Positions 1 through 64,000 of a stretch of 64,000 nucleotides of DNA are shown piece by piece. The DNA lies in the NCBI GenBank assembly GCA_002294405.1, contig DBFP01000018.1:3203-67202 (forward strand), in the 5' to 3' direction. Source of the stretch: Anaerolineales bacterium UBA877. Its GTDB lineage: Bacteria; Chloroflexota; Anaerolineae; Anaerolineales; Villigracilaceae. Below the pieces are notes generated by a model. That model had not been told where the DNA came from. It did no database searches and saw nothing but the letters and a program-made list of their open reading frames with translations. The translations under genes were made by a program, and so were the position numbers. Each line of letters starts with the position of its first letter. Positions within the stretch are counted from its first letter, which is position 1.

Positions 1-304
1 ACACATGCTGGAATGGCTGTTTGTACTTTTTTACTAAATCCACCGAATGTTCGAAGAACCCGAGGCCCATCAGCATCGGTTCACCACCCTGCCAGGCCAC
101 GTTGACCTCCGGCACCTGCTGGGATGCCAGTAGCTGCCTGATATAGGCTTGCAGGACCTCGTCCGGCATACGGAAGGGGCTGCCCGGGTAGAGCTGTTCC
201 TTGTCAAGATAGAAGCAGTATTCGCAGGCCAGGTTGCAAAGCGCACCCGCGGGCTTGACCAGCAGGGTGAAGGCGGCGGGGGCATTGCCGGGCGGAATGA
301 ACAT
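1..304 (-). CDS. Anaerobic sulfatase maturase, radical SAM (partial, 3' end outside)
   Basis: Reading the minus strand from an ATG at 304-302 gives about 101 codons that stay open to the window edge. The product carries a CNLACEYC cluster (C-x3-C-x2-C, residues 23-30), the radical SAM [4Fe-4S] signature, then AWQGGEP, the SAM-binding GGE motif. This is the N-terminus typical of anaerobic sulfatase-maturating enzymes, which turn an active-site Cys or Ser of a sulfatase into formylglycine. The start lies 8 bases after the stop of the sulfatase gene, with GAGG between them, so the two are translated as a unit and the sulfatase is the obvious client. The SPASM-type C-terminal Cys clusters would lie outside the window and cannot be checked. 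Confidence 0.88.
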   Translation of the reverse strand, partial: MFIPPGNAPAAFTLLVKPAGALCNLACEYCFYLDKEQLYPGSPFRMPDEVLQAYIRQLLASQQVPEVNVAWQGGEPMLMGLGFFEHSVDLVKKYKQPFQHV

Positions 305-312
305 CCAGCCTC

Positions 313-1749
313 TTATAACCAGCCGCGCAAGTTGGCTTTCATTTCCGCCTCGAAGGCATCCAGCATGCTGGATAATTCCTGCGCCTGCACGGGATGCGAA
401 TCAATCATGCTGTAGGATTCGTTCGGATCCGTATCCAGGTCAAAGAGGAACGGACCCTGCTTCATCGGCCAGTAAGGGCCGATATCGGTCAGGGATTTGC
501 GGATGTACTTCCAGTGACCGGAACGGACGGCCACCGGGGTGCGGATGTCAAAGTAATAGAAGCTGCCGTGCGGTGAAGACCCTCCCCCTTTGAGTAGAGG
601 CAGGATATCCCTGCCATCAATGATTCGGTCCTGCGGCACGGGGACACCGGCCAACTGCAGGCAGGTGGCGAAGAGGTCGAAGTTGATTGCAAACCCGGTA
701 CCTGTCATCCCGGGCGGGATGACCCCCGGCCAGCGGGCGATGAACGGCACGCGGAAGCCGCCTTCGAACCATTCCAGTTTGCGCCCGCGCAAATATCCCG
801 GGTTGCCCTCCATCCATGGGCCATTGTCGCTGGTGAAAATAACCAGCGTCTTTTCCCTCAGCCCGAGGTCATCGAGCGTGCCGAGCACCTGGCCCACGCC
901 CCCATCCATCTCCTGGACGGCATCCCCATACAGGCCACCTTCCGACTTGCCGCGAAAATCATCCGAGGCGTGGGGCGGGAAATGGGGCATGGCGTGAGCC
1001 AGGTACAGGAAAAATGGGTGATCCTTGTTCGAGCGGATGAAGTCCTGCGCGGCGCGGGTGAAATCGCGGGTCAGGACGTTCTGGTCGGCGGGGGCAGGGA
1101 CGGCCACCTGGCGGTCGCGGTAGATGGCATAGGGTGGGTCGTCATTGCTCCACAGGGCGCCGTAAAACGAGTCGAAGCCGCGGTCGTTGGGGATGTGTCC
1201 GGCGGTGCCTCCCAGGTGCCATTTACCCACCATGCCGGTGCGGTATCCCCTCCGGCTGAGCACCTCGGGCAGCAACACCTCATCCTCGGGAATGCCCTGC
1301 ACGTTGAAGGAATAGCGCCCGAGGAGATCCATGACGATGTTCATCCCATCATGGGTGGAGAGCAGGGGGGTGCTGATGAGCGTGCGCACCGGGTAGCGAC
1401 CGGTGAGCAAGCCAGCCCGGGATGGGCTGCACACTGAAGCGCAGGCATAAAAGCTGGTCATTGTTGCCCCCTCGGCAGCCATGTCTTTCAGGTTGGATGT
1501 GTCGATCGCCGGGGAGGTCAGGTCGCCGGCTCCCAGGTCGTCACACAGGATGACGACTATGTTGGGCAGTGAGCCGGGATCCGTACTGGGTTGGATGCTT
1601 TCCAGGTAGCTTTTAGCCCGGGCAGGCTGGAAATCCCGGCCGATGGTATTGTAAAGCTGCCTTCCAGCGACGCCTCCCACCGCCAACGCCCCACCTGTGA
1701 TGGCAGCCACCCTGAGAAAATCACGCCGGCTTAATTTCTTGGATTGCAT
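313..1749 (-). CDS. Tat-exported sulfatase, Cys-type
   Basis: A 478-residue protein of the formylglycine-dependent sulfatase family, which hydrolyses sulfate esters, here probably of a glycan. The N-terminus SRRDFLRVAAITGGALAVGG is a twin-arginine signal, so the enzyme is exported folded. Metal-binding DD is at residues 70-71 and the modification motif CSPSR starts at Cys107; it is the cysteine form, which can be matured without oxygen by the radical-SAM protein encoded just downstream. Later motifs are GKWHLGG and the FTSDNG metal site. Length is normal for the family. The RBS is GAGGAG before the ATG. The substrate cannot be read from sequence; context in a glycan-degrading genome suggests a sulfated polysaccharide. 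Confidence 0.93.
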   Translation of the reverse strand: MQSKKLSRRDFLRVAAITGGALAVGGVAGRQLYNTIGRDFQPARAKSYLESIQPSTDPGSLPNIVVILCDDLGAGDLTSPAIDTSNLKDMAAEGATMTSFYACASVCSPSRAGLLTGRYPVRTLISTPLLSTHDGMNIVMDLLGRYSFNVQGIPEDEVLLPEVLSRRGYRTGMVGKWHLGGTAGHIPNDRGFDSFYGALWSNDDPPYAIYRDRQVAVPAPADQNVLTRDFTRAAQDFIRSNKDHPFFLYLAHAMPHFPPHASDDFRGKSEGGLYGDAVQEMDGGVGQVLGTLDDLGLREKTLVIFTSDNGPWMEGNPGYLRGRKLEWFEGGFRVPFIARWPGVIPPGMTGTGFAINFDLFATCLQLAGVPVPQDRIIDGRDILPLLKGGGSSPHGSFYYFDIRTPVAVRSGHWKYIRKSLTDIGPYWPMKQGPFLFDLDTDPNESYSMIDSHPVQAQELSSMLDAFEAEMKANLRGWL

Positions 1750-2150
1750 CCTTCTCCTCTATTCCCATGCATAACCAAGGCATAAAATTACAATTTCATA
1801 AAGGAGTATAGCATGAGTGAATTGGCTCGTGAGCCGCCGGACAGGTGCACTGCCCAGTGAAGAAGGTTCTATATTGTGAGATTAGGCTGAATGAAATCAC
1901 GAATGCCCGTAAATAAAAGACGGGTGTTCGTGATAATGATTTCAGTGTTGTGGAATATAAAAACATATCAGGTGGTCTGCGGAGCCATTAGGCTCATTCA
2001 ATCGAGACGGTTTTGCGTTCACCCGAATATTATAGTGCTGCAAGGAGATCCGAACCAATGTTTTACAATGTCAATTTCATGCAAGTTTGAAGCCACCAAG
2101 AATCAAAAAGATCACGCACTGATTATCAACAGATGCGTGGTCATATTTAG
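1750..2150. other. Intergenic stretch, no supported gene
   Basis: About 400 bases upstream of the sulfatase. A 105-codon open frame on the plus strand at 1891-2208 has no recognisable motif and runs into the tRNA-like repeat, so it is not called. The sulfatase promoter should be here, but I see no convincing hexamer pair. Confidence 0.5.
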
Positions 2151-2240
2151 GTGGGCCCGGATGGAGTCGGATATCACCCCCGTTAGGGGACCAACGACCA
2201 AGCGATGATGAGCCACTTGGTTTCCCTTCCATAGCTTCTA
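2151..2240 (-). repeat. tRNA-like 3'-end repeat, copy A (att-like)
   Basis: On the minus strand this ends in CGACTCCATCCGGGCCCACC, matching the T-arm and 3' acceptor strand seen in the other copies of the family. The left part (GTAGAAGCTATGG) is shared only with the copy at 9309-9382. An insertion with a small CCCC-TAAC-GGGG hairpin interrupts the T-arm. There is no 5' acceptor strand, so it is not a functional tRNA. It sits just past the end of an integrase pseudogene, as an attachment site would. Confidence 0.65.
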
Positions 2241-2253
2241 CACTTTTCTTTCA

Positions 2254-2302
2254 CCCCCATATTCGCTGGTACTCTTGTACGCTACCGTACCAAATATGGG
2301 GG
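2254..2302 (-). repeat. Conserved hairpin, copy 1
   Basis: CCCCCATATT (2254-2263) pairs perfectly with AATATGGGGG (2293-2302), and inside it TGGTAC (2267-2272) pairs with GTACCA (2287-2292), leaving a 3-nt bulge and a 14-nt loop. The same architecture recurs at 9393-9443. Between the copies one inner pair changes on both sides, and another becomes a G-U wobble only if the minus strand is the RNA. It lies between the integrase relic and the tRNA-like end. Confidence 0.65.
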
Positions 2303-2336
2303 ATCACCTTTTTAGCGGTAATAACCGACAGCAACC

Positions 2337-2600
2337 CTACCGCAACTCATTTGTGAGCGGTTTTACAATCTCTTCGATCATCCGGGTGGTCTGTTGCCGG
2401 GAATGGGCCATGGCGTGCCCATAGATGTCGGTGGTGACGCTCGCCTTGGAGTGGCCCGCCTTGCTTTGGACGGTATTGACCGGTGTGCAATTCTAAGGCA
2501 GGATCGAGATCGAGGTGTTCTACAGGTCTTTACAGCGGTTGTCCGGCAGGTCATTCTCGCGCACGATGCGTTTGAACTCCCAAGCTGCTCCAGTTTGCGA
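2337..2600 (-). pseudogene. Tyrosine recombinase (integrase) C-terminal relic
   Basis: Minus-strand translation in one frame gives the end of a phage-type integrase with two in-frame stops. It reads ENDLPDNRCKDL, stop, NTSISILP, stop, then NTVQSKAGHSKASVTTDIYG followed by HAMAHSRQQTTRMIEEI, ending at a TAG near 2337. The HDLRHT motif has decayed: the catalytic Arg codon is now a stop and the His is Asn. The GHS histidine and the nucleophilic Tyr of DIYGH are kept. The N-terminal two thirds are gone. This is the remnant of an integrated element whose attachment side is the tRNA-like sequence at 2151-2240. Confidence 0.85.
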
Positions 2601-2645
2601 TCAAGTTTTCTGCGAGGGAAGGTGACATTCGTTACTTTTAGTTTG

Positions 2646-2690
2646 TTCCGGAATAAAATATAATGCCGTAAACGGAAATTTATAATTCCG
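2646..2690 (+). promoter_or_regulatory. Promoter/operator region of the AsnC-type gene
   Basis: Two TATAAT hexamers occur at 2659-2664 and 2681-2686. The second ends 6 bases before the ATG at 2693, which would give a leaderless transcript, and no Shine-Dalgarno is visible. Short palindromes TTCCGGAA (2646-2653) and CGGAA-N8-TTCCG (2673-2690) surround them and could be an autoregulatory operator. No good -35 is seen. Confidence 0.45.
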
Positions 2691-2692
2691 AA

Positions 2693-3190
2693 ATGGAACC
2701 AACAATGCCGCCTCGAGAAAAAGCGTTCGACGAGCTGGATTACCGGATCATTTGGGAGTTGCACGCCAATGCACGCGCCTCTGCCTCGGATATTGCCAGA
2801 AAGACAAAAGCCAACGATCGCACCATCCGAAAACGAATTGAACGACTCGTTTCAGATGGTGCGATCCGTTTAACAGCCATCCTTGACCCACTGGCATTCG
2901 GCTATGTCACTGCCGCCGATATTTTCCTTGAAGCAGACGCAGGCCTGGAAGCTGCCATCTTGGATCATCTAATGTCCATGCCTCAGGTGACATACATTGC
3001 TCTCGGTCAGGAGACGAAGGAAATCTCCATCGAGGCGCGTTTCAAGGATAATGAAGCCCTGCGCGATTTTCTTGGCCGCACTTTGCCTGGTATCCCCGGA
3101 GTAACTGTATCCCGATATACTCTTGTACCCCGCATCCTGCGCAACATTGACGAGTGGATGCCGAAAAAGGATGATCTCAACATTGCATAA
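2693..3190 (+). CDS. Lrp/AsnC-family transcriptional regulator
   Basis: 165 residues. The N-terminal winged HTH (about 12-65: DELDYRIIWELHANARASA, then SDIARKTKANDRTIRKRI) has the Lrp/AsnC layout, followed by an alpha-beta ligand-sensing domain (about 75-150). It stands 45 bases before, and in the same direction as, the agmatine/putrescine genes, so the likely role is local control of that operon in response to an amino acid or polyamine; this is inference. No Shine-Dalgarno precedes the ATG, while TATAAT sits 6 bases upstream, which fits leaderless expression. A second in-frame ATG at 2705 is possible. Confidence 0.82.
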   Translation: MEPTMPPREKAFDELDYRIIWELHANARASASDIARKTKANDRTIRKRIERLVSDGAIRLTAILDPLAFGYVTAADIFLEADAGLEAAILDHLMSMPQVTYIALGQETKEISIEARFKDNEALRDFLGRTLPGIPGVTVSRYTLVPRILRNIDEWMPKKDDLNIA

Positions 3191-3235
3191 TATCCCATGA
3201 GCCTTGCGCCCATACCAGATTTGAAAGGATTCACC

Positions 3236-4255
3236 ATGCTTCGCCACTTTATTGATACGCAAGATTTCACAAAAAAAGAATTGCTCGATATCATCGCTCT
3301 AACCCGCCGCATCAAGGCCGCCGACAAGCAGGGCTGCACCCCTAAACTGCTCCAGGATGCCTCGCTGGCGATGATCTTCGAGGAACCTTCCACCCGGACG
3401 CGCGTCTCCTTCGAGGTGGCTATGACAGAACTGGGCGGGCATGCCCTGTACCTCAAGCCGGGGGAGATTCACCTGGGTGTACGCGAATCAATGTACGACA
3501 CGGCCAAAGTTCTATCACGTATGTGTGATGTGATTGAAGCCCGTACTCTTAAACATGCGACCATCATCGAATTGGCCAAATATGCCGAGGTGCCGGTGCT
3601 CAACGGTCTGACGGATTACAACCATCCCACGCAGGTGGTCTGTGACATGACCACCATGATGGAGCACACGCCCGCCGGGAAGAAACTTGAAGATCTGAAC
3701 GTGACCTTCATCGGGGACGCGACCAACGTCCTTTCATCGCTGATGCTCATCTGCACCAAAATGGGAATGCATTTCACTCATGCCGCACCGAAGAAATATC
3801 AGGCTCCGCTAGAATGGCAGGTCTGGGCGCAGGAAAACTGCCGGGAATCGGGAGGCAGGCTCACGGTCACAGAAGACCCCGTGGCAGCTGTCCGCGAGGC
3901 TGACTTTATCTATACTGACCTGTGGTGGTGGGTCGGCCAGGAAGACCAGATTCCCGAGCGCCGCGCCGCCTTCATGCCCGATTACCAGGTTAACAAAACC
4001 CTGTTCGAAAAAGCCCCGTCGCATTGCAAGTTCATGCATTGCCTGCCCGCCTCGCGCGGCGTTGAAGCAACTGACGAAGTCATGGATCACCCGCGCTCCA
4101 TCATCTTCGACCAATCAGAGAATCGCCTGCACACTGAGAAGGGCCTGTTGGTTTATTTTGTGTATCCACACCTGAAACGGCCTTCGGAGGAACAGAAAGC
4201 TAACCACAAGGGCCAGATCGAGGCACTGTTGAACGACATGAATTTCGAGAAATAG
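3236..4255 (+). CDS. Putrescine (or ornithine) carbamoyltransferase
   Basis: About 339 residues from the ATG at 3236, which has AAAGGA 7 bases upstream; an earlier in-frame Met at 3197 lacks an RBS. The carbamoyl-phosphate site reads STRTRVSFEVAMTELGG, with HPTQ and HCLPA further on, the signatures of the aspartate/ornithine carbamoyltransferase family. The next genes are a polyamine-type antiporter and agmatine deiminase, so the reaction is most likely phosphorolysis of N-carbamoylputrescine to putrescine and carbamoyl phosphate. Length and the C-terminal helical tail fit putrescine carbamoyltransferase. Anabolic ornithine carbamoyltransferase is the alternative. No carbamate kinase gene is present in the window to harvest ATP. 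Confidence 0.85.
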   Translation: MLRHFIDTQDFTKKELLDIIALTRRIKAADKQGCTPKLLQDASLAMIFEEPSTRTRVSFEVAMTELGGHALYLKPGEIHLGVRESMYDTAKVLSRMCDVIEARTLKHATIIELAKYAEVPVLNGLTDYNHPTQVVCDMTTMMEHTPAGKKLEDLNVTFIGDATNVLSSLMLICTKMGMHFTHAAPKKYQAPLEWQVWAQENCRESGGRLTVTEDPVAAVREADFIYTDLWWWVGQEDQIPERRAAFMPDYQVNKTLFEKAPSHCKFMHCLPASRGVEATDEVMDHPRSIIFDQSENRLHTEKGLLVYFVYPHLKRPSEEQKANHKGQIEALLNDMNFEK

Positions 4256-4270
4256 TTCAAGGAGAATAAG

Positions 4271-5653
4271 ATGACAACTGAAACGAATGCAAAAGGCTTT
4301 AAGAAAGTCTTGCGCGGATTGGACATGGTTCTCTTTTCCATCTGCGCCATCATTGTGCTCGATACACTGGGCGCATCGGCATCCATCGGCGCTTCTACCA
4401 TCACCTGGTACATCATCACCTTGGTGCTGTTCTTTATTCCCTACGGGCTGATCACTGCTGAACTCGGCTCCACTTACCCGGAGCAGGGCGGGATTTACGT
4501 CTGGGTGCGGCGAGCCTTTGGCGAGAAATGGGCCGCCCGTACCACCTGGTATTACTGGATCAACGTTGCACTGTGGATGCCTTCGGTCTATGTATTGTTT
4601 GCTGGCGTATTCGCCCAATTATTCTTCCCGGACCTGAGTCTGCCGTGGATCATTGTGATTGGCATTGTGATGACGTGGATCACCACCCTGGTGGGCATCA
4701 TCACTCTCGAGGTTGGGAAGTGGGTGCCAAACCTGGGTGCCATCCTGAAAGCGGTCATCGTCCTTGTGCTGGGCATCGGCGGGATCGTTTTCGCGGTGCG
4801 CAACGGGGTGGCCAACGACCTTTCATTCAAGGCCATGCTACCCACCTGGGACATCGGCCTGATGTTCCTGCCGGTCATCGTCTACAACTTCCTCGGCTTC
4901 GAACTCATGTCCGGCGCGGGCGAAGAAATGAAGAACCCCGGCCGCGACATCCCAAAAGCCATCATCACCGCTGGCGCGTTGATCGCCTTCTTCTACCTGT
5001 TCGCCACGATCGGCATTCTGCTGGCCCTGCCGCTCGAGGAGCTCGGCCTGGTCTCCGGTATCGTGGACACGCTTAAAGCCATCCTCGGCACCTCCACCAT
5101 CGCCAGCGTCGTCGTCACCATCCTCGGCATCGGCGCGCTGTACACCTTTTTCGCCAACATGGTCACCTGGACGATGGGTGCTAACCGCACCGCCGCCCAG
5201 GCCGCCGAAGAAGGTACCCTGCCCGCTGTCTTTGGCAAACTGCACCCGGTCAATAAGACGCCTGTCGGCGCGTACATCATCACCGGAATCGTTTCCACAC
5301 TGGTGATCGTCATCTATGGCTTAATAGCTGGCAGCAACGAAGACCTGTTCTGGACGCTGTTTGCCTTCAGTTCCATCATCTTCCTGCTGCCCTACCTGAT
5401 GCTCTTCCCGGCCTTCCTGAAACTTCGCAATTCCGATCCCGACGTAAAGCGCCCCTACCGCTTCCCCGGTGGCAACGTCTTCGCTTGGATCGTGTCCATC
5501 ATCTGTATGCTCTTCGTCGCCCAGGCCATCATCTTCTTCATCTGGGTACCGGGCACGCCAATCGACTGGGCATATGCCACCCCGATCCTGATTGGCATCC
5601 TGGTGACGCTGGTCATCGGTGAAGTGCTCTTGTTGGTTTCTAGGAAAAAGTAG
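4271..5653 (+). CDS. APC-family amino acid/polyamine antiporter
   Basis: 460 residues with about 12 hydrophobic segments and the N-terminal APC signature (LDMVLFSICAIIVLDTLGAS, GLITAELGSTYPEQGGIYVW). It sits 15 bases after the carbamoyltransferase with AAGGAG before the ATG, and 6 bases before the agmatine deiminase ATG. By position it should be the agmatine/putrescine exchanger that brings in agmatine and exports putrescine. Amino-acid specificity cannot be told from sequence alone. Confidence 0.85.
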   Translation: MTTETNAKGFKKVLRGLDMVLFSICAIIVLDTLGASASIGASTITWYIITLVLFFIPYGLITAELGSTYPEQGGIYVWVRRAFGEKWAARTTWYYWINVALWMPSVYVLFAGVFAQLFFPDLSLPWIIVIGIVMTWITTLVGIITLEVGKWVPNLGAILKAVIVLVLGIGGIVFAVRNGVANDLSFKAMLPTWDIGLMFLPVIVYNFLGFELMSGAGEEMKNPGRDIPKAIITAGALIAFFYLFATIGILLALPLEELGLVSGIVDTLKAILGTSTIASVVVTILGIGALYTFFANMVTWTMGANRTAAQAAEEGTLPAVFGKLHPVNKTPVGAYIITGIVSTLVIVIYGLIAGSNEDLFWTLFAFSSIIFLLPYLMLFPAFLKLRNSDPDVKRPYRFPGGNVFAWIVSIICMLFVAQAIIFFIWVPGTPIDWAYATPILIGILVTLVIGEVLLLVSRKK

Positions 5654-5659
5654 GCGTTG

Positions 5660-6754
5660 ATGACAGGATTACTTAAATCGACTCCCCGCGCGGACGGTTT
5701 CCATATGCCCCCGGAATGGGCGCCCCACGCCCAGACCTGGATGCTGTGGCCCGAACGACCGGACAACTGGCGGATGGAGGCGGGTCCCGCCCAAAAAGCC
5801 TTCGGCGAAGTGGCGGCTGCCATCAGCCAGTTCGAAGCGCTGACGATGGGCGCCAACCCGCGGCAGGTTCAGGAGGCTCGCAAAATACTCCCGCCGCAGG
5901 TGAAGGTGGTGAAGCTGCCCAACAACGACGCATGGATGCGCGACTGCGGCCCAACCTTTGTGGTCAACGGCAAGGGCGGCATACGTCTCATCGACTGGGT
6001 CTTCAACGCCTGGGGCGGGCAGTACAACGGCCTGTATTCCCCCTGGGACCTGGACGATGCCGTCCCGCAAAAAGTGGCCGAACTCGAAGGCTGTGACCGC
6101 TACCGGGCGCCCATCGTGCTTGAGGGCGGCTCTATCCATGTGGACGGCGAAGGCACCTGCATGACCACCGCCGAATGCCTGCTCAGCCCGGGGCGCAATC
6201 CCGACCTGACGCAGGAGCAGATCGAGGCCCATCTCAAAGAATATCTCAACGTCGAGAAAGTGCTCTGGGTGCCGCGCGGCGTATTCCACGACGAGACGAC
6301 CGGTCACGTGGACAACATGGTCTGTTTCCTGCGCCCGGGCGTGCTCGCCCTAACCTGGACGGACGACAGGTCTGACCCGCAATACGAGCGTTCCGCCGAG
6401 GCGTATGACTACCTGATGTCTGTCACCAACGCGCGCGGCCGCAAGCTGGAAATCCATAAGATCCACCAGCCGGACCCGATCCTGATCACTGCTGAAGAAG
6501 CGTCAGGCGTCAAAGCCGTGGATGGCACCCTGCCGCGCGCAGCAGGCGACCGGATGGCTGCCTCGTATATAAACTTTTGCTTTTGCAACGGTGGCGCAAT
6601 CGTGCCGACCTTTGGTGACCCCCATGATCCACTGGCGCTGGAAACGCTCGGAAAACTGATGCCCGACCGGAAAGTGGTCGGCGTGCCAGCCCGGGAAATC
6701 CTGCTCGGCGGCGGCAACATCCACTGCATCACCCAGCAACAACCAGTAGATTGA
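5660..6754 (+). CDS. aguA: Agmatine deiminase
   Basis: 364 residues from the ATG at 5660. It converts agmatine to N-carbamoylputrescine and ammonia. The guanidine-modifying (pentein) fold motifs are all visible: NDAWMRDCGPTFVVN near residue 90, the Asn/Gly-rich NAWGGQYNGLYSPWDLDD, LEGGSIHVDGEG, the catalytic His in TGHVDNMVCFL, and the catalytic Cys in GGGNIHCITQQQP near the C-terminus. Length matches the family. As last gene of the operon it supplies the substrate of the carbamoyltransferase two genes upstream. A hairpin follows the stop. Confidence 0.95.
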   Translation: MTGLLKSTPRADGFHMPPEWAPHAQTWMLWPERPDNWRMEAGPAQKAFGEVAAAISQFEALTMGANPRQVQEARKILPPQVKVVKLPNNDAWMRDCGPTFVVNGKGGIRLIDWVFNAWGGQYNGLYSPWDLDDAVPQKVAELEGCDRYRAPIVLEGGSIHVDGEGTCMTTAECLLSPGRNPDLTQEQIEAHLKEYLNVEKVLWVPRGVFHDETTGHVDNMVCFLRPGVLALTWTDDRSDPQYERSAEAYDYLMSVTNARGRKLEIHKIHQPDPILITAEEASGVKAVDGTLPRAAGDRMAASYINFCFCNGGAIVPTFGDPHDPLALETLGKLMPDRKVVGVPAREILLGGGNIHCITQQQPVD

Positions 6755-6772
6755 CTCACCCCGAAATCATCA

Positions 6773-6803
6773 GGGCTGTCCACGAAGCAAGGTTGGACAG
6801 CCC
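6773..6803 (+). terminator. Stem-loop after the agmatine operon
   Basis: GGGCTGTCCA (6773-6782) pairs perfectly with TGGACAGCCC (6794-6803) around an 11-nt loop, 18 bases after the agmatine deiminase stop. There is no T-run afterwards, so it may stabilise the transcript end or act as a weak terminator. Confidence 0.6.
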
Positions 6804-7050
6804 CGGGCGGGCAGATACCATTATGAAAACATGGATTATTCTTCGGTGCTTCCAGGTAGAAAGAAGTGTAATTTGCATCCTATTTCCCGATTAGGCGTGA
6901 GAGGATCCGGAAATCAAAACACGCTGAGATTCGCGGGTGATTTGCCCCAAGGAGATTCGAATCGCTGTTATTAACTTAGGTATTCACATCAACCCTTGCC
7001 ATGATAAAAAAAGACTGCATACCCTGTTTGAAAGGTGTGAAGTCTCAAAA

Positions 7051-7123
7051 GTGGGCCCGGATGGAGTCGAACCATCGACCAAGCGTATCTAAGCTCAAAT
7101 CCAATTTGGCTACAAATTTAATT
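7051..7123 (-). repeat. tRNA-like 3'-end repeat, copy B
   Basis: The minus strand contains GTAGCCAAATTGGATTTGAGC (D-arm-like, 7095-7115), then about 16 nt, then a textbook T-arm GATGG-TTCGACT-CCATC and the acceptor strand CGGGCCC. A matching 5' acceptor strand is missing and the anticodon arm is too short, so this is a tRNA-derived relic and not a working tRNA. Confidence 0.75.
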
Positions 7124-7531
7124 GATTAGATGAGAGAGATTGGGAATCTAAGGGAAATATATGTAAAAATTATTCACCTTTAAAATTATAGTCTAAATCA
7201 AAAAGAAAAGCTGATTGAAATCGAGATAAAATGCACAGTGATTCTTTAATCAAATCTTTTACACTATCCTCATGTACAGACTAATTGACTTTACTAATAA
7301 CCGTTATATAATGATATAAAATCCAACTTTACTTTGCAGGCGGAAATCCTATTAAGTAGATCACATTGAAGCCGCTGACATATCGTCATCGTCTTTTTGT
7401 TTTAAACAAAAGTGGAAATCGTAATATTTGACTAAATTACAGGAAAAATAAAGAATCGGATAATTTCATTAGATCCATGCTTTGTTTGCGATCTGAGTAT
7501 TTAATCTTTTCAGTACACTGGATCGAGCAGG

Positions 7532-7554
7532 AACCGCCCAACACCGAGGCGGTT
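7532..7554 (+). repeat. Small leader hairpin
   Basis: AACCGCC (7532-7538) and GGCGGTT (7548-7554) can pair around a 9-nt loop, followed by GTTTAACT. It lies 48 bases before the small membrane protein ATG and may be an attenuator or the end of an upstream transcript. Confidence 0.35.
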
Positions 7555-7602
7555 GTTTAACTCTTGGGATCGCTTTGAATTCAGAAGAAAGGAGAATCTT
7601 AC

Positions 7603-7983
7603 ATGAAACTTAAATACTGGATGATCGCCAAGGCGATCGTCGTACTGGTCTTTGGGGTTGGATTCGTTCTAGTACCTGAGATTTTGGCTTCGATATACGG
7701 TATGGCTTTCGATCCAGCTGCAACCTTGATGGCTCGCCTTTTTGGTGGAGGTTTCATCTTGGAGGCGATTGTGCTCTGGTATGCCAGGAATACGGACCGG
7801 GATGATGCTGCATGTCAAGGGATTATGCTTGGAGTCGTTGTAAGCAATTTGATCGGTTTTATAGTATGCCTGCTTGCAACTCTCGCCGGAACATGGAATG
7901 CTTTGGGCTGGCTCTCAGTAGCTTTGTACCTGGTGTTCGGGTTGGCTTTTGCATATTTCCTTTTCACCAAGAATAAGAAGTAG
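7603..7983 (+). CDS. Small four-helix membrane protein, unknown
   Basis: 126 residues with four hydrophobic segments (about 8-30, 42-60, 75-95, 100-120) and a lysine-rich C-terminal tail FTKNKK. A strong RBS (GAAAGGAG) precedes the ATG. I do not recognise a named family with certainty; small four-TM proteins of this layout are common in bacteria. It has no operon partner: tRNA-like repeats lie on both sides, so it may belong to accessory DNA. Confidence 0.75.
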   Translation: MKLKYWMIAKAIVVLVFGVGFVLVPEILASIYGMAFDPAATLMARLFGGGFILEAIVLWYARNTDRDDAACQGIMLGVVVSNLIGFIVCLLATLAGTWNALGWLSVALYLVFGLAFAYFLFTKNKK

Positions 7984-8121
7984 ATGCAGCGCATCAAAAT
8001 CAGAAAAACTCGGTGTATCTGACCTAAGCGATCCCAATCTGTGTTTACGTCAAATAAAAGGTTTTCCAACCAAAAACCTCCAGATATGGGGGCTACGGTA
8101 AGATGTTACAGCCTTATATAG

Positions 8122-8192
8122 ATGGTCCCGGTTGGATTTGAACCATCGACCAAGCGTATTCAGGCTTTATTCCAGTTCGGCTACAAATTTAC
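8122..8192 (-). repeat. tRNA-like 3'-end repeat, copy C
   Basis: The minus strand carries GTAGCCGAACTGGAATAAAG, CCTGAATACGCTTGGTCG and the T-arm-like GATGGTTCAAATCCAACCGG. It matches copies B, E and F over about 65 bases and shares the consensus AATACGCTTGGTC. The T-stem is imperfect here, so it looks more degraded than copy B. Confidence 0.72.
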
Positions 8193-8242
8193 CTTTTGAT
8201 GCGGAAGCTCTTTATTCCAGCCTGAATTCTTCCCCCGCTCTG

Positions 8243-9211
8243 TCACGGTCCGGGCACCAGATCAATGCGGGTCTCAGTCTGGATCCAGCCGACGGATGAG
8301 AATGCTTTGGCCATCGGCACGTTGGTGTTGTCGGTGTCGGCAATGAGCGTGGTGGCATTTTGTGCGATCAACTGTCGTGTCATCCATGCCAGCAACTCAC
8401 GCCCGTAGCCTCTACCCCGGAAAGCAGCGACAACCCCAACAAACCACACGTAGGCCTTACCAGACCCCGCCACAACACCCGAAACCATACCGACTGGTTC
8501 GCCAGCATCATCGAAGGCGAGCCGGATGCAGTCAACCGGATCAAGATCCAGCATGGAAGCGAGGATATTATTACAGGCTGCGTCAAATCCGAGTCGCTTG
8601 ATTTCAGCAGCCTCGGTGACGTCAAGGGTGTCTCGCATTACTTCGCGGTGCACAACAGACAAACGGGGATCGGCTGGGTCATGAAGTTGTTCCATCCGCA
8701 GCCGGGTCTCGATCCCCTGCCCAAGTTCCGGCGACGGCTCGAATTCGTAGTGTCTGCGCTCAACGAGTAATTTCCATCCGGCTTCGCACAACGGAACAAC
8801 CAATGGCTGCAGACCCGGATCGGTAATGCTGGAACCGGGAGGGGCGAAGATGCCCGCCCCGCTGACACCCAGAGAACGCGCAGCATCTGTGGCATGAGCC
8901 ATGAGTTCCCTGGCTTGTGCAGGATAAGCGGGGAGCCCGAAGTGCTCAAGTATTTCCGGCGCTTGGCTTGACTGCGACAAAGCGGCCACATGCCCAACAA
9001 CCATGCCGTCCGCGGTTCGTCCAGCCCAGACCCACTCCGGTTTTCGACGGCCTGATGCGAAGGTGGTCTTTAAGTGAGTGCTGGTCCGGTAGCGACGCTG
9101 GGTCGGTGAATCGACCGGCATCGGGCTCTTTTCCAGGATGGCAATTGCCTCCTGGACGGAAGCCGGGCAAAAGATTTCTAGAGAAGACATGCTGTACTCA
9201 TCATAAAACAC
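8243..9211 (-). CDS. GNAT-family N-acetyltransferase
   Basis: 322 residues from a GTG at 9211; an ATG at 9190 is equally possible as neither has a clear RBS. The C-terminal half has the acetyl-CoA pocket of the GNAT fold, FRGRGYGRELLAWM (the RGxGxG/A loop), followed by ADTDNTNVPMAKAFSSVGW, a typical end of the fold. The N-terminal half may be a second, degenerate GNAT-like domain, as in tandem-GNAT proteins. It stands alone between tRNA-like repeats and faces away from the sugar genes. The acceptor substrate is unknown. Confidence 0.8.
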   Translation of the reverse strand: MFYDEYSMSSLEIFCPASVQEAIAILEKSPMPVDSPTQRRYRTSTHLKTTFASGRRKPEWVWAGRTADGMVVGHVAALSQSSQAPEILEHFGLPAYPAQARELMAHATDAARSLGVSGAGIFAPPGSSITDPGLQPLVVPLCEAGWKLLVERRHYEFEPSPELGQGIETRLRMEQLHDPADPRLSVVHREVMRDTLDVTEAAEIKRLGFDAACNNILASMLDLDPVDCIRLAFDDAGEPVGMVSGVVAGSGKAYVWFVGVVAAFRGRGYGRELLAWMTRQLIAQNATTLIADTDNTNVPMAKAFSSVGWIQTETRIDLVPGP

Positions 9212-9308
9212 CCATCTTAATTCCGCAATAATATAAAGAGTACAAAAGAACCCGGCTTATGCGCTGAGATCTCTGAAACATTGATCGCGCATTGGAACCT
9301 GAGGCAAA

Positions 9309-9382
9309 AGTGAGCCCGGCAGGATTCGAACCATCGACCATGCAATTATAAGCCACGGGTTATTTTTCCATAGCTTCTACTG
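9309..9382 (-). repeat. tRNA-like 3'-end repeat, copy D (att-like)
   Basis: The minus strand ends with GGTCGATGGTTCGAATCCTG and CCGGGCTCAC, the best-preserved T-arm of the family apart from copy B. The left side (GTAGAAGCTATGGAAAAATA) matches copy A rather than copies B, C, E and F. A paired hairpin follows 11 bases away, as in copy A. Confidence 0.7.
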
Positions 9383-9392
9383 TTGCATGATA

Positions 9393-9443
9393 CCCCCCAT
9401 ATTCGGTGATATTCTTGTATGCTACCATACCAAATATGGTGGG
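9393..9443 (-). repeat. Conserved hairpin, copy 2
   Basis: CCATATT (9397-9403) pairs with AATATGG (9433-9439) and CCC/GGG extends it past one mismatch. The inner helix uses TGATAT (9407-9412) and ATACCA (9427-9432). Relative to copy 1, one inner pair is replaced on both sides and another is a wobble on the minus-strand RNA. The loop sequence is nearly unchanged. Confidence 0.6.
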
Positions 9444-9720
9444 TTGTTTCTTTCAAGGCATTTTCAGTTTAAAATCCTAGCGACTCTGGTCGGGGGGTGA
9501 TTTACAATACTCCCTAACGGTGCAATAATCGACCTGTCATTGCAACTTAAATGATAACTATAAAATAACATAGCATTTGCCAGATCATCGCGTCCAGCCG
9601 ACCAGGAACCCGCTATTCACTGAAGCAAGTTCATGACAGAATCATTTTTTCCCGTACGGTATAATTCAATTTTATTGGCGGAAGTGCCATCTCCGAGAAT
9701 TGCCATTCCAGGATGTAAAC

Positions 9721-10695
9721 ATGCCTTTGACATTTGATTTTCCACTCGAAGAGTTAAAGACATATCAAGGGCGTAACCCCTGTCCCACTGATTTCGATAA
9801 ATTCTGGGATAAAAGCTTGGCAGAAATGCACTCAATCGAGCCAAACACAGAATGGGTAGCGGCTCAATTCCAGGTGCCAGGCGTTGAATGTCTTCACCTG
9901 TATTTCACGGGTGTGGGTGGAGCACGGGTGCATGCAAAAGTATTGCGACCCAAGCAAACCACCAGCCCTCACCCTGCCGTCCTGATGTTCCATGGTTACT
10001 CGATCGATTCCGGCGACTGGGCAGACAAGCTAAACTACGTCGCCCAGGGGTATACCGTGGCAGCCTTGGACTGCCGCGGTCAAGGCGGGCTTTCCGTTGA
10101 TGGAGGGGGAGTTATTGGGAATACTTTGCACGGGCATATCATTCGAGGTTTGGATGATGCCTTATCTGGCTCGCCGGAAAAACTCTTGTTTTGTCAAATC
10201 TTTCTCGACACGGCACAAATCGCCAAAATCATCATGGAAATGCCAGATGTGGATCCTCAGCGTGTCGGCGCAACAGGCGCAAGTCAGGGTGGTGCTTTAA
10301 CGGTGGCCTGTGCTGCCTTGGAACCACGCATTAAACGAGCTGCCCCAATGTACCCTTTTCTCAGCGATTACAAACGGGTTTGGGAAATGGATCAGACGAA
10401 AGATGCATACCTGGAACTGAAGGATTACTTCCGCTTATTTGATCCTGCCCATGCGCGCGAAGACACCATATTTGAGAAGCTAGGCTATATCGATATACAG
10501 TTTTTGGCTGCGCGCATTCAGGCAGACGTGCTTTGGGGCATTGGTCTTGCAGACACAATTTGTCCTCCCTCGACCCAATTTGCGGTGTATAACAAGATTA
10601 CTTCGTCGAAGTCCATGGTAACGTACCCAGACTTTGGACATGAGTGGATTCCTGATTTCCAGGACCGGGTTTTTCAATTCCTGATGGGATTGTAG
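9721..10695 (+). CDS. CE7 acetylxylan esterase / cephalosporin-C deacetylase
   Basis: 324 residues from the ATG at 9721, which follows CCAGGATGTAAAC; an earlier Met at 9700 has no RBS. The alpha/beta hydrolase has the CE7 hallmarks: RGQ in DCRGQGG, the nucleophile Ser in GATGASQGGAL, Asp in GLADTICPPST and the catalytic His in DFGHEWIP. No signal peptide is seen, so it deacetylates imported xylo-oligosaccharides or related acetylated sugars in the cytoplasm. It is followed by two sugar isomerase-like genes in the same direction. Confidence 0.92.
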   Translation: MPLTFDFPLEELKTYQGRNPCPTDFDKFWDKSLAEMHSIEPNTEWVAAQFQVPGVECLHLYFTGVGGARVHAKVLRPKQTTSPHPAVLMFHGYSIDSGDWADKLNYVAQGYTVAALDCRGQGGLSVDGGGVIGNTLHGHIIRGLDDALSGSPEKLLFCQIFLDTAQIAKIIMEMPDVDPQRVGATGASQGGALTVACAALEPRIKRAAPMYPFLSDYKRVWEMDQTKDAYLELKDYFRLFDPAHAREDTIFEKLGYIDIQFLAARIQADVLWGIGLADTICPPSTQFAVYNKITSSKSMVTYPDFGHEWIPDFQDRVFQFLMGL

Positions 10696-10892
10696 GTGTA
10701 TACCAGGTTGATAATCAAGATCCTTTTGCGAAACAAACCCATCGTTCGACGAGTCGCCTCGATTTTGACCCCAGCCAGGCTAACCCTTTTCTTGATCACG
10801 GACAACGGATATCACGATCAGGCTATCGTTAGGCACTCTTCGTGCGATTAATCCCAACTCTCCTTGAACTTAAAACCTCACACAACTGAAAG

Positions 10893-12188
10893 ATGAAAAT
10901 GATATACGTTCCCACTATTGCAGTTTTACCGATTGGAGAATTTGACACAGACTTCGTCCAACAAGAATTTGATTCGATCATCAAAGCTTTTGACCACTCG
11001 AAAACGCATCTTATTATCGATGATCCCGTATCTGATGCAGATGAAGCCCGGCAATCTGTTAAGGGTTTATCGGAAAAGGATTTTGAACTCCTCATCATTA
11101 TCGTCCTGAGAGGGTTAAGCGCTGAAACGATCGATGCAGCAGTGCGGGCAAGTCCTGTGCCCTGCCTAATTCTTCCAGTCCAAGGGAGGTACGCTCTCCC
11201 GAGCAGCTCGTTGGCTGTCGGTGCCCTGCTAGAATCCAAGGCATTGGTCGAATTAGTCTATGCCCCCCCGGATGACCCTGAATTCATCCAGAGACTCACC
11301 CATATCTTACGAGTGGCAAAGGCATATTCACAACTCAGGAAAAGCCGCGTTGGTATTATCGGAGGCCTATTCCCCAATCTTGTTTCCTGTCGTTATGATT
11401 CAAAAATTATAAAGTCAAGGCTGGGGATGACCCTTCTTCCCATTTCTTTTGAAGCTGTTAGCAGTTCTTTTCAGACTTATGCAGGACGCTCCCAGGCGGT
11501 CGAAAAGTTACATCAGGAGATCACAAGCTCTTACACCGTTGAAGCCGCGGATGAGAATGCCTTGGATGCAGGCATTCAATTACATCTTGCATTGAAACAT
11601 GTCGCGCAGGAACAAAAGTTGGACGGATTCGCCACCGAATGCTGGTCAGGATTCCCCAAGGAACTCGGGCTGAACCCGTGCCTGGGTTTTATCGAAGATG
11701 CATATACGATCGCATGCGAAGGCGATGTACTGCTGAGTATTTCACTTTTGATCGTCCGTTATCTGACCGGCAGGAGCGGTTATGTCGGCGACCTCTTTGA
11801 CTTGGACCTCGATGGAGTGCTTACCCTGACTCACTGCGGTGCGCCTGCATCTCTGGCAAGCGATAAATGTGACGTGGTATTGGCAAAATCTCAACTGGCA
11901 AGGGAGCGTGGATTTGAGACATTGACCTGCCGTCCAAAGTTGGACCGAGGTCCCGTAACCGTATTCCGGTTTTATGGAATGGAATGCGACAAACTGCATA
12001 TGGCCTCGGGAGAGCTGATAAGTTGTGAACAAACCCCGAACCTGACAGTCAAGGTAAAGATCAACGGTGATCGCTGGAAATTCCTGGAACAATGTTTTGG
12101 GAATCATTACCTGGTGGTAGCGGGAGACATCCGCAGTGAATTGAAGCTGCTTGGAAAGTGGCTTGGAGTAGTAATTTCTGAGACTTAG
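10893..12188 (+). CDS. L-fucose/L-arabinose isomerase-like protein
   Basis: 431 residues. The C-terminal half (CWSGFPKELGLNPCLGFIED, ACEGDVLLSISLLIVRYLTG, LTHCGAPASL) resembles the fucose/arabinose isomerase fold, with the metal-ligand pattern E..D around residues 265-280. The N-terminal half is a Rossmann-like region as in those enzymes. Exact substrate is not assignable; ketose-aldose isomerisation is the family expectation. Its RBS is weak (CTGAAAG). The 197-base gap before it holds no recognisable gene. Confidence 0.7.
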   Translation: MKMIYVPTIAVLPIGEFDTDFVQQEFDSIIKAFDHSKTHLIIDDPVSDADEARQSVKGLSEKDFELLIIIVLRGLSAETIDAAVRASPVPCLILPVQGRYALPSSSLAVGALLESKALVELVYAPPDDPEFIQRLTHILRVAKAYSQLRKSRVGIIGGLFPNLVSCRYDSKIIKSRLGMTLLPISFEAVSSSFQTYAGRSQAVEKLHQEITSSYTVEAADENALDAGIQLHLALKHVAQEQKLDGFATECWSGFPKELGLNPCLGFIEDAYTIACEGDVLLSISLLIVRYLTGRSGYVGDLFDLDLDGVLTLTHCGAPASLASDKCDVVLAKSQLARERGFETLTCRPKLDRGPVTVFRFYGMECDKLHMASGELISCEQTPNLTVKVKINGDRWKFLEQCFGNHYLVVAGDIRSELKLLGKWLGVVISET

Positions 12189-12271
12189 CTCATATCACCC
12201 GGCATTAATTGCCATGGGGGGACGTTTTCATAAAAGGATTGCAAACCAAATTAGCAGGAATGGAGTAAGGC

Positions 12272-13162
12272 ATGGTTCAGTTGGCAGCGTTTCCAAAGTG
12301 TTACCTCGATGACATCATCGTCCATAAAACCATTACACTTTTTGAGTGGATCAAGAAGGCTGGGCAGTTGGGAGTAAACGGCCTCGAGATGCACAATCTC
12401 TTCTTTGAAGGGAAGGATGAAATATTCTTTGAAGAGGTGAGAAAGAAGTGTTCAGACCTCAAGCTGACCATGCCGATGATGTGTTTCTCCCCCGATTTCA
12501 CCCAACCAGACCCGCAGAAACGTTTGGAAGAGCTGAAAAAACAGAAGCAAGCCATCGATCTGACTGTCAAATTGGGCGGGAGGTTTTGCCGTACACTCAC
12601 CGGGCAGAACCGTCCCGGACTGGACCGGAAACAGGCGGTTGGATGGTGTGTGAAGATGATCCGCGAAGCTGTCGCTTATGCCGCCGACAGGGGCATCATC
12701 CTCAACATCGAAAACCATTATAAGGACGGATATTGGGAATACCCCGAGTTTGCTCTCCGCTCCGATATATTTTTGGAGATCATCGGACAGATCGATTCCC
12801 CATTTTTTGGGATCAACTTCGATCCATCCAATACCATCGTTGCCGGGGAAGATCCGCTTGAACTGCTTGAAATAATCAAGGGGCGGGTCGTCAGCATGCA
12901 CGCCAGCGACCGCCATCTAAAAGGCGGGAGCCTGGCCGACCTGCGAAAACAAGAGCTCGACCCAATTTTTGGATATGCAAAGACAATCCAACACGGTGTG
13001 ATTGGAAAAGGTTTGAACGACTACGACTCTATTTTCCGCATTCTCAAGAATACAGGTTTCGATGGCTGGATCTCGATAGAGGATGGAATGAACGGAATGG
13101 AGGAACTGAAACAATCAGCCGAATTCCTGAGGGGAAAAATCAGCCAGTACTTCGGAAATTGA
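12272..13162 (+). CDS. TIM-barrel sugar isomerase/epimerase
   Basis: 296 residues of the xylose isomerase-like / AP-endonuclease-2 superfamily. Metal ligands are recognisable in order: Glu in LNIENHYKDG, Asp in GINFDPSN, His in VSMHASD and Glu in WISIEDG near the C-terminus. Enzymes of this fold interconvert keto and aldo sugars or epimerise ketoses. It ends 2 bases from the convergently transcribed SDR gene and follows the isomerase-like gene by 83 bases, so the two are probably co-transcribed. Confidence 0.85.
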   Translation: MVQLAAFPKCYLDDIIVHKTITLFEWIKKAGQLGVNGLEMHNLFFEGKDEIFFEEVRKKCSDLKLTMPMMCFSPDFTQPDPQKRLEELKKQKQAIDLTVKLGGRFCRTLTGQNRPGLDRKQAVGWCVKMIREAVAYAADRGIILNIENHYKDGYWEYPEFALRSDIFLEIIGQIDSPFFGINFDPSNTIVAGEDPLELLEIIKGRVVSMHASDRHLKGGSLADLRKQELDPIFGYAKTIQHGVIGKGLNDYDSIFRILKNTGFDGWISIEDGMNGMEELKQSAEFLRGKISQYFGN

Positions 13163-13164
13163 GC

Positions 13165-13983
13165 TTACAAGTTCATGCTTTTTATCTCGTCTTGAGACAC
13201 AAGGACAAGAGGACGCAGGGTAAACCCACCATCAAAAACAATGTTCGTGCCGGTGGCAAATGAGGCTTTCTCAGATGCAAGGTAGGCGTAGGCGGAACCC
13301 ACATCAGCTGGCACACCAAGACGACCGAGAGGAATATTGCTCATAAAGCTTTCTCCGGTTTTAGGGTCGTTGACTGCCTTCTCTAAAACCCCACTGGCCC
13401 AATTTGGGGAATTGATCAATCCAGGGGATACGGTGTTGACCCGGATGCCATAGGGGGCAAGCTCGATGGCGGCTGTCTCGGCAAAGACCTGCACCCCGGT
13501 CTTGCTGACCCGGTAGGCAGCTTCCTTGTATGCGGGATTAAATTGGATCGTGGAAGAAGTGAAGAGCATCACCCCTTTGTGCCTATCGGCCATATGCCTG
13601 GCGACCTCGCGCGTGCACAGCATGGCGCCCGTCAAATTCACCGCCAGGATCCGGTTCCAGCATTCCAACGTGATCCTGGTGACCGGCTCCCATTCGATGA
13701 TCCCGGCATTATTGACGAAGATGTCGATTCCGCCCAAATTGGATATCGCAGCCTGAACCAAACGAATCACCTGGTCCTCATTGGATACATCGACTTCCAT
13801 CGCAAAGGCTTTTTGTCCCAACCCCCTGACCTGCGCCTCGGTCGACCCATCCCCACTTTCGAGCTTAACATCGCAATATGCAATATCCACTCCTTCGCGA
13901 GCCAGGGCAAGGCAAATATCCTTGCCGATTCCACGCTCCCCTCCAGTCACAAGCGCTTTTTTTCCATTCAACCCTAGATCCAT
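13165..13983 (-). CDS. SDR-family sugar/polyol dehydrogenase
   Basis: 272 residues of a classical short-chain dehydrogenase. The cofactor loop is TGGERGIG (TGxxxGxG), NNAG follows, and the active site has Ser in FTSSTIQFN and Tyr-Lys in YRVSK. The C-terminus FDGGFTLRP is standard. A strong AGGAGG sits before the ATG. It is the last gene of the long minus-strand sugar cluster, after two FGGY kinases, so oxidation of a polyol or aldose, or ketose reduction, is likely. Confidence 0.9.
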   Translation of the reverse strand: MDLGLNGKKALVTGGERGIGKDICLALAREGVDIAYCDVKLESGDGSTEAQVRGLGQKAFAMEVDVSNEDQVIRLVQAAISNLGGIDIFVNNAGIIEWEPVTRITLECWNRILAVNLTGAMLCTREVARHMADRHKGVMLFTSSTIQFNPAYKEAAYRVSKTGVQVFAETAAIELAPYGIRVNTVSPGLINSPNWASGVLEKAVNDPKTGESFMSNIPLGRLGVPADVGSAYAYLASEKASFATGTNIVFDGGFTLRPLVLVSQDEIKSMNL

Positions 13984-14019
13984 AGCTCATCCTCCTGGAA
14001 TTGATTAACCGGAATAATA

Positions 14020-15468
14020 TTATACGCGGCCCACTTTGGCACGCCACATTGGGACAAACTCATCCCGATAAAAATTCGCCTTTGCCAGGTCGGGAGTCAT
14101 TTCCACGACGTTTTCAACCATATCAGTTGATGCTTCCATTTTATTCATTAATCCGACCCCATAAGCTGCCATGAGCGCTGCCCCCAAGACTGCATTTTCA
14201 GACCCGGTAATTCGTACCGGTTTTCCAAACAAATCAGCCGCTACCTGAGACCAGACGCGACTTTTCTGCAAGCCTTTCCCTCCAGCCATAAAATAATCGC
14301 TCCGATCATTAATTTTCATGATCTCATAACCGTCCAATAAATCCATCAATACCCCTTCCATCACGGCTTTGGTTCGATGGGAAATGCTGTCCAGCCGGGT
14401 TGTGTTTCCGAAGAAACCTTTCCTGCGACTGGTTTGTTGCCGGGTGGGTCCCGTGCAAAAGAACAAACCGTCAGATCCAGGAGGTACTTGGGCGGCTAAT
14501 TCATCCATTTGGGAGTAATTGATGATTTTCCCTTTCTCCTGATTAATTTGCCCACGCAGCCATTGGTAACTGGTCCCTCCACCCAGGCTGGTTCCCACAA
14601 CAGCATAGGCGTCGTTGAAGAATGTGCGTGTGTCCATCCCAGGGTAGCGGATAAATTCCGCAATCACCTGTGATATTTGGGCGGCTGTTCCGATATTGAT
14701 CAGGATGGGTGAACCCGGCACAGTCAACCCGCTTCCCACCATGCTCATCTGGTTATCGCCTCCGCCATAGATGACAGGGATTTTTCTTTTCAAACCGATG
14801 GAATCGCCAACCTGGTTCGATATTGTCCCAGCTTGCTGAGGAGCCAGGTTGACATCTGGAAATATTCGGAGAGGAAGCTGTAATTTCTGAATTAGCTCTT
14901 CGTGCCAGAAATTTAACTTGGTATTGAATAGGCCGGTGCCAAATGCATTCGTCCGATCGGTGGCATAGTCGTTCTTTCCCAATAATTTTCCACGCAGGAA
15001 ATCGGTGGGCAAGACAAAATGCATGATCCTGCGGAATAAATCCGGATCTTTTTCCCTGATCCCGAAAAGGATCGCTCCGCTATATCCGCTGGAAATTTCA
15101 GTTCCCAATTCGTCGTATGTCCGAACCCCCATAACCTGTTTCATTTTTTGCATGGTGGTTTGGGAACTCCATTTCTGGTCCTGCCAATTGATCAGGGGAC
15201 CGATCGGGTTCCCAACACCGTCATACAGAACTGCTCCGTGCATCTGACCCGTTAAACCAATAGCCCGGACAGTACCCCGACCGTCCAGCTTTATAACCGA
15301 TTCCCGGGTGGCATCAACTGTCTTTTCCCAAAGAGTTTCGAGATCCTGCTCGGCGTCGTCAGGGTAGCTGCGTGTGGACACACAATTCAATTCCAGTGTT
15401 GCAAGGTCGACCAGCCCGGTTTTCACACCAGACGTCCCCAGATCAATGCCCAGGACGTAATCCTTCAT
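14020..15468 (-). CDS. FGGY-family carbohydrate kinase (xylulokinase-like) 2
   Basis: 482 residues from the ATG at 15468, which overlaps the TGA of the preceding kinase gene (ATGA), so translation is coupled. N-terminal GIDLGTSGVKTGLVD is the phosphate-1 loop; LTGQMHGAVLYD is the xylulokinase-type substrate segment; GGGDNQMSMVGSG and MAGGKGLQKSRVW are the ATP/adenosine region. It is clearly a paralogue of the upstream kinase but diverged, and its substrate segment and ATP loop differ (GGDN versus GGGDQAAQAVG), so it may act on another ketose. Confidence 0.88.
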   Translation of the reverse strand: MKDYVLGIDLGTSGVKTGLVDLATLELNCVSTRSYPDDAEQDLETLWEKTVDATRESVIKLDGRGTVRAIGLTGQMHGAVLYDGVGNPIGPLINWQDQKWSSQTTMQKMKQVMGVRTYDELGTEISSGYSGAILFGIREKDPDLFRRIMHFVLPTDFLRGKLLGKNDYATDRTNAFGTGLFNTKLNFWHEELIQKLQLPLRIFPDVNLAPQQAGTISNQVGDSIGLKRKIPVIYGGGDNQMSMVGSGLTVPGSPILINIGTAAQISQVIAEFIRYPGMDTRTFFNDAYAVVGTSLGGGTSYQWLRGQINQEKGKIINYSQMDELAAQVPPGSDGLFFCTGPTRQQTSRRKGFFGNTTRLDSISHRTKAVMEGVLMDLLDGYEIMKINDRSDYFMAGGKGLQKSRVWSQVAADLFGKPVRITGSENAVLGAALMAAYGVGLMNKMEASTDMVENVVEMTPDLAKANFYRDEFVPMWRAKVGRV

Positions 15469-16955
15469 GCCATTTGCTCGAAACTGGGCTTGAGGGACGG
15501 GTAGAGTTGGCAATAACGCGGATATGCTTTGCGATAGGCTTCAACCTGGTCTGGATCCGGCGACGTAATATTGGTGATCTTGACGATCTGATCACAAGCT
15601 GTGGGTACATCCTTCCATGAGCCAGCTCCGACCCCTGCTAGCAAGGCTGCCCCGAAAGCCGCGCCTTCGGTTGTGTTAACCGTCACCAGCTCTGCTTCTA
15701 GGATGGACGCCAGGATTTGCCTCCAAAGAGCGCTCTTCACGCCGCCCCCGGAAGCGCGTATCTGGCGAATTTCACCCAGCCCGGCGTTTTGGATCAGGGT
15801 GAAGCTGTCTTTCAAACCGTAGGATACACCTTCGAGTACAGCCCGCGTCAGGTGTCCGCGGGCGTGGCGCAGGGTAAGCCCTATCCAGGCTCCCCTCGCA
15901 AGTGGATCTGCGTACGGTGTCCGCTCACCACTCAAATACGGCAGGAATTGAAGCCCCTCGCTTCCTGCAGGGACCGATTCAGCTTCCAGCAGCAGATCGT
16001 CGAAGCTGATACCTGGCGCCAGCGTGTCACGGTACCACTGCAGGCTTCCCGCTGCGGACAGCATGACGCCCATGAAATGCCACATCCCGGGAACGGCGTG
16101 GCAAAAGGCATGCAGACGGCCTTCGGGCTCGATCAACGCAGTGGGAGTTGTAGCGAAGACCACGCCGCTGGTGCCGACCGCCAATGAAACAACACCAGGT
16201 TTGACCGCACCGACACCGACAGCCTGGGCAGCCTGATCACCGCCACCAGCAGCAACCGGAGTGCCGGATTTCAACCCGGTTGCGGCAGCCGCTTCGGCGG
16301 TAACTTTTCCAGTGAACTCTGGTCCCTCTAAAGTCGGCGGCATCCACTTACCCGGAATATCGAGCGCTGCCAACACTTCCTCTGACCAATCGCGGGCACG
16401 CAAGTCAAACAGCACCGTCCCTGAGCCATCGGCCTTGTCCATGGCATATTCCCCGGTCAGACGGTAACGAATGTAATCCTTGGGGAGCAGGACATGCCTT
16501 GCGCGGGAATACACCTCCGGTTCGTTCTCCTTCACCCATAAGATCTTCGGTGCTGTGAAGCCGGTCAGGGCGATGTTCCCGGTGACCTGGATGAACTTTT
16601 CTTTCCCGACCCGGGCATGGATATCGTCACACTGCGCCTGGGTGCGCCCGTCATTCCATAGGATGGCAGGGCGCAAGACCTCGCCGGCCTCGTCCAGTAG
16701 AACCAGACCGTGCATCTGTCCTGTCAGGCCGACCGCGGAGATGGCTTCACCCCCGATGCCTGCTTTTTCCAGGGCACCATGGATGCTGGCTGAAACCGCC
16801 TGCCACCATTCTTTCGGATCCTGCTCCGACCAGAGAGGCTTGGGCGTCTGAAGCGTGTGCGGACTGGAAGCCACGGAAACCATTTCTCCACGTTCATCGA
16901 TCAACAGGGCCTTGCTAGATGTTGTAGACGTATCGATACCCAGGAAATAATTCAT
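15465..16955 (-). CDS. xylB: Xylulokinase 1
   Basis: 496 residues from the ATG at 16955 (GAGGA 5 bases upstream; an in-frame Met at 16979 lacks an RBS). It phosphorylates D-xylulose to xylulose 5-phosphate. Motifs: GIDTSTTSSKALLID at the N-terminus, SAVGLTGQMHGLVLLD with xylulokinase MHG, LWNDGRTQAQCD, AAGGGDQAAQAVGVG, and RASGGGVKSALWRQILA near the C-terminus. It follows GH3 and xylose isomerase genes, completing xylose entry into the pentose phosphate pathway. Confidence 0.93.
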   Translation of the reverse strand: MNYFLGIDTSTTSSKALLIDERGEMVSVASSPHTLQTPKPLWSEQDPKEWWQAVSASIHGALEKAGIGGEAISAVGLTGQMHGLVLLDEAGEVLRPAILWNDGRTQAQCDDIHARVGKEKFIQVTGNIALTGFTAPKILWVKENEPEVYSRARHVLLPKDYIRYRLTGEYAMDKADGSGTVLFDLRARDWSEEVLAALDIPGKWMPPTLEGPEFTGKVTAEAAAATGLKSGTPVAAGGGDQAAQAVGVGAVKPGVVSLAVGTSGVVFATTPTALIEPEGRLHAFCHAVPGMWHFMGVMLSAAGSLQWYRDTLAPGISFDDLLLEAESVPAGSEGLQFLPYLSGERTPYADPLARGAWIGLTLRHARGHLTRAVLEGVSYGLKDSFTLIQNAGLGEIRQIRASGGGVKSALWRQILASILEAELVTVNTTEGAAFGAALLAGVGAGSWKDVPTACDQIVKITNITSPDPDQVEAYRKAYPRYCQLYPSLKPSFEQMA

Positions 16956-17015
16956 GGTTTCCTCGCAATAGGGTTGCAACCGTAGCGGCGAAGCAGCGCT
17001 TTGCCCTTACTAAAA

Positions 17016-19322
17016 TTATCGAATAGTTACCGGGCAAACAAACACCCATTCTTTGACCATGGTCTTCTTCTCCCCAATTACATCAAACTCACCTTCGCAA
17101 CGAATATCCGCTGATGATGAGCCGACCATCACTTTGAACGAGCCACTTTCGACCACGAGATTTAGATCGGCATCGTGGAAAGCCAGCTGGTCAATGGGCA
17201 GGTGAAAGGTGATGGTTTTACTTTCGGCAGGCGCAAGGCCTAGGCGGGCGTAACCTTTCAGTTCTTGCACCGGTCGCGGCAGGCTGGCGAACTCATCTTG
17301 AATATAGAGTTGGGCGACTTCATCCCCGGCGATGCTCCCAGTATTGGTGATTTTTACCGAGATATCGAGTTTTTCCCCGGCGGTAAGTTCTGTTTTGGAG
17401 AGGGCAAAATCGCTATAGGCAAAAGAGGTATAGCTCAGTCCGTGCCCAAATGGATAGAGCGGGCTGGCATCCACGCTGACATAATTGACGTACCAGTTGG
17501 AGCGCCCAGCGCTGGGTTTGTGATTGTAGTAAATGGATGTCTGACCGACATGACGAGGGAAAGTCATTGGAAGCTTGCCGCCGGGATTGTTTTCGCCCAG
17601 CAGGGTTTCCACGATTGCTGCTGCGCCTTCTTCACCGGGGAGCCAGGCTTCGAGGATGGCATCCGCTTTTTCGGCGATGTTGTTGATAGCATAGGGGCGA
17701 CCAGTGACCAGAACAACGATCACAGGTTTTCCAGTAGCGAAAATCACGGATGCCAGTTTTTCCTGAACGCCGGGCAGGATTAGATCGCCGCTGTCACGGG
17801 TCTCGCCGACTGTGCAATTGGGGGTCGAGCCAGCCCGGTCGCCGAGAACGAGAAGCACCGTATCTGCGACTCTTGCAGCCTGGATGGCCTCGCCAAAGCC
17901 AGATTCGTCTTCGACCAGATTGTCGCAGCCTCGAGCGTAGAAAATATCCTTATTGGGCAAAGCGGTTTTCAGGGCGGTCAGCAGGGAGGGTGTTCTAACG
18001 GCGAAACGCTCAACATGTGCCGAATCCTTTTTTTCAAAAGTGGAATCAGCAGGCAGCATCGATCCCATTAGTTCTAGCACAGCCGCATAGCTGTAATCGC
18101 CAAGGAAACTGCGCCCGTCTTCAGCATTGGGACCAATCACAGCGAGAGACTGGAATTGGCTGAGCGGGAGCGCGCCGTTATTCTTAAGCAGTACCATGCT
18201 CTTGAACGCAATTTCGCGAGCCAGGGCACGCTGGGAATCGGTTTCAAAGACTTCAGGGACGCAGCCTTCATCGACAAATGGATTTTCGAAGAGACCAAGT
18301 TCGACTTTTTTCCGCAGGATGCGCCCGACGGCGGTATCCACATATTCAAGGTTGATTTCACCCGATTCGAGCGCGGCGCGGAGCGGCTCATTGTAATAAC
18401 TGCAAGATGGCAGTTCAACATCAATGCCAGCACGTAAGGCAAGAACAGCCGCTTCCTGAGGGTGGGAGGCGGCGCGATGATAGGTGAAAATCATCGGAAT
18501 GGCTTCGTAGTCTGAAACAACCAGACCATCAAAACCTAGCGTGCCACGGAGTAAATCCGTGAGAATTCGGCGGGAGGCAGCCACCACTTCTCCATCGAGT
18601 TCAGGATAGGCATTCATGATGCTGGCAATATTTGCATCACGGATTACGGCCTGGAACGGAACGAGAAACGTATCCCATAGATCGTGGATGCCGATATGCG
18701 AGGGGGCGCAGTTCTGCCCGCCCTGCGAGGCACTGTGCCCGACAAAGTGCTTACCAGTTGCCATGACGCCGTTATTGATATTTTCGCCTTGCAAGCCGTG
18801 CACGTACGCCATGCCAAAATGACTGACGAGGGTTGGATCTTCGCCGAAAGTTTCCTCAACACGGCCCCAACGCGAGTCGCGGGCAACATCAAGCACGGGC
18901 GCCAACCCCTGATGGGCCCCCACGCCTCGCAATTGCCTGCGGATCTCGGTGGTCATTTTTGCGGCCAAATCGGGCTGAAAGGTGGACGAAAGCCCAATCA
19001 TCTGCGGGAACATTGTGCCGCCAAGTCCCATATAGCCAGAACAGCATTCCTCATGAACAATGGCAGGAATGCCAAGGCGAGTCTCATGAACGAGGTAATG
19101 CTGGATGGCATTGTTGAAGCGGGCAACCGCGGCAGGATCCAAGGTGGAGTCTCCGGCAGTGCGGGTGATCTGCCCAATGCCGTTTTGGAGCAGCTTTTTG
19201 GCTCTGGCAGGCGAAAAATCCCTGTCTTCCTGGATTTCGTGCATCCAACAAGAGCCGAGCTGAACAAGTTTTTCGTCCAGGGTCATCCGGGCAAGGAGGG
19301 ATTCTGGGGTAGGAGAGGACAT
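17016..19322 (-). CDS. GH3 beta-glucosidase/beta-xylosidase, cytoplasmic
   Basis: About 768 residues from the ATG at 19322 (AGGGA upstream). The longer in-frame start at 19397 would overlap the xylose isomerase stop and is less likely. The GH3 N-domain holds GKHFVGHS and the nucleophile Asp in GLVVSDYEAI. The C-domain follows with NPGGKLPMTFPRHVGQ, and a fibronectin-III-like tail with LKGYARLGLAPAESKTI ends the protein. There is no signal peptide, so it cleaves imported oligosaccharides. Between xylose isomerase and xylulokinase it is most likely a beta-xylosidase; beta-glucosidase activity cannot be excluded. Confidence 0.9.
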   Translation of the reverse strand: MSSPTPESLLARMTLDEKLVQLGSCWMHEIQEDRDFSPARAKKLLQNGIGQITRTAGDSTLDPAAVARFNNAIQHYLVHETRLGIPAIVHEECCSGYMGLGGTMFPQMIGLSSTFQPDLAAKMTTEIRRQLRGVGAHQGLAPVLDVARDSRWGRVEETFGEDPTLVSHFGMAYVHGLQGENINNGVMATGKHFVGHSASQGGQNCAPSHIGIHDLWDTFLVPFQAVIRDANIASIMNAYPELDGEVVAASRRILTDLLRGTLGFDGLVVSDYEAIPMIFTYHRAASHPQEAAVLALRAGIDVELPSCSYYNEPLRAALESGEINLEYVDTAVGRILRKKVELGLFENPFVDEGCVPEVFETDSQRALAREIAFKSMVLLKNNGALPLSQFQSLAVIGPNAEDGRSFLGDYSYAAVLELMGSMLPADSTFEKKDSAHVERFAVRTPSLLTALKTALPNKDIFYARGCDNLVEDESGFGEAIQAARVADTVLLVLGDRAGSTPNCTVGETRDSGDLILPGVQEKLASVIFATGKPVIVVLVTGRPYAINNIAEKADAILEAWLPGEEGAAAIVETLLGENNPGGKLPMTFPRHVGQTSIYYNHKPSAGRSNWYVNYVSVDASPLYPFGHGLSYTSFAYSDFALSKTELTAGEKLDISVKITNTGSIAGDEVAQLYIQDEFASLPRPVQELKGYARLGLAPAESKTITFHLPIDQLAFHDADLNLVVESGSFKVMVGSSSADIRCEGEFDVIGEKKTMVKEWVFVCPVTIR

Positions 19323-19386
19323 TGTGAATTTCCCTGCTTCAGGGATCAAGTTTTCTCTAAGGCCGGATACCGAAAACTTGATATGT

Positions 19387-20547
19387 TTATCGCACACCCG
19401 TTAGGATATCGATCGTGAGCTGGTCGAGCCGTTCGTATTTCAGCCCACGGCTGGAAACAGAGGCGCGTTCAAATGATTGGGCTTTGAGGGCAGCCGCTTT
19501 TTCAACGGAGTATTTGCCGAAGAAGGGCATCATCGCGGCATCTTCAGCATTGATTTCCGCCAGAATTGCCTGGACTTCCTTATCCGCATTGAAGTGGGCG
19601 GCTTTTTCCTTGAGGATGAGATAGGTGCGCATGCAGCCACATGCAAAATCCTTCACGCCCTCGTAGTCCTCGGTGCGGTAGGCATGGGCGTCGAAGTGGC
19701 GGCTGCCACTGTATCCCACATCCTCGAGAAACTTGACAAGGTAGAAGGCCGCCTTGATATCGCGCGAGCCAAAACGCAGGTCCTGGTCATAACGTCCGGG
19801 GTACTGGTCGTTCAGGTCGATGTGGAACAGTTTCCCCGCCTCCCATGCCTGCGCCACGCCGTGAGTGAAGTTGATCCCTGCCATGTGCTCGTGCGCCACT
19901 TCAGGGTTGACACCGACCATTTCGTGATGGTCGAGGGTCGCGATGAAGGCCAGCATGTGCCCGGTGGTCGGGTTGAAGATGTCGCCGCGCGGCTCGTTGG
20001 GCTTGGCCTCCAGTGCGAATTTCAGATCATACTTCTTATCCCGGACGTATTCGCACAGGAAGTTCATCGCTTCGCGGCTGCGTTTGATGGACTCAATCAC
20101 ACTTTTACTGGAATCCGTTTCCGTGCCCTCGCGCCCGCCCCAGAACACGTACACTTTCGCTCCGAACTCCACACCCAGGTCAATGGCATTCATTGTCTTC
20201 TGAAGCGCATATGCACGCACCCGGGAATCGTTGGATGTAAAAGCCCCGTCCTTGAATACCGGGTCACCAAATAAATTGGTGGTTGCCATTGGAACAACCA
20301 ACCCTGTCTCGGCCAAAGCTTTATGGAAGGATTTCTTTATCCCATCTGCTTCAGACGGGGTAGCATCGATCGGGATCAGATCGTTGTCGTGGAAGTTGAC
20401 ACCGTAGGCGCCGACCTCTGCGAGCAAGTGAACCAACTCGGCTGGTGACTTCGGCTCACGCACCGGGCCTCCAAATGGGTCACGACCTAGGTTGCCAACC
20501 GTCCAAAGGCCAAAAGTAAATTTGTGTTCAGGTTTGGGAGTGTACAT
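19387..20547 (-). CDS. xylA: Xylose isomerase, short class
   Basis: 386 residues, the length of the actinobacterial/Thermus-type class. It converts D-xylose to D-xylulose. The catalytic His is in NFHDNDLIP, metal ligands in [13 protein letters not shown] (Glu, Lys), [14 protein letters not shown] (Glu, His), [16 protein letters not shown] (Asp triad) and HFDAHAYR (Asp). The RBS is AGGAG before the ATG. It is followed at once by GH3, two kinases and an SDR. A 136-base gap separates it from the URO-D gene upstream, so a separate promoter is possible. Confidence 0.96.
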
Positions 20548-20683
20548 GGGAATCTCCTATGATAGGGCCAGGGTAATTAGTATTTTGACAGGCTGTTTTC
20601 AAGCATTTTCCGATTGATCATTGCTTTTGATACGTTTTAACAATCCATTCAGTATTTCTTCAATATACCAGATGCACCTTGCT

Positions 20684-21928
20684 TCAAGATAACACCAAAT
20701 CCATTGTCTTCCTGGACCATTCCCAAAGTCGTTGAGGTTGATAACGCATCGTGCTGATGTCTTTCATGATCACTTCAACCACACAATCCCTGGTAATCTC
20801 CAGAGTCTCCCGAAGGTTTTTTTGGGATTCGATTGCGTCCCATTGATCACCAGCGAACATTGCGGGGTTAGGTTTGTATGATAAAACATACTTCCCGTTT
20901 GAGTTGTCGACCATCTTCACTACATCAGCCCATGGGCTCATCGAGACCTTGCGCAGGTTGGGTATCGTTTTAAGTATATCCATCTTATTATGCAGTTCAT
21001 CGCAGCAGCCATAATAGATCAAACCAAATTGCTCCATCCATCGTTTCTCGTATTGAAGGGCGAACTCGGCATGCATTTTAGGAGAGACACCTGCAAATAT
21101 TTGAGCGGCACCGCATCCCCATTGGTCGATTGTCCTAGCCTGCCTGGTGTTGAATTCCGGCTTTGGCAGCTCGTTAGTGTATCCAAGACCACCGGACCCC
21201 ACCCGGTAGTTGCCATCTGTTACAGATAAAAGGTTCAAATCCTTCCACTGCTTCAAACGACTCAAATATCCATTGACAAGACGATCCATGGCTTGATGAA
21301 CGAGTTCCGGGCGCAGCATAAGATCCATCATCGCCTTTTGGACACCCCACCATTGGATCAGCTCATCCCATGGGGCAAACCAAGAATGTACAATTCCAAC
21401 TTTCTCAATGGGGAGGATGTCTCCAAAGGCTTCAACGAGAAATTGATAATTTCGCTCACTGGCCTGCTCATCATGAAACACAATTGGAAATTTAATTTTC
21501 TCCAAATCTTTTTCGCTGTCAATTTGAGGATGGAATTCCCTGGACACAATATCGCTTCTCTGGTCTGTGATAACCACATCGCTCAACTCACTAATGCCAA
21601 AGCCTGAATCGTGAATAACAAGAGGCGAGTAGAATTTCGCGTCGACAACCATATCGGCAGGCATGTGGTGCCACTGGTAGAGTGTCTGCCGGAACATATT
21701 CTCAATTTGCCGACAAAAGGGATCGGTTGTTTGCAGTTCCAATTCCCCGTCCACATCCATCTCGTGCCATGGAATTTCGTTGATCCACACGAGCGGTCTA
21801 CCCGGCATATTGCCATTCAACCGTTTCCATTCCAGAATCTTTTCTGCGTGGATCGGTAAGGAGGCAATTGTTGCCTGCTGGTCGGCTAGTCGTCGCAGGA
21901 TTGACCTGTCTTTTTGGCGGATCATCAT
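20684..21928 (-). CDS. URO-D superfamily protein, YGCCD type (a)
   Basis: 414 residues. The C-terminal barrel motifs (YYGCCDELHNKMDIL, NLRKVSMSPWADVVKM) put it in the uroporphyrinogen decarboxylase-like superfamily, which includes methylcobalamin:CoM methyltransferases. It is a close paralogue of the product of 46662-47954, sharing YGCC(D/E), IPNLR(K/R)VS(M/V)SPWADV and E(I/V)IMKD. The usual HxC zinc motif is replaced by YGCC. Its ATG overlaps the stop of the corrinoid protein gene, so the two are translationally coupled and likely act together in methyl transfer. True heme-pathway function is unlikely. Confidence 0.85.
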   Translation of the reverse strand: MMIRQKDRSILRRLADQQATIASLPIHAEKILEWKRLNGNMPGRPLVWINEIPWHEMDVDGELELQTTDPFCRQIENMFRQTLYQWHHMPADMVVDAKFYSPLVIHDSGFGISELSDVVITDQRSDIVSREFHPQIDSEKDLEKIKFPIVFHDEQASERNYQFLVEAFGDILPIEKVGIVHSWFAPWDELIQWWGVQKAMMDLMLRPELVHQAMDRLVNGYLSRLKQWKDLNLLSVTDGNYRVGSGGLGYTNELPKPEFNTRQARTIDQWGCGAAQIFAGVSPKMHAEFALQYEKRWMEQFGLIYYGCCDELHNKMDILKTIPNLRKVSMSPWADVVKMVDNSNGKYVLSYKPNPAMFAGDQWDAIESQKNLRETLEITRDCVVEVIMKDISTMRYQPQRLWEWSRKTMDLVLS

Positions 21929-22566
21929 AAGGCGATAATCAACGACTTCGCAACTGCGACCGCCCGGCTGGCGTCTGAAGCATAACCGTCTGCTCCTATT
22001 TTCCGGGCATAGTCTTCTGTAATAGGTGCTCCGCCCACCATGATCTTAACCTGGTCCCGCAGCCCGGCTTGCTCAATGGCTTTGATGATCCCTCCCATGG
22101 AAATCATCGTGGTGGTGAGCAAAGCTGACAGGCCCACCAGTTTTGCACCATGTTCATGAATGGCCAGGACGAATTTTTCCGGGGTGACATCCGTTCCGAG
22201 GTCGACCACATCGAACCCGGCGCCTGCCAGCATCATTCGGACAAGGTTCTTGCCGATGTCATGCATGTCGCCTTTCACAGTCCCGATCACTACAGTTGCG
22301 AGCGGCCTGGTATCTGCAACCGAGAGCAAAGGTTTAAGGATGGCCATACATGCCTGCATGGCGCGCGCAGCAATAAGCATTTCGGGAATGTAGAAAATCC
22401 CTGCTTCGAATTGTTTTCCCACCTCCGACATCGCTGCAATCAATCCCCCGTTCAGGACCAACTCGAGTGGTACACGTTCTTCCAATGCCTGCCTGGTCAG
22501 ATCCAATGCTCCTGCAGCATTCCCATCGATCACAGATTGCTTTAATTTTTCCAGATCAAAACTCAT
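21925..22566 (-). CDS. Corrinoid (B12-binding) methyltransferase protein
   Basis: 213 residues from the ATG at 22566 (AGGAGATGAGTG upstream). The N-terminal helical bundle (about 1-85) precedes the B12-binding Rossmann domain with GDMHDIGKNLVRMMLAG, where His is the lower cobalt ligand, then VDLGTDVTPEKFV and SALLTTTM, and VGGAPITEDYARKIGADGY. This is the MtaC/MtbC-type methyl carrier. It is the only corrinoid protein in the window and lies between two URO-D-family genes, which are the usual partners that load or unload its methyl group. No reductive-activation ATPase was found nearby. Confidence 0.95.
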   Translation of the reverse strand: MSFDLEKLKQSVIDGNAAGALDLTRQALEERVPLELVLNGGLIAAMSEVGKQFEAGIFYIPEMLIAARAMQACMAILKPLLSVADTRPLATVVIGTVKGDMHDIGKNLVRMMLAGAGFDVVDLGTDVTPEKFVLAIHEHGAKLVGLSALLTTTMISMGGIIKAIEQAGLRDQVKIMVGGAPITEDYARKIGADGYASDASRAVAVAKSLIIAL

Positions 22567-22591
22567 CACTCATCTCCTGAATAGTAAACTT

Positions 22592-23704
22592 CTAAATTTT
22601 CCAAGCATGCGCTTCCTCGAGCAGGATGGCATAATTCTGCAAAGGCACATAATTTGCGATGGTATTGCCAGAGCCGAAGGCGAATCTTCCACCGGGCATG
22701 CAAGTGTCCAGGATGCCGCGCAGGTAGCTACGCAACTCGCTCCCTGGTAGAGTGGCCAACTTGTCCATATCCACCCCACCCATCAGGGCGATGCGATCCC
22801 CAAAGCGGGTCTTGACCTCTCCCACGGGCATAATCACGTCCTGAAAAGAGTGGAACCCGTCAATTTTGACCATATCGATCAGGTCATCCATCACCGAAGG
22901 GGTATTTCGGTACAAGTTACCACAACTATGGATCCAGAACGGCTTGCCGTGCTCATGGGCAAGGGCAGCATACTTGGCCAGCCAGGGGAAAAGCAGCCGC
23001 CGCAGGTCGGCGGGGGAAATCATTGTGCCGGTCTTGAACCCCATATCATCAGCGTGGAAGATGGCACCCACCACATCACACCCCACACAAGCCCGGTAAT
23101 ACTCATAGACGATCTGCCCCCACCGGTTGAAAACGCCTTCCACCAACTTCGGATTATCATGCAATAAGAAAAAGAGCCCCTCATAACCCAGAAAGGATTC
23201 GAAAATGTTTTCAAACAAGTTACCTGAAACAGTGATCTTCATACCTTCCGGTACCAGGTCATCAGCCATGTCGAGCGTTTCAGGGGCAGCACGGATCTGG
23301 TCCCAGGGAAAGCGTTCAAAGTCCTCCTGGGAGCGGATCAGCGCACCGGATTCATCCACCCAATCCCGGAACCCTCGCGAAGCCCCGGCTGTATCGGCAG
23401 CCTGACGGATCCTGCCAGATGGGAGGTTGACCCATAAAGGCCAGAGAGGGACGAAATCGTAACCAAGACGGTAGTACAGGTTGATCAATTGTTGGTAATA
23501 ATGTTTATCTGGAGAGGCTGGTCCACCCACCCCATCGGGAAGTGCCCAAGGTTCATCCAGGTATGATTCCTGGATGGTCTTGAGAATTTCCGAATCTATC
23601 CCAATCTCGACGATCGGGACTCGGCCAGGTTTTTTATCACCCCGCATAACGGATAAAAATTCATCAAAATCCGGTGCAGGATGTTCGAGCAGTAAGCCCG
23701 ACAT
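22592..23704 (-). CDS. URO-D superfamily methyltransferase, HSCG type (a)
   Basis: 370 residues of the uroporphyrinogen decarboxylase-like superfamily. It keeps the HxC zinc-type motif in FWIHSCGNLYRN, as in methylcobalamin:coenzyme M methyltransferases, and FGSGNTIANYVPLQN near the end. It stands directly upstream of the corrinoid protein gene with a 25-base gap, which argues for a methyltransferase working on a cobalt-bound methyl group rather than heme synthesis. The substrate is unknown; the sugar-gene context suggests an O-methylated carbohydrate. Confidence 0.88.
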   Translation of the reverse strand: MSGLLLEHPAPDFDEFLSVMRGDKKPGRVPIVEIGIDSEILKTIQESYLDEPWALPDGVGGPASPDKHYYQQLINLYYRLGYDFVPLWPLWVNLPSGRIRQAADTAGASRGFRDWVDESGALIRSQEDFERFPWDQIRAAPETLDMADDLVPEGMKITVSGNLFENIFESFLGYEGLFFLLHDNPKLVEGVFNRWGQIVYEYYRACVGCDVVGAIFHADDMGFKTGTMISPADLRRLLFPWLAKYAALAHEHGKPFWIHSCGNLYRNTPSVMDDLIDMVKIDGFHSFQDVIMPVGEVKTRFGDRIALMGGVDMDKLATLPGSELRSYLRGILDTCMPGGRFAFGSGNTIANYVPLQNYAILLEEAHAWKI

Positions 23705-23707
23705 GGG

Positions 23708-24808
23708 TTAGATGACCTCCAGGTCGTCCAGCCCTGGCAGCGAGGGAAATGGCGCGTGGGGTTCTGCCTGGTACCAGAATGCGGTGGAGGCGATATCATC
23801 ACGGCGGGCGTAAAAACGCGGTTTACCTCCCAGTGGTGCACGGAAACCCAGGTCTTGAATGGTTACCTTTAAATCCTGTTGGAAGCGGATCGGGTCCATG
23901 ATATGCCAGCGATACAACCCGAAGCGCTGCTGGGATTGATACAAGCCATCCGGCATGATGACCTGCACCAGACCAAGGTAGGGGGTGGAGTAAATTCCAT
24001 ATTGTCCCTTGGGATGTTCGAAATTCCAAGCCCCGCCGAAGTAATCTTCAGTCCCGGTCCCGCAAATGGTCGGAAAGTCAGTATCACCGTCCAGGTAAAA
24101 TTTAATTTCCCCTTCGCCCCACCAGTCATTATTGTGGGTGCCCCACGCCATATAGGTGCCTACGTAATGCCCCTGGCCCCGAACGCCGTCAAGGAGGGTA
24201 TGGACCTCCTTCGATTTCACGGTGTCACTGCGTCTCCATTGAGCATGGAAATAAGCCATATCGATCGGAATCTGGGTGAGGGTGTAGTCAATCTGGTAAA
24301 AGAAATCGAATGCCATGTCTTGGGACAAATTCTCTACTGTGATGTGCGCCCTGTGGCGAAAGGGCATTTCCCAATAGCAATTGAAGCCGCCCGCAGGGTT
24401 AACTGCCACGGGTAGTGAGCCGACGTTGCAACGCTCCCCCCAGCCGTTGCAAAAAAAGTCCCCCACCGGGACTTCCACCGAGGGCACGCCCTCATCATCC
24501 CAATAGAACCTCAGCACCAACCGACGCCATAGAGTGGGAGACATGGTCAGCCAGATATGCTGGATGGCTCCCGACCCCTGGATCTCAGCCAGGGTGACAG
24601 TCTGCAGGGGCGGGATATTGATGCAAGGTGATATTTTCCATCCCTGGCCCAGCTCGCGGGAGTAGCTCTCTTTACTGTCTGGAATTGCCATTCCCCCCCG
24701 GCCTTTTTCACCTTTGGGATTCTCGGCGCTGATCGAGCGTGTAATTGCGTGAGACAGGCGGGAAAGATTTCCCAACCCCATACCGAGTCCATCGAATTGA
24801 ATGTCCAT
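23708..24808 (-). CDS. DUF2961 (GH172-like) protein
   Basis: 366 residues with the DUF2961 pattern: SKESYSRELGQGWKISPCIN, QGSGAIQHIWLTM, PVGDFFCNGWGERC, and FPTICGTGTEDYFGGAWNF near the centre. DUF2961 members include GH172 fructofuranosidases/difructose-anhydride enzymes with a jelly-roll fold. The conserved acidic residue in TGTEDYFG is kept. It starts 4 bases after the aldose-epimerase-like gene with the RBS GAGGAG overlapping that gene's end, and ends 4 bases before the URO-D gene. Cytoplasmic, by lack of a signal. Confidence 0.85.
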   Translation of the reverse strand: MDIQFDGLGMGLGNLSRLSHAITRSISAENPKGEKGRGGMAIPDSKESYSRELGQGWKISPCINIPPLQTVTLAEIQGSGAIQHIWLTMSPTLWRRLVLRFYWDDEGVPSVEVPVGDFFCNGWGERCNVGSLPVAVNPAGGFNCYWEMPFRHRAHITVENLSQDMAFDFFYQIDYTLTQIPIDMAYFHAQWRRSDTVKSKEVHTLLDGVRGQGHYVGTYMAWGTHNNDWWGEGEIKFYLDGDTDFPTICGTGTEDYFGGAWNFEHPKGQYGIYSTPYLGLVQVIMPDGLYQSQQRFGLYRWHIMDPIRFQQDLKVTIQDLGFRAPLGGKPRFYARRDDIASTAFWYQAEPHAPFPSLPGLDDLEVI

Positions 24809-24811
24809 AAT

Positions 24812-25849
24812 TTACTCCTCGCTTAATGAAAGTTCCAAATTGTATTCAATCGTTTGACCCGGAGTCAGCATGACCAAAGTACCGCGTGCGCGTTCGGAAG
24901 CGCGTCCCTCCACGTGGCAATTGGCTGGCTCGATTCCAAGCACATGCGTTCCTTCACCAGGCATTTTCCATTGCACCAAAACTGGCAGGCTGCTCACCTC
25001 CCAAGCTAAACGGACCGTGAGCGGACGGTTTGAAGCTGGAAAATGTGGATTTCTCACGGTAACAGAGACAGTCCCATCCACCTCAGGAGATAGATTCTCA
25101 TGGTAATAGACACGCTCCTTGTAATCCACCTGCGGCAGATGCCAATCCCCCAGGTTTTCGATGGGCGTCCCAGGCTCACGCGGACTCACCGCGGCGGACG
25201 GGAAGCAAACTTGGGTCTGGGCGTCAAGCAAAGGAAAACCAAAATTGAAGTGGTACAGCAGCATGTGAGGAGCTGGATCAAACCCGGCGTTTTCAACAAC
25301 ATCCCGGATTTTGATCTGGTTTTTACCCAAGCGGCTTCTGATTTCACGGGTCAGGCGCATATTCCAGCCGAAAATGGACGTTTCTTCCACTTTGCCCTTT
25401 ACAAACGTGATGTATTCATCCCCTTCCCAAAAACCTTCAGCGCAGACCTGGTTTGCCGGGGTGTGGTGGGCGCGCCCATGCAATCCCAGTTCCTCGCCGT
25501 CATCCGTTCCGGGTGACCCAACTTGGGTGAGCCCACAGGTCATCAACAAACCTCCGGCGGCAGTCCGCAGCCACCCTGAACCATGACCATCGAAAAATGC
25601 CGGATTCGCCTCCCCGTTTGGTGAAATCCAGCTTATCGGCGTTCCCTTGAACTCAGCCAGTCCAATATCCATCCCACGTGAAGGCAGAACACTGTAAGCC
25701 AAACCAGCCCCGGTGCGAACCTGGATCTCTTCGACACCGGACTCCCTCCCTTCGGTCGATTGAACACGATGCAAGCCCCCAATCTGTTCGATGCGACCCA
25801 GGCGGGCTTCCAACTCGCGGCGCGACCATTCTCTTCCATATAAGTTCAT
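24812..25849 (-). CDS. Aldose 1-epimerase-like protein (DUF4432)
   Basis: 345 residues. SVLPSRGMDIGLAEFKGTPI, GLLMTCGLTQVGSPG, ELGLHGRAHHTPA and ILGIEPANCHVEGR match the DUF4432 branch of the galactose mutarotase fold. These proteins are thought to interconvert sugar anomers. The ATG overlaps the TGA of the lyxose isomerase gene (ATGA), so mutarotation and isomerisation of the same sugar are a natural pair. Confidence 0.87.
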   Translation of the reverse strand: MNLYGREWSRRELEARLGRIEQIGGLHRVQSTEGRESGVEEIQVRTGAGLAYSVLPSRGMDIGLAEFKGTPISWISPNGEANPAFFDGHGSGWLRTAAGGLLMTCGLTQVGSPGTDDGEELGLHGRAHHTPANQVCAEGFWEGDEYITFVKGKVEETSIFGWNMRLTREIRSRLGKNQIKIRDVVENAGFDPAPHMLLYHFNFGFPLLDAQTQVCFPSAAVSPREPGTPIENLGDWHLPQVDYKERVYYHENLSPEVDGTVSVTVRNPHFPASNRPLTVRLAWEVSSLPVLVQWKMPGEGTHVLGIEPANCHVEGRASERARGTLVMLTPGQTIEYNLELSLSEE

Positions 25850-26394
25850 GGTTCAACAATCTCCGGGATACGGCGGATACGGGGGTCGGTAAAAACATCG
25901 TTTTCGTCACTGCTGGTGCTGGAAAACTCGGACACGATGGCACCCTGGTCCGAGGCCTGGAACCAATGCAGGGTATCAGGCGGGATGGTGAACTGTTCGC
26001 CTGGGTTGAGCTTGATCTCGTGGAAAACGGTGTAATAGGCCTCACTCCCCACCGGCGGTCTGCCGCCCCGACCCATTGTCGGCTCCCCCTCAACGTACAG
26101 CCAGACACCTCCCCAGCGGCAACGAAAAGTTTCCATTTTCCCGGAGCTGCCTGCCACTTCAGGATGGCGGTGCTCCGGGCATGTCTGGCGCGGGAAGAGG
26201 ACCAATTCCTTGGCGCAGTAGCGGTCATTATTGATATACACCACAAGTTCCAGCCCGGTCTTATCCAGTTCGCCCAGGCCCAGTTCGGCCACTTCGATAT
26301 TCCTGCGCTCTTCAGGTGTGAGGATAATCCCGGCGCGCTCCAACATCTGAGCCGCGCGTTCCTGAGCCAATTGAACTTGAATGCGAGTGATCAT
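25846..26394 (-). CDS. D-lyxose isomerase-like cupin
   Basis: 182 residues of the cupin D-lyxose ketol-isomerase family. Metal ligands are in CPEHRHPEVAGSSGKMETF (two His and a Glu) and DTLHWFQ (third His). Known D-lyxose isomerases convert D-lyxose to D-xylulose and also D-mannose to D-fructose; the mannosidase gene in the same cluster makes mannose a good candidate. Its ATG overlaps the stop of the aldehyde oxidoreductase gene and its stop overlaps the next ATG, placing it inside a tightly coupled set. Confidence 0.88.
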   Translation of the reverse strand: MITRIQVQLAQERAAQMLERAGIILTPEERRNIEVAELGLGELDKTGLELVVYINNDRYCAKELVLFPRQTCPEHRHPEVAGSSGKMETFRCRWGGVWLYVEGEPTMGRGGRPPVGSEAYYTVFHEIKLNPGEQFTIPPDTLHWFQASDQGAIVSEFSSTSSDENDVFTDPRIRRIPEIVEP

Positions 26395-28241
26395 CGATCC
26401 AGCTCCTTCTTTGACACGGACAGGAAGGTATTTATTGGTAAGAGCTGATCCAACCCAAGGTCGGTCAACCTTTGCATTGTGGGAATGCCATTTTTGTCCC
26501 AGCCCATGCGGGCATAGTAATCATCCAGCATCCCATCCAGTTCCACCACCTGACCCTTGGCCGGACCCTCCGCCATGGACTGGGAGAGATTGCGCGCCGG
26601 CAGGGTATCCTGCCTGCGATCAAATCCTTCTCGCGCGTTGAACAACCGGCAAAGGGTGCTAATCCGTTCGCCAACCTGTTCGAACTCCTTCACCGAACCA
26701 TATTCAAAACCAGTGACCGCATTGACCAATTGCCACAATTCTTTCAAATTCATTCCGAATCCAGGAAAACAGCAAAGAACTGCGCTGTTCCACAGGGCGC
26801 TTTCCGATTGGTGTTCGCGGAAAAGTTGTGCCTTGGCATCCGGAGTAAGAGGATCGGCTCCTCCCAAGACTTCGCTGAGAGGTGCTCCGCGCAGGTGACA
26901 AGCACCCCGCTCCGAAATTGCGTAACCAAGCGCCATCCCTTTGGCAGCGTTCGGGTGGTATGCAGGCATCTCCAGTCCTTTGACGTGCATGGCAAAGGAG
27001 ATTGCTTCGGGATAGTTCTCGGCGATTTTTGCCACTCCCTGACTCAACCATTCTCCACAGCCTTCCACCTTTGCCATTTTCCCTATAAGGGCGAGGGCAG
27101 ACTGGCAGTTACCAAAGCGCGGTTCAATACCGTCCAGGTCGCTGGCGCGCACCAATCCGGTCTCGAACATCTCCATTACAAAACCGACTATACCCCCGGC
27201 GCTGATCGTGTCGATGCCATACTCGTCGCAAAGCAGTGACATGCGGATGATCGCCTCCCGGTCACCGATGCCGCAGTTGGATCCGAGCGCAAAAGTTGTC
27301 TCGTATTCCGGTCCCTCGAGCAGTTTCCCATCCACCGGACGGGTGACCTTGCTGCAGGCGATCGGACATCCAAAACAAGCGTAATTGGACTGCCACTCAT
27401 GCTCACGAAATGATGAGCCGGTGATCGCATCTGCAGCCTCGAACTGACCCTGGTGGAAATTGCGGGTTGGCAAAGCACCAACCGCATTGATAAACTCCAG
27501 GATGTTGGCCGTGCCATCCAGCTTCATGCGGGAGATGCTGCTGGACATACGGATGGCCCGGGTGGCAAGCTGCATGGCACGATCGAAACGGACCCGGTCT
27601 GCAACTGCAACAGTGCCGGTACCGCGCGCCACGACGGCTTTAAGGTTCTTAGAGCCCATGACCGCTCCGACCCCACCCCGCGCCAAGGCACGGGTCTCGT
27701 TAAAGATACCGGCAATGTATGAGCGCTTCTCCCCAGGAGGGCCAATGACCAATGACTGCCAGCCTGGTCCGAACTGCTCTTGCAGGATTTCATTGGCTTG
27801 TGGAATTGACCGGCCCCACAAGTGCGAGGCAGGACGCAGCTCGACATGGGCATCATCGATAACCAGCAGGACCGGCTCGGGGGCTGCCCCCTGCAGGATG
27901 ACAGCGTCATAACCGGCATATTTAAGAGTCTGACCAATGAAACCACCGCAGTAGGCGTCAGAGTATGTACCGGTAGCCGGGCTTTTGGTGGTACTGCCTA
28001 GCCGACCACCCGTGGGGGCAGTGGTGCCGGTCAGCGGGCCGACATCCAGTATGAGACGGTTCTCAGGAGAGAGTGCATCCACATATGGTGGCAGTTCCTT
28101 TATAAGCAGGTATGCTCCCAACCCTTTGCCACCCAGAAGTGGTCGCATGGCTTGTTCCGGGAGTGATTCCCTGCCGAATATACCGCTTGTCAAGTCGACC
28201 CGCAGTATGCAGTCGTTATAACCCCGTGATTTGAGGTTCAA
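26391..28241 (-). CDS. Aldehyde:ferredoxin oxidoreductase (tungsten)
   Basis: 616 residues, usual for the AOR family. It oxidises aldehydes to acids and reduces ferredoxin, using a tungsten or molybdenum bis-pterin and one [4Fe-4S] cluster. N-terminal GGKGLGAYLL, GPLTGTTAPTGGR and SPATGTYSDAYCGG are family motifs; the cluster ligands are in ACFGCPIACSK plus a later Cys in AVLCCFPGFG. The start is TTG at 28241 overlapping the TGA of the aldolase-ferredoxin gene, with AAAGGA upstream. Immediate neighbours supply an aldehyde (aldolase) and an electron acceptor (fused ferredoxin). Confidence 0.95.
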   Translation of the reverse strand: MNLKSRGYNDCILRVDLTSGIFGRESLPEQAMRPLLGGKGLGAYLLIKELPPYVDALSPENRLILDVGPLTGTTAPTGGRLGSTTKSPATGTYSDAYCGGFIGQTLKYAGYDAVILQGAAPEPVLLVIDDAHVELRPASHLWGRSIPQANEILQEQFGPGWQSLVIGPPGEKRSYIAGIFNETRALARGGVGAVMGSKNLKAVVARGTGTVAVADRVRFDRAMQLATRAIRMSSSISRMKLDGTANILEFINAVGALPTRNFHQGQFEAADAITGSSFREHEWQSNYACFGCPIACSKVTRPVDGKLLEGPEYETTFALGSNCGIGDREAIIRMSLLCDEYGIDTISAGGIVGFVMEMFETGLVRASDLDGIEPRFGNCQSALALIGKMAKVEGCGEWLSQGVAKIAENYPEAISFAMHVKGLEMPAYHPNAAKGMALGYAISERGACHLRGAPLSEVLGGADPLTPDAKAQLFREHQSESALWNSAVLCCFPGFGMNLKELWQLVNAVTGFEYGSVKEFEQVGERISTLCRLFNAREGFDRRQDTLPARNLSQSMAEGPAKGQVVELDGMLDDYYARMGWDKNGIPTMQRLTDLGLDQLLPINTFLSVSKKELDR

Positions 28242-29524
28242 TTGACCATTTTCCTTTCATCCATCGTGATCGCGCCGGTAGGACAGATCAGGGCACAGGC
28301 TGGAGCTCCATCACACAGATCACAGATGACCGGGTACCAGGGCAAGTCTTGATTCCCAGCTTGAACGCCGTGGTCTGATTTATAAACTACTTGAGTCGGG
28401 CAAATTTCCACACACTTCTCGCAGGCTGTGCAGAGTTCCACATCCAAGCTGACCGCCCCACTCGTGCCGTCCCAACACAGGGCATCAGTCGGGCAATCCT
28501 CGATGCACTTTTTACAAAGGGTGCAATAATAGACCTTATTCTGTCCCAGTTGAATGGGCTTGACCGTCAACCTGGCCAAATGGTTGCCAAACAGACCGGT
28601 CCCATGAGCTGCCACGCAAGCCGTCACGCAAAGCTGGCAGCCAGTGCACTTGGATGTGACAACCCGCAGGCGGACCTTATCCCACTTCCGTCCACGTTCG
28701 GCATCGTCGACCGAGTAATTTTCGTGCGCCACTTGGGCGAGACGGCGGACCAATCCCTCCGGATCTGGCGATTTGGTCACGTTGCGACCCATCAGGCAGC
28801 CCTGCCCGCCCGCCTGCAACCCTTCATCCAGCAGCTCAAGCGCATCACGCTCGTTTTCGGAACGTGCACCGCCCAGGACCAGCACCGGAACCTGTACCAC
28901 CGAAATCAAGTGGGCAAAGCTCTCCACGTCTCCCGTATAGGGAATTTTAATGGCATCCGCACCGAGCTCGGTGCACATACGCGCCCCCAGGGTGAGCAGA
29001 TCAACGATGTTAGTTCCAGTCACGTGACCGCCAAACGCCAGCGGCTCCATGATGCAGGGTAGCCCGACCTTGCGGCATTCGCTGGCGAATGCGGCGCAAG
29101 ACTCGATCCCGGTGGCTTCGACCTGATCGTTGTACCCCAGGAATAGATAGATGGTGATGGCAGTTGCACCCAGCTTTAAAGCCTGTTCAGCGGTGAGTAT
29201 TTTTTGGTGGTCGAGGTGACGCTGCGGGATGGCATTGGTGACATTGGAACCTCCCAAGCGGGGCATGTTCATCCAGTCGGCGCGGACGATCAGGGCTGGT
29301 CCATCCTGCACTCGGAAGAGAGGCGCCAGGCGGATGGCTTGCCCCGGGCTGAGCAGGATCCCGTCCACTCCCCCACGAATGACCGACCCAACAATGCTGC
29401 GCAGGTTTACCACATTGGGGGTGACATCGCTCATGTAGCCATGATCAGCAGCCACGCAAACGGCTCGCCCATCACCGTGGCGGTTGAATAACTTTTCCAT
29501 CCTTGAAGACAAACCACTATCCAT
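28238..29524 (-). CDS. DhnA-type aldolase fused to polyferredoxin
   Basis: About 428 residues from the ATG at 29524 (GAGG upstream); an in-frame TTG at 29536 overlaps the previous gene's stop and is the alternative. Residues about 1-265 are a class I aldolase of the DhnA/FbaB family, with VAADHGYMS, GQAIRLAP and the Schiff-base Lys in ADAIKIPYTGDVESF. Residues about 290-425 hold ferredoxin-like cysteine groups: CTGCQLCVTAC, CTLCKKCIEDCP, CTACEKCVEICP and CDLCDGAPACALICP, enough for about four [4Fe-4S] clusters, like the small subunits of AOR or formate hydrogenlyase. I know of no standard enzyme with this fusion. It suggests that aldol cleavage and oxidation of the aldehyde by AOR are physically linked. 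Confidence 0.9.
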   Translation of the reverse strand: MDSGLSSRMEKLFNRHGDGRAVCVAADHGYMSDVTPNVVNLRSIVGSVIRGGVDGILLSPGQAIRLAPLFRVQDGPALIVRADWMNMPRLGGSNVTNAIPQRHLDHQKILTAEQALKLGATAITIYLFLGYNDQVEATGIESCAAFASECRKVGLPCIMEPLAFGGHVTGTNIVDLLTLGARMCTELGADAIKIPYTGDVESFAHLISVVQVPVLVLGGARSENERDALELLDEGLQAGGQGCLMGRNVTKSPDPEGLVRRLAQVAHENYSVDDAERGRKWDKVRLRVVTSKCTGCQLCVTACVAAHGTGLFGNHLARLTVKPIQLGQNKVYYCTLCKKCIEDCPTDALCWDGTSGAVSLDVELCTACEKCVEICPTQVVYKSDHGVQAGNQDLPWYPVICDLCDGAPACALICPTGAITMDERKMVN

Positions 29525-29532
29525 TAACTGCC

Positions 29533-30300
29533 TCAACCGATCCCTTCGGGAGTTTTACGCACCAACTCGGCAAGTTCTGCCAAGGGCTTGGAAGGTTCCA
29601 GCCAGGTGTGATCCAGCCAGAGACCCGAGGCTCCCAGCCCCATGGCTTCTTCCCAATCTTCAGCATAGCTCCCGACCGAGGTGGGTTTCAGCAACCAAGG
29701 CACGCTTAGCATGGATGCAATCGTCTTGAGCGAGGCGATGCCGGGGTGAGGTACGATGACCACATCTGCGCCACTCTCCTGGGCATATGAGGCTCCCAAT
29801 TCTATTGCTTTTCCGCGAAGTACAACACGTGACCCAGTCGGGCAAACTTCAACCAGGAGAGGCAAGCCCAATTCTTTACCTGTCAGTGCCAGCTGGACTG
29901 TAGCCTTCAAGCACGCTGCCTCAAGTTCCTCTTCGTAGCCCAACAGGAAACTAAGCACCATTCCGCTTGCCCCCAGCTCAATGGCATCCACCGCGTCGAG
30001 GATGGAGACGCGGGTCGCTGTTTCGGGGGGTAGGGGAAAAGCCGCGCTGCGCAGAGTGTTCGTCCAGTCCATGCGCACCAGCAGGGCGGCATCTATACTT
30101 GTGCGATTTCCCAGCCGCTGGATTTGCCCCGGACTGCACACCAGGCCATCCAGGTGTGGTAGAACCGGTCGCAGATCTTCGGCGAAATTTTCCAAGCCTG
30201 GAAGAGCACCGAGCGAGAGTCCTGCGCTGGCATCCAGCAGCAAAGAATGTCGTCCTGTATCGGGGAAAAATTCCATCATCCAATCTTCGAGATTGTTCAT
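29533..30300 (-). CDS. Aldolase-like paralogue lacking the Schiff-base lysine
   Basis: 255 residues from the ATG at 30300 (AGGA upstream; the longer frame from 30357 overlaps the kinase gene). It aligns with the aldolase half of the next gene: LDASAGLSLG, CSPGQIQRLG, RMDWTN, GASGMVLSFLLGYEEELEA. At the Schiff-base position it reads ADVVIVPHPG where the partner has ADAIKIPYTG, so Lys has become Ile, and the DHG and YTGD motifs are lost. It is probably non-catalytic and could be a structural or regulatory partner of the fused aldolase, or act by another mechanism. Confidence 0.82.
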   Translation of the reverse strand: MNNLEDWMMEFFPDTGRHSLLLDASAGLSLGALPGLENFAEDLRPVLPHLDGLVCSPGQIQRLGNRTSIDAALLVRMDWTNTLRSAAFPLPPETATRVSILDAVDAIELGASGMVLSFLLGYEEELEAACLKATVQLALTGKELGLPLLVEVCPTGSRVVLRGKAIELGASYAQESGADVVIVPHPGIASLKTIASMLSVPWLLKPTSVGSYAEDWEEAMGLGASGLWLDHTWLEPSKPLAELAELVRKTPEGIG

Positions 30301-30326
30301 ATCAAGATTCCTGTAAAAATCAAGGC

Positions 30327-31520
30327 TCAAGCGCACGGACCGCGCCACAAGCTGCACACACGGTCAAATTGCCAACCCGGGGCGTTCAACTCCATGTGCC
30401 TGCGTTCCCATCCATTAGCCACACGCCGGGAGGTTTCCTCCCAGGTGCAAATGCCGCTTAAGGCGTCGGCTGCCTCCACATTGCAGGCTCCCACTGCAGT
30501 AGCCATGGTTAGTGCCTGTTCAACCGGTAGGTTGTTCAACAGCCCGGCAAGGAAACCGGCAATCGTGGCATCCCCTGAACCAGTGGTTCCTGCAACCGCA
30601 ACCTTGAAACAGGGGGCCCACAACTCCACACCAGCCCAGGCTTCCAAATCCGAGGGGCAGGCACGCCCGATCATATCAATTCCATCCCGACCAACTGTAC
30701 GCAAATACATCCCCCGTTCGCCCAACTTCAAACCGACAATTTTCACGCCCATGGCGATCAGCTCCCGGCCCAGATCTGACAGCATTTGCGGAGTGACCAT
30801 CGAAAGCAGGTCGGACCCCGAGGCGGAGTGGGACATTTCCCGATACGTGTCACCGTGCAGCATGAACAATATTTCCTCCACACTGGGTAAGAAAATATCT
30901 ACATACGGCAGAGTGCTTTCAAGGATGACACGCCAATCCACCAGACCTGCCTCCGATGATGGATCCGGAAGGGCCATATCCATGGAAGTGGTTACACCGG
31001 TTTGCCTGGCACGGAGGAATATTTCTTTCAACTGTATTCCACCGTTTGCATATAATGCGCGCATGATCGGCGGGTATCCAAAATGGAATATGCGCGCCTT
31101 TTCCAGGAGCGCATATGGCACGTCACCGGCATCAAAGATATCGTTCGCACCCGGATAATGCAGGAAGATGCGATCGACCCCGGGGTAATTAATGATGATT
31201 GAATAGGAGGTGCTGGTAGCGGAGTCGACGATCATTCCGTCCGTCAACCCATGACCGCGAGCTTTTACGATCTGGCGGATAGCCTGCCCAAAGAGATCAT
31301 CCCCAACCTTCCCTACAAGGCGCGTTGCGATTCCCAGTTTGTCCAGAGCCAGTCCAGTGTTGGAGACGGCTCCGCCTGTGGAACAAATGACCGGTCCGGC
31401 AGCCACAAGTCGACCAGGGAGAAAAGTATTATCAAACGGTTCTTTTCCTGACCCGCTCAGGTCGGGTTGGATGTCCAGGCAAATATGACCTGCAACCACT
31501 GCCTCAATATCACGGCTCAT
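30327..31520 (-). CDS. PfkB-family carbohydrate kinase
   Basis: 397 residues. N-terminal VVAGHICLDIQPDLS and TGGAVSNTGLALDKLG, and C-terminal TTGSGDATIAGFLAGLL (the GSGD anion hole with the catalytic Asp), are classic for the ribokinase/PfkB family. The N-terminal part is longer than ribokinase. Its ATG overlaps the mannosidase stop (ATGA). Since the next genes are DhnA aldolases, it probably phosphorylates the ketose they cleave, giving a 1-phosphate that yields dihydroxyacetone phosphate and a free aldehyde; this is inference. Confidence 0.9.
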   Translation of the reverse strand: MSRDIEAVVAGHICLDIQPDLSGSGKEPFDNTFLPGRLVAAGPVICSTGGAVSNTGLALDKLGIATRLVGKVGDDLFGQAIRQIVKARGHGLTDGMIVDSATSTSYSIIINYPGVDRIFLHYPGANDIFDAGDVPYALLEKARIFHFGYPPIMRALYANGGIQLKEIFLRARQTGVTTSMDMALPDPSSEAGLVDWRVILESTLPYVDIFLPSVEEILFMLHGDTYREMSHSASGSDLLSMVTPQMLSDLGRELIAMGVKIVGLKLGERGMYLRTVGRDGIDMIGRACPSDLEAWAGVELWAPCFKVAVAGTTGSGDATIAGFLAGLLNNLPVEQALTMATAVGACNVEAADALSGICTWEETSRRVANGWERRHMELNAPGWQFDRVCSLWRGPCA

Positions 31521-34366
31521 TTACGTTCCACCATCAGGGTGACCACTTTTTTGGGGGCTATACCAATTTTCACCCGTCCATCATTATCCTGGACCGGCTC
31601 GGTCTCGGTGCCCAGGGCGTCTCGCGGATTCTCATCCATCCCAGCCAAGTGAACACCTGCCGGGACGAAAGGTAAGAGGATGGTGGCTTCGGTAATTTCT
31701 TGGGAGGGGTTGTATAAGCGCAGTACCAGGGCATTCCCGGTCTCGGCTTTCTTTACGGAACTTAAAACAACGTTCCTGCCAGCTACACTCAGAAAGGAAC
31801 GCCTGGCAGGTTGAGTTCCGGCGGTAATTGCTGGGGGTCTTTTCTCCAGTCCGGTGGTGTAGGCGCGCGGCGGGTTATTGAACGTCAGCGCCTGCCGCCA
31901 GACCTCCGCCTGGTTCCAGGTCCCTGTATGCGGCAGGATGGAAAGTGAAAATGTCAATTTACGCTGGATCTGCGCTTCAGGCGTGGCAATGTGCGGACCG
32001 GCACCTACGGTAGTAGTCCGCATATCGTATCCGGCACCCAGGTATCCGACAGCGCGCAGCAGGGTGACGGCAACCTCGTGGCGATCGGTGTCCAGGATTT
32101 CGTATTCGGGTAAACCTTGAACGATAAGGCACAATCCTCGCTCCCCGTCGGAGAGATCGACCCAATCTTGCTGTGGAAATGTCGTCGGAGCATCTTCCAC
32201 CCAGGCTTCGTCCGGAACCGGCACGACCTTGACCGGATGGCTTACAACGTCGAACTGGGCGCTTGAATGGGAAACCTGTGTATTCACATCGCTTGGAAAG
32301 ATCATCCGCAGACGATGATCACGGGCGTGATTGTCGAAGGTCACCTGCAAGTCCATTCGGGGGGATCCATTGACCAGGGAAACGGTCACGCTGAGCGGGC
32401 AAGCCGCTCTCGAATCGCTGCGCCTTCGCCCCTCAGCATCCAATCCTTCCGGGAGCAGCCAGTCATAATCGATGCAACTGCGTTGAACAACCGGACCATC
32501 CGCAAGGCGGCTGATGCGAGGTGCGGATCCAAGCGTACTTTCCACCCGATCTTCCAGCGGGTAGGAGTAATTGTAGCCATCCCCGCAGTCACCACCGTCT
32601 TCGAAATAGCCCAGGTCACAATAGACCTGGCCGGTCGCTTTATCCTGAAGACTTATCGTACCATTTGTGGCGATCTGAATCCGCAGGGTTTCATTTTCGA
32701 GAACATTATGCGGATGGGCGATGATCACCGGCTTGTTGGGGTTCACCGTCGGCGCAACCGCATATACCTGATACCCATAGGGAGGTAGACTGGCCTCAAA
32801 CGATGCCCGCACGCATACACCTCTCCTTTCAGCAGCTGGTCCACTGACGAGAGGGCGAAGCACATGCGAGCGGTAAATTGATTCGATCTGTACGGGAAGC
32901 AGCCCGGTCCCATCCAATGGACGAATCCGCAAGCCGCGAAAATTCGGGTCCGGTAGAATGGGCGGGTCACCGTACCACTGCTCGAGTACTCTCTGGCGCA
33001 AGAGTGCCGGGGCATCCTTCTCTAGATCGGGTTCGGCAACGATGGCTGGTGGAGCCCAGCGACTCATAGCCACCCGATTAAGGAAGAAATCCCACAGATT
33101 CACATCTACGGTGATGCCGCCTTCGATGGGCCAGGGAAGACCATTAAAGACCACCAGGGCTGCCTCGTCGTCTTTCAGGCTCGAAAGGTCCACCTGGCGA
33201 GCCACCAATTCGAAGCGTTCACCCAGGATTTCAGTGGCTATCTCGGAAGACCAGTCAAAACGGGTTTCCATTTGAGCGTGGACCGGGTCGATGCTGCAAC
33301 CGCCAATCGAATCGTGAGGCTGGTTCTGGAGCAGCCACTCCCATGCCTTCCACAGGAATGCGTCGGGATATTCCTCCCCTGGTTTCCAGGTCAATACCGA
33401 CCATGGTTCCGCCCAATGCTCGAGCAAGGACTGGGTCCGCTCGTTTTTCATCTTGTTGTAGATACGGGAGGAAAGGATATGGGGGAGCAGGCGGTTGTCC
33501 CGGTCAGGGGTGCGGTTTGCATCCCGCAGCTCACCTGAGACTGTTTTCAAAGACCGGTTTCCAAGAGACTTCACGAGTTCATTGAAATAGTCCTCCAGAG
33601 AAGCCTGCCGGAAGTGGAATTCATCCTCAAAAAGCCGGTTGGCGTATTCCAGGATTGCAGGCAGGTCTTCACGGGCGGGGAGATGGTCGATGCCATTTAA
33701 GGCCAGAAGCACCGAAGACCCGGCGCGTATGGTTTCGTAGCGGGCGAAGGTGTGCAGATCTGCGGCAGCCTGTTGGACTTCCAGCCCAAGTGATGATGCA
33801 TTGCCATAGCCCATGTTCGTTGGCAGGTGGCGCAGCAAAACACGGCTTCCGTCAGGAGACTGCCACCATACTTCGGATTTTAAATCGGCTTCGTCCAGGC
33901 CGCGGAAGTGCATGGCAAATGGTATGCCGAACCCTTGTAAAATCTGCGGCAGTTGGGAGATATGCCCAAACGTGTCGGGGATGTAGCCAACCTTTTGGAC
34001 GTGTCCGAACTCATTGGCAATCCGGTGCCCCAATAGTAGATTTCGAACCAGGGATTCTCCGCTAACCAGGAACTCGTCCGGCAACACGAACCAAGGTCCA
34101 ACGCCAAGGCGGCGTTCCTGGACCAGCTTATGGAGGATCTCATGGTTCTCTGGGCGGATCTCAAGGTAGTCGTTAAGGACGACTGTCTGTGCATCTAAAT
34201 TGAAATGGGTGTACGATGGGTCGCGCTCCATCAGGTCGAGCAGGGCATCCATGACATGCACCAGGCGGACGCGAAACTGCTGGAATGTGGCGTACCATTC
34301 CCGGTCCCAATGTGTGTGTGGGATGACGAAGACTGTTGACCTATCGGCAGAGGATTGTTTTGGCAT
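31517..34366 (-). CDS. GH38 alpha-mannosidase, cytoplasmic
   Basis: 949 residues from the ATG at 34366 (GGAG upstream; an earlier in-frame Met at 34393 has no RBS). FVIPHTHWDREWYATFQ is the zinc motif, YIPDTFGHISQLPQIL carries the nucleophile Asp, and AHPHNVLENETL begins the C-terminal beta region. The lengths fit bacterial GH38 enzymes acting on mannosides, including glycerate-linked mannose. No signal is present, so it works inside the cell on imported oligosaccharides. It begins the run of coupled genes through kinase, aldolases, AOR and lyxose isomerase. Confidence 0.93.
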   Translation of the reverse strand: MPKQSSADRSTVFVIPHTHWDREWYATFQQFRVRLVHVMDALLDLMERDPSYTHFNLDAQTVVLNDYLEIRPENHEILHKLVQERRLGVGPWFVLPDEFLVSGESLVRNLLLGHRIANEFGHVQKVGYIPDTFGHISQLPQILQGFGIPFAMHFRGLDEADLKSEVWWQSPDGSRVLLRHLPTNMGYGNASSLGLEVQQAAADLHTFARYETIRAGSSVLLALNGIDHLPAREDLPAILEYANRLFEDEFHFRQASLEDYFNELVKSLGNRSLKTVSGELRDANRTPDRDNRLLPHILSSRIYNKMKNERTQSLLEHWAEPWSVLTWKPGEEYPDAFLWKAWEWLLQNQPHDSIGGCSIDPVHAQMETRFDWSSEIATEILGERFELVARQVDLSSLKDDEAALVVFNGLPWPIEGGITVDVNLWDFFLNRVAMSRWAPPAIVAEPDLEKDAPALLRQRVLEQWYGDPPILPDPNFRGLRIRPLDGTGLLPVQIESIYRSHVLRPLVSGPAAERRGVCVRASFEASLPPYGYQVYAVAPTVNPNKPVIIAHPHNVLENETLRIQIATNGTISLQDKATGQVYCDLGYFEDGGDCGDGYNYSYPLEDRVESTLGSAPRISRLADGPVVQRSCIDYDWLLPEGLDAEGRRRSDSRAACPLSVTVSLVNGSPRMDLQVTFDNHARDHRLRMIFPSDVNTQVSHSSAQFDVVSHPVKVVPVPDEAWVEDAPTTFPQQDWVDLSDGERGLCLIVQGLPEYEILDTDRHEVAVTLLRAVGYLGAGYDMRTTTVGAGPHIATPEAQIQRKLTFSLSILPHTGTWNQAEVWRQALTFNNPPRAYTTGLEKRPPAITAGTQPARRSFLSVAGRNVVLSSVKKAETGNALVLRLYNPSQEITEATILLPFVPAGVHLAGMDENPRDALGTETEPVQDNDGRVKIGIAPKKVVTLMVERK

Positions 34367-34457
34367 ATAGCATTTCTCCACTGGTCGTGGCAATTAATGG
34401 TGACTTAAACAAAAAAATGAAAAACGCCCAGCCTTATATCCAGAAAATATAATCCAG

Positions 34458-34497
34458 CCCTGGTGAAATATCATCTCTGACCATTAATATTCCAGGG
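34458..34497. repeat. Inverted repeat in mannosidase leader
   Basis: CCCTGG (34458-34463) and AATAT (34467-34471) pair with ATATT (34487-34491) and CCAGGG (34492-34497) around a 15-nt loop with a 3-nt bulge. It lies about 90 bases upstream of the mannosidase start in a 220-base gap, so it could be an operator or an RNA leader structure. Confidence 0.4.
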
Positions 34498-34589
34498 TCT
34501 GCATTATTGATACGCCAGCAAGTTTCGTTACAAATAGTCGCCTTGCGCTAATGTAACGACATCCATCTTGCGAAGGTTAAAGTCAGATT

Positions 34590-35408
34590 CTAAGCTTTTT
34601 CCCTTTCCGTAGAAAAAACCTTGGCGGCGTCGATAAACTCCTGCGAGGTGATAGAGACACAGTACAGGCTTTCCATCATCTTAATCATGCGCTGCGTACC
34701 CAATAAATCAGCCTGCTCCTCGGGGAAATCGTTGGCAAGGGTACAGTCGCGCAACAAAATCGTTTTGTAGTTCCGCCACAGGGCGTCGATAATCGTGGTC
34801 ATTAAACAAGCATCTGCCGAGAAGCCGACCACGAACAGGTTCTTGATATCCAAGTAGCGCAACAGCAGGTCAAGGCGTGTACCGACAAAACCGCTGTAGA
34901 CATGTTTCCGGATGAAATACTCGTTCTCGCGCGGGGTGAGGAGTTTGGAAATTTTGACATGATCCGATTTGCCGTAATGGTACTCTTTGGGATCGATCTC
35001 GTCCTCGGTGAACATGTGCTCCATGTCGGTATTCAACTGGCGTTTTAACACTTTACTAAATTCGGAAGATCGCAACCCGATCTTGGGAGCACTGTTATTG
35101 AGATAGATCACAGGAAGATTTATCTCGCGGGCGGCGGTCAGGGCGGGCAGCAGGGCAGTCTTGATGATGCGGTCTTCATGCTCGGAGCTCTTCAGCCAGG
35201 CCAACGCGGGGCGCTCCGCGCTGGCATGACCATCCTTGTTGAACGCCGGTACTGGATCGTCCGGGTGGAACCCAAGACCGTAGACATCTATGACCAAAAA
35301 AGCGGAACGACCGTATTCAGCTTCATAATCTTCATAACCGTAACCAAGATATCCGGTGGATGGAAAAAGCCGGTAAAAGCGGGTTTTGCACTTGATCGAT
35401 TGAGTCAT
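34590..35408 (-). CDS. Isochorismatase-family cysteine hydrolase
   Basis: 272 residues. The catalytic triad is recognisable: Asp in FLVIDVYGLG, Lys in YFIRKHVYSGFVGTRLD, and Cys in VVGFSADACLMTTIIDAL. Members are amidases, N-carbamoylsarcosine amidase among them, or nicotinamidase-like enzymes. The N-terminal 40 residues are longer than the minimal fold. It is separated by 50 bases from a hydantoin/Asp-Glu racemase-like gene and lies near an M24-fold protein, a set that resembles carbamoyl/hydantoin chemistry. Confidence 0.85.
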   Translation of the reverse strand: MTQSIKCKTRFYRLFPSTGYLGYGYEDYEAEYGRSAFLVIDVYGLGFHPDDPVPAFNKDGHASAERPALAWLKSSEHEDRIIKTALLPALTAAREINLPVIYLNNSAPKIGLRSSEFSKVLKRQLNTDMEHMFTEDEIDPKEYHYGKSDHVKISKLLTPRENEYFIRKHVYSGFVGTRLDLLLRYLDIKNLFVVGFSADACLMTTIIDALWRNYKTILLRDCTLANDFPEEQADLLGTQRMIKMMESLYCVSITSQEFIDAAKVFSTEREKA

Positions 35409-35457
35409 AAGCTTCTCCTATTCTCAAGCGGGGGATATTATTGGGTCCGCCAATTTT

Positions 35458-36303
35458 TCAAATTATCGATTTCAGGGCATCCCGGATAGCTTCAAACCCG
35501 CACTGCCCGCTGGTAAAAACCGGGATGCCGAATGTTTTTATCGGGTCCGGGTGGGACAGCAGGAAAACCGTCATGGAAAGCTGGGCGAGAACCACGCAAC
35601 CGAGTTCTTCAGCCTGAACATGCTTGCGGATTGTCTCCGCCAGGATGGCATTGTGCTGCTCAACATCTGCATTTGCCAGGCAGTCCCAGGCTTTCTCGAC
35701 CAGGGTGCCTTCCATGCTGACCGTGTGACCGGTTTCCCGGGCAACTTCACCGAGCAGCGCCATTGTGCTGTCCACTGTCGGACCATGAGTGGCAACCACC
35801 AGGATCTTCCCCCCGTGGTCAAGGGCGCGTTCCATCATCGGACGGTCGATCTGGTAGACGGGGACTCCATAAGGGCGGAGCGCTTCCTGGACAAGCGGGT
35901 AAGCACGGTTCATGGTGGAGCAGGTTATCAGGACGGCATCTACTTGTCCAAGTTCCACCAGGTCGATGGCGTAGCGTTTAAAGGCAGACAGGTTGGCATC
36001 AGGCAGGGACGGCAGCCCGGCAGAATGTGCCTGCATAAAATTGATCTGAACTGCCTCGTTGCCGACGTTGACCAGGTGAATCCCAGGCAGGTATATGCGC
36101 CCGAAGTAATTCGCCCACAAGGTGATCCAGGAAGAGCCATTGAGCAATCCAAGCCTCTTCCCCACCAGGCGCGGGTCTCCATGTGGCTCTGGGTTTGTGT
36201 GGGCTACACCGGTAACGCGCAAATAATCAGAAAAAAGCCGGATGGCATCTGCGGCAGAGAGATTGGAGTCTGGATTCTTTCTAATTGCCCGCCCTCGGGT
36301 CAT
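35458..36303 (-). CDS. Asp/Glu/hydantoin racemase-family protein
   Basis: 281 residues. Two active-site cysteines typical of the family are in LITCSTMNRAYP and FTSGQCGFEAI, with VATHGPTVDSTMALL and VLAQLSMTVFL between. Such enzymes racemise Asp, Glu or hydantoins or isomerise maleate. Its ATG overlaps the stop of the transketolase C-terminal subunit gene, so it is co-translated with carbon metabolism genes. Substrate unknown. Confidence 0.85.
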   Translation of the reverse strand: MTRGRAIRKNPDSNLSAADAIRLFSDYLRVTGVAHTNPEPHGDPRLVGKRLGLLNGSSWITLWANYFGRIYLPGIHLVNVGNEAVQINFMQAHSAGLPSLPDANLSAFKRYAIDLVELGQVDAVLITCSTMNRAYPLVQEALRPYGVPVYQIDRPMMERALDHGGKILVVATHGPTVDSTMALLGEVARETGHTVSMEGTLVEKAWDCLANADVEQHNAILAETIRKHVQAEELGCVVLAQLSMTVFLLSHPDPIKTFGIPVFTSGQCGFEAIRDALKSII

Positions 36304-37268
36304 CCCGTCCGCCTGGTCTTTTTTGCATATACCATCTGGGCAGCCTTAGCGATGTCTTCCGGGAGCATCCCGTGGATGCGGAAAAGATCGCCGATGCTTC
36401 CGCTGGTTACAAAGCGGTCTCGAACCCCGATTCGGGCGAGTGGGACCGGTGTAGTTTCTGCCAATGTCTCGGCAACTGCCGATCCGAACCCTCCGATGAT
36501 TGAGGCATTTTCGGCGGATACGGCGCAACCGGTCTTGTCAACTGAGTTGGCAATCATTTCCCGGTCGATCGGCTTGATTGAGGCCAGGTGGATGACTTCA
36601 GCATTCAGTCCCTGTTTCTCAAGCAACTCGGCTGCCTTTATACAGAAGGCAGTCATCATTCCTGTGCCAAACAGGGTTACATCATTCCCGGGTCTTAATA
36701 TCTCGCCTTTTCCCCATTCGAAGCTGTGTTCGAATTTAAACAAGTCAGGAAAGGTATAGCGGGCAACCCGGAAATAAACCGGGCCTTCTGTTTCAATTGC
36801 CGCGCGCATAATTGCGCGCATATCGGCATTATCGCCTGGGTCAGCCACGCGCATGTTCGGCAGCGAGCGCATTACAGCGATGTCCTCGATGCAATTATGG
36901 GAGGTACCCGCACGGCTGGTCGGCAGACCAACGTACGACCCGGGGATCTTGACGTTAAGCGCCGGGTAGCAAATCGATATGGCGACCTGGTCAAGGGCAC
37001 GGCGGGTGGCGAATGCTGCGAAGGTGCAGGGGAATGGGACGAAACCTTCCAACGCCAGCCCGGCACTGATCCCGAATAGATTCTGCTCGGCGATACCCAC
37101 CTGGAGGAATCGGTCCGGGTAGGAGGATTTGAAATAACCAGCCTTTGACGAAGTGTGCAGATCCGCGTCCAATACAAGCATACGGGGATATTCCCCGCCC
37201 AATTGCACCAGCATCTGACCAAAAACATCCCGCATTTCAAGGGAGGGAGTTGGATTATTCCCCGCCAT
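36300..37268 (-). CDS. Transketolase C-terminal subunit
   Basis: 322 residues from the ATG at 37268, which has AAGGAG 8 bases upstream and overlaps the end of the N-terminal subunit gene by 14 bases. The open frame extends further 5' but that part only shadows the other subunit. MRDVFGQMLVQLGG, the conserved GIAEQNLFGISAGLALEG, and PGSYVGLPTSRAGTSHNCIEDI are the pyrimidine-binding and C-terminal domains. With the partner gene it makes a split transketolase for pentose phosphate interconversion. Confidence 0.93.
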   Translation of the reverse strand: MAGNNPTPSLEMRDVFGQMLVQLGGEYPRMLVLDADLHTSSKAGYFKSSYPDRFLQVGIAEQNLFGISAGLALEGFVPFPCTFAAFATRRALDQVAISICYPALNVKIPGSYVGLPTSRAGTSHNCIEDIAVMRSLPNMRVADPGDNADMRAIMRAAIETEGPVYFRVARYTFPDLFKFEHSFEWGKGEILRPGNDVTLFGTGMMTAFCIKAAELLEKQGLNAEVIHLASIKPIDREMIANSVDKTGCAVSAENASIIGGFGSAVAETLAETTPVPLARIGVRDRFVTSGSIGDLFRIHGMLPEDIAKAAQMVYAKKTRRTG

Positions 37269-38166
37269 AGAAGGTCTCCTTCTCCCGCTCATCGCCCAGC
37301 TTGCTATAACCCAGCTCGGGTCGGTTGTAGCGGCGGGAAAGTTCGCGCAACATGGCGTCGGCGATCTCCGGTTCGGGGGCGTGGGTGTGCCATTTGTAAT
37401 TGAACTCGGCCATCTCAATGCCGCGTCCTTTGACGGTATGGGCGATCACGACAATTGGTTTGCCGCGCGGCTGGGTCCAGCGCGCCCGGTAGAATACCTC
37501 GCTAAGTGCTTCCAGGTCATGACCATCCACCTCAAGCACGTCCCAACCGAAAGCAGCCCATTTATCCACCAGCGGTTCGATACCCATCAAGTTCCAGACA
37601 AATCCTTTGGCCATCACCTTGTTGTAATCGACCACAGCGACCAGGTTGTCGAGGTGGTAATGCGCCGCCGCCATGGCTGCTTCCCATACGTTGCCCTCGT
37701 TGAGCTCTCCATCTCCCATCAGGCAGAAGACCCGGGATCGCGGGTTTTCTTTAAGACGCAGTCCATATGCGCAGCCGACAGCCACCGAAAGACCCATCCC
37801 TAGTGGTCCGCCGGACGATTCGATTCCCGATGTGCGCCTCATGTCGGTGTGTCCTTCTAGGCCGTCAGGCTCACAATAAGTGTAAATATGATCCAAGGGA
37901 TATAAGCCCTTTAATGCAAGGGTGGCATAAAGGGCTGGCGAGGTATGTGCCTTTGAAAGGATCAACCTGTCGCGCCCTTCCCATTTTGGATTTTTTGGAT
38001 CGATACCCATCACCTGGAAATAAAGGACCGCCAGGATGTCAGCCATGGATAACGATCCGCCTGGATGCCCCCAGCGAGCGTAAGTGATCATCTCGATCGA
38101 AAGCCGTCGAATTTGGTAAGCGGCTTCCTCCAACTCGATTTTTAGTTCAGGGGTCCAGGCGTCCAT
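37255..38166 (-). CDS. Transketolase N-terminal subunit
   Basis: 303 residues. The thiamine-diphosphate and Mg2+ motif is GDGELNEGNVWEAAMAAAHY ending at VDYNK, and GHPGGSLSMADILAVLYF is the N-terminal signature; HTVKGRGIEMAE closes the domain. It needs the C-terminal subunit encoded next. Position between an M24-like gene and the racemase, inside the sugar cluster, fits pentose use. Confidence 0.95.
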   Translation of the reverse strand: MDAWTPELKIELEEAAYQIRRLSIEMITYARWGHPGGSLSMADILAVLYFQVMGIDPKNPKWEGRDRLILSKAHTSPALYATLALKGLYPLDHIYTYCEPDGLEGHTDMRRTSGIESSGGPLGMGLSVAVGCAYGLRLKENPRSRVFCLMGDGELNEGNVWEAAMAAAHYHLDNLVAVVDYNKVMAKGFVWNLMGIEPLVDKWAAFGWDVLEVDGHDLEALSEVFYRARWTQPRGKPIVVIAHTVKGRGIEMAEFNYKWHTHAPEPEIADAMLRELSRRYNRPELGYSKLGDEREKETFYGGE

Positions 38167-38168
38167 CT

Positions 38169-39533
38169 TTATAAACCCCTTCCCACCAGGGACTGAACGT
38201 TCAGGGGCAGCGAACTAAAATTCTCAACCCGGTCCCCGAATTTGCCCAGGGTGTTTTCAATGACCAGGTAATCCAGGTCCGGTAAGATCACTTCGTTCCA
38301 GTGGTCTCCGATGCCCCGGAGGGCGACGTCCAGCATGGTGACAATCTGGTTTCCCAGAGGTTCGGTTGAGTCCAGCGTTATGGCGCCGAAAAACTCCTGG
38401 CATTCGGTATAACCGGAGTTGTGAGTACCGGTATAAGGCTTGAGCGTTTCCAGCTGAATAGACTTGCCGGTTCGCTTGGACGCCTCCGCACTGTGCGCGG
38501 CAAAGAATTCGACTAAGGCCTGCTCCTGCAGTCTGGCCGGCAGCCCTTCTTTTGCCACTCGGCTATAAGCCTGCTCGCCAACCTGGTAAGCCTGTTCGAG
38601 GAAATCGAACCAGTATTGTTGACCCGGCGTTACCTCGGATGGTCGATCGACGGCTACCAGCGAGCGACGCACGCAGGCGTTCAACCCGTCGCGCTTAGGG
38701 GCTACGCCCAGATGAACATACTCTCCGGTGCGGATATGCCGATTGAGCGCCTTGCCGATCAGGGTGCGGTTGGCCTCACCGGCAGTGACCATCACGTCCC
38801 AGCCATTCTCCTCAGAACCGAGCTCCTTGGCTACCCAGTAAGCCCAGCCGGCCACCTGGGTTTCCAGCAATCCCGGGCGGAGCACAGCCAGCATTACGCG
38901 CATCATTGTATCTCCGATTATTGCCGCATCCCGGATAAGGGCCATCTCTATGTCCGATTTCTCGTAGCGGATGCGCTGGTACAGCTCCTGGGCATCGACC
39001 ACATTCTCAGGACTGACGATCTTTTCCAGGGCAGCCACAATTCCAGCAGGGACCACCTGTCGGGGGGTAAGCAGTCCGATCTGCTTCACTTTGCTCCCGG
39101 CTGCCTCGTCGAGCACATCCTCCAGCCGCTCTGCCCGGATGGGGTATTTTTCATCAGCCAGCTGGAGCAATTCAACTTTATGTACTTTGGCATTTGCGCG
39201 TGGAGCAAGCTGTTCAGATACATACCCGCCCTCCAGGCCAGCAATCAAATGGAAACCCGTCCTACCGATTGCACCAGCAACCTGCTCGATCGTGATATTT
39301 GTGTTTCCGCCCAGATACGGTACGTCACCATCGTAATGTTCGTCGGAGAAAACAAAACCGACGTCCAATCCAGCCTGATCCAATGAATGCCAAACAGACG
39401 ATTGGCGACGGGAAAATTCTTGCGGGGGGACTGCCAGGCTTTTATCGATCCCCGAGCAATTCGTCAGCACGTCCAGAATTTTTGGGAAATCCTCGCTTAA
39501 TTCCTTACGGCGCGAAATATCAATACCGGTCAT
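38169..39533 (-). CDS. M24 'pita-bread' fold protein without metal ligands
   Basis: 454 residues. An N-terminal creatinase/prolidase-like domain (about 40-190, with HYDGDVPYLGGNTNITIEQV) and a C-terminal M24-like domain (about 200-450). The usual metal-binding Asp pair is absent: the segment reads TGEYVHLGVAPKRDGLNACV where peptidases have D-x-G...D, and the later segment is YTGTHNSGYTECQEF instead of GHGxG. Creatinase also lacks metals and reads GDILSLN at the first site. So this is a non-peptidase member, possibly a creatinase-like amidine or ester hydrolase. The start has GAGAGGA upstream. Confidence 0.8.
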   Translation of the reverse strand: MTGIDISRRKELSEDFPKILDVLTNCSGIDKSLAVPPQEFSRRQSSVWHSLDQAGLDVGFVFSDEHYDGDVPYLGGNTNITIEQVAGAIGRTGFHLIAGLEGGYVSEQLAPRANAKVHKVELLQLADEKYPIRAERLEDVLDEAAGSKVKQIGLLTPRQVVPAGIVAALEKIVSPENVVDAQELYQRIRYEKSDIEMALIRDAAIIGDTMMRVMLAVLRPGLLETQVAGWAYWVAKELGSEENGWDVMVTAGEANRTLIGKALNRHIRTGEYVHLGVAPKRDGLNACVRRSLVAVDRPSEVTPGQQYWFDFLEQAYQVGEQAYSRVAKEGLPARLQEQALVEFFAAHSAEASKRTGKSIQLETLKPYTGTHNSGYTECQEFFGAITLDSTEPLGNQIVTMLDVALRGIGDHWNEVILPDLDYLVIENTLGKFGDRVENFSSLPLNVQSLVGRGL

Positions 39534-39564
39534 GCAATCCTCTCAATTGTTGGTGCAGGATTAT

Positions 39565-40968
39565 TTATATGGCTAAATTAATTTGCTGTTCTTTTTTGAT
39601 AATCTTTACCAACTGCAGGCGCGGGGAACAGTTTTTAAACTGAAAGCTTGCCATCAATTCCTCGATCTCATCGAAGTCAAGACCCTGGAGAAGCGGGAAG
39701 AAATCCTCTATCAGCGGTTCAGCCAGGAGAATGTGACGTACGGTCCGATTGATCAGCCACTGGGCATCGAAAGGAAAAGGTTTATAGTCCGGGAAAAATT
39801 CTGCAAAGGTCTGCTCGATGGGTTCCATAATATGGCGGACATTTTCATCCGACCCTCCCCATGAATCCACACCCAACAAGGTTTTCTTATCCAGGACAGG
39901 CTGGATTTTTTGAACCCATTTTGAATTGGCGAGCAACCCCACTACACCATGCAGTCCCAAGTCTTTATACGTCCAAAGACACCAGTTTGCACCCAGGTCT
40001 TTATAAAATGATAGTTGATCTTCAAGAATTTGGTAGCGCATGCCATCTTTTTTGGGATCTCCGGTATAAACCGGACCAAACTCCCCCACCCAAATTGGGG
40101 TTTTATTTTCAATCATATATTGGCAGGACTCCATTAATTTGGCATGCAAGACCTCTTTATCGAAATACTCACCCCGGGAGAAACCAGGGTATTCTCCACC
40201 GTCGATAAATCCTGGAACGGCATAATTATGCAGGGTGTACACGATGTTTGGCAAGGGGGGACCAAGTACAGAAAAATCCTGGGAGTAGCGGTTCCCTTCA
40301 AGGAAGATAATATGATTCGGGTCGATCTTCCGTATTGCCGCGACCACCCGCCGATAAAACGCGTCTAGCACTTCGCCGGAAGGATCGGAAGGCTCGTTAA
40401 GCGGGTCATAGCCAGCCACCCATGGATTATCCTTGTAACGATCAGCAATGATTTCCCAGAGCCAGACTGCGCGGTCCTGGAAATGTTTATGCTGCCAGAA
40501 TAACGCCTGTTGCGAGGGATTATCGGAATGCCAATCTTGATTCTGGTATCCCGCAGCCGCATGCAGGTCGAGGACGGTGTATATTTCGTGGTCAGCGCAG
40601 ATATTGATCACCCGGTCGAGATGTTTCAGACCGGCTTCACGAATTACCATCGGGTCCATGTCGTCTTCAAAGTGCCGGTAATTGAACGGCAGGCGAACTA
40701 GGTTAAGCCCCAGAGACTGAATGAAGTGTGCATCTTCATCCGAAAAGAAATATTCGAGATAGCGTTCGAATAAGAAATCTGCTTTCTCCTTCCCCAGGGC
40801 ACGACATACCACCTGGCGGAATGCATTCTCATTTGCTGGAAAACCGGTAATAAAGTTTTCCATGTTCATCCAGCCACCCAGACCGATGCCGTGGAGGGTC
40901 ACTACGTTTCCGATCTGGTTTTGGATCTGGTTCCCCTTTACCTTCAGGAAAGCATGATGATTGGGCAT
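39565..40968 (-). CDS. GH5-family glycosidase
   Basis: 467 residues. The (beta/alpha)8 barrel of clan A has the acid/base Glu in YDPLNEPSDPSG and the nucleophile Glu in WVGEFGPVYTG, with LHGIGLGGWMNMENF at the N-terminus and NLVRLPFNYRHF. About 100 extra C-terminal residues are of unknown role. No signal peptide, so cytoplasmic. Specificity (gluco-, manno- or xylo-) cannot be told. AAAGGA precedes the ATG. It follows the ABC permeases by 56 bases. Confidence 0.9.
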   Translation of the reverse strand: MPNHHAFLKVKGNQIQNQIGNVVTLHGIGLGGWMNMENFITGFPANENAFRQVVCRALGKEKADFLFERYLEYFFSDEDAHFIQSLGLNLVRLPFNYRHFEDDMDPMVIREAGLKHLDRVINICADHEIYTVLDLHAAAGYQNQDWHSDNPSQQALFWQHKHFQDRAVWLWEIIADRYKDNPWVAGYDPLNEPSDPSGEVLDAFYRRVVAAIRKIDPNHIIFLEGNRYSQDFSVLGPPLPNIVYTLHNYAVPGFIDGGEYPGFSRGEYFDKEVLHAKLMESCQYMIENKTPIWVGEFGPVYTGDPKKDGMRYQILEDQLSFYKDLGANWCLWTYKDLGLHGVVGLLANSKWVQKIQPVLDKKTLLGVDSWGGSDENVRHIMEPIEQTFAEFFPDYKPFPFDAQWLINRTVRHILLAEPLIEDFFPLLQGLDFDEIEELMASFQFKNCSPRLQLVKIIKKEQQINLAI

Positions 40969-41023
40969 GAACGCATCCTTTAGGAAGTTAATATTGCCTG
41001 GACATGTATTTCAGCCAAAGGGC

Positions 41024-41887
41024 CTACTCCTTTATGGCTCCCGCCAGCATGCCGCTCATGATTTTATCCTGGAAAAAGATGAATACAACATAAACCGGGA
41101 TTATGCTGATTAGGACACCTGCAGCGATCAATCCAAAATCAACTGTTCGCTGGTTGGCTCGGAGCAGTGCCAGAGCGAGCTGGATGGTGCGGTTGTTAGA
41201 ATCCATCAGGATTAAAGCAAACAAGTATTCATTCCAGATCCCGATAAAATTCAAAACCAGAACGGTAAGTATTCCTGGTGAACAAAGAGGGAAGAAAATA
41301 TAGATAATGATTTGCAGCACATTACCCCCATCCATTACCGCGCTCTCTTCCAGTTCGCGTGGTAGCTTTCTCATGAAACCGGACAGGAGGATCATCGATA
41401 TTGGCAGGTTGAAAGCCGGGTAAAGGATCACCAGGGCGATCGGATGGTAAAGCAATCCAGCTTTTGCAGTCATCATGTAGATTGGCATCAAGATTGCAAG
41501 ACCAGGGATGAGGAACCCAAGGCTGAAAATCGACTCCACGAGTGTAGATAAGCGGGTCTGAATGCGAGCGACGGCATACGCAGCTGGAAATGCGAGGAGA
41601 AGGGTCAGCACCTCTGCCCCAGTGGTGATCCCTGCGGAGATTAACCCCGCACGTAAAAGATGGACGTTGACCTGTGCCTGGATGAATTTCGAGAAATCCA
41701 ACGCGGCCGGTAAGGCCAGTGGAGTCAATATAATCTGTGAATTATTCTTAAAGGCGGAGACAATGACAAAGTAAAGTGGGAGGATGATTAATACTGCATA
41801 GATGATCGAGAAGATGTATCCCCCGATTACGAAGAGATCAGAACTCCTCTGGATCCTTTTGGTGATGCGGATTAACCAGTTAAGCAT
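41024..41887 (-). CDS. ABC sugar permease, MalG type
   Basis: 287 residues with six hydrophobic segments and the cytoplasmic EAA loop ELEESAVMDGGNVLQIIIYIFFPLCSPG. The C-terminus IMSGMLAGAIKE is typical of CUT1 permeases. It pairs with the MalF-type gene 14 bases upstream. No ATPase gene is present, so a shared MsiK-like ATPase elsewhere is expected. Confidence 0.92.
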   Translation of the reverse strand: MLNWLIRITKRIQRSSDLFVIGGYIFSIIYAVLIILPLYFVIVSAFKNNSQIILTPLALPAALDFSKFIQAQVNVHLLRAGLISAGITTGAEVLTLLLAFPAAYAVARIQTRLSTLVESIFSLGFLIPGLAILMPIYMMTAKAGLLYHPIALVILYPAFNLPISMILLSGFMRKLPRELEESAVMDGGNVLQIIIYIFFPLCSPGILTVLVLNFIGIWNEYLFALILMDSNNRTIQLALALLRANQRTVDFGLIAAGVLISIIPVYVVFIFFQDKIMSGMLAGAIKE

Positions 41888-41900
41888 GCTCGTTTCTCCA

Positions 41901-42839
41901 TCAGTTTGACAATCGCGATGTAATCCTGCGAATCAGGACGATCACAACGATGCCGACGATAAAAATCATCACCCCCAAAGCCTGGCTGTATCCCAGCCGG
42001 TGAGAAAGGAAGGCCTGGTCGTACAAATAGAATCCCAGGGTAAAAGTCGCAGTCCCTGGTCCGCCTCCCGTTAAAAGGATCTGATAAGCTGCCCCCGAGA
42101 GAATACCGAGGAACTGCAGAATGGTTACCAAACCGATAAAATCTATCATAAGCGGGAAGGCAATTCTCCACATGATGGTCCAGTATCCCGCCCCGTCCAA
42201 CATGGCTGCCTCATATAACTCTTCTGGCAGATTGGCTAATGCTGCAAAAAACAATACACTGTTAAAACCAATCCCGCCCCAGATGTCAATCGCGATCAAC
42301 GCCCCCAGGGCGGTGGCTTGATTGCCAAGCCAGACCTTGGTGAGTCCAGACAACCCAACCGCGTTCAAAAAGGTGTTCAGCATACCATCCGGGCGATAAA
42401 GTCCCAGGAAAATCATCGCCAGTGCCGCGATTGAAAGCATCGCCGGGGAGAAAAATATGGTCCGAAAAATGCGATAGCCTGGTTTGCGCAGGCTTAGAAA
42501 AAAACCGAGCATAAACGCAAATGGAATAACTCCGAGGATCCCTGCCAGAAGGTAGATCCCGGTATTATGCAGCCCGATGGCAACTTTCGGGTCGTGAAAC
42601 AACCTCACGAAGTTATCCAGGAAAATGAACTTCTTGGGCATGTTTAATGAGTTCCAGCTCGTGGTGCTGATATAAAACATATTCAGCAATGGCCAAAGCA
42701 TAAAGCTCAAAAACCAAACCAAGGCTGGGGCTACCAAGAAGATGAAGGTAATCCGCCGCCGCCGTGCGTTGCGCCGGCCGTATTCAGCATTGGAAAAGAT
42801 CCTTCTTTCAATCGGGATTTTCTTTTCTGAATGGATCAT
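41901..42839 (-). CDS. ABC sugar permease, MalF type
   Basis: 312 residues from the ATG at 42839 (GAGGA upstream; two codons earlier is another ATG). Six hydrophobic segments follow an N-terminal basic stretch, and the EAA loop reads PEELYEAAMLDGAGYWTIMWRIAFPLM. With the MalG-type gene and the lipoprotein gene it forms a CUT1 carbohydrate importer. A strong hairpin lies between it and the binding protein gene. Confidence 0.92.
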   Translation of the reverse strand: MIHSEKKIPIERRIFSNAEYGRRNARRRRITFIFLVAPALVWFLSFMLWPLLNMFYISTTSWNSLNMPKKFIFLDNFVRLFHDPKVAIGLHNTGIYLLAGILGVIPFAFMLGFFLSLRKPGYRIFRTIFFSPAMLSIAALAMIFLGLYRPDGMLNTFLNAVGLSGLTKVWLGNQATALGALIAIDIWGGIGFNSVLFFAALANLPEELYEAAMLDGAGYWTIMWRIAFPLMIDFIGLVTILQFLGILSGAAYQILLTGGGPGTATFTLGFYLYDQAFLSHRLGYSQALGVMIFIVGIVVIVLIRRITSRLSN

Positions 42840-42854
42840 CGCCATCCTCAGTGG

Positions 42855-42891
42855 AATTGGGGCACGGGAGTAAAATTCCCGTGCCCCAATT
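42855..42891 (-). terminator. Intercistronic 15-bp hairpin
   Basis: ATTGGGGCACGGGA (42856-42869) pairs perfectly with TCCCGTGCCCCAAT (42877-42890), and 42855/42891 adds one more pair; the loop is GTAAAAT. It sits between the SBP stop and the permease start. Such hairpins let the binding protein be made in excess of the permeases; it may be a partial terminator or 3'-end stabiliser. Confidence 0.75.
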
Positions 42892-42912
42892 TTTGAAAAA
42901 GTGAAAAAGAGA

Positions 42913-44247
42913 CTACTTGATCGCCGCGTAAGCTGCGGTCAGGTCGGCCAGGATCTTTTCTGCGGTCGTGCCAGGTGCAAATGCTTCCTGGGTAATGCGT
43001 CCTATATCTGTACCAACTGACGCGGGTATTATTGTATCCAGGATCAAGGGCACATCTCCGATAGAAGGCAGGTCGAGGGCTGCAGCGACGAGCGGCGGGA
43101 GTGTGCTTTTATCGATGTTCACAACTTTAAGCGGCGGTGCCATGCCAGCCGGTACGAAGCGGGCGATGATATCCGGCTGGTACATGTACTGGATAAATCT
43201 CTTCACCGCGTCGATCTTGGCTGCACCATTGGGGGTGATGAAAATTCCTTTTGCAGTGAACCCGGAGAAATATACGGGGTGTTTCCATGGGGACCCTGTA
43301 GCCAATGGGAAGCCTGCGAGCTTAACATCAGGTGCCAGGGCTTCGCCAGCGGGGTCAGTGTAGCTCCATGACCCAAAATGTGACATGGGTACAGTGCCTG
43401 CAAAGAAGCGCGAATTCCCCGAGGGATAATCGACACCCTCCACGCCATCCACAAAGACCCCCGCGTCCCTTAATTGGACGAACAATTTGACACCGGCGAC
43501 GGCGCCTGGGATAGTCCAGTCACCCTTTCCAAACGCCTGAATGGTTTCTTCATCAGTCATCATGGATTCAACGATGAGGTTGAATAGTGCGCCTCCCATA
43601 CCATCGATTCCACTTGCTATGACTGGTCCCCCAATCCCTTTTTCACGAAACACCTTGGCGTCCGCGATCAACTGGTCCGTTGTGGTCGGAATATCCAGAC
43701 CGGCTTGTTTAAAGAGCTTCATGTTGTACCAGATCGGCCAGGTGAATCCTTCCAGCGGGAAGGCTCGAATCTTGCCATCCGCCTGGGTGAAATTTGCCAG
43801 GGCGACATCTGTGAATTTGCCATCCAGACCCCATTGCTGGATATAGTCATTAACTGGACCGGCTACACCGGAGTCAGCCCAGTTGAGAACACCATCAAAA
43901 AGCACCGAGAAGACCAGATCGGGTTCCTGGTTGGATGTGGAGGCAGTTTCCACTTTCAAGGGGATATCGGCGTCCACGTACACCTCATCCTTGATGATGA
44001 TGTCGGGATTGGCTGCCATGAAATCCTTGAAAACGGATTGAAGGGGAGCTCCTTTTGTATCATCCGGACCCCAGTTATGCCAGATGGTCAGTGTCACCGG
44101 TTGTGGAGGCACAGTCGGTGGTACAGCTGTCGGTGGGACAGCCGTATTGGGCGGCGCCGTTGTTGCCGGGGTACCGCCACAGGCCGTGAGGGCGATTGAA
44201 ATCACCACCAGCATTGAGATTGCCATCGAGATCAATTTTTTGTTCAT
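42913..44247 (-). CDS. Sugar-binding lipoprotein of ABC importer
   Basis: 444 residues. N-terminal MNKKLISMAISMLVVIS then a lipobox LTAC gives a lipid-anchored protein, followed by a Pro/Thr/Ala-rich linker (about 22-48) and a type-1 binding-protein fold for carbohydrates (TLTIWHNWGPDD, GFTWPIWYNMKLF). It delivers the substrate to the two permeases next in the operon. AAAGGA and GAGG are before the ATG. Confidence 0.93.
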   Translation of the reverse strand: MNKKLISMAISMLVVISIALTACGGTPATTAPPNTAVPPTAVPPTVPPQPVTLTIWHNWGPDDTKGAPLQSVFKDFMAANPDIIIKDEVYVDADIPLKVETASTSNQEPDLVFSVLFDGVLNWADSGVAGPVNDYIQQWGLDGKFTDVALANFTQADGKIRAFPLEGFTWPIWYNMKLFKQAGLDIPTTTDQLIADAKVFREKGIGGPVIASGIDGMGGALFNLIVESMMTDEETIQAFGKGDWTIPGAVAGVKLFVQLRDAGVFVDGVEGVDYPSGNSRFFAGTVPMSHFGSWSYTDPAGEALAPDVKLAGFPLATGSPWKHPVYFSGFTAKGIFITPNGAAKIDAVKRFIQYMYQPDIIARFVPAGMAPPLKVVNIDKSTLPPLVAAALDLPSIGDVPLILDTIIPASVGTDIGRITQEAFAPGTTAEKILADLTAAYAAIK

Positions 44248-44364
44248 CTTATCCTCTTTCCTTTCTTAGGGTTGACAGGATGGTTGAAATTAAGATCTTT
44301 TATAGTTTGCATTGAGAATATGTCATATGCGGCGGTTATCCTCTCTTCCAGAACTTCCAGCTGA

Positions 44365-45981
44365 TTATGATTCTTTCTCAATATTCAATGTGTCCGTTCC
44401 TCCTTTCCAGATCACCTCCAGTGTGAAGGTTACATTCGAATGGATTTCGATTGTCGGTCGATCAGCTTGGGAACTCCGGGGGTTGCATTTCAAGTCCAAC
44501 ACTCCATTCGAACCAAATGGATAACGGTGTACCCCATGTTCTTCGATGAGCCTTACATGCCAGGTAAGGCGATTTAAAAGAGCATCCTGAGAAAGCCCAA
44601 ACACATCTTCCAACAGGACCGCGATCGGAGGCACACCTGTCCAACCAACATATCCGGGCCTGGAATGACCACCTGGCTTGATCACATCTGGAGCGTAATT
44701 CTCCCAGAGGGTGTGCTTGTCGTCATATTGAAGATCGGCGAGGTGAAAATACTCACGGAACTGGTCTGCGCCTAGCCAGGGAGTATCGTCTGATTCGAAA
44801 ACCCGAACGACATTATCAACATGGTTTTTTGCGATCTCATGGGCGAGTTCATCCTGCCCGCAGGCATCCAGCCCTTTCAGGGTCATATAATTCGTTGGAG
44901 CCCATACCCCACCGCACCAATAATTCCCCATAGGACCGTAAGCCGGGTCGTCAGCAGAAAGAGCCGGTATGCGGTGCGCGCGTTTGAATTCGGCTGGGTT
45001 ATCCAGGTGCGCCACAAAACCATGGAGGCGGTCGGAGGGAACGCATCCGGCAAGTAACGCCCAGTAAGCCCCGATGTGCTTTATGGGTAACAATTCACCG
45101 TTAGAGCGTCGATCGCAGTAGAATTGGCTTGCCTCGTTCCAGAGATAGCGGTTTGAATAATCGGTCAACTGTTCGACCTCTTCGCCCAGGTCACTGATTT
45201 CAGCCTCTTTGCCAAGCAGAGTGGCGATCTGCAGCAGGACTTTCGCCGACAGGATCGCTTGGAAGGTTGCATCCACCCAGGTCAGATGCCCGTTGTCATA
45301 ATTGATATGTTCGCTGCTCCGCACTCGGGGCAGGTTATCCATCCCTGTTCCCCATCCCGTAGACCAATATGAACCATCCTGCCAGGAACGATATTTGCGC
45401 GTCCATTGATGATAGGCCACAAGGGGCGGAAAGACAGTTTCCAGCCGTTTCCTATCACCAGATTGCAGATAGTGGTTCCATTCAGCCCACGCCATTACAT
45501 TTGGCCCTGTGCTGGTAGGGTCAAATCGGTGATAGGTATCCTGCCCATCAACCTCCGATATTTCTCGGCAAATAAACCCATCCTTGTGCTGTTTCCGATA
45601 GAAAGTATCCAGTGTCCTTTGAAAATTAAAGGCGCGGCGCCCGTAGACTCCGAAACAAGTAATGAACGACGAATCCCACATGAACAAGTTGCCATTGAAG
45701 GCGGTATCGCAATAATTGGCGGCAAAATCATTTTTCTGAGTTGGTTGTTTCAGGTTGCTGAAAGCTAATTCCCACGCCCGCCAATAACAATCGCTGACTG
45801 CAGAGTGCGTAGTCCAGAATGGTTCCGGGAGGATCCCCCGGGCTTGTGTCAGGGATGGCAGATCGGAATAGTCTTGTGGGATGGAGATGAATTGATTCTC
45901 CGAAACCCAAGGATTTTCCACATGGGTATCATAACGCTCTGGATTTGGTTTTGGGACCAAATAGAGAGGAGAATCGTTCAT
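44365..45981 (-). CDS. GH63/GH37-like (alpha/alpha)6 glycosidase
   Basis: 538 residues. FMWDSSFITCFGVYGRR, WSTGWGTGMDNLPR and WCGGVWAPTNYMTLKGL, then YTYR-less C-terminal YAPDVIKPGGHSRPGYVGWTG-type segments (last part about 460-500), fit the (alpha/alpha)6 glycosidases of GH63/GH37. These include trehalase-like and mannosylglycerate hydrolase enzymes. The ATG overlaps the stop of the receiver-domain gene (ATGA) with AAGGAG upstream. No signal peptide is seen. Substrate not assignable. Confidence 0.8.
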   Translation of the reverse strand: MNDSPLYLVPKPNPERYDTHVENPWVSENQFISIPQDYSDLPSLTQARGILPEPFWTTHSAVSDCYWRAWELAFSNLKQPTQKNDFAANYCDTAFNGNLFMWDSSFITCFGVYGRRAFNFQRTLDTFYRKQHKDGFICREISEVDGQDTYHRFDPTSTGPNVMAWAEWNHYLQSGDRKRLETVFPPLVAYHQWTRKYRSWQDGSYWSTGWGTGMDNLPRVRSSEHINYDNGHLTWVDATFQAILSAKVLLQIATLLGKEAEISDLGEEVEQLTDYSNRYLWNEASQFYCDRRSNGELLPIKHIGAYWALLAGCVPSDRLHGFVAHLDNPAEFKRAHRIPALSADDPAYGPMGNYWCGGVWAPTNYMTLKGLDACGQDELAHEIAKNHVDNVVRVFESDDTPWLGADQFREYFHLADLQYDDKHTLWENYAPDVIKPGGHSRPGYVGWTGVPPIAVLLEDVFGLSQDALLNRLTWHVRLIEEHGVHRYPFGSNGVLDLKCNPRSSQADRPTIEIHSNVTFTLEVIWKGGTDTLNIEKES

Positions 45982-46367
45982 GAGGTTCTCCTTAATATGT
46001 CCTGCTCATGAATTATTTCTAGGGTTGTTTCCCGTAAAGTACCAGGAAGGACTGGCTTGGTCATATATTTTGTGACTTCCGAAGAAGGTCGCGTATAATT
46101 GCTGTCTCGTGTGCTGCAGACGATTACCGGAACAGACCGCTCGGGGTAAGTTGTGCAAATCAAATGAATCAGCCCCCATCCTTTTCCGGAATGTATTTCT
46201 GGTTCAATCACGATTGCCCGGATATCCTGGTTCTCCATCACTTCCAAAACGCCTTCCAATTGGGTAAATGCATAAACATTGAAGGATTTACACAACTCAC
46301 GTTGATAGAGTTCCAAGGTAATATCATCATTTTCAATCAGGATAATGGCGGGGATTAGTGTTTTCAA
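45978..46367 (-). CDS. Single-domain receiver protein, Asp replaced by Glu
   Basis: 129 residues, a lone response-regulator receiver. The N-terminus IILIENDDI keeps an acidic pair, the conserved Lys is in KYMTKPVLPG, but the phospho-acceptor segment reads AIVIEPEIHSG, with Glu where Asp is expected. It may be a constitutive (phosphomimic) or protein-binding pseudo-receiver. The start is a TTG at 46367; no other in-frame start gives a full domain. As first gene after the shared promoter element and coupled to a glycosidase it is well placed to sense or gate the operon. Confidence 0.75.
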   Translation of the reverse strand: MKTLIPAIILIENDDITLELYQRELCKSFNVYAFTQLEGVLEVMENQDIRAIVIEPEIHSGKGWGLIHLICTTYPERSVPVIVCSTRDSNYTRPSSEVTKYMTKPVLPGTLRETTLEIIHEQDILRRTS

Positions 46368-46415
46368 GGCATGCCGGACACTAAACTAGATTTTGAGACG
46401 CAAAATCACCACTTC

Positions 46416-46470
46416 AGAATAGCATAAGACTGTTTGAAATTCTTGGAGAGAATTATGCTAAATCAGGATT
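46416..46470 (-). promoter_or_regulatory. Shared promoter-region element, copy 1
   Basis: On the plus strand: AGAATAGCATA (46416-46426), 14 variable bases, TCTTGGAGAGAATTAT (46441-46456), then 14 partly conserved bases ending GGATT. It aligns without gaps to 51815-51869. On the minus strand TATGCTATTCT looks like a -10 region about 49 bases from the gene start, and the 16-base identical block sits at -35, where an activator would bind. Confidence 0.65.
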
Positions 46471-46661
46471 CTGTTGTTGCATGAGTTTGGTTGAGCGGTG
46501 ACGCCGGAATCCCTCTGCAGAAATTTATCCGGTAATAAACCAGTGCCAGCGAAGTCTCATAACGTTTGCTGTTCACATTTTGCACCCGCTTCCTGCTCTT
46601 AATAACTTCAGATCGAACCAAATGCCTGTGCTTCCTGGAATGCATCCGGTTATCATTAATA

Positions 46662-47954
46662 TCAAATCGTAAAAAATTCTTCCATGGCGATTTGACTCCA
46701 GCGAACAGCATTTTCAGGCTTGTTTGCGAGCGTGTGATTGTCCTTCATGATGATTTCAACATGACAATTGTTTGCCTTTGTAATTTTAAGTACCTCCCCA
46801 ATGCTCTTTCGAATGAAATCCTCATCGATCGGCGAAACTGCAAGCAACCCGGGATGAGGCTTAAGGGAGTAAATATATTTATCCTGGAGTTTTTCCGCCA
46901 TATCCCTCACGTCAGCCCAGGGGGATACAGAAACTCTTCTCAGGTTTGGAATCTTTTTGATGATATCCCATCTATTATTCAGTGGTTCACAGCAACCATA
47001 ACAATTGAGGCCGAATCGCGAGAGGAGCGGGAGTTGATAAGGAAAAACAAATTCAGCGAACATGCTTGGCGATATCCCTGAGGTCTCCTGGCTTTCTGCG
47101 AATCCCCACATATCCATGGTTCGTACATGCCCGCTGTCAGAATCCTTCTGAGGCAACTGCCGGGTCCAGCCGAATCCACCTGATCCAACCGGTGTATTAT
47201 CGCAATTCAAACTCAGAAGGCCATTTTGCTCAAGATAATCAAGCTCACACAGCGTGCTGTCTCGTAAAAATGCCATGAGCTTATGCAGTCCCTCGGGGTT
47301 ATCATACATGTCCAGCATCATCTGTTCAAGACCGCGCAGCTTGCCAAGCGTCAATGTCAGTCCAAATGACCACCACCAAATCCCTTTTTGCCTGACCTTC
47401 AGCAGGTCTTTGAAGGTATCTTCTGCCTGATCAAGTAACTCCCTGCCTTTGTCGAAATCCACGGTAATTAGCGGGGTATGCAACTTTTCCATTTCCTGAT
47501 AATTCTTAATTGGAGCTTGCCAAATATAAGATCCTTTGTTCTGTCCGCCGATGGTTGTCTCGCTCAAGCCCCAGTCACTTTCTGCAGCAAAGTAAGGAAT
47601 GTTGAAATAAGGTTCGATTACTTTATCGTCTTTCATGCTATCCCCCCAGAATATTTCCTTCCGAAGGTACTTTTCCCATCTCCGGGCTAAATCACCGTTA
47701 CATTTCAGGCTGTCAGCGGGAATTATTTCGTCCCAGCCTCCTTCTGGGTCACAGAATACAAGGGGGCGGGTGGGGATTAGATCATTGTGTGCATACCAGA
47801 GTTCTTTTTTTTCGTTCTCAATGGGACGCTCGGACAGTTCCAGGACTTTTGATGCAAGCGATCGCAGGATTCCCCTATCTATTTTACTGATTACGGAGTC
47901 GGTAAACGGCGCTATTGTCGTACCTTCCGCTCCGGTCAATAGATCAAAAATCAT
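46662..47954 (-). CDS. URO-D superfamily protein, YGCCE type (b)
   Basis: 430 residues, a paralogue of the protein at 20684-21928: NCYGCCEPLNNRWDIIKKIP, NLRRVSVSPWADVRDM and HVEIIMKDNHTL match it closely. It belongs to the uroporphyrinogen decarboxylase-like superfamily but has YGCC in place of HxC. It is the last gene of the operon that begins with the GH51 enzyme, after transaldolase and another URO-D protein, 41 bases behind the latter. A role in corrinoid-linked methyl transfer is inferred from the paralogue next to the corrinoid gene. Confidence 0.83.
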   Translation of the reverse strand: MIFDLLTGAEGTTIAPFTDSVISKIDRGILRSLASKVLELSERPIENEKKELWYAHNDLIPTRPLVFCDPEGGWDEIIPADSLKCNGDLARRWEKYLRKEIFWGDSMKDDKVIEPYFNIPYFAAESDWGLSETTIGGQNKGSYIWQAPIKNYQEMEKLHTPLITVDFDKGRELLDQAEDTFKDLLKVRQKGIWWWSFGLTLTLGKLRGLEQMMLDMYDNPEGLHKLMAFLRDSTLCELDYLEQNGLLSLNCDNTPVGSGGFGWTRQLPQKDSDSGHVRTMDMWGFAESQETSGISPSMFAEFVFPYQLPLLSRFGLNCYGCCEPLNNRWDIIKKIPNLRRVSVSPWADVRDMAEKLQDKYIYSLKPHPGLLAVSPIDEDFIRKSIGEVLKITKANNCHVEIIMKDNHTLANKPENAVRWSQIAMEEFFTI

Positions 47955-47995
47955 AAGGTTTGCCTTTTTACCTCACTAATCCCTTTAAAAATGGG

Positions 47996-49036
47996 CTATA
48001 CAAACAAGGCGCGATGTTTTGTTCCGTACTGAACAGCCTCGTTCAGGAACGCTTCAATGTTCTCCAATGGTGTCCCTGAAACAATGCCATTGCCTGCAGC
48101 GATACACATGCCGCCCTCGGCACGATCAAAAACATCGATCAGGTTGCGCACTTCTGCCCGCACGCCGGCTGGATCAGCTTCCTGCAGCACATGCTGCACG
48201 TCCACCCCGGCGAGAAAGGTCAATGAATCTCCAAATTCCCGTGCAACTTTGACCTCATCCATCGTTCCCTTTTGAACGGGATGAAAGACACTTATCCCCG
48301 CATCAACCAGGTCGCCGAGCACTATTGAATTATTCCCACAGGAATGCAACCACCAATGCATATTGTTTTCATGCAGGAAGTTTCCGACACGCACGTAGTA
48401 AGGCTTGAGCAGTTCCCGGAACATTTCAAGAGACATAAATAGATGTTTCTGGTGTCCCAGATCGTCGCTCGTCCAGTAGCCATCGGGATGTAATTCCCTT
48501 ATCGCGCGGCGCAGGTAGCCCAAATATAAACCGCAGAGCGCTTCGTTCAATCGATGTATTTCAACCGGATGAAGACAATAATCCATGAAGAGAGTCCGCA
48601 TGCCCCGAATCTCCCACGGGCGTTCGAAAAATAGGCGCCAACAGGCATACAGGACGTAGCGTCCATCCCGGTGGGCTTGTTCCGCCTGTCTTTTCAAATC
48701 CTCAAAGCGGGAATCCTTTTCTGGATCAGGCATATGTGCAATGAATTCATCCAACTGGTCCCAGCTCTCAAGTACGCAGCGGGCATCGTGAGCTCCATAA
48801 TCCTTGATCTTCCAGGGTAAATTCCAGGTTGAATAATTTGAGAGGTCCATCCATAAAAAGGCTGCATCCTCGGGATAATGCTCGAGAGCCAGCAGCCTTT
48901 TTCCATGCTGTTCCTGTAACCCTTCGCCCCACCAGCGCGCCTGTACCAACGGGATTCGGATTGGCTTGCGGCGTTCAATAGCCTTGATCACTTCCTCACG
49001 TGGCAAAGGGAGATAGAGATCGTCCAGGTAGGACAT
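47996..49036 (-). CDS. URO-D superfamily protein, HSCG type (b)
   Basis: 346 residues. WWLHSCGNNSIVLGDLVDAG is the HxC-type motif of zinc-dependent methyltransferases of the superfamily, and AAGNGIVSGTPLENIEAFL is the conserved C-terminal loop. It differs from the HSCG protein at 22592 in length and N-terminus. It lies between transaldolase and the YGCC-type gene. No corrinoid gene is in this operon, so it would have to share the one at 21925-22566. Confidence 0.85.
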   Translation of the reverse strand: MSYLDDLYLPLPREEVIKAIERRKPIRIPLVQARWWGEGLQEQHGKRLLALEHYPEDAAFLWMDLSNYSTWNLPWKIKDYGAHDARCVLESWDQLDEFIAHMPDPEKDSRFEDLKRQAEQAHRDGRYVLYACWRLFFERPWEIRGMRTLFMDYCLHPVEIHRLNEALCGLYLGYLRRAIRELHPDGYWTSDDLGHQKHLFMSLEMFRELLKPYYVRVGNFLHENNMHWWLHSCGNNSIVLGDLVDAGISVFHPVQKGTMDEVKVAREFGDSLTFLAGVDVQHVLQEADPAGVRAEVRNLIDVFDRAEGGMCIAAGNGIVSGTPLENIEAFLNEAVQYGTKHRALFV

Positions 49037-49143
49037 CAGGTTATTGCATTCCCATCATGCAGGCAAGTCCCATCATTCCACCGGAGACCCGTTCCTTAAT
49101 GATTGGCAAATCCCTGCAAACTTCGAATTCTAACTGGCATATT

Positions 49144-50205
49144 TTAGGAAACCGATAATTTCATTCGCTGGTCATTGATCAGATCTAAAACCCGCTTCCA
49201 GCTTTTAATAAAAGAGTTGCGAAACAGGCGCACCGGACCGAAATCCTCAAACTCTTCAATTGCGAGCCCATCCTCCTCGTAGCCGCGTTTGAAATCGGGT
49301 AATTTCTCGATTAATTCATCGATCACCTTTTGCGGGACCGGGTTAAATAAGCGATAGACCACGGGAGGGTCCTGTTCGATGAGCCGATCAGCCGTCCCTT
49401 CCCAGTTAATGGTGCAACATACCTTTCCTCCCACCATTTCCGTGAAATGGTGAAGGCCGCGGGCACCACCGGCCACAAATATCCCTGGATAGTGGCGATC
49501 CTCCATAATTTTATATAGTTTGCGCGCAACTGCCAAACCGGCTTGCCAAAGCACATCCGGGGGGATGTCGATATTATCTTTTCTGACAACCTCCTGGAGG
49601 TAATCGTCATATATTCCTGCAATGTGAGAAATGTATAAAACCGGCGCCTGCCCATATTTGCGGCTTGCTTCCTGATAAGTCTCGCAGAGGACCACTGCTT
49701 GATGAATTCCAAATATCTCGGTGGCATTCAGTGGCACACCTTTGCCAACAAGATATTGCATCGCCTGCAAGCCCGATTGAGTGGTTGGGATTTTGCAGCA
49801 AATGTTCGGTGAAAGTTTCCTGTTTTCCAAAGCTTCACGGATGATGACATCGGGGTCTTCTTCGTGGAGTGGATCCCCCTGGATCGAGACAAAGCCTTTT
49901 CTTTCGGAGCCTCGTTGATATACCGGCAGGAATTTTTCGCAAATTGGTTTGACCAGGCGGCGCTGATACTCTGCAATCACATCCTGCGCCTGGTTCACAG
50001 CGCGGATTGTTTCATCCATAACTTTCAATGCATAAGATCCCTCGGTAGGATGGTCGACCATTTTTTGTGAAAAGGAGGGATTATTCGTGCACCCGGTCGC
50101 GCCTTGCCCGATCGCCAGGTCGGCTTGCTCACGGGTGGGATTGTTGATCCAAAACTCGGTTGGCGTTTGGTGGGCCAAGCGCAAGAAGTAACTTTCAGCT
50201 TTCAT
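49144..50205 (-). CDS. Transaldolase-family protein
   Basis: 353 residues. The Schiff-base Lys is in ICCKIPTTQSGLQAM, with TEFWINNPTREQADLAIGQG ATG-type N-terminal segment and PLNATEIFGIHQAV following. The N- and C-terminal parts are longer than in the minimal transaldolase, so the exact reaction may differ; transaldolase or fructose-6-phosphate aldolase-like chemistry is expected. It fits arabinose breakdown together with GH51 (44 bases upstream). Confidence 0.8.
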   Translation of the reverse strand: MKAESYFLRLAHQTPTEFWINNPTREQADLAIGQGATGCTNNPSFSQKMVDHPTEGSYALKVMDETIRAVNQAQDVIAEYQRRLVKPICEKFLPVYQRGSERKGFVSIQGDPLHEEDPDVIIREALENRKLSPNICCKIPTTQSGLQAMQYLVGKGVPLNATEIFGIHQAVVLCETYQEASRKYGQAPVLYISHIAGIYDDYLQEVVRKDNIDIPPDVLWQAGLAVARKLYKIMEDRHYPGIFVAGGARGLHHFTEMVGGKVCCTINWEGTADRLIEQDPPVVYRLFNPVPQKVIDELIEKLPDFKRGYEEDGLAIEEFEDFGPVRLFRNSFIKSWKRVLDLINDQRMKLSVS

Positions 50206-50248
50206 TTACTGATTCTCCACGAGGTTTGTGACGATAATGGTTAGTGCA

Positions 50249-51754
50249 CTAAGTTTTATCGTCTATACAGAGGGAAATAGCAGCGATGCTGAGCGAAGGT
50301 AATTGGATGGTCGCTTTTTGGTCAGTTAATTTGATTTTGCCAAGTTTCCGGTTGTGAACTAAACCTGGTTCATCGAATGTATTGCGTGCTGACGCTGAAG
50401 GTCCGGTGACCAGTTCCGCCGATAGGACAGATTTCAATGTTATCTTTTCAGGAGCTAATTCGACAATCGCTGGTTCAGCGGTGCTGCGATTAATCAGGAA
50501 AGTGTGCAGAACACCTTTGCCAAGAATGGCACTGGCATCGATGGTGTGAACATAGCCATAATTCTTACTCTCGTACCCGGGACCACTAACAACGGTTTGT
50601 AATGCGTTGCCTTGGCGTCTTTGCGCATAAAGCTTCAGCGGATAAAAAATTGACTGAAGGAGAACCTGGTCTCCGCGAGTAAGGATGGGGGCAATGACAT
50701 TCACAATCTGCGCAAGGTTGGCTATTTTTACGACGTCTGCGTGACGAATGAAACAGTTCAGAAAACCCGCAACAATCAATGCGTCTTCCAGGTTATATTC
50801 TTCTTCAACCAGGTGCTGGGCAAATTTACCGTGACCGTTGACACTTTCAGCATTTTGGGTCCGATACCAGACATTCCATTCGTCAAAAGCCAGGTAATAC
50901 CGTTTCTTGCTGCGCGTTTTGGCTTGAACATAACGACAAAGTCCATCCATCACTTCAATTTGTTGGTCAATGGAATTAGTTACCGCCAGGTAGTCGGCAG
51001 TGTCCCCGTTTAAATTGCCAACATATCGATGCAGGCTAATATAATCAGCATAATCGCCCATATATTCGAGCACTGTTCGATCCCATTCCATATATGTTGG
51101 CAGGCCAATTTCTGCGGAGCCGCAAACAACCAGTTCAATGGAAGGGTCGGTATCTTTCATCAGCTTGGCAGCTTGTTGAGCACGGATCGCATACTGGTCT
51201 GCAGGCACATGCCCTTGCTGCCATGGCCCATCCATTTCGTTCCCCAACCCCCATAGTTTTACACCATAGGGTTCCACCGAGCCATTTTCTGCCCGCAGGT
51301 TTGAAAATTTTGTTCCGACAGGTTTGTTGCAGTATTCCACCCAGTTGCTGGCTTCTTCTGGAGTCCCCGTCCCCAGGTTTACCGTAATCATCGGGGTCCA
51401 ATTCATTTTTCGAGCCAGTTGAATAAACTCATCAGACCCAAACTTGTTGGGTTCAATGCTCAGCGATGCCAATTCCTTCGTTACCGGACGGGAGGAAAGT
51501 GGTCCAACCCCATCCAGCCAATGATAACCAGAGGCGAAATTACCACCCGGATAACGCATCGCCGAAAATGCCAGGTCTTTCAGACCGCGTAAAACATCCT
51601 TCCGAAAGCCTTGTAGATCTGCTTGTTTGGAATTTGGGTCATAAACACCTTCGTACACTGCACGCCCGATGTGCTCCAAGAACCCGCCGAAGATCCTGGG
51701 ATCAACTGGAGCGATCTGAAAATCACGATCCAAAATAACGATTGTGCGGTCCAT
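50249..51754 (-). CDS. GH51 alpha-L-arabinofuranosidase
   Basis: 501 residues, normal for bacterial GH51. The acid/base Glu is in WGLGNEMDGPWQQGH, the nucleophile Glu in YLAFDEWNVWYR. The N-terminus ITVNLGTGTPEEASNWVEYC and HIGRAVYEGVYDPNS are family motifs. It releases L-arabinose from arabinoxylan-type oligosaccharides inside the cell; there is no signal peptide. It heads the operon with transaldolase and two URO-D proteins. Confidence 0.95.
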   Translation of the reverse strand: MDRTIVILDRDFQIAPVDPRIFGGFLEHIGRAVYEGVYDPNSKQADLQGFRKDVLRGLKDLAFSAMRYPGGNFASGYHWLDGVGPLSSRPVTKELASLSIEPNKFGSDEFIQLARKMNWTPMITVNLGTGTPEEASNWVEYCNKPVGTKFSNLRAENGSVEPYGVKLWGLGNEMDGPWQQGHVPADQYAIRAQQAAKLMKDTDPSIELVVCGSAEIGLPTYMEWDRTVLEYMGDYADYISLHRYVGNLNGDTADYLAVTNSIDQQIEVMDGLCRYVQAKTRSKKRYYLAFDEWNVWYRTQNAESVNGHGKFAQHLVEEEYNLEDALIVAGFLNCFIRHADVVKIANLAQIVNVIAPILTRGDQVLLQSIFYPLKLYAQRRQGNALQTVVSGPGYESKNYGYVHTIDASAILGKGVLHTFLINRSTAEPAIVELAPEKITLKSVLSAELVTGPSASARNTFDEPGLVHNRKLGKIKLTDQKATIQLPSLSIAAISLCIDDKT

Positions 51755-51814
51755 TATTTCCGGTTCCTTTACATAAAATCATATGTGAAGATGCAGTCGT
51801 ATCCGCTATTTTCA

Positions 51815-51869
51815 AGAGTAGCATACAATGACGTGCAGGTCTTGGAGAGAATTATCTTATATCTGGATT
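51815..51869 (-). promoter_or_regulatory. Shared promoter-region element, copy 2
   Basis: Plus strand AGAGTAGCATA (51815-51825), 14 variable bases, TCTTGGAGAGAATTAT (51840-51855), then CTTATATCTGGATT. It matches 46416-46470 gap-free, with 16/16 identity in the central block and 10/11 in the -10-like block, and lies about 60 bases from the GH51 start. Confidence 0.65.
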
Positions 51870-52206
51870 TTATTGTCTGAAATCAATTGGGGAAAACCGG
51901 AATGTTGACCTCTTTGATCTGGATCTTTCGGCTTTAGAATCACGGCGTGCCAAAGAATGGAGAGGTTTTTAGATGCTGGGCTTCAACCAGCAGGAGAGTG
52001 AAACGTTCTATTGAGGTGTCCGGGATTGGTCTAGACTTCAATACGCCGGGCTGGGGGTTGTTTTCGAGCAAGTCGTCTTCAAGATTTGGATTGTAACAGA
52101 TTCATACCATGGAAGGGGAGAGCAGCGCAGTATGCGGCTATAGATTATCGTCATTTGGACATTTCCTGATTTGTGTTGTATTGCATTGAAATGATAAAAT
52201 GCATTC
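51870..52206. other. Intergenic region between divergent genes
   Basis: Holds no supported gene. A minus-strand 100-codon frame at 52038-52340 overlaps the Nif3-like gene and has no motif. The region carries the promoter of the Nif3-like gene at its right end. Confidence 0.5.
52171..52200 (+). promoter_or_regulatory. Promoter of Nif3-like gene, leaderless
   Basis: TTGTGT (52171-52176) and TAAAAT (52195-52200) are 18 bases apart, and the -10 ends 6 bases before the ATG at 52207. No Shine-Dalgarno fits in between, so transcription probably begins at the start codon. The -10 to ATG distance is the same as for the AsnC-type gene. Confidence 0.5.
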
Positions 52207-52995
52207 ATGAAAGTCAACGATATTCTTGAGCATTTCTTGTCACGTGCTGACTGGGTGGATCGTGAGACGACCGTAGACCGGGTTATTGTGGGGGATGCCG
52301 GGATTGAAGTCGGAAGTTGCCTGGTTACCTGGATGCCCACTTTTAAGGTGCTTCGTCAAATGGTCGAACAGGGAATGCAGCTTCTGGTCTGTCATGAGCC
52401 AACATTTTGGAATCATTTGGACAAGCACCCGGTAAATGATGCCGGGATCCAGGAGAAACTAAAATTCGTTCAAGATCATGACCTCGTGATCCTTCGTAAC
52501 CACGACTGTTGGGACCGCTGGCCTGAAGTAGGCATTCCATGGGCTTGGGCGGGTTTTCTGGGGTTGGGGAGTAAACCGGTGATCATCGGCGCGGATGGAT
52601 ACCAGCACCGCTACGACATCGATCCCATGCCTCTGGAAACCTTTGCCCACCTTGTAGCTAAGAAATGTGCAAGCTTCAGGGAACCGCTGGTGCAGGTTAC
52701 GGGTGACAGTTCCCATATTGTTTCCCGGATTGGCATCGGGACTGGATGTGGTTGTGACATCCCCACGTTTCAACAGATGGATTGTGACTGCTCGATCGTT
52801 TGTGATGATGGCTCGCTCTACTGGGCGGAAATTCAACGTGCTGAAGACTTAAGACATCCCGTCATTCGAGTGAATCACGGAACCTCAGAAGAGCCTGGGA
52901 TGTTGACATTGACGGAGTATATGAATACTCATCTCGAAAGTTTTCACGCTGAGTTCATACCACACACTTGCACCTACCGCCTGGTGGGAAATTAA
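52207..52995 (+). CDS. Nif3-like dinuclear metal protein
   Basis: 262 residues of the Nif3/YqfO (DUF34) family, a conserved fold with two metal ions and no settled function. Likely metal ligands: LLVCHEPTFWNH (His), NHDCWDRWP (Asp/His), and the C-terminal VNHGTSEEPGM with His and Glu. It stands alone, divergent from the GH51 operon and convergent to the GH36-like gene. The family hydrolyses unknown small molecules or delivers metal; no role is assigned here. Confidence 0.82.
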   Translation: MKVNDILEHFLSRADWVDRETTVDRVIVGDAGIEVGSCLVTWMPTFKVLRQMVEQGMQLLVCHEPTFWNHLDKHPVNDAGIQEKLKFVQDHDLVILRNHDCWDRWPEVGIPWAWAGFLGLGSKPVIIGADGYQHRYDIDPMPLETFAHLVAKKCASFREPLVQVTGDSSHIVSRIGIGTGCGCDIPTFQQMDCDCSIVCDDGSLYWAEIQRAEDLRHPVIRVNHGTSEEPGMLTLTEYMNTHLESFHAEFIPHTCTYRLVGN

Positions 52996-53312
52996 TTATT
53001 GGAATCAGATCCACCCTGTAAATAAATCGATTGTTTATTCCCCCTCATAACAAATTGCGGGTAAAAGATCGTCCCAGCGCCAGACCCACGTAGTTAGATC
53101 ATCCTGACCTGCGAGTTTTATTGACCTGTTTGATTTGGCTTGCAGGCTTTATCCTAAACCATGATCAACTAGCCTCATTGTGAGGTTCATCGTCTGTGGA
53201 ATAAAGTTCAAAGCGATGGACTGTCCCATACCACATGATGCAGTATGATCCAGGGCGGGTTGCTCAGGAAGAAATAAGAAATGTAAATCCAAACCAACGT
53301 GATTGAAATGGA
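52996..53312. other. Convergent intergenic region
   Basis: 317 bases between two convergent genes. I see no RNA gene, repeat-family copy or ORF in it; only short inverted repeats such as CCTCATTGTGAGG. Confidence 0.5.
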
Positions 53313-55409
53313 TTAAATGACGACAGCTGCCGACTGCGGTGGAATGATGATCCCATCTTCAACCGGTTTCCAATCAGAGTGATCCACCATACGGTATCGG
53401 CTGAATGCCATACCGTTTTCCTGTTTGGCTGTTACAGTAACCGGTAAATGCTCTTCGTAATTGCAGATGACCAGCCCAACTTCGCTTGATTTGGCATTGA
53501 TGAAAACAGCATAGGGATGGTGTACCTTGCCTGCGCAGATAACGGTTGCTCCGAGAGTGTCACGGAACTCGCCATCCCAGAAGTATTCGCGTAACTCGGT
53601 GCGCAACGCATCCATTTGTTTTCCATAAGCCATAGTCAGAGGATAATCGTCAAGGCGACCCTTGAAATTGTACGGCTCATAGCTGATGACATACCGGTAC
53701 ATCAAGCACTGGTTGATCATATTGCGATCGTTGAAGCCGTTTACGGCAGTCATGAGTTGTACATGCGGTTGCATATAACGACTGAGCGGGATATGCTGCT
53801 TATTCTCGCTGCGGTGATATGAGAGCTGATAAACCTCGAGCTCCCAATCGTAGCAGGCTTCCCCGGCAAACAAAAAACCTGGGTGAGATTTGTCCGTAAT
53901 TTTGCTAAAATTCTGGATCAATTTGCAGTCATTTGCATACACCATCGCACCGTAACGATGCCCGTGATGGGGGTCAAAACACAGATAAGCCTGGCCGTGA
54001 TGCAGACACTCATCGAATAGGATGCCGTCTGCTCCCAACTCCACGGTTTTCTTGAACTCTTTATCGCAAAGCGCAAGATATTCCTCGCTTAGGAAGCACA
54101 TTGGGATCAGGCGCTTGGTATTGATATCCAAAAGCTGGGTAGCGGTCTGGTATTGATAGCCCGGATACACGTAATAATCACCGTACGGGTCTTTAATTGC
54201 CAGACGTTTCAGATCGTTGCGGAACCAATCTGTACTCCGGTCTGCCCAGGTGAATTTAGAGAAGAGAATGATCTTAATTCCCAAAGCCTGTATCTTCCCG
54301 ATGGCTTGTTTAAATTCATCCCATGTGCCGAGGCGCTCATCGGGATTGTGAGATGGGTTATTTTGATCCTGACCGCCCTGGTTCCAGCCTACAAGCTGGA
54401 TTGCCTTTACCCCGTGTTTTGCGCATTCCTCGCCGATTTTGGGCAGATCAGTGAAGCGGACGCGTAACTCGTCTTCAGGGGAATTAATATGGATCTGTTG
54501 CCAGGCATGTGGCTCGGTGGTCCATTCCGGAACCTTTGGCAAATGGAACCAGGTATTTCGCCAGCGCTTATAGATATCTACACCGTGCTGCCATCCACCC
54601 TGGTATGGTTCTATTGCAACAGGGGTCAGAAGACGGGTCTCGCCGGGTTGGATATAAGGTACATGCACGGCCGCGAAGCGAGTGGAGACAGCTTTTTCCG
54701 AGATAATTAATTCTTCAGGCGGGCGGGCATCAATTGAGCTGCCATATCCTGGGTACAGTTCGGTATACCAGGCTACCAATTCGCTGCTTGGGCTGGCAAC
54801 CCCTGTATAAAGGCCTTGCTTCTCGCCGCGCATGAGGAAGAAAGGGACCATCGGCGCGCCAACAAATGGAGACCAATTATGAAGCTGAACCGGATAATCC
54901 GTGCAGGATCCCCCTCGTAGGCTATCATACTGGGGCCAAAGGCGCCATTCTTGTGCCGAGGCGTAAGTAAATATAAAGGTCTTGAACCAGGATTCGTCCG
55001 GGGGATGAGCTACATCACCCAGATAAGGACAGAATACATTTTCAACCACCAACCCGGAATGGTTTTCCACGGTCATGGTGAACACAGCTTGACAGTCGTC
55101 CAGTGTTACATTCAATGTTAGCTTGATATCGTGCTTGCCACCATACTCTGATGTAATGCCATCCCAACCGAGAGTCGCGCAGCGCCGGTCCGGGGTGACT
55201 TCCAGAGTGCTGAGTGCCTGTTTTTCACCATAAACCGGGTTATTGCGACGATCTTCCGAAAGCGGAAGCAACAAGCGAAACGAAAGCCCAAGAGAAGGCC
55301 TGTCGAGGATTTTCCAGTCCGTATGAATTGCTCTCAGACCGACTAGTGCTCCATTAACGCGGTTAAATTCCAGAAAAAGGTTATCATTCTTTAAAGTGAA
55401 AGTTGTCAT
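53313..55409 (-). CDS. Large GH36-like (DUF6259-type) glycosidase
   Basis: 698 residues. An N-terminal beta-rich domain (about 1-270) precedes a TIM-barrel-like domain: QLVGWNQGGQDQNNPSHNPD, LGIKIILFSKFTWADR, ELGADGILFDECLHHGQAYL, with acidic residues in FDECLHH and RGGSCTDYPVQLHNW. This layout matches clan GH-D alpha-galactosidase-like proteins of the DUF6259 type. Substrate unknown. GAGGAG precedes the ATG. It follows the URO-D gene by 213 bases and may be a separate transcript. Confidence 0.72.
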   Translation of the reverse strand: MTTFTLKNDNLFLEFNRVNGALVGLRAIHTDWKILDRPSLGLSFRLLLPLSEDRRNNPVYGEKQALSTLEVTPDRRCATLGWDGITSEYGGKHDIKLTLNVTLDDCQAVFTMTVENHSGLVVENVFCPYLGDVAHPPDESWFKTFIFTYASAQEWRLWPQYDSLRGGSCTDYPVQLHNWSPFVGAPMVPFFLMRGEKQGLYTGVASPSSELVAWYTELYPGYGSSIDARPPEELIISEKAVSTRFAAVHVPYIQPGETRLLTPVAIEPYQGGWQHGVDIYKRWRNTWFHLPKVPEWTTEPHAWQQIHINSPEDELRVRFTDLPKIGEECAKHGVKAIQLVGWNQGGQDQNNPSHNPDERLGTWDEFKQAIGKIQALGIKIILFSKFTWADRSTDWFRNDLKRLAIKDPYGDYYVYPGYQYQTATQLLDINTKRLIPMCFLSEEYLALCDKEFKKTVELGADGILFDECLHHGQAYLCFDPHHGHRYGAMVYANDCKLIQNFSKITDKSHPGFLFAGEACYDWELEVYQLSYHRSENKQHIPLSRYMQPHVQLMTAVNGFNDRNMINQCLMYRYVISYEPYNFKGRLDDYPLTMAYGKQMDALRTELREYFWDGEFRDTLGATVICAGKVHHPYAVFINAKSSEVGLVICNYEEHLPVTVTAKQENGMAFSRYRMVDHSDWKPVEDGIIIPPQSAAVVI

Positions 55410-55622
55410 TTATCGCTCCTCAATCTACTCCATTGCGAGACTGTCCCAAGCCACTTCGAAGAGGCCACCAGTCATTTAATTTGCCCAGCTTGTCTCCCTG
55501 GCAACTTCCCATTATATTTTTCTTGGTTTTAAGGTTTTGTTTTGTTATGTGATCGGTTTCCTATACTTATGTTTGAATGGCTCAATCCCAGCCACCGTGT
55601 TTCTGTTATCCGGATTATTCCT

Positions 55623-56699
55623 TCAGACCCCTATCATTTTTTTGAGCCTGGAGACGAAATAATTAAAGTCTTCCCAGGATATATCCGGATGAATGAGATG
55701 GTCCAAACTCGGGATGTACCCGCTGTGCTTGAACATTTCAGCTATTCTTTCCAATTCTCGGTCGATACACGTTTTGCCTTTGGCAATTTCCTGCTTATCA
55801 ATACCGCCCATGATACCGAGATTGGGATACTGCTTTCGGTAAGCGACAATATCAGAGCCGGCGGCTACCTCGAATGGGAAAATGAGATTGATGCCGCATT
55901 CCATAAACAGGGGGATTAGCTTGGAACAGTCTCCATCTGTGTCCAGAGAAAATATTTTTATGCCCTGTATCTCGGCAAAAGCCTTGATTTTCTTATAATT
56001 CGGCATCATGAACTCTCTCGCCATTTTGGGGGAAATCAGAGAGCCGTTCTTGCCAGACATATCCTCCCACATGTGAATGGCATCCACTTTTACCTCCCGG
56101 CACACCTTGGCATAGATACTCAGCCAAAAATCAGTAAGATAATCCATGATTTCCCGAATAAGCTCAGGCTGATCATAGAAGGAAACCAATAATGTCTCAA
56201 CCCCCAGCATATCCCTGAGCGTCCCAAAAAGTCCATAGGGGTAATCGCCCAGTTGAACTATTTTGTCGCCGGGATTATATTGATTGACTAGCTCCTCCCA
56301 ATTATCCGGAAACCGGCGCGGGTCGTCCGGGTCCAGCCTTTCTTCCTTCAGCTTTCTCCAGTCGGCAATATTCTTTATGGGATATTCAATATACCTCGGG
56401 ATGGATACCCCGCTTTTCCTGACTTCCAGAATGACCCCGAACGAATCTTTTATGATTTGCGTATCGGCTTTTTCTTCGATCACCTCGTATGAAAATGCGG
56501 GCGAATACCCGAGGTTTACATTTACAAGTACAAATCCTTCATCAAACCCAAAGCTTTCATCCCAGGTTTTATGCGGATCTAATCCTTCCTGCCTCCATCT
56601 ATCAATCGTCTCATTCCACGGTCCTAAGTAAAAAACAAAAGGCAATCGGTCCACCTTCTGACACAATACGGTTCTTATGATCCGTTGCCGGTTATTCAT
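55623..56699 (-). CDS. URO-D superfamily protein, divergent (DTDGD type)
   Basis: 358 residues of the uroporphyrinogen decarboxylase-like superfamily: N-terminal NRQRIIRTVLCQKVDRLPF, central IHMWEDMSGKNGSLISP, and GIKIFSLDTDGDCSKLIPLF where other members have HSCG or YGCC. The zinc-type HxC motif is gone, so its chemistry may differ. It is the third gene after GH1 and the hybrid regulator. It may act on a corrinoid-linked methyl group or on another carboxylic substrate. Confidence 0.8.
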   Translation of the reverse strand: MNNRQRIIRTVLCQKVDRLPFVFYLGPWNETIDRWRQEGLDPHKTWDESFGFDEGFVLVNVNLGYSPAFSYEVIEEKADTQIIKDSFGVILEVRKSGVSIPRYIEYPIKNIADWRKLKEERLDPDDPRRFPDNWEELVNQYNPGDKIVQLGDYPYGLFGTLRDMLGVETLLVSFYDQPELIREIMDYLTDFWLSIYAKVCREVKVDAIHMWEDMSGKNGSLISPKMAREFMMPNYKKIKAFAEIQGIKIFSLDTDGDCSKLIPLFMECGINLIFPFEVAAGSDIVAYRKQYPNLGIMGGIDKQEIAKGKTCIDRELERIAEMFKHSGYIPSLDHLIHPDISWEDFNYFVSRLKKMIGV

Positions 56700-56875
56700 A
56701 AGGATTGGGCTCCTCAGGCGGTTCTCGGTATCTCCGGGTGGTTATTGGCAAAATGGTTCAGGATGACGATCGGCGTATTGGCTTTGGTGGGTGATCTTAA
56801 CTCCATTATGGCGGTTTGCTCCCCAAATAAAAACTCGTTTGTGCTTAAGAGATTCCCCCTGCCCCTTTATATGGC

Positions 56876-59800
56876 TTATTTCGTTACAGATGGAGAGGCT
56901 TGCAATCGAAAGGCTCTTGGCGAACATCCGGTAATTTCCCGAAAAACGCGCCCGAAATAACCCACATCCTCGTAGCCAACGTCGGCGGCGATGCCAGTGA
57001 TGCTTTTATCGGAAAGGAGGAGTAGTTCCTTCGCTTTTTGGATGCGAAAGCGATTCAGGTAATCCCAGAGGGAGATCCCTGTTTCCATCTTGAAGATCCG
57101 GCTCAGGTAACTCTTGCTCACCCCAATGGTTTCAGACAGTTCGATTAATGTTAATGACCTGGTGTAATTCTGCTGAATATAAGCAAAAGCCTGCTTGACA
57201 AGAATACTGGTCGGTTGTTGGACCGTATTGCTCCCGGTTAGGACCCTCTGAATTTCTGCCACGCTTTCCAGGTCGGACAATACCCCCTTGGTCTGAAGCA
57301 TCACTTTTGGAGCGTCAAGACGTTTAACATCTTCATAGGAAAGGATTTTCCCGGTAATGATAATTACCGGGATCAATGCGGTCTTCACGTTGCTACGCAA
57401 GTGCTCAAGAACCTGGAAACCATCGATATCCGGCATCATCAAGTCCAGCATCACCATGTCAGGGGTTTCTTCTTCGAGCAGCCTGAGCGCTTCTCTTCCG
57501 CCATGGATGGCTCGCACTAAAAATTCGGAAAGAGATCCGCTGATCAACTCCTGGTAATATTTAATCGCCTGGGGATCGTCATCGATGATCCAGATTTCAC
57601 CTCGCTGCACTGCCTGCGGGAGAAGGTTTAAAACGTGCTGCAACATTTCTTTCCCTGCCGGCTTGAGCAGGACATTGGTCAGTCTGCTCCCCCCGGAGAG
57701 CATCCCATTAATGTTCTCATGGATGATTAGTAAAGGCAGTTGGCAATATTGGGCGTAACTGCGCAATTTCTGTATGATGGACCAATCTCCTGGCCGGGCA
57801 TTTTCAAGGTCCCAAGCCAGGGCAACCGGTTTCCCTTGCTGGAGACTTAATTCGATATCTTCAATATTACCCAGCCAGAATGGTCTGAGATCGTTCTTTT
57901 GGCAGATGGCTTTTATGACCGGAGTTGCTTCCGTGTGGCTGGAAAGCCACAATAAATTCGGCTGGGCTCCCTCCGGATTTACTTCCTTAGCGGAGGCATA
58001 GTCCAAACCCGGCAATGGAATATAGACATGGAATATCGACCCCGACCCGGGAAGGCTATCCAATGTGATTGAACCGCCATGGAGAGCCACCAGGCGGCGC
58101 GTGATGCTCAACCCCAATCCGATACCTTCCCGCCGATGCCCCGGGGGGTCGGCTTTAACAAAAGGCTCGAAAATCCGCTCCTGCAATTCCATGGATATAC
58201 CCGGACCAGTATCGGAAACCCAGAAATGGATATGGGGAAGCTGGACCTCGGCTCCCAAAATAATCTTTCCCAGTTGGGTAAATTTAAATGCATTACTCAA
58301 TAAATTCATGAGAATCTGGCGTAGTCGGACCGGATCAGCGTGAAGGATGGGAAGATGCTCCGGGACCTCCAGCAATAGATCAACATTCTCCTGTTTACTT
58401 GCGGATGTCTTTTTGAATGTCTCATATACTTCTTTCACCAGGGCACGCGGGGAAACAGGTTCATAGCAAAGGTCCAATTCGCCTATCTCCGCCCGTGATG
58501 TGTCCAGGAGATCGTTAATCAAGCGGATGAGATGCTCTCCACTGACATAAATGTATCCCAGGTCCCTGGTGAGCTGGGTGGGAAGCTTAATTCCATACGG
58601 GTTGGGGTCAGAGAGGGCAGTCTGGCTGAGTCCTAGAATTATATTCAAGGGAGTCCGCAATTCGTGGCTGACATTTGCCAGCAGGTGAGTTTTCAACTGG
58701 TCGCTTTTAATTGCCTTTCCTTCGGCTTCGAGTGCAATCTGGACAAGTTCGGCACTCTTGAGTGCGCTGCTCAAGTGCCCCCGAAGGGTGGTGTAAACAT
58801 CTCCATCTCGCGGACCAATCTCAAAAAGAACGAATCCGATTTGTTCATCTTGAAAGAACAAGGCTTCAACGTCAAACGCAGTCCTCCGGTTCTCCGGGAG
58901 CACGCCAGCAGGCAGCAACTGTCGGGTCGGAAAGCGAATTCCGCCCTTATCCAATGGCAGGCGTTCCTTGCCTAGATATGCCAGGATCAAGCGCGACCAT
59001 GCTGGAGTTTCTCCCTTTTCATCATAAAGGGAAAGAAAGCAGCTCTGGATACCCAACCCCGGAAGCTCCTGAGCCAGCATCTTCATCAGGGTTTCAATCT
59101 CATAGGTGGTCACCATTGTCTGAACGATGTGGTTTAAGCGGTTGGTCTGCTCGATAGCCTCCAGGCGTTGATAAAGCTGCCTGCGGTGGGCTGTTTCCCC
59201 TACCAGTGCAAACCCTGTCTCCAGTAAATGATGGGCTGTGATGAGATCATCCCTGGATTGAAATAAGGAATCAACTTTCGTGCGGATGAAACTGAGGACA
59301 TCCTGCCACTCGAGGGTTTCCGTCCCGGCGTGGATGGCATCAAGGATCTCTTCCAAAGTTTGGATGAAAACACTTGAACCTTCATGATGCGCTTTGATAT
59401 CGGAGAATAGATCGTCTCTAAGTTTTTTCGCCAAACCAGTCTCCAGCACTCGGACAGGAGCCAGGCTGGAGAGGGCTTGAAAAAAGTCAGCGGAATTGTC
59501 GGTGTATTTGGCCTGGGTGACAGAGCGCCTGATTTTCTTTTCTGTTGGGACCTCGTGATTACCGCTCTCGTCTGATTGCGGGTTATCGATCGCCATCTGT
59601 TGACATCCGCAAGATTGCCTGCGGATTGTTTCTGTCTCCAATAGGATTTGTTCGGGGACCGGTTCATTGGCCAGCATCGATAAAACCAGGTCGACGCTTT
59701 TAGTGCCCAACAAATGCCAGGGGGTTCGGATTGTAGTTAAAGACGGTGTGACGGCTCGTGTCTCTTCGATGTCGTCGAAACCTGTGACTATGACATCATC

Positions 59801-60490
59801 CGGAATGCGCATTCCATGTGCCTGGAGTGCCTGCAACGCGCCAATTGCCATATTGTCGTTTGCCGAGACTAACGCATCGAACCCCATCCTGCCTGTCTCG
59901 AATAGTTGCCCTACAGCTGCAGTCCCGGAATGCCGGTGAAAATCACCCGAAACAACCAGGTCGGGATGGAACGGCAAACCGAATTGCTTGAGCGTTTCGA
60001 GGTACGCCTCATACCTCTCTTCCGCATCCTGACTGACTTCGGGGCCGCGGATAAAGGCGATCTTTCGCCTTCCATGATCCTCTATTAAGTGGGAGAGCAG
60101 TTTGCGCATCCCCTCGCGCATATCGATGCGGATACTTGGAAAGGATGAAAGAACCATCCCCATACTGATTATCGGCAGGGGAGAATAATTTTGGCAGAAT
60201 GCTTCCATTTCGGCGGGGTCAAGGGTATGGTTGAGAATATTTGCCCATACCAGGAGCCCGTCTACGTTTGGCTGACCTGCGATGTTGAAGAGAATGTTTT
60301 TCTGAGCCTCGTACTGTTGCGGTCCGCGTGGCATTCCCCCGGAAAAGCAAATCAGGTTGACCTTCCGTTCCTCAGCTCCATCGGCTACCCCATGCCACAG
60401 GTTGATCTCGGTAGGACCACTGAGTCGGGCGGTCAGCATCCCGATTGTTACTGGATGTGAAGAACGGGAAACGGGTGAGGGATTTGGCAT
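56876..60490 (-). CDS. Soluble hybrid regulator: LacI-sensor, kinase, receiver, AraC
   Basis: About 1200 residues; start taken at 60490, while 60499 and 60574 are other in-frame Mets (numbering here from 60574). LacI-type sugar-sensing domain at about 40-325 without its HTH (TIGMLTARLSGPTE, SANDNMAIGALQALQAHG, FDDIEETR), a SCGCQ motif, a linker, then a histidine kinase with NVSHELRTPLN (about 632-640), N-box ILMNLLSNAFKF and G-boxes. A receiver with Asp in MVMLDLMMPDIDG (about 1043) and a C-terminal AraC HTH (about 1130-1228) follow. No transmembrane segment is seen: it is a cytoplasmic one-protein two-component system sensing an imported sugar. It is the best candidate regulator of the sugar operons. 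Confidence 0.92.
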   Translation of the reverse strand: MPNPSPVSRSSHPVTIGMLTARLSGPTEINLWHGVADGAEERKVNLICFSGGMPRGPQQYEAQKNILFNIAGQPNVDGLLVWANILNHTLDPAEMEAFCQNYSPLPIISMGMVLSSFPSIRIDMREGMRKLLSHLIEDHGRRKIAFIRGPEVSQDAEERYEAYLETLKQFGLPFHPDLVVSGDFHRHSGTAAVGQLFETGRMGFDALVSANDNMAIGALQALQAHGMRIPDDVIVTGFDDIEETRAVTPSLTTIRTPWHLLGTKSVDLVLSMLANEPVPEQILLETETIRRQSCGCQQMAIDNPQSDESGNHEVPTEKKIRRSVTQAKYTDNSADFFQALSSLAPVRVLETGLAKKLRDDLFSDIKAHHEGSSVFIQTLEEILDAIHAGTETLEWQDVLSFIRTKVDSLFQSRDDLITAHHLLETGFALVGETAHRRQLYQRLEAIEQTNRLNHIVQTMVTTYEIETLMKMLAQELPGLGIQSCFLSLYDEKGETPAWSRLILAYLGKERLPLDKGGIRFPTRQLLPAGVLPENRRTAFDVEALFFQDEQIGFVLFEIGPRDGDVYTTLRGHLSSALKSAELVQIALEAEGKAIKSDQLKTHLLANVSHELRTPLNIILGLSQTALSDPNPYGIKLPTQLTRDLGYIYVSGEHLIRLINDLLDTSRAEIGELDLCYEPVSPRALVKEVYETFKKTSASKQENVDLLLEVPEHLPILHADPVRLRQILMNLLSNAFKFTQLGKIILGAEVQLPHIHFWVSDTGPGISMELQERIFEPFVKADPPGHRREGIGLGLSITRRLVALHGGSITLDSLPGSGSIFHVYIPLPGLDYASAKEVNPEGAQPNLLWLSSHTEATPVIKAICQKNDLRPFWLGNIEDIELSLQQGKPVALAWDLENARPGDWSIIQKLRSYAQYCQLPLLIIHENINGMLSGGSRLTNVLLKPAGKEMLQHVLNLLPQAVQRGEIWIIDDDPQAIKYYQELISGSLSEFLVRAIHGGREALRLLEEETPDMVMLDLMMPDIDGFQVLEHLRSNVKTALIPVIIITGKILSYEDVKRLDAPKVMLQTKGVLSDLESVAEIQRVLTGSNTVQQPTSILVKQAFAYIQQNYTRSLTLIELSETIGVSKSYLSRIFKMETGISLWDYLNRFRIQKAKELLLLSDKSITGIAADVGYEDVGYFGRVFREITGCSPRAFRLQASPSVTK

Positions 60491-60527
60491 CGAAGGCATT
60501 CCACTAGGGGAATTAATTTTGCTCCGG

Positions 60528-61853
60528 TTATGTGTCAATTGAGTTGGATGCAATGACACGACGGTACCACTCACCGCTATCCTTTATAGTTCTTTTTTGC
60601 GTATTAAAATCAACATATATGAGCCCGAACCGCTTTGTAAAACCGTGACCCCACTCAAAATTATCCAGTAAGGACCAGACGAAATATCCACGTACATCTA
60701 CTCCATCCTGCAAAGCCAGGCTGACCTGGGAAATATGCTGGCGCAGATATTCGAGGCGACGCACGTCGTTGATTTTGCCATCCACCGTAACTTCATCCGG
60801 AAAGGCTGCACCGTTCTCGGTAATAAAAATGGGTGGCAGCTTGTAATCATGGTGGATCTTGTTCAGCATCCGCCGGAAGGCAGGAGCGCAGATCTCCCAG
60901 CCCATATCGGTATATTCCGCACCAGGGACTGGTGAAATGATCCCCCGGGCTCCCACCAGGGTGCGTGAGTAGGAATTAATGCCCAGGAAATCCAGTTTCT
61001 GCGAAATCAGCGCCAGATCACCAGGTTTGACTTCCGGGAAATTGTCACCTACATTATCAATCATCGAGGGATGGTAATGGCCGCGGAATATGGGGTGCAG
61101 GAATCCGATACGCTGGCTATTCCAAACCAGGTCTGCGGCAGCAATGTCGCTCGGATCGTCACTGACCGGGTCCACACCCCAACACCCAAGCACAATCCCT
61201 GTTTCAAGTGCAGGGTTGATAGCACGGATGGCTTGCACAGCCAATCCGTGTGCCACAAGCAGGTTATGAACGATCTGGTAGACAGTTTTCCAATCGTTTC
61301 TTACCCCGGGAGCGTGTTCGCCGGAGCCATATCCATTCTCGGTAATATCGTCGGGTTCGTTAAATGTTGCCCACCTGCGGACGCGATCCCCCAGGCGTTT
61401 AACCATGAGAGCAGCGAAATCAGCGAAATATGGAAGATTTTCACGATTAACCCAACCACCTCTATCTTGAAGGGTCTGTGGATAATCCCAATGATGGAGG
61501 GTGATGAACGGCTCGATATTGGCTGCCAGCAAGGCATCCACCAGTCGATCATAAAAATCCATTCCTGCAGGATTTATTCGACCGAAGCCGTCCGGTAACA
61601 CCCTGGTCCACGAAATGGAAAAACGGTAGGCATTCAGTCCGAGCTCGCGCATCAGGGCTATGTCTTCCGGGTAGCGATGGTAATGGTCGCAGGCTATATC
61701 GCCCGTTTCGTTGTTGATGATTTTTCCAGGCGTATGACTAAAACGATCCCAAATTGATTCCCCTTTTTGATCCTCGTTCCACGCACCCTCAATCTGATAT
61801 GCCGCGGTTGCAGCTCCCCACAAAAAACCTGTCGGAAAATGCATTGCGTCCAT
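60528..61853 (-). CDS. GH1 beta-glucosidase/beta-glycosidase
   Basis: 441 residues from the ATG at 61853 (AAAGG upstream), although an in-frame Met at 61907 exists. FPTGFLWGAATAAYQIEGAW starts the domain; the acid/base Glu is in RWATFNEPDD and the nucleophile Glu in PPIFITENGAAF; FVWSLLDNFEWGHGFTKRFG closes the barrel. Cytoplasmic beta-glucosidase, 6-phospho or free sugar not resolved. It lies directly ahead of the hybrid regulator gene on the same strand with a small gap, so they are probably co-transcribed. Confidence 0.95.
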   Translation of the reverse strand: MDAMHFPTGFLWGAATAAYQIEGAWNEDQKGESIWDRFSHTPGKIINNETGDIACDHYHRYPEDIALMRELGLNAYRFSISWTRVLPDGFGRINPAGMDFYDRLVDALLAANIEPFITLHHWDYPQTLQDRGGWVNRENLPYFADFAALMVKRLGDRVRRWATFNEPDDITENGYGSGEHAPGVRNDWKTVYQIVHNLLVAHGLAVQAIRAINPALETGIVLGCWGVDPVSDDPSDIAAADLVWNSQRIGFLHPIFRGHYHPSMIDNVGDNFPEVKPGDLALISQKLDFLGINSYSRTLVGARGIISPVPGAEYTDMGWEICAPAFRRMLNKIHHDYKLPPIFITENGAAFPDEVTVDGKINDVRRLEYLRQHISQVSLALQDGVDVRGYFVWSLLDNFEWGHGFTKRFGLIYVDFNTQKRTIKDSGEWYRRVIASNSIDT

Positions 61854-62140
61854 TACACCTTTCATAACTGAGGGGAACACCTGGTCATCTGAACGTTCCA
61901 ACTTCATAATCGTACGCTTGTATGGACCGGTCTGTTCATTCTATCATTAACGGTGGCAACAATCGATTCCTTCATATTGCACAGGGTAATCAATGATGAG
62001 TGGAAACAGTAAATTCGTTATGAAAAATGAGGTTTTTCTTCGTCGCCCTGTCCATTAAAGTACCTGGTACCTGGGCAGGTCGGTTTTATAAAAGTGGTTA
62101 AAAAAATTATATGCCGCCTTATCTCAGTATAGAGTGTTTA
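61854..62140. other. Region upstream of GH1 gene
   Basis: About 290 bases without a supported gene. It should carry the promoter of the GH1/regulator operon (minus strand), but no convincing -10/-35 pair or copy of the shared 55-base element was found. Confidence 0.4.
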
Positions 62141-62203
62141 GGTGGGCCCGGCAGGAGTCGGATCTGCTACCAAGCGTATTCAGGCTCAAATACAGTTCGG
62201 CCA
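62141..62203 (-). repeat. tRNA-like 3'-end repeat, copy E
   Basis: The minus strand reads GGCCGAACTG, TTTGAGCCTGAATACGCTTG and ends TCCGACTCCTGCCGGGCCCA. Same family as copies B, C and F, including AATACGCTTGGT; the T-stem is degraded. No 5' acceptor strand is present. Confidence 0.7.
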
Positions 62204-62271
62204 GGGATTTGTCACTCTCAGGGAGATTTTTTACACATAGCCATCAGCTCCGACAATGGCCAAATCGTCCT

Positions 62272-63246
62272 CTACCCCGCCTTCCGTCCCCAGACCGCGA
62301 TCACGTCATCCGTTATCGTATCCCTCCCGTTCCGATCGAAGTATGCTCTTGTACGCTCAGAATCTCGTGATACCTCTTCGGGCGGAAAGTTCGAATACCA
62401 CCACGCGGCTGTTATCGCCGCAAAGAAATCATACATGGCTCCCCCACTGGTGAAGCGCGTTTTCCATGCCTCTCTATAGCTATGGATATCCTCCAACCTT
62501 GCCCTGGATGCAAGCTGTCGCAAGTAGGCTTCTGTTCTCGGCCAGAACTCGAGTCGGTAGCCAAGGACATACCTCTTATTGACCGCGCGAAAGCAGCCGT
62601 CGATTGCCTCCCAGTAATGCTCGGGGCCATGAGCTCCAATGCTTATCAATCCACCCGGCTTCACCACGCGTATCATTTCCTGCAACGCCTTGTGTTGATT
62701 AGGCAGCAGGCCAAAGGTCATGCCTGAGAGCGCAACATCAAAGGAACTATCTGCAAAGGGGAGGTCTTCTGCATCCAACTGAGAGAAGCGGAAAGTTCCG
62801 GGATTCGGCAGCGCCTTGTGTTTCGCCGGCTCCATCATGAGCATGGCGATGTCGCCACAGACTGCATTCCTTGCGCCGGCCTGGAGCGCTTTCAGTGCCA
62901 GCACTCCAGTACCGCAGCCAATATCTACTACAGATTGTCCGGCGAGTTGGAGTCCCTGCAACTGCACGCCAGCTGCGCGCTCCTGCAAGGAGAGTCCGAG
63001 CTGGTCATACTCCTCTACATGATGTGAGAATCTGCCTTCATATCCACCCCTGACGCGGGATTTCATTACCGCAGTGTTCGTGGCTTTTCCTACAAGAAGA
63101 GCCAACATGTTGTTGGCGTTGACCATTATCTGCATCGGGATAGTTAATCTGCCAGTCCAGAAAATCGAAGGCATTGGACTTGCTCCTGAAAAGCTATGGG
63201 GAGAATCGGGCAGTGCAGCTAATCCTCTTCGTGAATCCACGATCAA
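62272..63246 (-). CDS. SAM-dependent methyltransferase, class I
   Basis: Up to 324 residues; the real start may be internal, e.g. the ATG at 63066 (MKSRVRGGYEGRF), because the first 60 residues are unlike the family. The SAM-binding motif I is VVDIGCGTGVLALKAL, followed by FRFSQLDAEDLPFADSSFDV and the post-motif RVVKPGGLISIG. It resembles UbiE/COQ5-like small-molecule methyltransferases. No operon partner: tRNA-like repeats lie on both sides, so it may be accessory. Substrate unknown. Confidence 0.8.
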   Translation of the reverse strand: MIVDSRRGLAALPDSPHSFSGASPMPSIFWTGRLTIPMQIMVNANNMLALLVGKATNTAVMKSRVRGGYEGRFSHHVEEYDQLGLSLQERAAGVQLQGLQLAGQSVVDIGCGTGVLALKALQAGARNAVCGDIAMLMMEPAKHKALPNPGTFRFSQLDAEDLPFADSSFDVALSGMTFGLLPNQHKALQEMIRVVKPGGLISIGAHGPEHYWEAIDGCFRAVNKRYVLGYRLEFWPRTEAYLRQLASRARLEDIHSYREAWKTRFTSGGAMYDFFAAITAAWWYSNFPPEEVSRDSERTRAYFDRNGRDTITDDVIAVWGRKAG

Positions 63247-63277
63247 ACGTATTCAGACTCAATTCCAATTGAGCCAT
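63242..63277 (-). repeat. tRNA-like repeat fragment, copy G
   Basis: The minus strand reads GGCTCAATTGGAATTGAGTC then TGAATACGTTTG. It carries only the D-arm-like half of the family, without the T-arm, and overlaps the upstream end of the methyltransferase frame. Confidence 0.5.
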
Positions 63278-63307
63278 CACCTTACCAAACGTATCCACAT
63301 GCGATTC

Positions 63308-63378
63308 GTGGGCCCGCAGGATTCGGACCTGTGACCAAGCGTATTTAGGCTCTGATCCAATTCGGCTATGATTTTAGC
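63308..63378 (-). repeat. tRNA-like 3'-end repeat, copy F
   Basis: The minus strand reads ATAGCCGAATTGGATCAGAG, CCTAAATACGCTTGG and TCCGAATCCTGCGGGCCCAC at its 3' end. D-arm-like GCC/GAGC and the T-arm-like block match the consensus; one acceptor base is lost. It lies 34 bases from copy G. Confidence 0.7.
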
Positions 63379-63475
63379 CTTAGTCGGATAGCAATTCTTC
63401 GCCCAGATATTAACGAGCAGGCATGTCTTGGAAAATACAGGATCCTAAGAAATGAAAAGATGTATCTTGCATATC

Positions 63476-64000
63476 CTATTCTTCAATAATCTCAATAAGA
63501 TCGGGTGGAGAATGAGCAACATAATCAGGGCTGCCGGCGAGCAAGTGACTCAAACTCTGATGTCCCCAAGCTACCACAATGCTTATTACTGAAGCCTCTT
63601 TTGCTGCGCGAATATCGCTTAACGAATCTCCCACCATAAACACGAATCCCCTCTTTCTTTCTGCTGAAAACCGTTCCCGTGCGACTGATATTTTCTGTGC
63701 CTTGGAACCAGGCGAATCTACGCCGTACACAGCTTGAATACATCCATTCAAACCGTGCTCGATAAGAAAGGCATTTACATTTTGCGATGAATTGGTTGTG
63801 ATAACGGCAAGCGTATTGTTAACAACTAATCTTCTGACAACCTTTTTCAACCCTTTGAAAATTGCAGGAGGGGATTTCTTCTCGGCGAAGCGTTTCAAAC
63901 AAATCTGGACAAATTCATCTACAAGATGGTCAGGAACTGCACATGCCCGCCCGTACGATGCAAATGACATAACCTCCAGGTTACTTAAATCATCTTTTCT
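63476..64000 (-). CDS. HAD-family phosphatase (partial at right edge)
   Basis: The C-terminal part of a HAD hydrolase. AVITTNSSQNVNAFLIEHG holds the motif-II Ser/Thr region, KRGFVFMVGDSLSDIRAAKEA is motif IV with the Asp pair, and WGHQSLSHLLAGSPDYVAHS follows. No motif I (DxDGT) is present from the Met at 63970, and the frame stays open past that Met to the window end (RKDDLSNLEV), so the gene starts beyond 64000. A phosphoglycolate-phosphatase-like enzyme is likely. Confidence 0.8.
   Translation of the reverse strand, partial: RKDDLSNLEVMSFASYGRACAVPDHLVDEFVQICLKRFAEKKSPPAIFKGLKKVVRRLVVNNTLAVITTNSSQNVNAFLIEHGLNGCIQAVYGVDSPGSKAQKISVARERFSAERKRGFVFMVGDSLSDIRAAKEASVISIVVAWGHQSLSHLLAGSPDYVAHSPPDLIEIIEE

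Follow-up and report, generated by a model that had tools for sequence, protein, structure and literature searches.

A conserved aldolase–polyferredoxin fusion encoded beside a tungsten aldehyde oxidoreductase in Chloroflexota

Introduction

Tungsten aldehyde oxidoreductases are encoded together with a small electron-carrying partner in several described systems. AorABC of Aromatoleum aromaticum (8c0z; PMC6365974, PMC10413684) has a polyferredoxin (AorA) encoded alongside its tungsten catalytic subunit and includes an FAD/NAD subunit, AorC. WOR1 (Wor1L/Wor1S) and WOR5 (6x1o/6x6u, 9mqx) also have a small polyferredoxin subunit. Many AOR/WOR clades are so far purely hypothetical enzymes according to an excerpt of PMC12096430.

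Among class I aldolases, the solved enzymes relevant here are MJ0400 (an ADH synthase, 2qjg), archaeal FBPA (1ojx) and LsrF (3glc). In archaeal glycolysis, FBP aldolase and GAPOR together accomplish an aldol cleavage followed by a tungsten-dependent, ferredoxin-reducing oxidation of the aldehyde.

Here we analyse a 64,000-nucleotide stretch of DNA (the window) from an Anaerolineales bacterium, in which an aldolase and a polyferredoxin form a single protein. The original prediction for this DNA knew of no characterised enzyme of such architecture, and the listings from our searches of open-licence PMC literature likewise showed no description of an aldolase–polyferredoxin.

Results

The fusion and its neighbours form a three-gene module on the minus strand:

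29533..30357 (-): ALD2, upstream of FUS, a degenerate DhnA-type aldolase paralogue that has lost the Schiff-base Lys
28238..29536 (-): FUS, a DhnA-type class I aldolase plus four-[4Fe-4S] polyferredoxin in a single open frame
28697..29524 (-): FUS aldolase domain, residues 5-280
28262..28669 (-): FUS polyferredoxin domain, residues 290-425, with 16 cluster cysteines at 297-418
26391..28241 (-): AOR, a tungsten aldehyde:ferredoxin oxidoreductase (AFOR_N and AFOR_C)

The FUS frame can be read from a TTG (28238-29536(-)) or from an ATG (28238-29524(-)). The ATG at 29524, giving 428 aa, is the likely start, and the protein database entry for the window FUS (P0001) is also 428 aa long. There are no internal stops in the frame and no Ns across 25001-31000.

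The predicted DhnA-type aldolase with its Schiff-base Lys in KIPYTGD was borne out. The aldolase part belongs to the DeoC/LacD family (PF01791, 81.3 bits over residues 26-254, exceeding the curated cut-off of 23.8), and the lysine, K197 (codon 28946-28948), aligns with the Schiff-base Lys of MJ0400 and FBPA. Other aldolase motifs are DHG at 31-33, E164, and the phosphate motifs GG at 222-223 and GRN at 250-252. Foldseek identified MJ0400, in complexes with FBP/DHAP, as the nearest solved relative (TMt 0.84). FUS scores below the NCBIfam equivalog cut-offs for ADH_synth (135.8 of 299 bits) and Fbpase1_Arch (131.4 of 430 bits). It also has no Tyr equivalent to Tyr146 of archaeal FBPA or Tyr153 of MJ0400, which we take to be the catalytic general acid/base. 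The aligned position, 166, is Leu, Met or Ile in 223/223 listed FUS proteins, preceded by an invariant E164 and P165. Because of this replacement, FUS may catalyse something other than straightforward F1P/FBP cleavage.

The C-terminal half carries four [4Fe-4S] sets (Cys 297/300/303/307, 338/341/344/348, 369/372/375/379 and 405/408/414/418), with 14 residues past the last Cys and no C-terminal helix there in the structure model. About four sets resembling the electron-transfer subunits of AOR had been predicted. The 16 cysteines agree with that, and this half is related to small subunits of AOR and WOR enzymes (AorA 8c0z_C, Wor5S 6x6u_B and 9mqx_E), but its top-scoring solved relative, above AorA, is the polyferredoxin MvhB, which is not an AOR partner.

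At least 223 proteins among those listed, the window's own included, share the fusion architecture, and they come from many contigs and sources. Residue counts refer to the proteins listed, 120 per search, of 605, 565 and 303 found. K197 is kept in all 223, as are the GG and GRN motifs, and these together with DHG are invariant among listed FUS proteins covering the positions (220 to 223 of 223). Fifteen of the sixteen cluster cysteines are present in at least 222/223; the exception, C372, is present in 212/223. In a phylogeny, thirty FUS proteins form one group (support 99/99). This tree also took in sixteen of the twenty-two stand-alone aldolases and one from Sinorhizobium (L069). The order of its three groups is unsure because of long branches (ALD2 of L011, L069), and the tree, whose root is untested, is used solely for the one-group status of FUS and of ALD2.

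Occurrence of the fusion was at least 1/400 genomes in the phylum sample of G001 (G001 itself), at least 3/38 in the family and at least 6/251 in the order of G007. In the order of G010, at least 28/154 genomes were positive, comprising six fusions and twenty-two stand-alone aldolases. These figures are lower bounds because few candidates were scored per genome. Fusion proteins also occur in KSB1/Calditrichaeota. We rejected plasmid spread of the fusion, as none of the 66 plasmid records returned by tblastn with FUS spanned 80 per cent of the query; among the twenty rows listed, the aldolase half alone matched. Sixteen pattern matches on viral contigs included no relatives.

The window AOR matches P. 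furiosus AOR (1aor) with 458 bits, and it matches AOR far better than GAPOR. It stays under the NCBIfam AOR equivalog cut-off (NF007354, 192.7 of 868 bits). Four cluster cysteines (CCCC) are present in 9/9 module AORs, and the EXXH motif, presumably the bridging-iron site of the archaeal AOR homodimer, is missing from the same 9/9.

The FUS stop and the AOR start overlap, as the original prediction had it; the shared sequence reads TTGA. We identified fourteen module loci, one of which (L009) is not judgeable for AOR because its contig ends there. AOR is the gene after FUS in 13/13 judgeable loci, window included, and the others all come from Chloroflexota; the AOR of L011 has a disrupted frame. 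A module-type AOR (at least 1200 bits) adjoins FUS in 11/11 cases, and the remaining AORs across the twenty genomes reach at most 536 bits. Two module-type AORs, in G435 and G635, have no FUS found beside them, and FUS was not found elsewhere in these two genomes. The G435 gene starts directly after a 100-N spacer, on a contig of short joined pieces, and the G635 gene starts at base 2 of its contig; the FUS side is missing because the AOR begins at the spacer or contig edge. Intergenic gaps within the module, measured in eleven loci with chosen starts, range from -16 to +16, except for one of 222 in L035. Since the fusion is conserved and AOR comes next in 13/13, neither of the outcomes named beforehand as fatal to the prediction, a joining error or a fusion with no AOR link, holds within Chloroflexota.

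ALD2 precedes FUS in 14/14 loci. The position of its Schiff-base Lys is Val, Ala or Ile in 120/120 listed proteins and its phosphate motifs are mostly absent, while the protein keeps the fold (TMq 0.76 to 2qjg). With a threshold of 325 bits, ALD2 is found solely in the six FUS genomes among the 154 in the order of G010, and pairwise distances for ALD2, FUS and AOR correlate (rho 0.82-0.88). ALD2 is part of the same unit as FUS and AOR.

The following genes make up the sugar context of the window:

30327..31520 (-): KIN, a PfkB-family sugar kinase
31517..34393 (-): GH38 alpha-mannosidase/mannosylglycerate-hydrolase-like glycosidase, overlapping KIN
25846..26394 (-): LyxI, a D-lyxose isomerase (252 bits to 7nzo) retaining the R175 equivalent and overlapping the AOR end
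24812..25849 (-): DUF4432 gene, presumably aldose-epimerase-like, overlapping LyxI
15465..20547 (-): pentose catabolism cluster, made up of the next three genes
19387..20547 (-): xylose isomerase
17016..19397 (-): GH3
15465..16979 (-): xylulokinase

KIN and LyxI were found beside the module in the window alone; tblastn (E 1e-10) detected neither in the thirteen other module loci. KIN-type kinases adjoin stand-alone FUS-type aldolases in 7/8 fetched loci, and the eighth such aldolase (L077) sits beside an FGGY kinase and a class II aldolase. The Glu-Pro motif of FUS also occurs in stand-alone relatives adjoining a sugar kinase.

Elsewhere, the surroundings vary. In the window, L039, L042 and L009, the module lies amid isomerases, kinases, glycosidases, importers or LacI regulators, and in the last three a neighbouring sugar cluster includes a class II aldolase gene. 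The only NCBIfam match of the L042 isomerase at E 1e-10 is the sulfoquinovose isomerase SftI. In L010, the one sugar-catabolic gene recognised is fucose-isomerase-like, about 5 kb off and on the opposite strand. No sugar-catabolic genes were recognised among the few genes scanned in L004 and L008, where those neighbours that could be recognised are non-catabolic, glycosyltransferases among them. A TauE/SafE family gene directly follows AOR in 5/11 module loci with the downstream side on the contig (window excluded), and also follows the AOR fragment of G435. The same five loci have a LarA-like (lactate-racemase-like) gene of the 2-hydroxy-acid racemase family directly upstream of ALD2. LarA fragments were found by tblastn in L035 and L036.

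Discussion

We read ALD2-FUS-AOR as a module of three genes encoding an aldolase/aldehyde-oxidising complex that delivers electrons to ferredoxin, with a probability of about 0.57. The reading is based on the observed architecture, residue conservation, co-occurrence, co-inheritance and gene order, and from these we infer the complex itself, its direction, substrate and electron acceptor, the aldolase activity, the role of ALD2 and channelling. Taken together, the gene set suggests that some anaerobic bacteria have one built-in machine drawing strong reducing power from sugars. Of the original interpretation, the conserved fusion and, in Chloroflexota, the AOR link stand; it is incomplete in that it overlooked ALD2 and that Glu-Pro-Leu/Met/Ile replaces the catalytic Tyr.

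In such a machine, K197 of FUS would form a Schiff base with a ketose-1-phosphate, and cleavage would yield DHAP and an unphosphorylated hydroxyaldehyde. The fused polyferredoxin would be the docking site for AOR, at whose tungsten-pterin the hydroxyaldehyde would become a 2-hydroxy acid, and electrons would leave AOR's own cluster, cross the four clusters of FUS and reach soluble ferredoxin. ALD2 may be a catalytically dead partner, probably co-assembling in a DhnA-type ring, where it would space active FUS-AOR units or place the AORs. The feeding steps would vary among loci. D-lyxose in the window could be converted by LyxI and KIN to D-xylulose and xylulose 1-phosphate, leading to glycolaldehyde and glycolate; alternatively, D-mannose/D-fructose could lead to glyceraldehyde and glycerate. 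A fucose-isomerase-like enzyme and an FGGY kinase may feed other loci, and where LarA and TauE flank the module, LarA would racemise the hydroxy acid and TauE would export it. In L039, L042 and L009, FUS need not be the cleaver, since the class II enzyme could cleave.

A more detailed picture, which we offer tentatively and regard as rather doubtful, is a mixed ring of active FUS and dead ALD2 whose polyferredoxin arms are tipped with AOR, so that the aldehyde is oxidised in place. If true, each sugar would give DHAP and a hydroxy acid and reduce two ferredoxins, with no free aldehyde and no aldehyde kinase.

The same proteins might run in reverse, with AOR reducing a hydroxy acid at the expense of low-potential ferredoxin and the aldolase trapping the scarce aldehyde with DHAP as a ketose-1-phosphate; this condensation would pull the uphill acid reduction forward. 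Excerpts of PMC6365974 and PMC12096430 describe low-potential acid reduction by AORs, and MJ0400 is biosynthetic. The non-catabolic surroundings of L004 and L008 fit as well, LarA could supply the right acid enantiomer, and a fusion would presumably be most useful where an intermediate is scarce. We nonetheless consider this direction unlikely, given the catabolic-type neighbours in the window, L039, L042 and L009 and the exporter directly downstream in five other loci. That exporter raises a different substrate: in sulfo-sugar degradation, the aldehyde would be 3-sulfolactaldehyde or another anionic aldehyde, which AOR would oxidise (to sulfolactate in the former case) for export by TauE. TauE figures in some sulfoglycolysis literature, and its gene recurs behind AOR, including the G435 fragment. 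The SftI match, however, falls far short of the curated cut-off (75 of 700 bits), the genes scanned included no recognised sulfoquinovosidase, and the TauE loci do not coincide with the isomerase loci. TauE-family exporters transport other anions too. With the window context indicating pentose or mannose, we think sulfo-sugars improbable as the substrate.

It is also conceivable that the aldolase domain is a sugar-phosphate sensor or scaffold and FUS merely the electron-transfer subunit of AOR. The Lys-less ALD2 is the same fold used here without catalysis, FUS itself lacks the catalytic Tyr, and the clusters of L039, L042 and L009 encode a cleavage enzyme from a different class. As a scaffold, however, the domain could dispense with the K197, DHG, GG and GRN that are invariant in the listed FUS proteins, and FUS shares its Glu-Pro motif with stand-alone relatives beside a sugar kinase, which makes this quite unlikely in our view. 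A frameshift, chimera or annotation error joining two genes might be suspected in a single metagenomic window. We rejected it and give it practically no weight: the fusion is genuine, as predicted, with at least 223 proteins of the same architecture, one tree group and one frame free of Ns.

If the module reading is right, C-C cleavage is covalently tied to a low-potential electron wire, giving a sugar route that produces reduced ferredoxin at the aldehyde stage, and a likely aldehyde source can be named for one AOR clade. Channelling with a tungsten enzyme also becomes testable, and a dead-subunit scaffold becomes a design idea.

Comparison with known systems

Like AorABC, the module encodes a tungsten AOR catalytic subunit next to a polyferredoxin of four clusters, and its AOR is without the bridging-iron residues found in archaeal homodimers (cf. 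an excerpt of PMC6365974). Unlike AorABC, its polyferredoxin is fused to an aldolase and it carries an extra degenerate aldolase gene. The Pfam domain of AorC is absent among the forty window proteins scanned, and FUS, in its structure model, lacks the C-terminal filament-making helix of AorA. WOR1 and WOR5 share the plan of an AOR-family catalytic subunit with a small polyferredoxin subunit, but in these the small subunit has no aldolase fused to it. LyxI is a close relative of the Thermofilum D-lyxose isomerase (7nzo, PMC8378251), the R175 equivalent being common to both, but here it is a mere neighbour gene of the module, in the window only. With MJ0400, archaeal FBPA and LsrF, FUS shares the barrel, the Schiff-base Lys, DHG and GG/GRN; it differs in the replaced catalytic Tyr (Glu-Pro-Leu/Met/Ile) and the added C-terminal polyferredoxin. 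ALD2 shares their fold, but the Schiff-base Lys is absent and the phosphate motifs mostly so. The archaeal pair of FBP aldolase and GAPOR follows a similar sequence of steps, but with separate enzymes and a phosphorylated aldehyde.

Genomic setting of the fusion gene

The fusion gene lies in a tightly packed minus-strand run, from 34393 down to 24812, in which neighbouring genes overlap or are a few bases apart. Its members, in order, are:

31517-34393, minus strand: GH38 glycosidase, mannosylglycerate-hydrolase-like
30327-31520, minus strand: PfkB-family sugar kinase (KIN)
29533-30357, minus strand: degenerate DhnA aldolase paralogue (ALD2)
28238-29536, minus strand: class I DhnA-type aldolase fused to a polyferredoxin (FUS)
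26391-28241, minus strand: tungsten aldehyde:ferredoxin oxidoreductase (AOR)
25846-26394, minus strand: D-lyxose isomerase (LyxI)
ending at 24812, minus strand: DUF4432 protein

FUS is a single frame with no N and no internal stop, and its true start is likely the ATG at 29524. PF01791 matches residues 26-254 at 81 bits, and many Fer4 models match residues 295-427. In the AOR, both AFOR domains are present, and the match to 1aor reaches 458 bits. The FUS stop and the AOR start have the bases TTGA in common. The original prediction, an aldolase-Fe-S fusion gene whose stop overlaps the start of an adjacent AOR, is confirmed.

Several other genes of the window are recorded here. An MGH1-like glycoside hydrolase (44365-45981) shares a window region with the GH38 enzyme, and use of mannosylglycerate or mannosides is possible. 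UroD-family proteins occur at 20684-23704, 46662-49036, and 55623-56699, one adjoining a two-domain B12-binding corrinoid protein; these genes look like corrinoid methyl transfer within a sugar locus. On the plus strand, positions 3197-6754 hold in a row an ornithine/aspartate-type carbamoyltransferase, an amino-acid permease, and a PAD_porph (agmatine-deiminase-type) protein.

Conservation of the fusion

A homologue search from the window FUS found 605 proteins (120 listed), and a second, seeded with the FUS of L011, which at 53% identity is the most divergent locus, found 565 (120 listed). The union of the matches listed comprises 223 fusion proteins of 378-455 aa, including the window's own entry, with source names such as Anaerolineales, Anaerolineae, Chloroflexia, candidate division KSB1, and Calditrichaeota. 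One listed homologue (P0208) bears a Mycobacterium leprae MAG label and probably comes from a mislabelled bin. K197 and the GG and GRN motifs are present in all 223, and D31/H32/G33 in 220, the remaining three not covering the site. Each of the sixteen cluster cysteines is found in 222-223 of the listed proteins, except C372 (212).

In a tree of thirty FUS, twenty-six ALD2, and seventeen stand-alone (unfused) aldolases, FUS forms one group (support 99/99), as does ALD2 (100/99). The simplest reading is a single fusion event behind all FUS. The survey for the same fusion in other genomes thus shows the fused architecture to be real and conserved. The ALD2-FUS-AOR module is rare, found in at least 1/400 genomes of a phylum sample and at least 3/38, 6/251, and 6/154 in narrower groups.

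Linkage to ALD2 and AOR

We judged fourteen loci: the window, eleven from genome contigs, and two from whole-genome searches. ALD2 is directly upstream of FUS in all fourteen. Whether the fusion neighbours AOR, as had been proposed for a survey, could be judged in thirteen, and in each AOR is directly downstream; in the fourteenth, L009, the contig stops within FUS. A contig end falls within AOR in L005, and the AOR of L011 is divergent with a broken frame. Across eleven loci measured, gaps range from -16 to +16 bases (with starts as taken), with one exception of 222. Pairwise protein distances also correlate among ALD2, FUS, and AOR (rho 0.82, 0.88, and 0.86; the sequences are related, so p-values were not used).

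An AOR-profile search of twenty genomes gave eleven matches at 1200-1285 bits, all beside FUS, and all others at or below 536 bits. Eight genomes of a 38-genome family and a 154-genome order carry a complete or nearly complete module-type AOR, and FUS is present in all eight. Two further fragments, in G435 and G635, break off where FUS would lie, at an assembly gap or at the end of the contig, and are counted neither way. The G435 contig (L119) consists of ~2.7-kb pieces chained by 100-N spacers, making gene order across spacers unreliable; TauE also lies downstream of its AOR fragment. ALD2 reaches at least 325 bits in 6/154 genomes, the same six that have FUS.

Active sites and structure models

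The predicted Schiff-base role of the KIPYTGD lysine is supported by alignment: K197 lies opposite the Schiff-base lysine of MJ0400 (ADH synthase) and archaeal class I FBP aldolase (FBPA). In contrast to these enzymes, FUS has E164 and L/M/I166 at the positions of FBPA Trp144 and Tyr146 (MJ0400 Tyr153). E164-P165 is invariant in the 223 listed FUS and also found in seventeen aligned stand-alone relatives. Given the roles we take these Trp and Tyr equivalents to have in known enzymes, E164 may replace the lost residue as acid/base.

ALD2 has lost the Schiff-base lysine, with V/A/I at position 197 in all 120 listed homologues, and its phosphate motifs are rare (Gly at 222 in two and at 250 in eight of 120). 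It retains R85, W88, and R93 in 120/120, N90 in 119/120, and E/D164 in 118/120. Most stand-alone relatives share the DW-N--WR motif, which is thus a subfamily feature and no proof of a FUS-ALD2 interface. For both AlphaFold2 models (mean pLDDT 80 for FUS, 78 for ALD2), Foldseek ranks the MJ0400 barrel first. Known proteins with this fold form rings of ten, which raises the idea that FUS and ALD2 barrels might be joined in one mixed ring.

Proposed electron path

The Fe-S half had been likened to AOR electron-transfer subunits. That kinship stands for AorA (8c0z_C, 59.6 bits), Wor5S (53.0), and the 9mqx small subunit (36.5), but MvhB is the best solved relative (69.8 bits over several repeats) and leads again in a FUS-profile search. 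EXXH, which we take to be the bridging-iron site, is absent from all nine module AORs. According to PMC6365974, two conserved residues that hold the bridging iron in archaeal homodimers are missing from the A. aromaticum and M. thermoacetica AORs. In AorA, as described in PMC10413684, the clusters connect AorB to AorC and a C-terminal helix builds filaments. Unlike AorA, the FUS model has no such helix, and none of the forty window proteins scanned resembled AorC; we therefore infer a soluble ferredoxin as electron acceptor, with assembly via the aldolase barrel rather than a helix.

Candidate substrates

Twenty-two further genomes of the 154-genome order carry a FUS-subfamily aldolase that is not fused. 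In seven of eight neighbourhoods fetched (L071-L076, L078) a KIN-type PfkB kinase is directly beside it; the eighth, L077, is near an FGGY kinase and a class II aldolase. A stand-alone Rubrobacter relative (38% identical) also adjoins an FGGY kinase. In four of seven stand-alone-aldolase genomes, the AOR-profile search gave no match at E 1e-30. The aldolase subfamily thus goes with sugar kinases and AOR with the fusion, and the kinase pairing is the best evidence suggesting a phosphorylated-sugar substrate for the FUS-type aldolase. In the seven kinase-paired loci, the stand-alone aldolase has Glu-Pro in place of the catalytic Tyr; together with the kinase, it may carry out the same sugar step without an AOR.

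The window's LyxI matches the D-lyxose isomerase of Thermofilum at 252 bits and its B. subtilis counterpart at 219. It retains the equivalent of R175, which PMC8378251 credits with preference for lyxose over mannose. The E. coli enzyme has this Arg too, so it is only suggestive of lyxose specificity. Xylose isomerase and xylulokinase, above curated cut-offs, are found further down the window; the GH38 gene argues for mannose, and the family assignment of KIN is indecisive. From this context our first choice for the window is D-xylulose 1-P (glycolaldehyde to glycolate), and our second D-fructose 1-P (glyceraldehyde to glycerate).

Other loci carry different genes. A fucose-isomerase-like protein, a class II aldolase, and an FGGY kinase are beside the module in three:

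L042, 12915-16813
L039, 5771-9638
L009, 33-3703

L010 has a fucose-isomerase-like gene at a distance, and no sugar-pathway neighbour was recognised among the few genes scanned in L004 and L008. Five loci (L001, L002/L037, L006/L043, L035, and L036) share the arrangement LarA-ALD2-FUS-AOR-TauE, with LarA directly before ALD2 (truncated where the contig begins in L035 and L036) and a TauE/SafE-family exporter directly after AOR. The family of LarA, named lactate racemase in Pfam, comprises racemases of 2-hydroxy acids; this fits an AOR turning a 2-hydroxyaldehyde into lactate or glycerate, and TauE could export the hydroxy acid. UPF0261 and AP-endonuclease-2-type genes also lie near the module in three of these loci, with further neighbours:

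L001, 3450-6781: also a creatininase-family gene
L037, 331-4575: also creatininase-family and GFO/IDH/MocA genes
L043, 173-3245: also a PEP_hydrolase-like gene

Since sugar genes differ between loci, the module appears to be an add-on serving several pathways that produce hydroxyaldehydes. We keep a sulfonate substrate as a rival to these sugar-derived hydroxyaldehydes; the sole NCBIfam match of the L042 isomerase is the sulfoquinovose isomerase SftI, at 75 bits of 700.

Comparison with known systems

Among the matches listed by full-text searches of open-licence PMC papers, none described the fused architecture. The source names seen for FUS go no further than class I or DhnA-family fructose-bisphosphate aldolase, Fe-S protein of hydrogenase type, 4Fe-4S protein, or similar labels. 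The function proposed for ALD2-FUS-AOR is inferred from anatomy and gene context. Compared with known AOR/polyferredoxin pairs, the module differs in having its electron wire fused to an aldolase, and in having a companion aldolase without the catalytic lysine.
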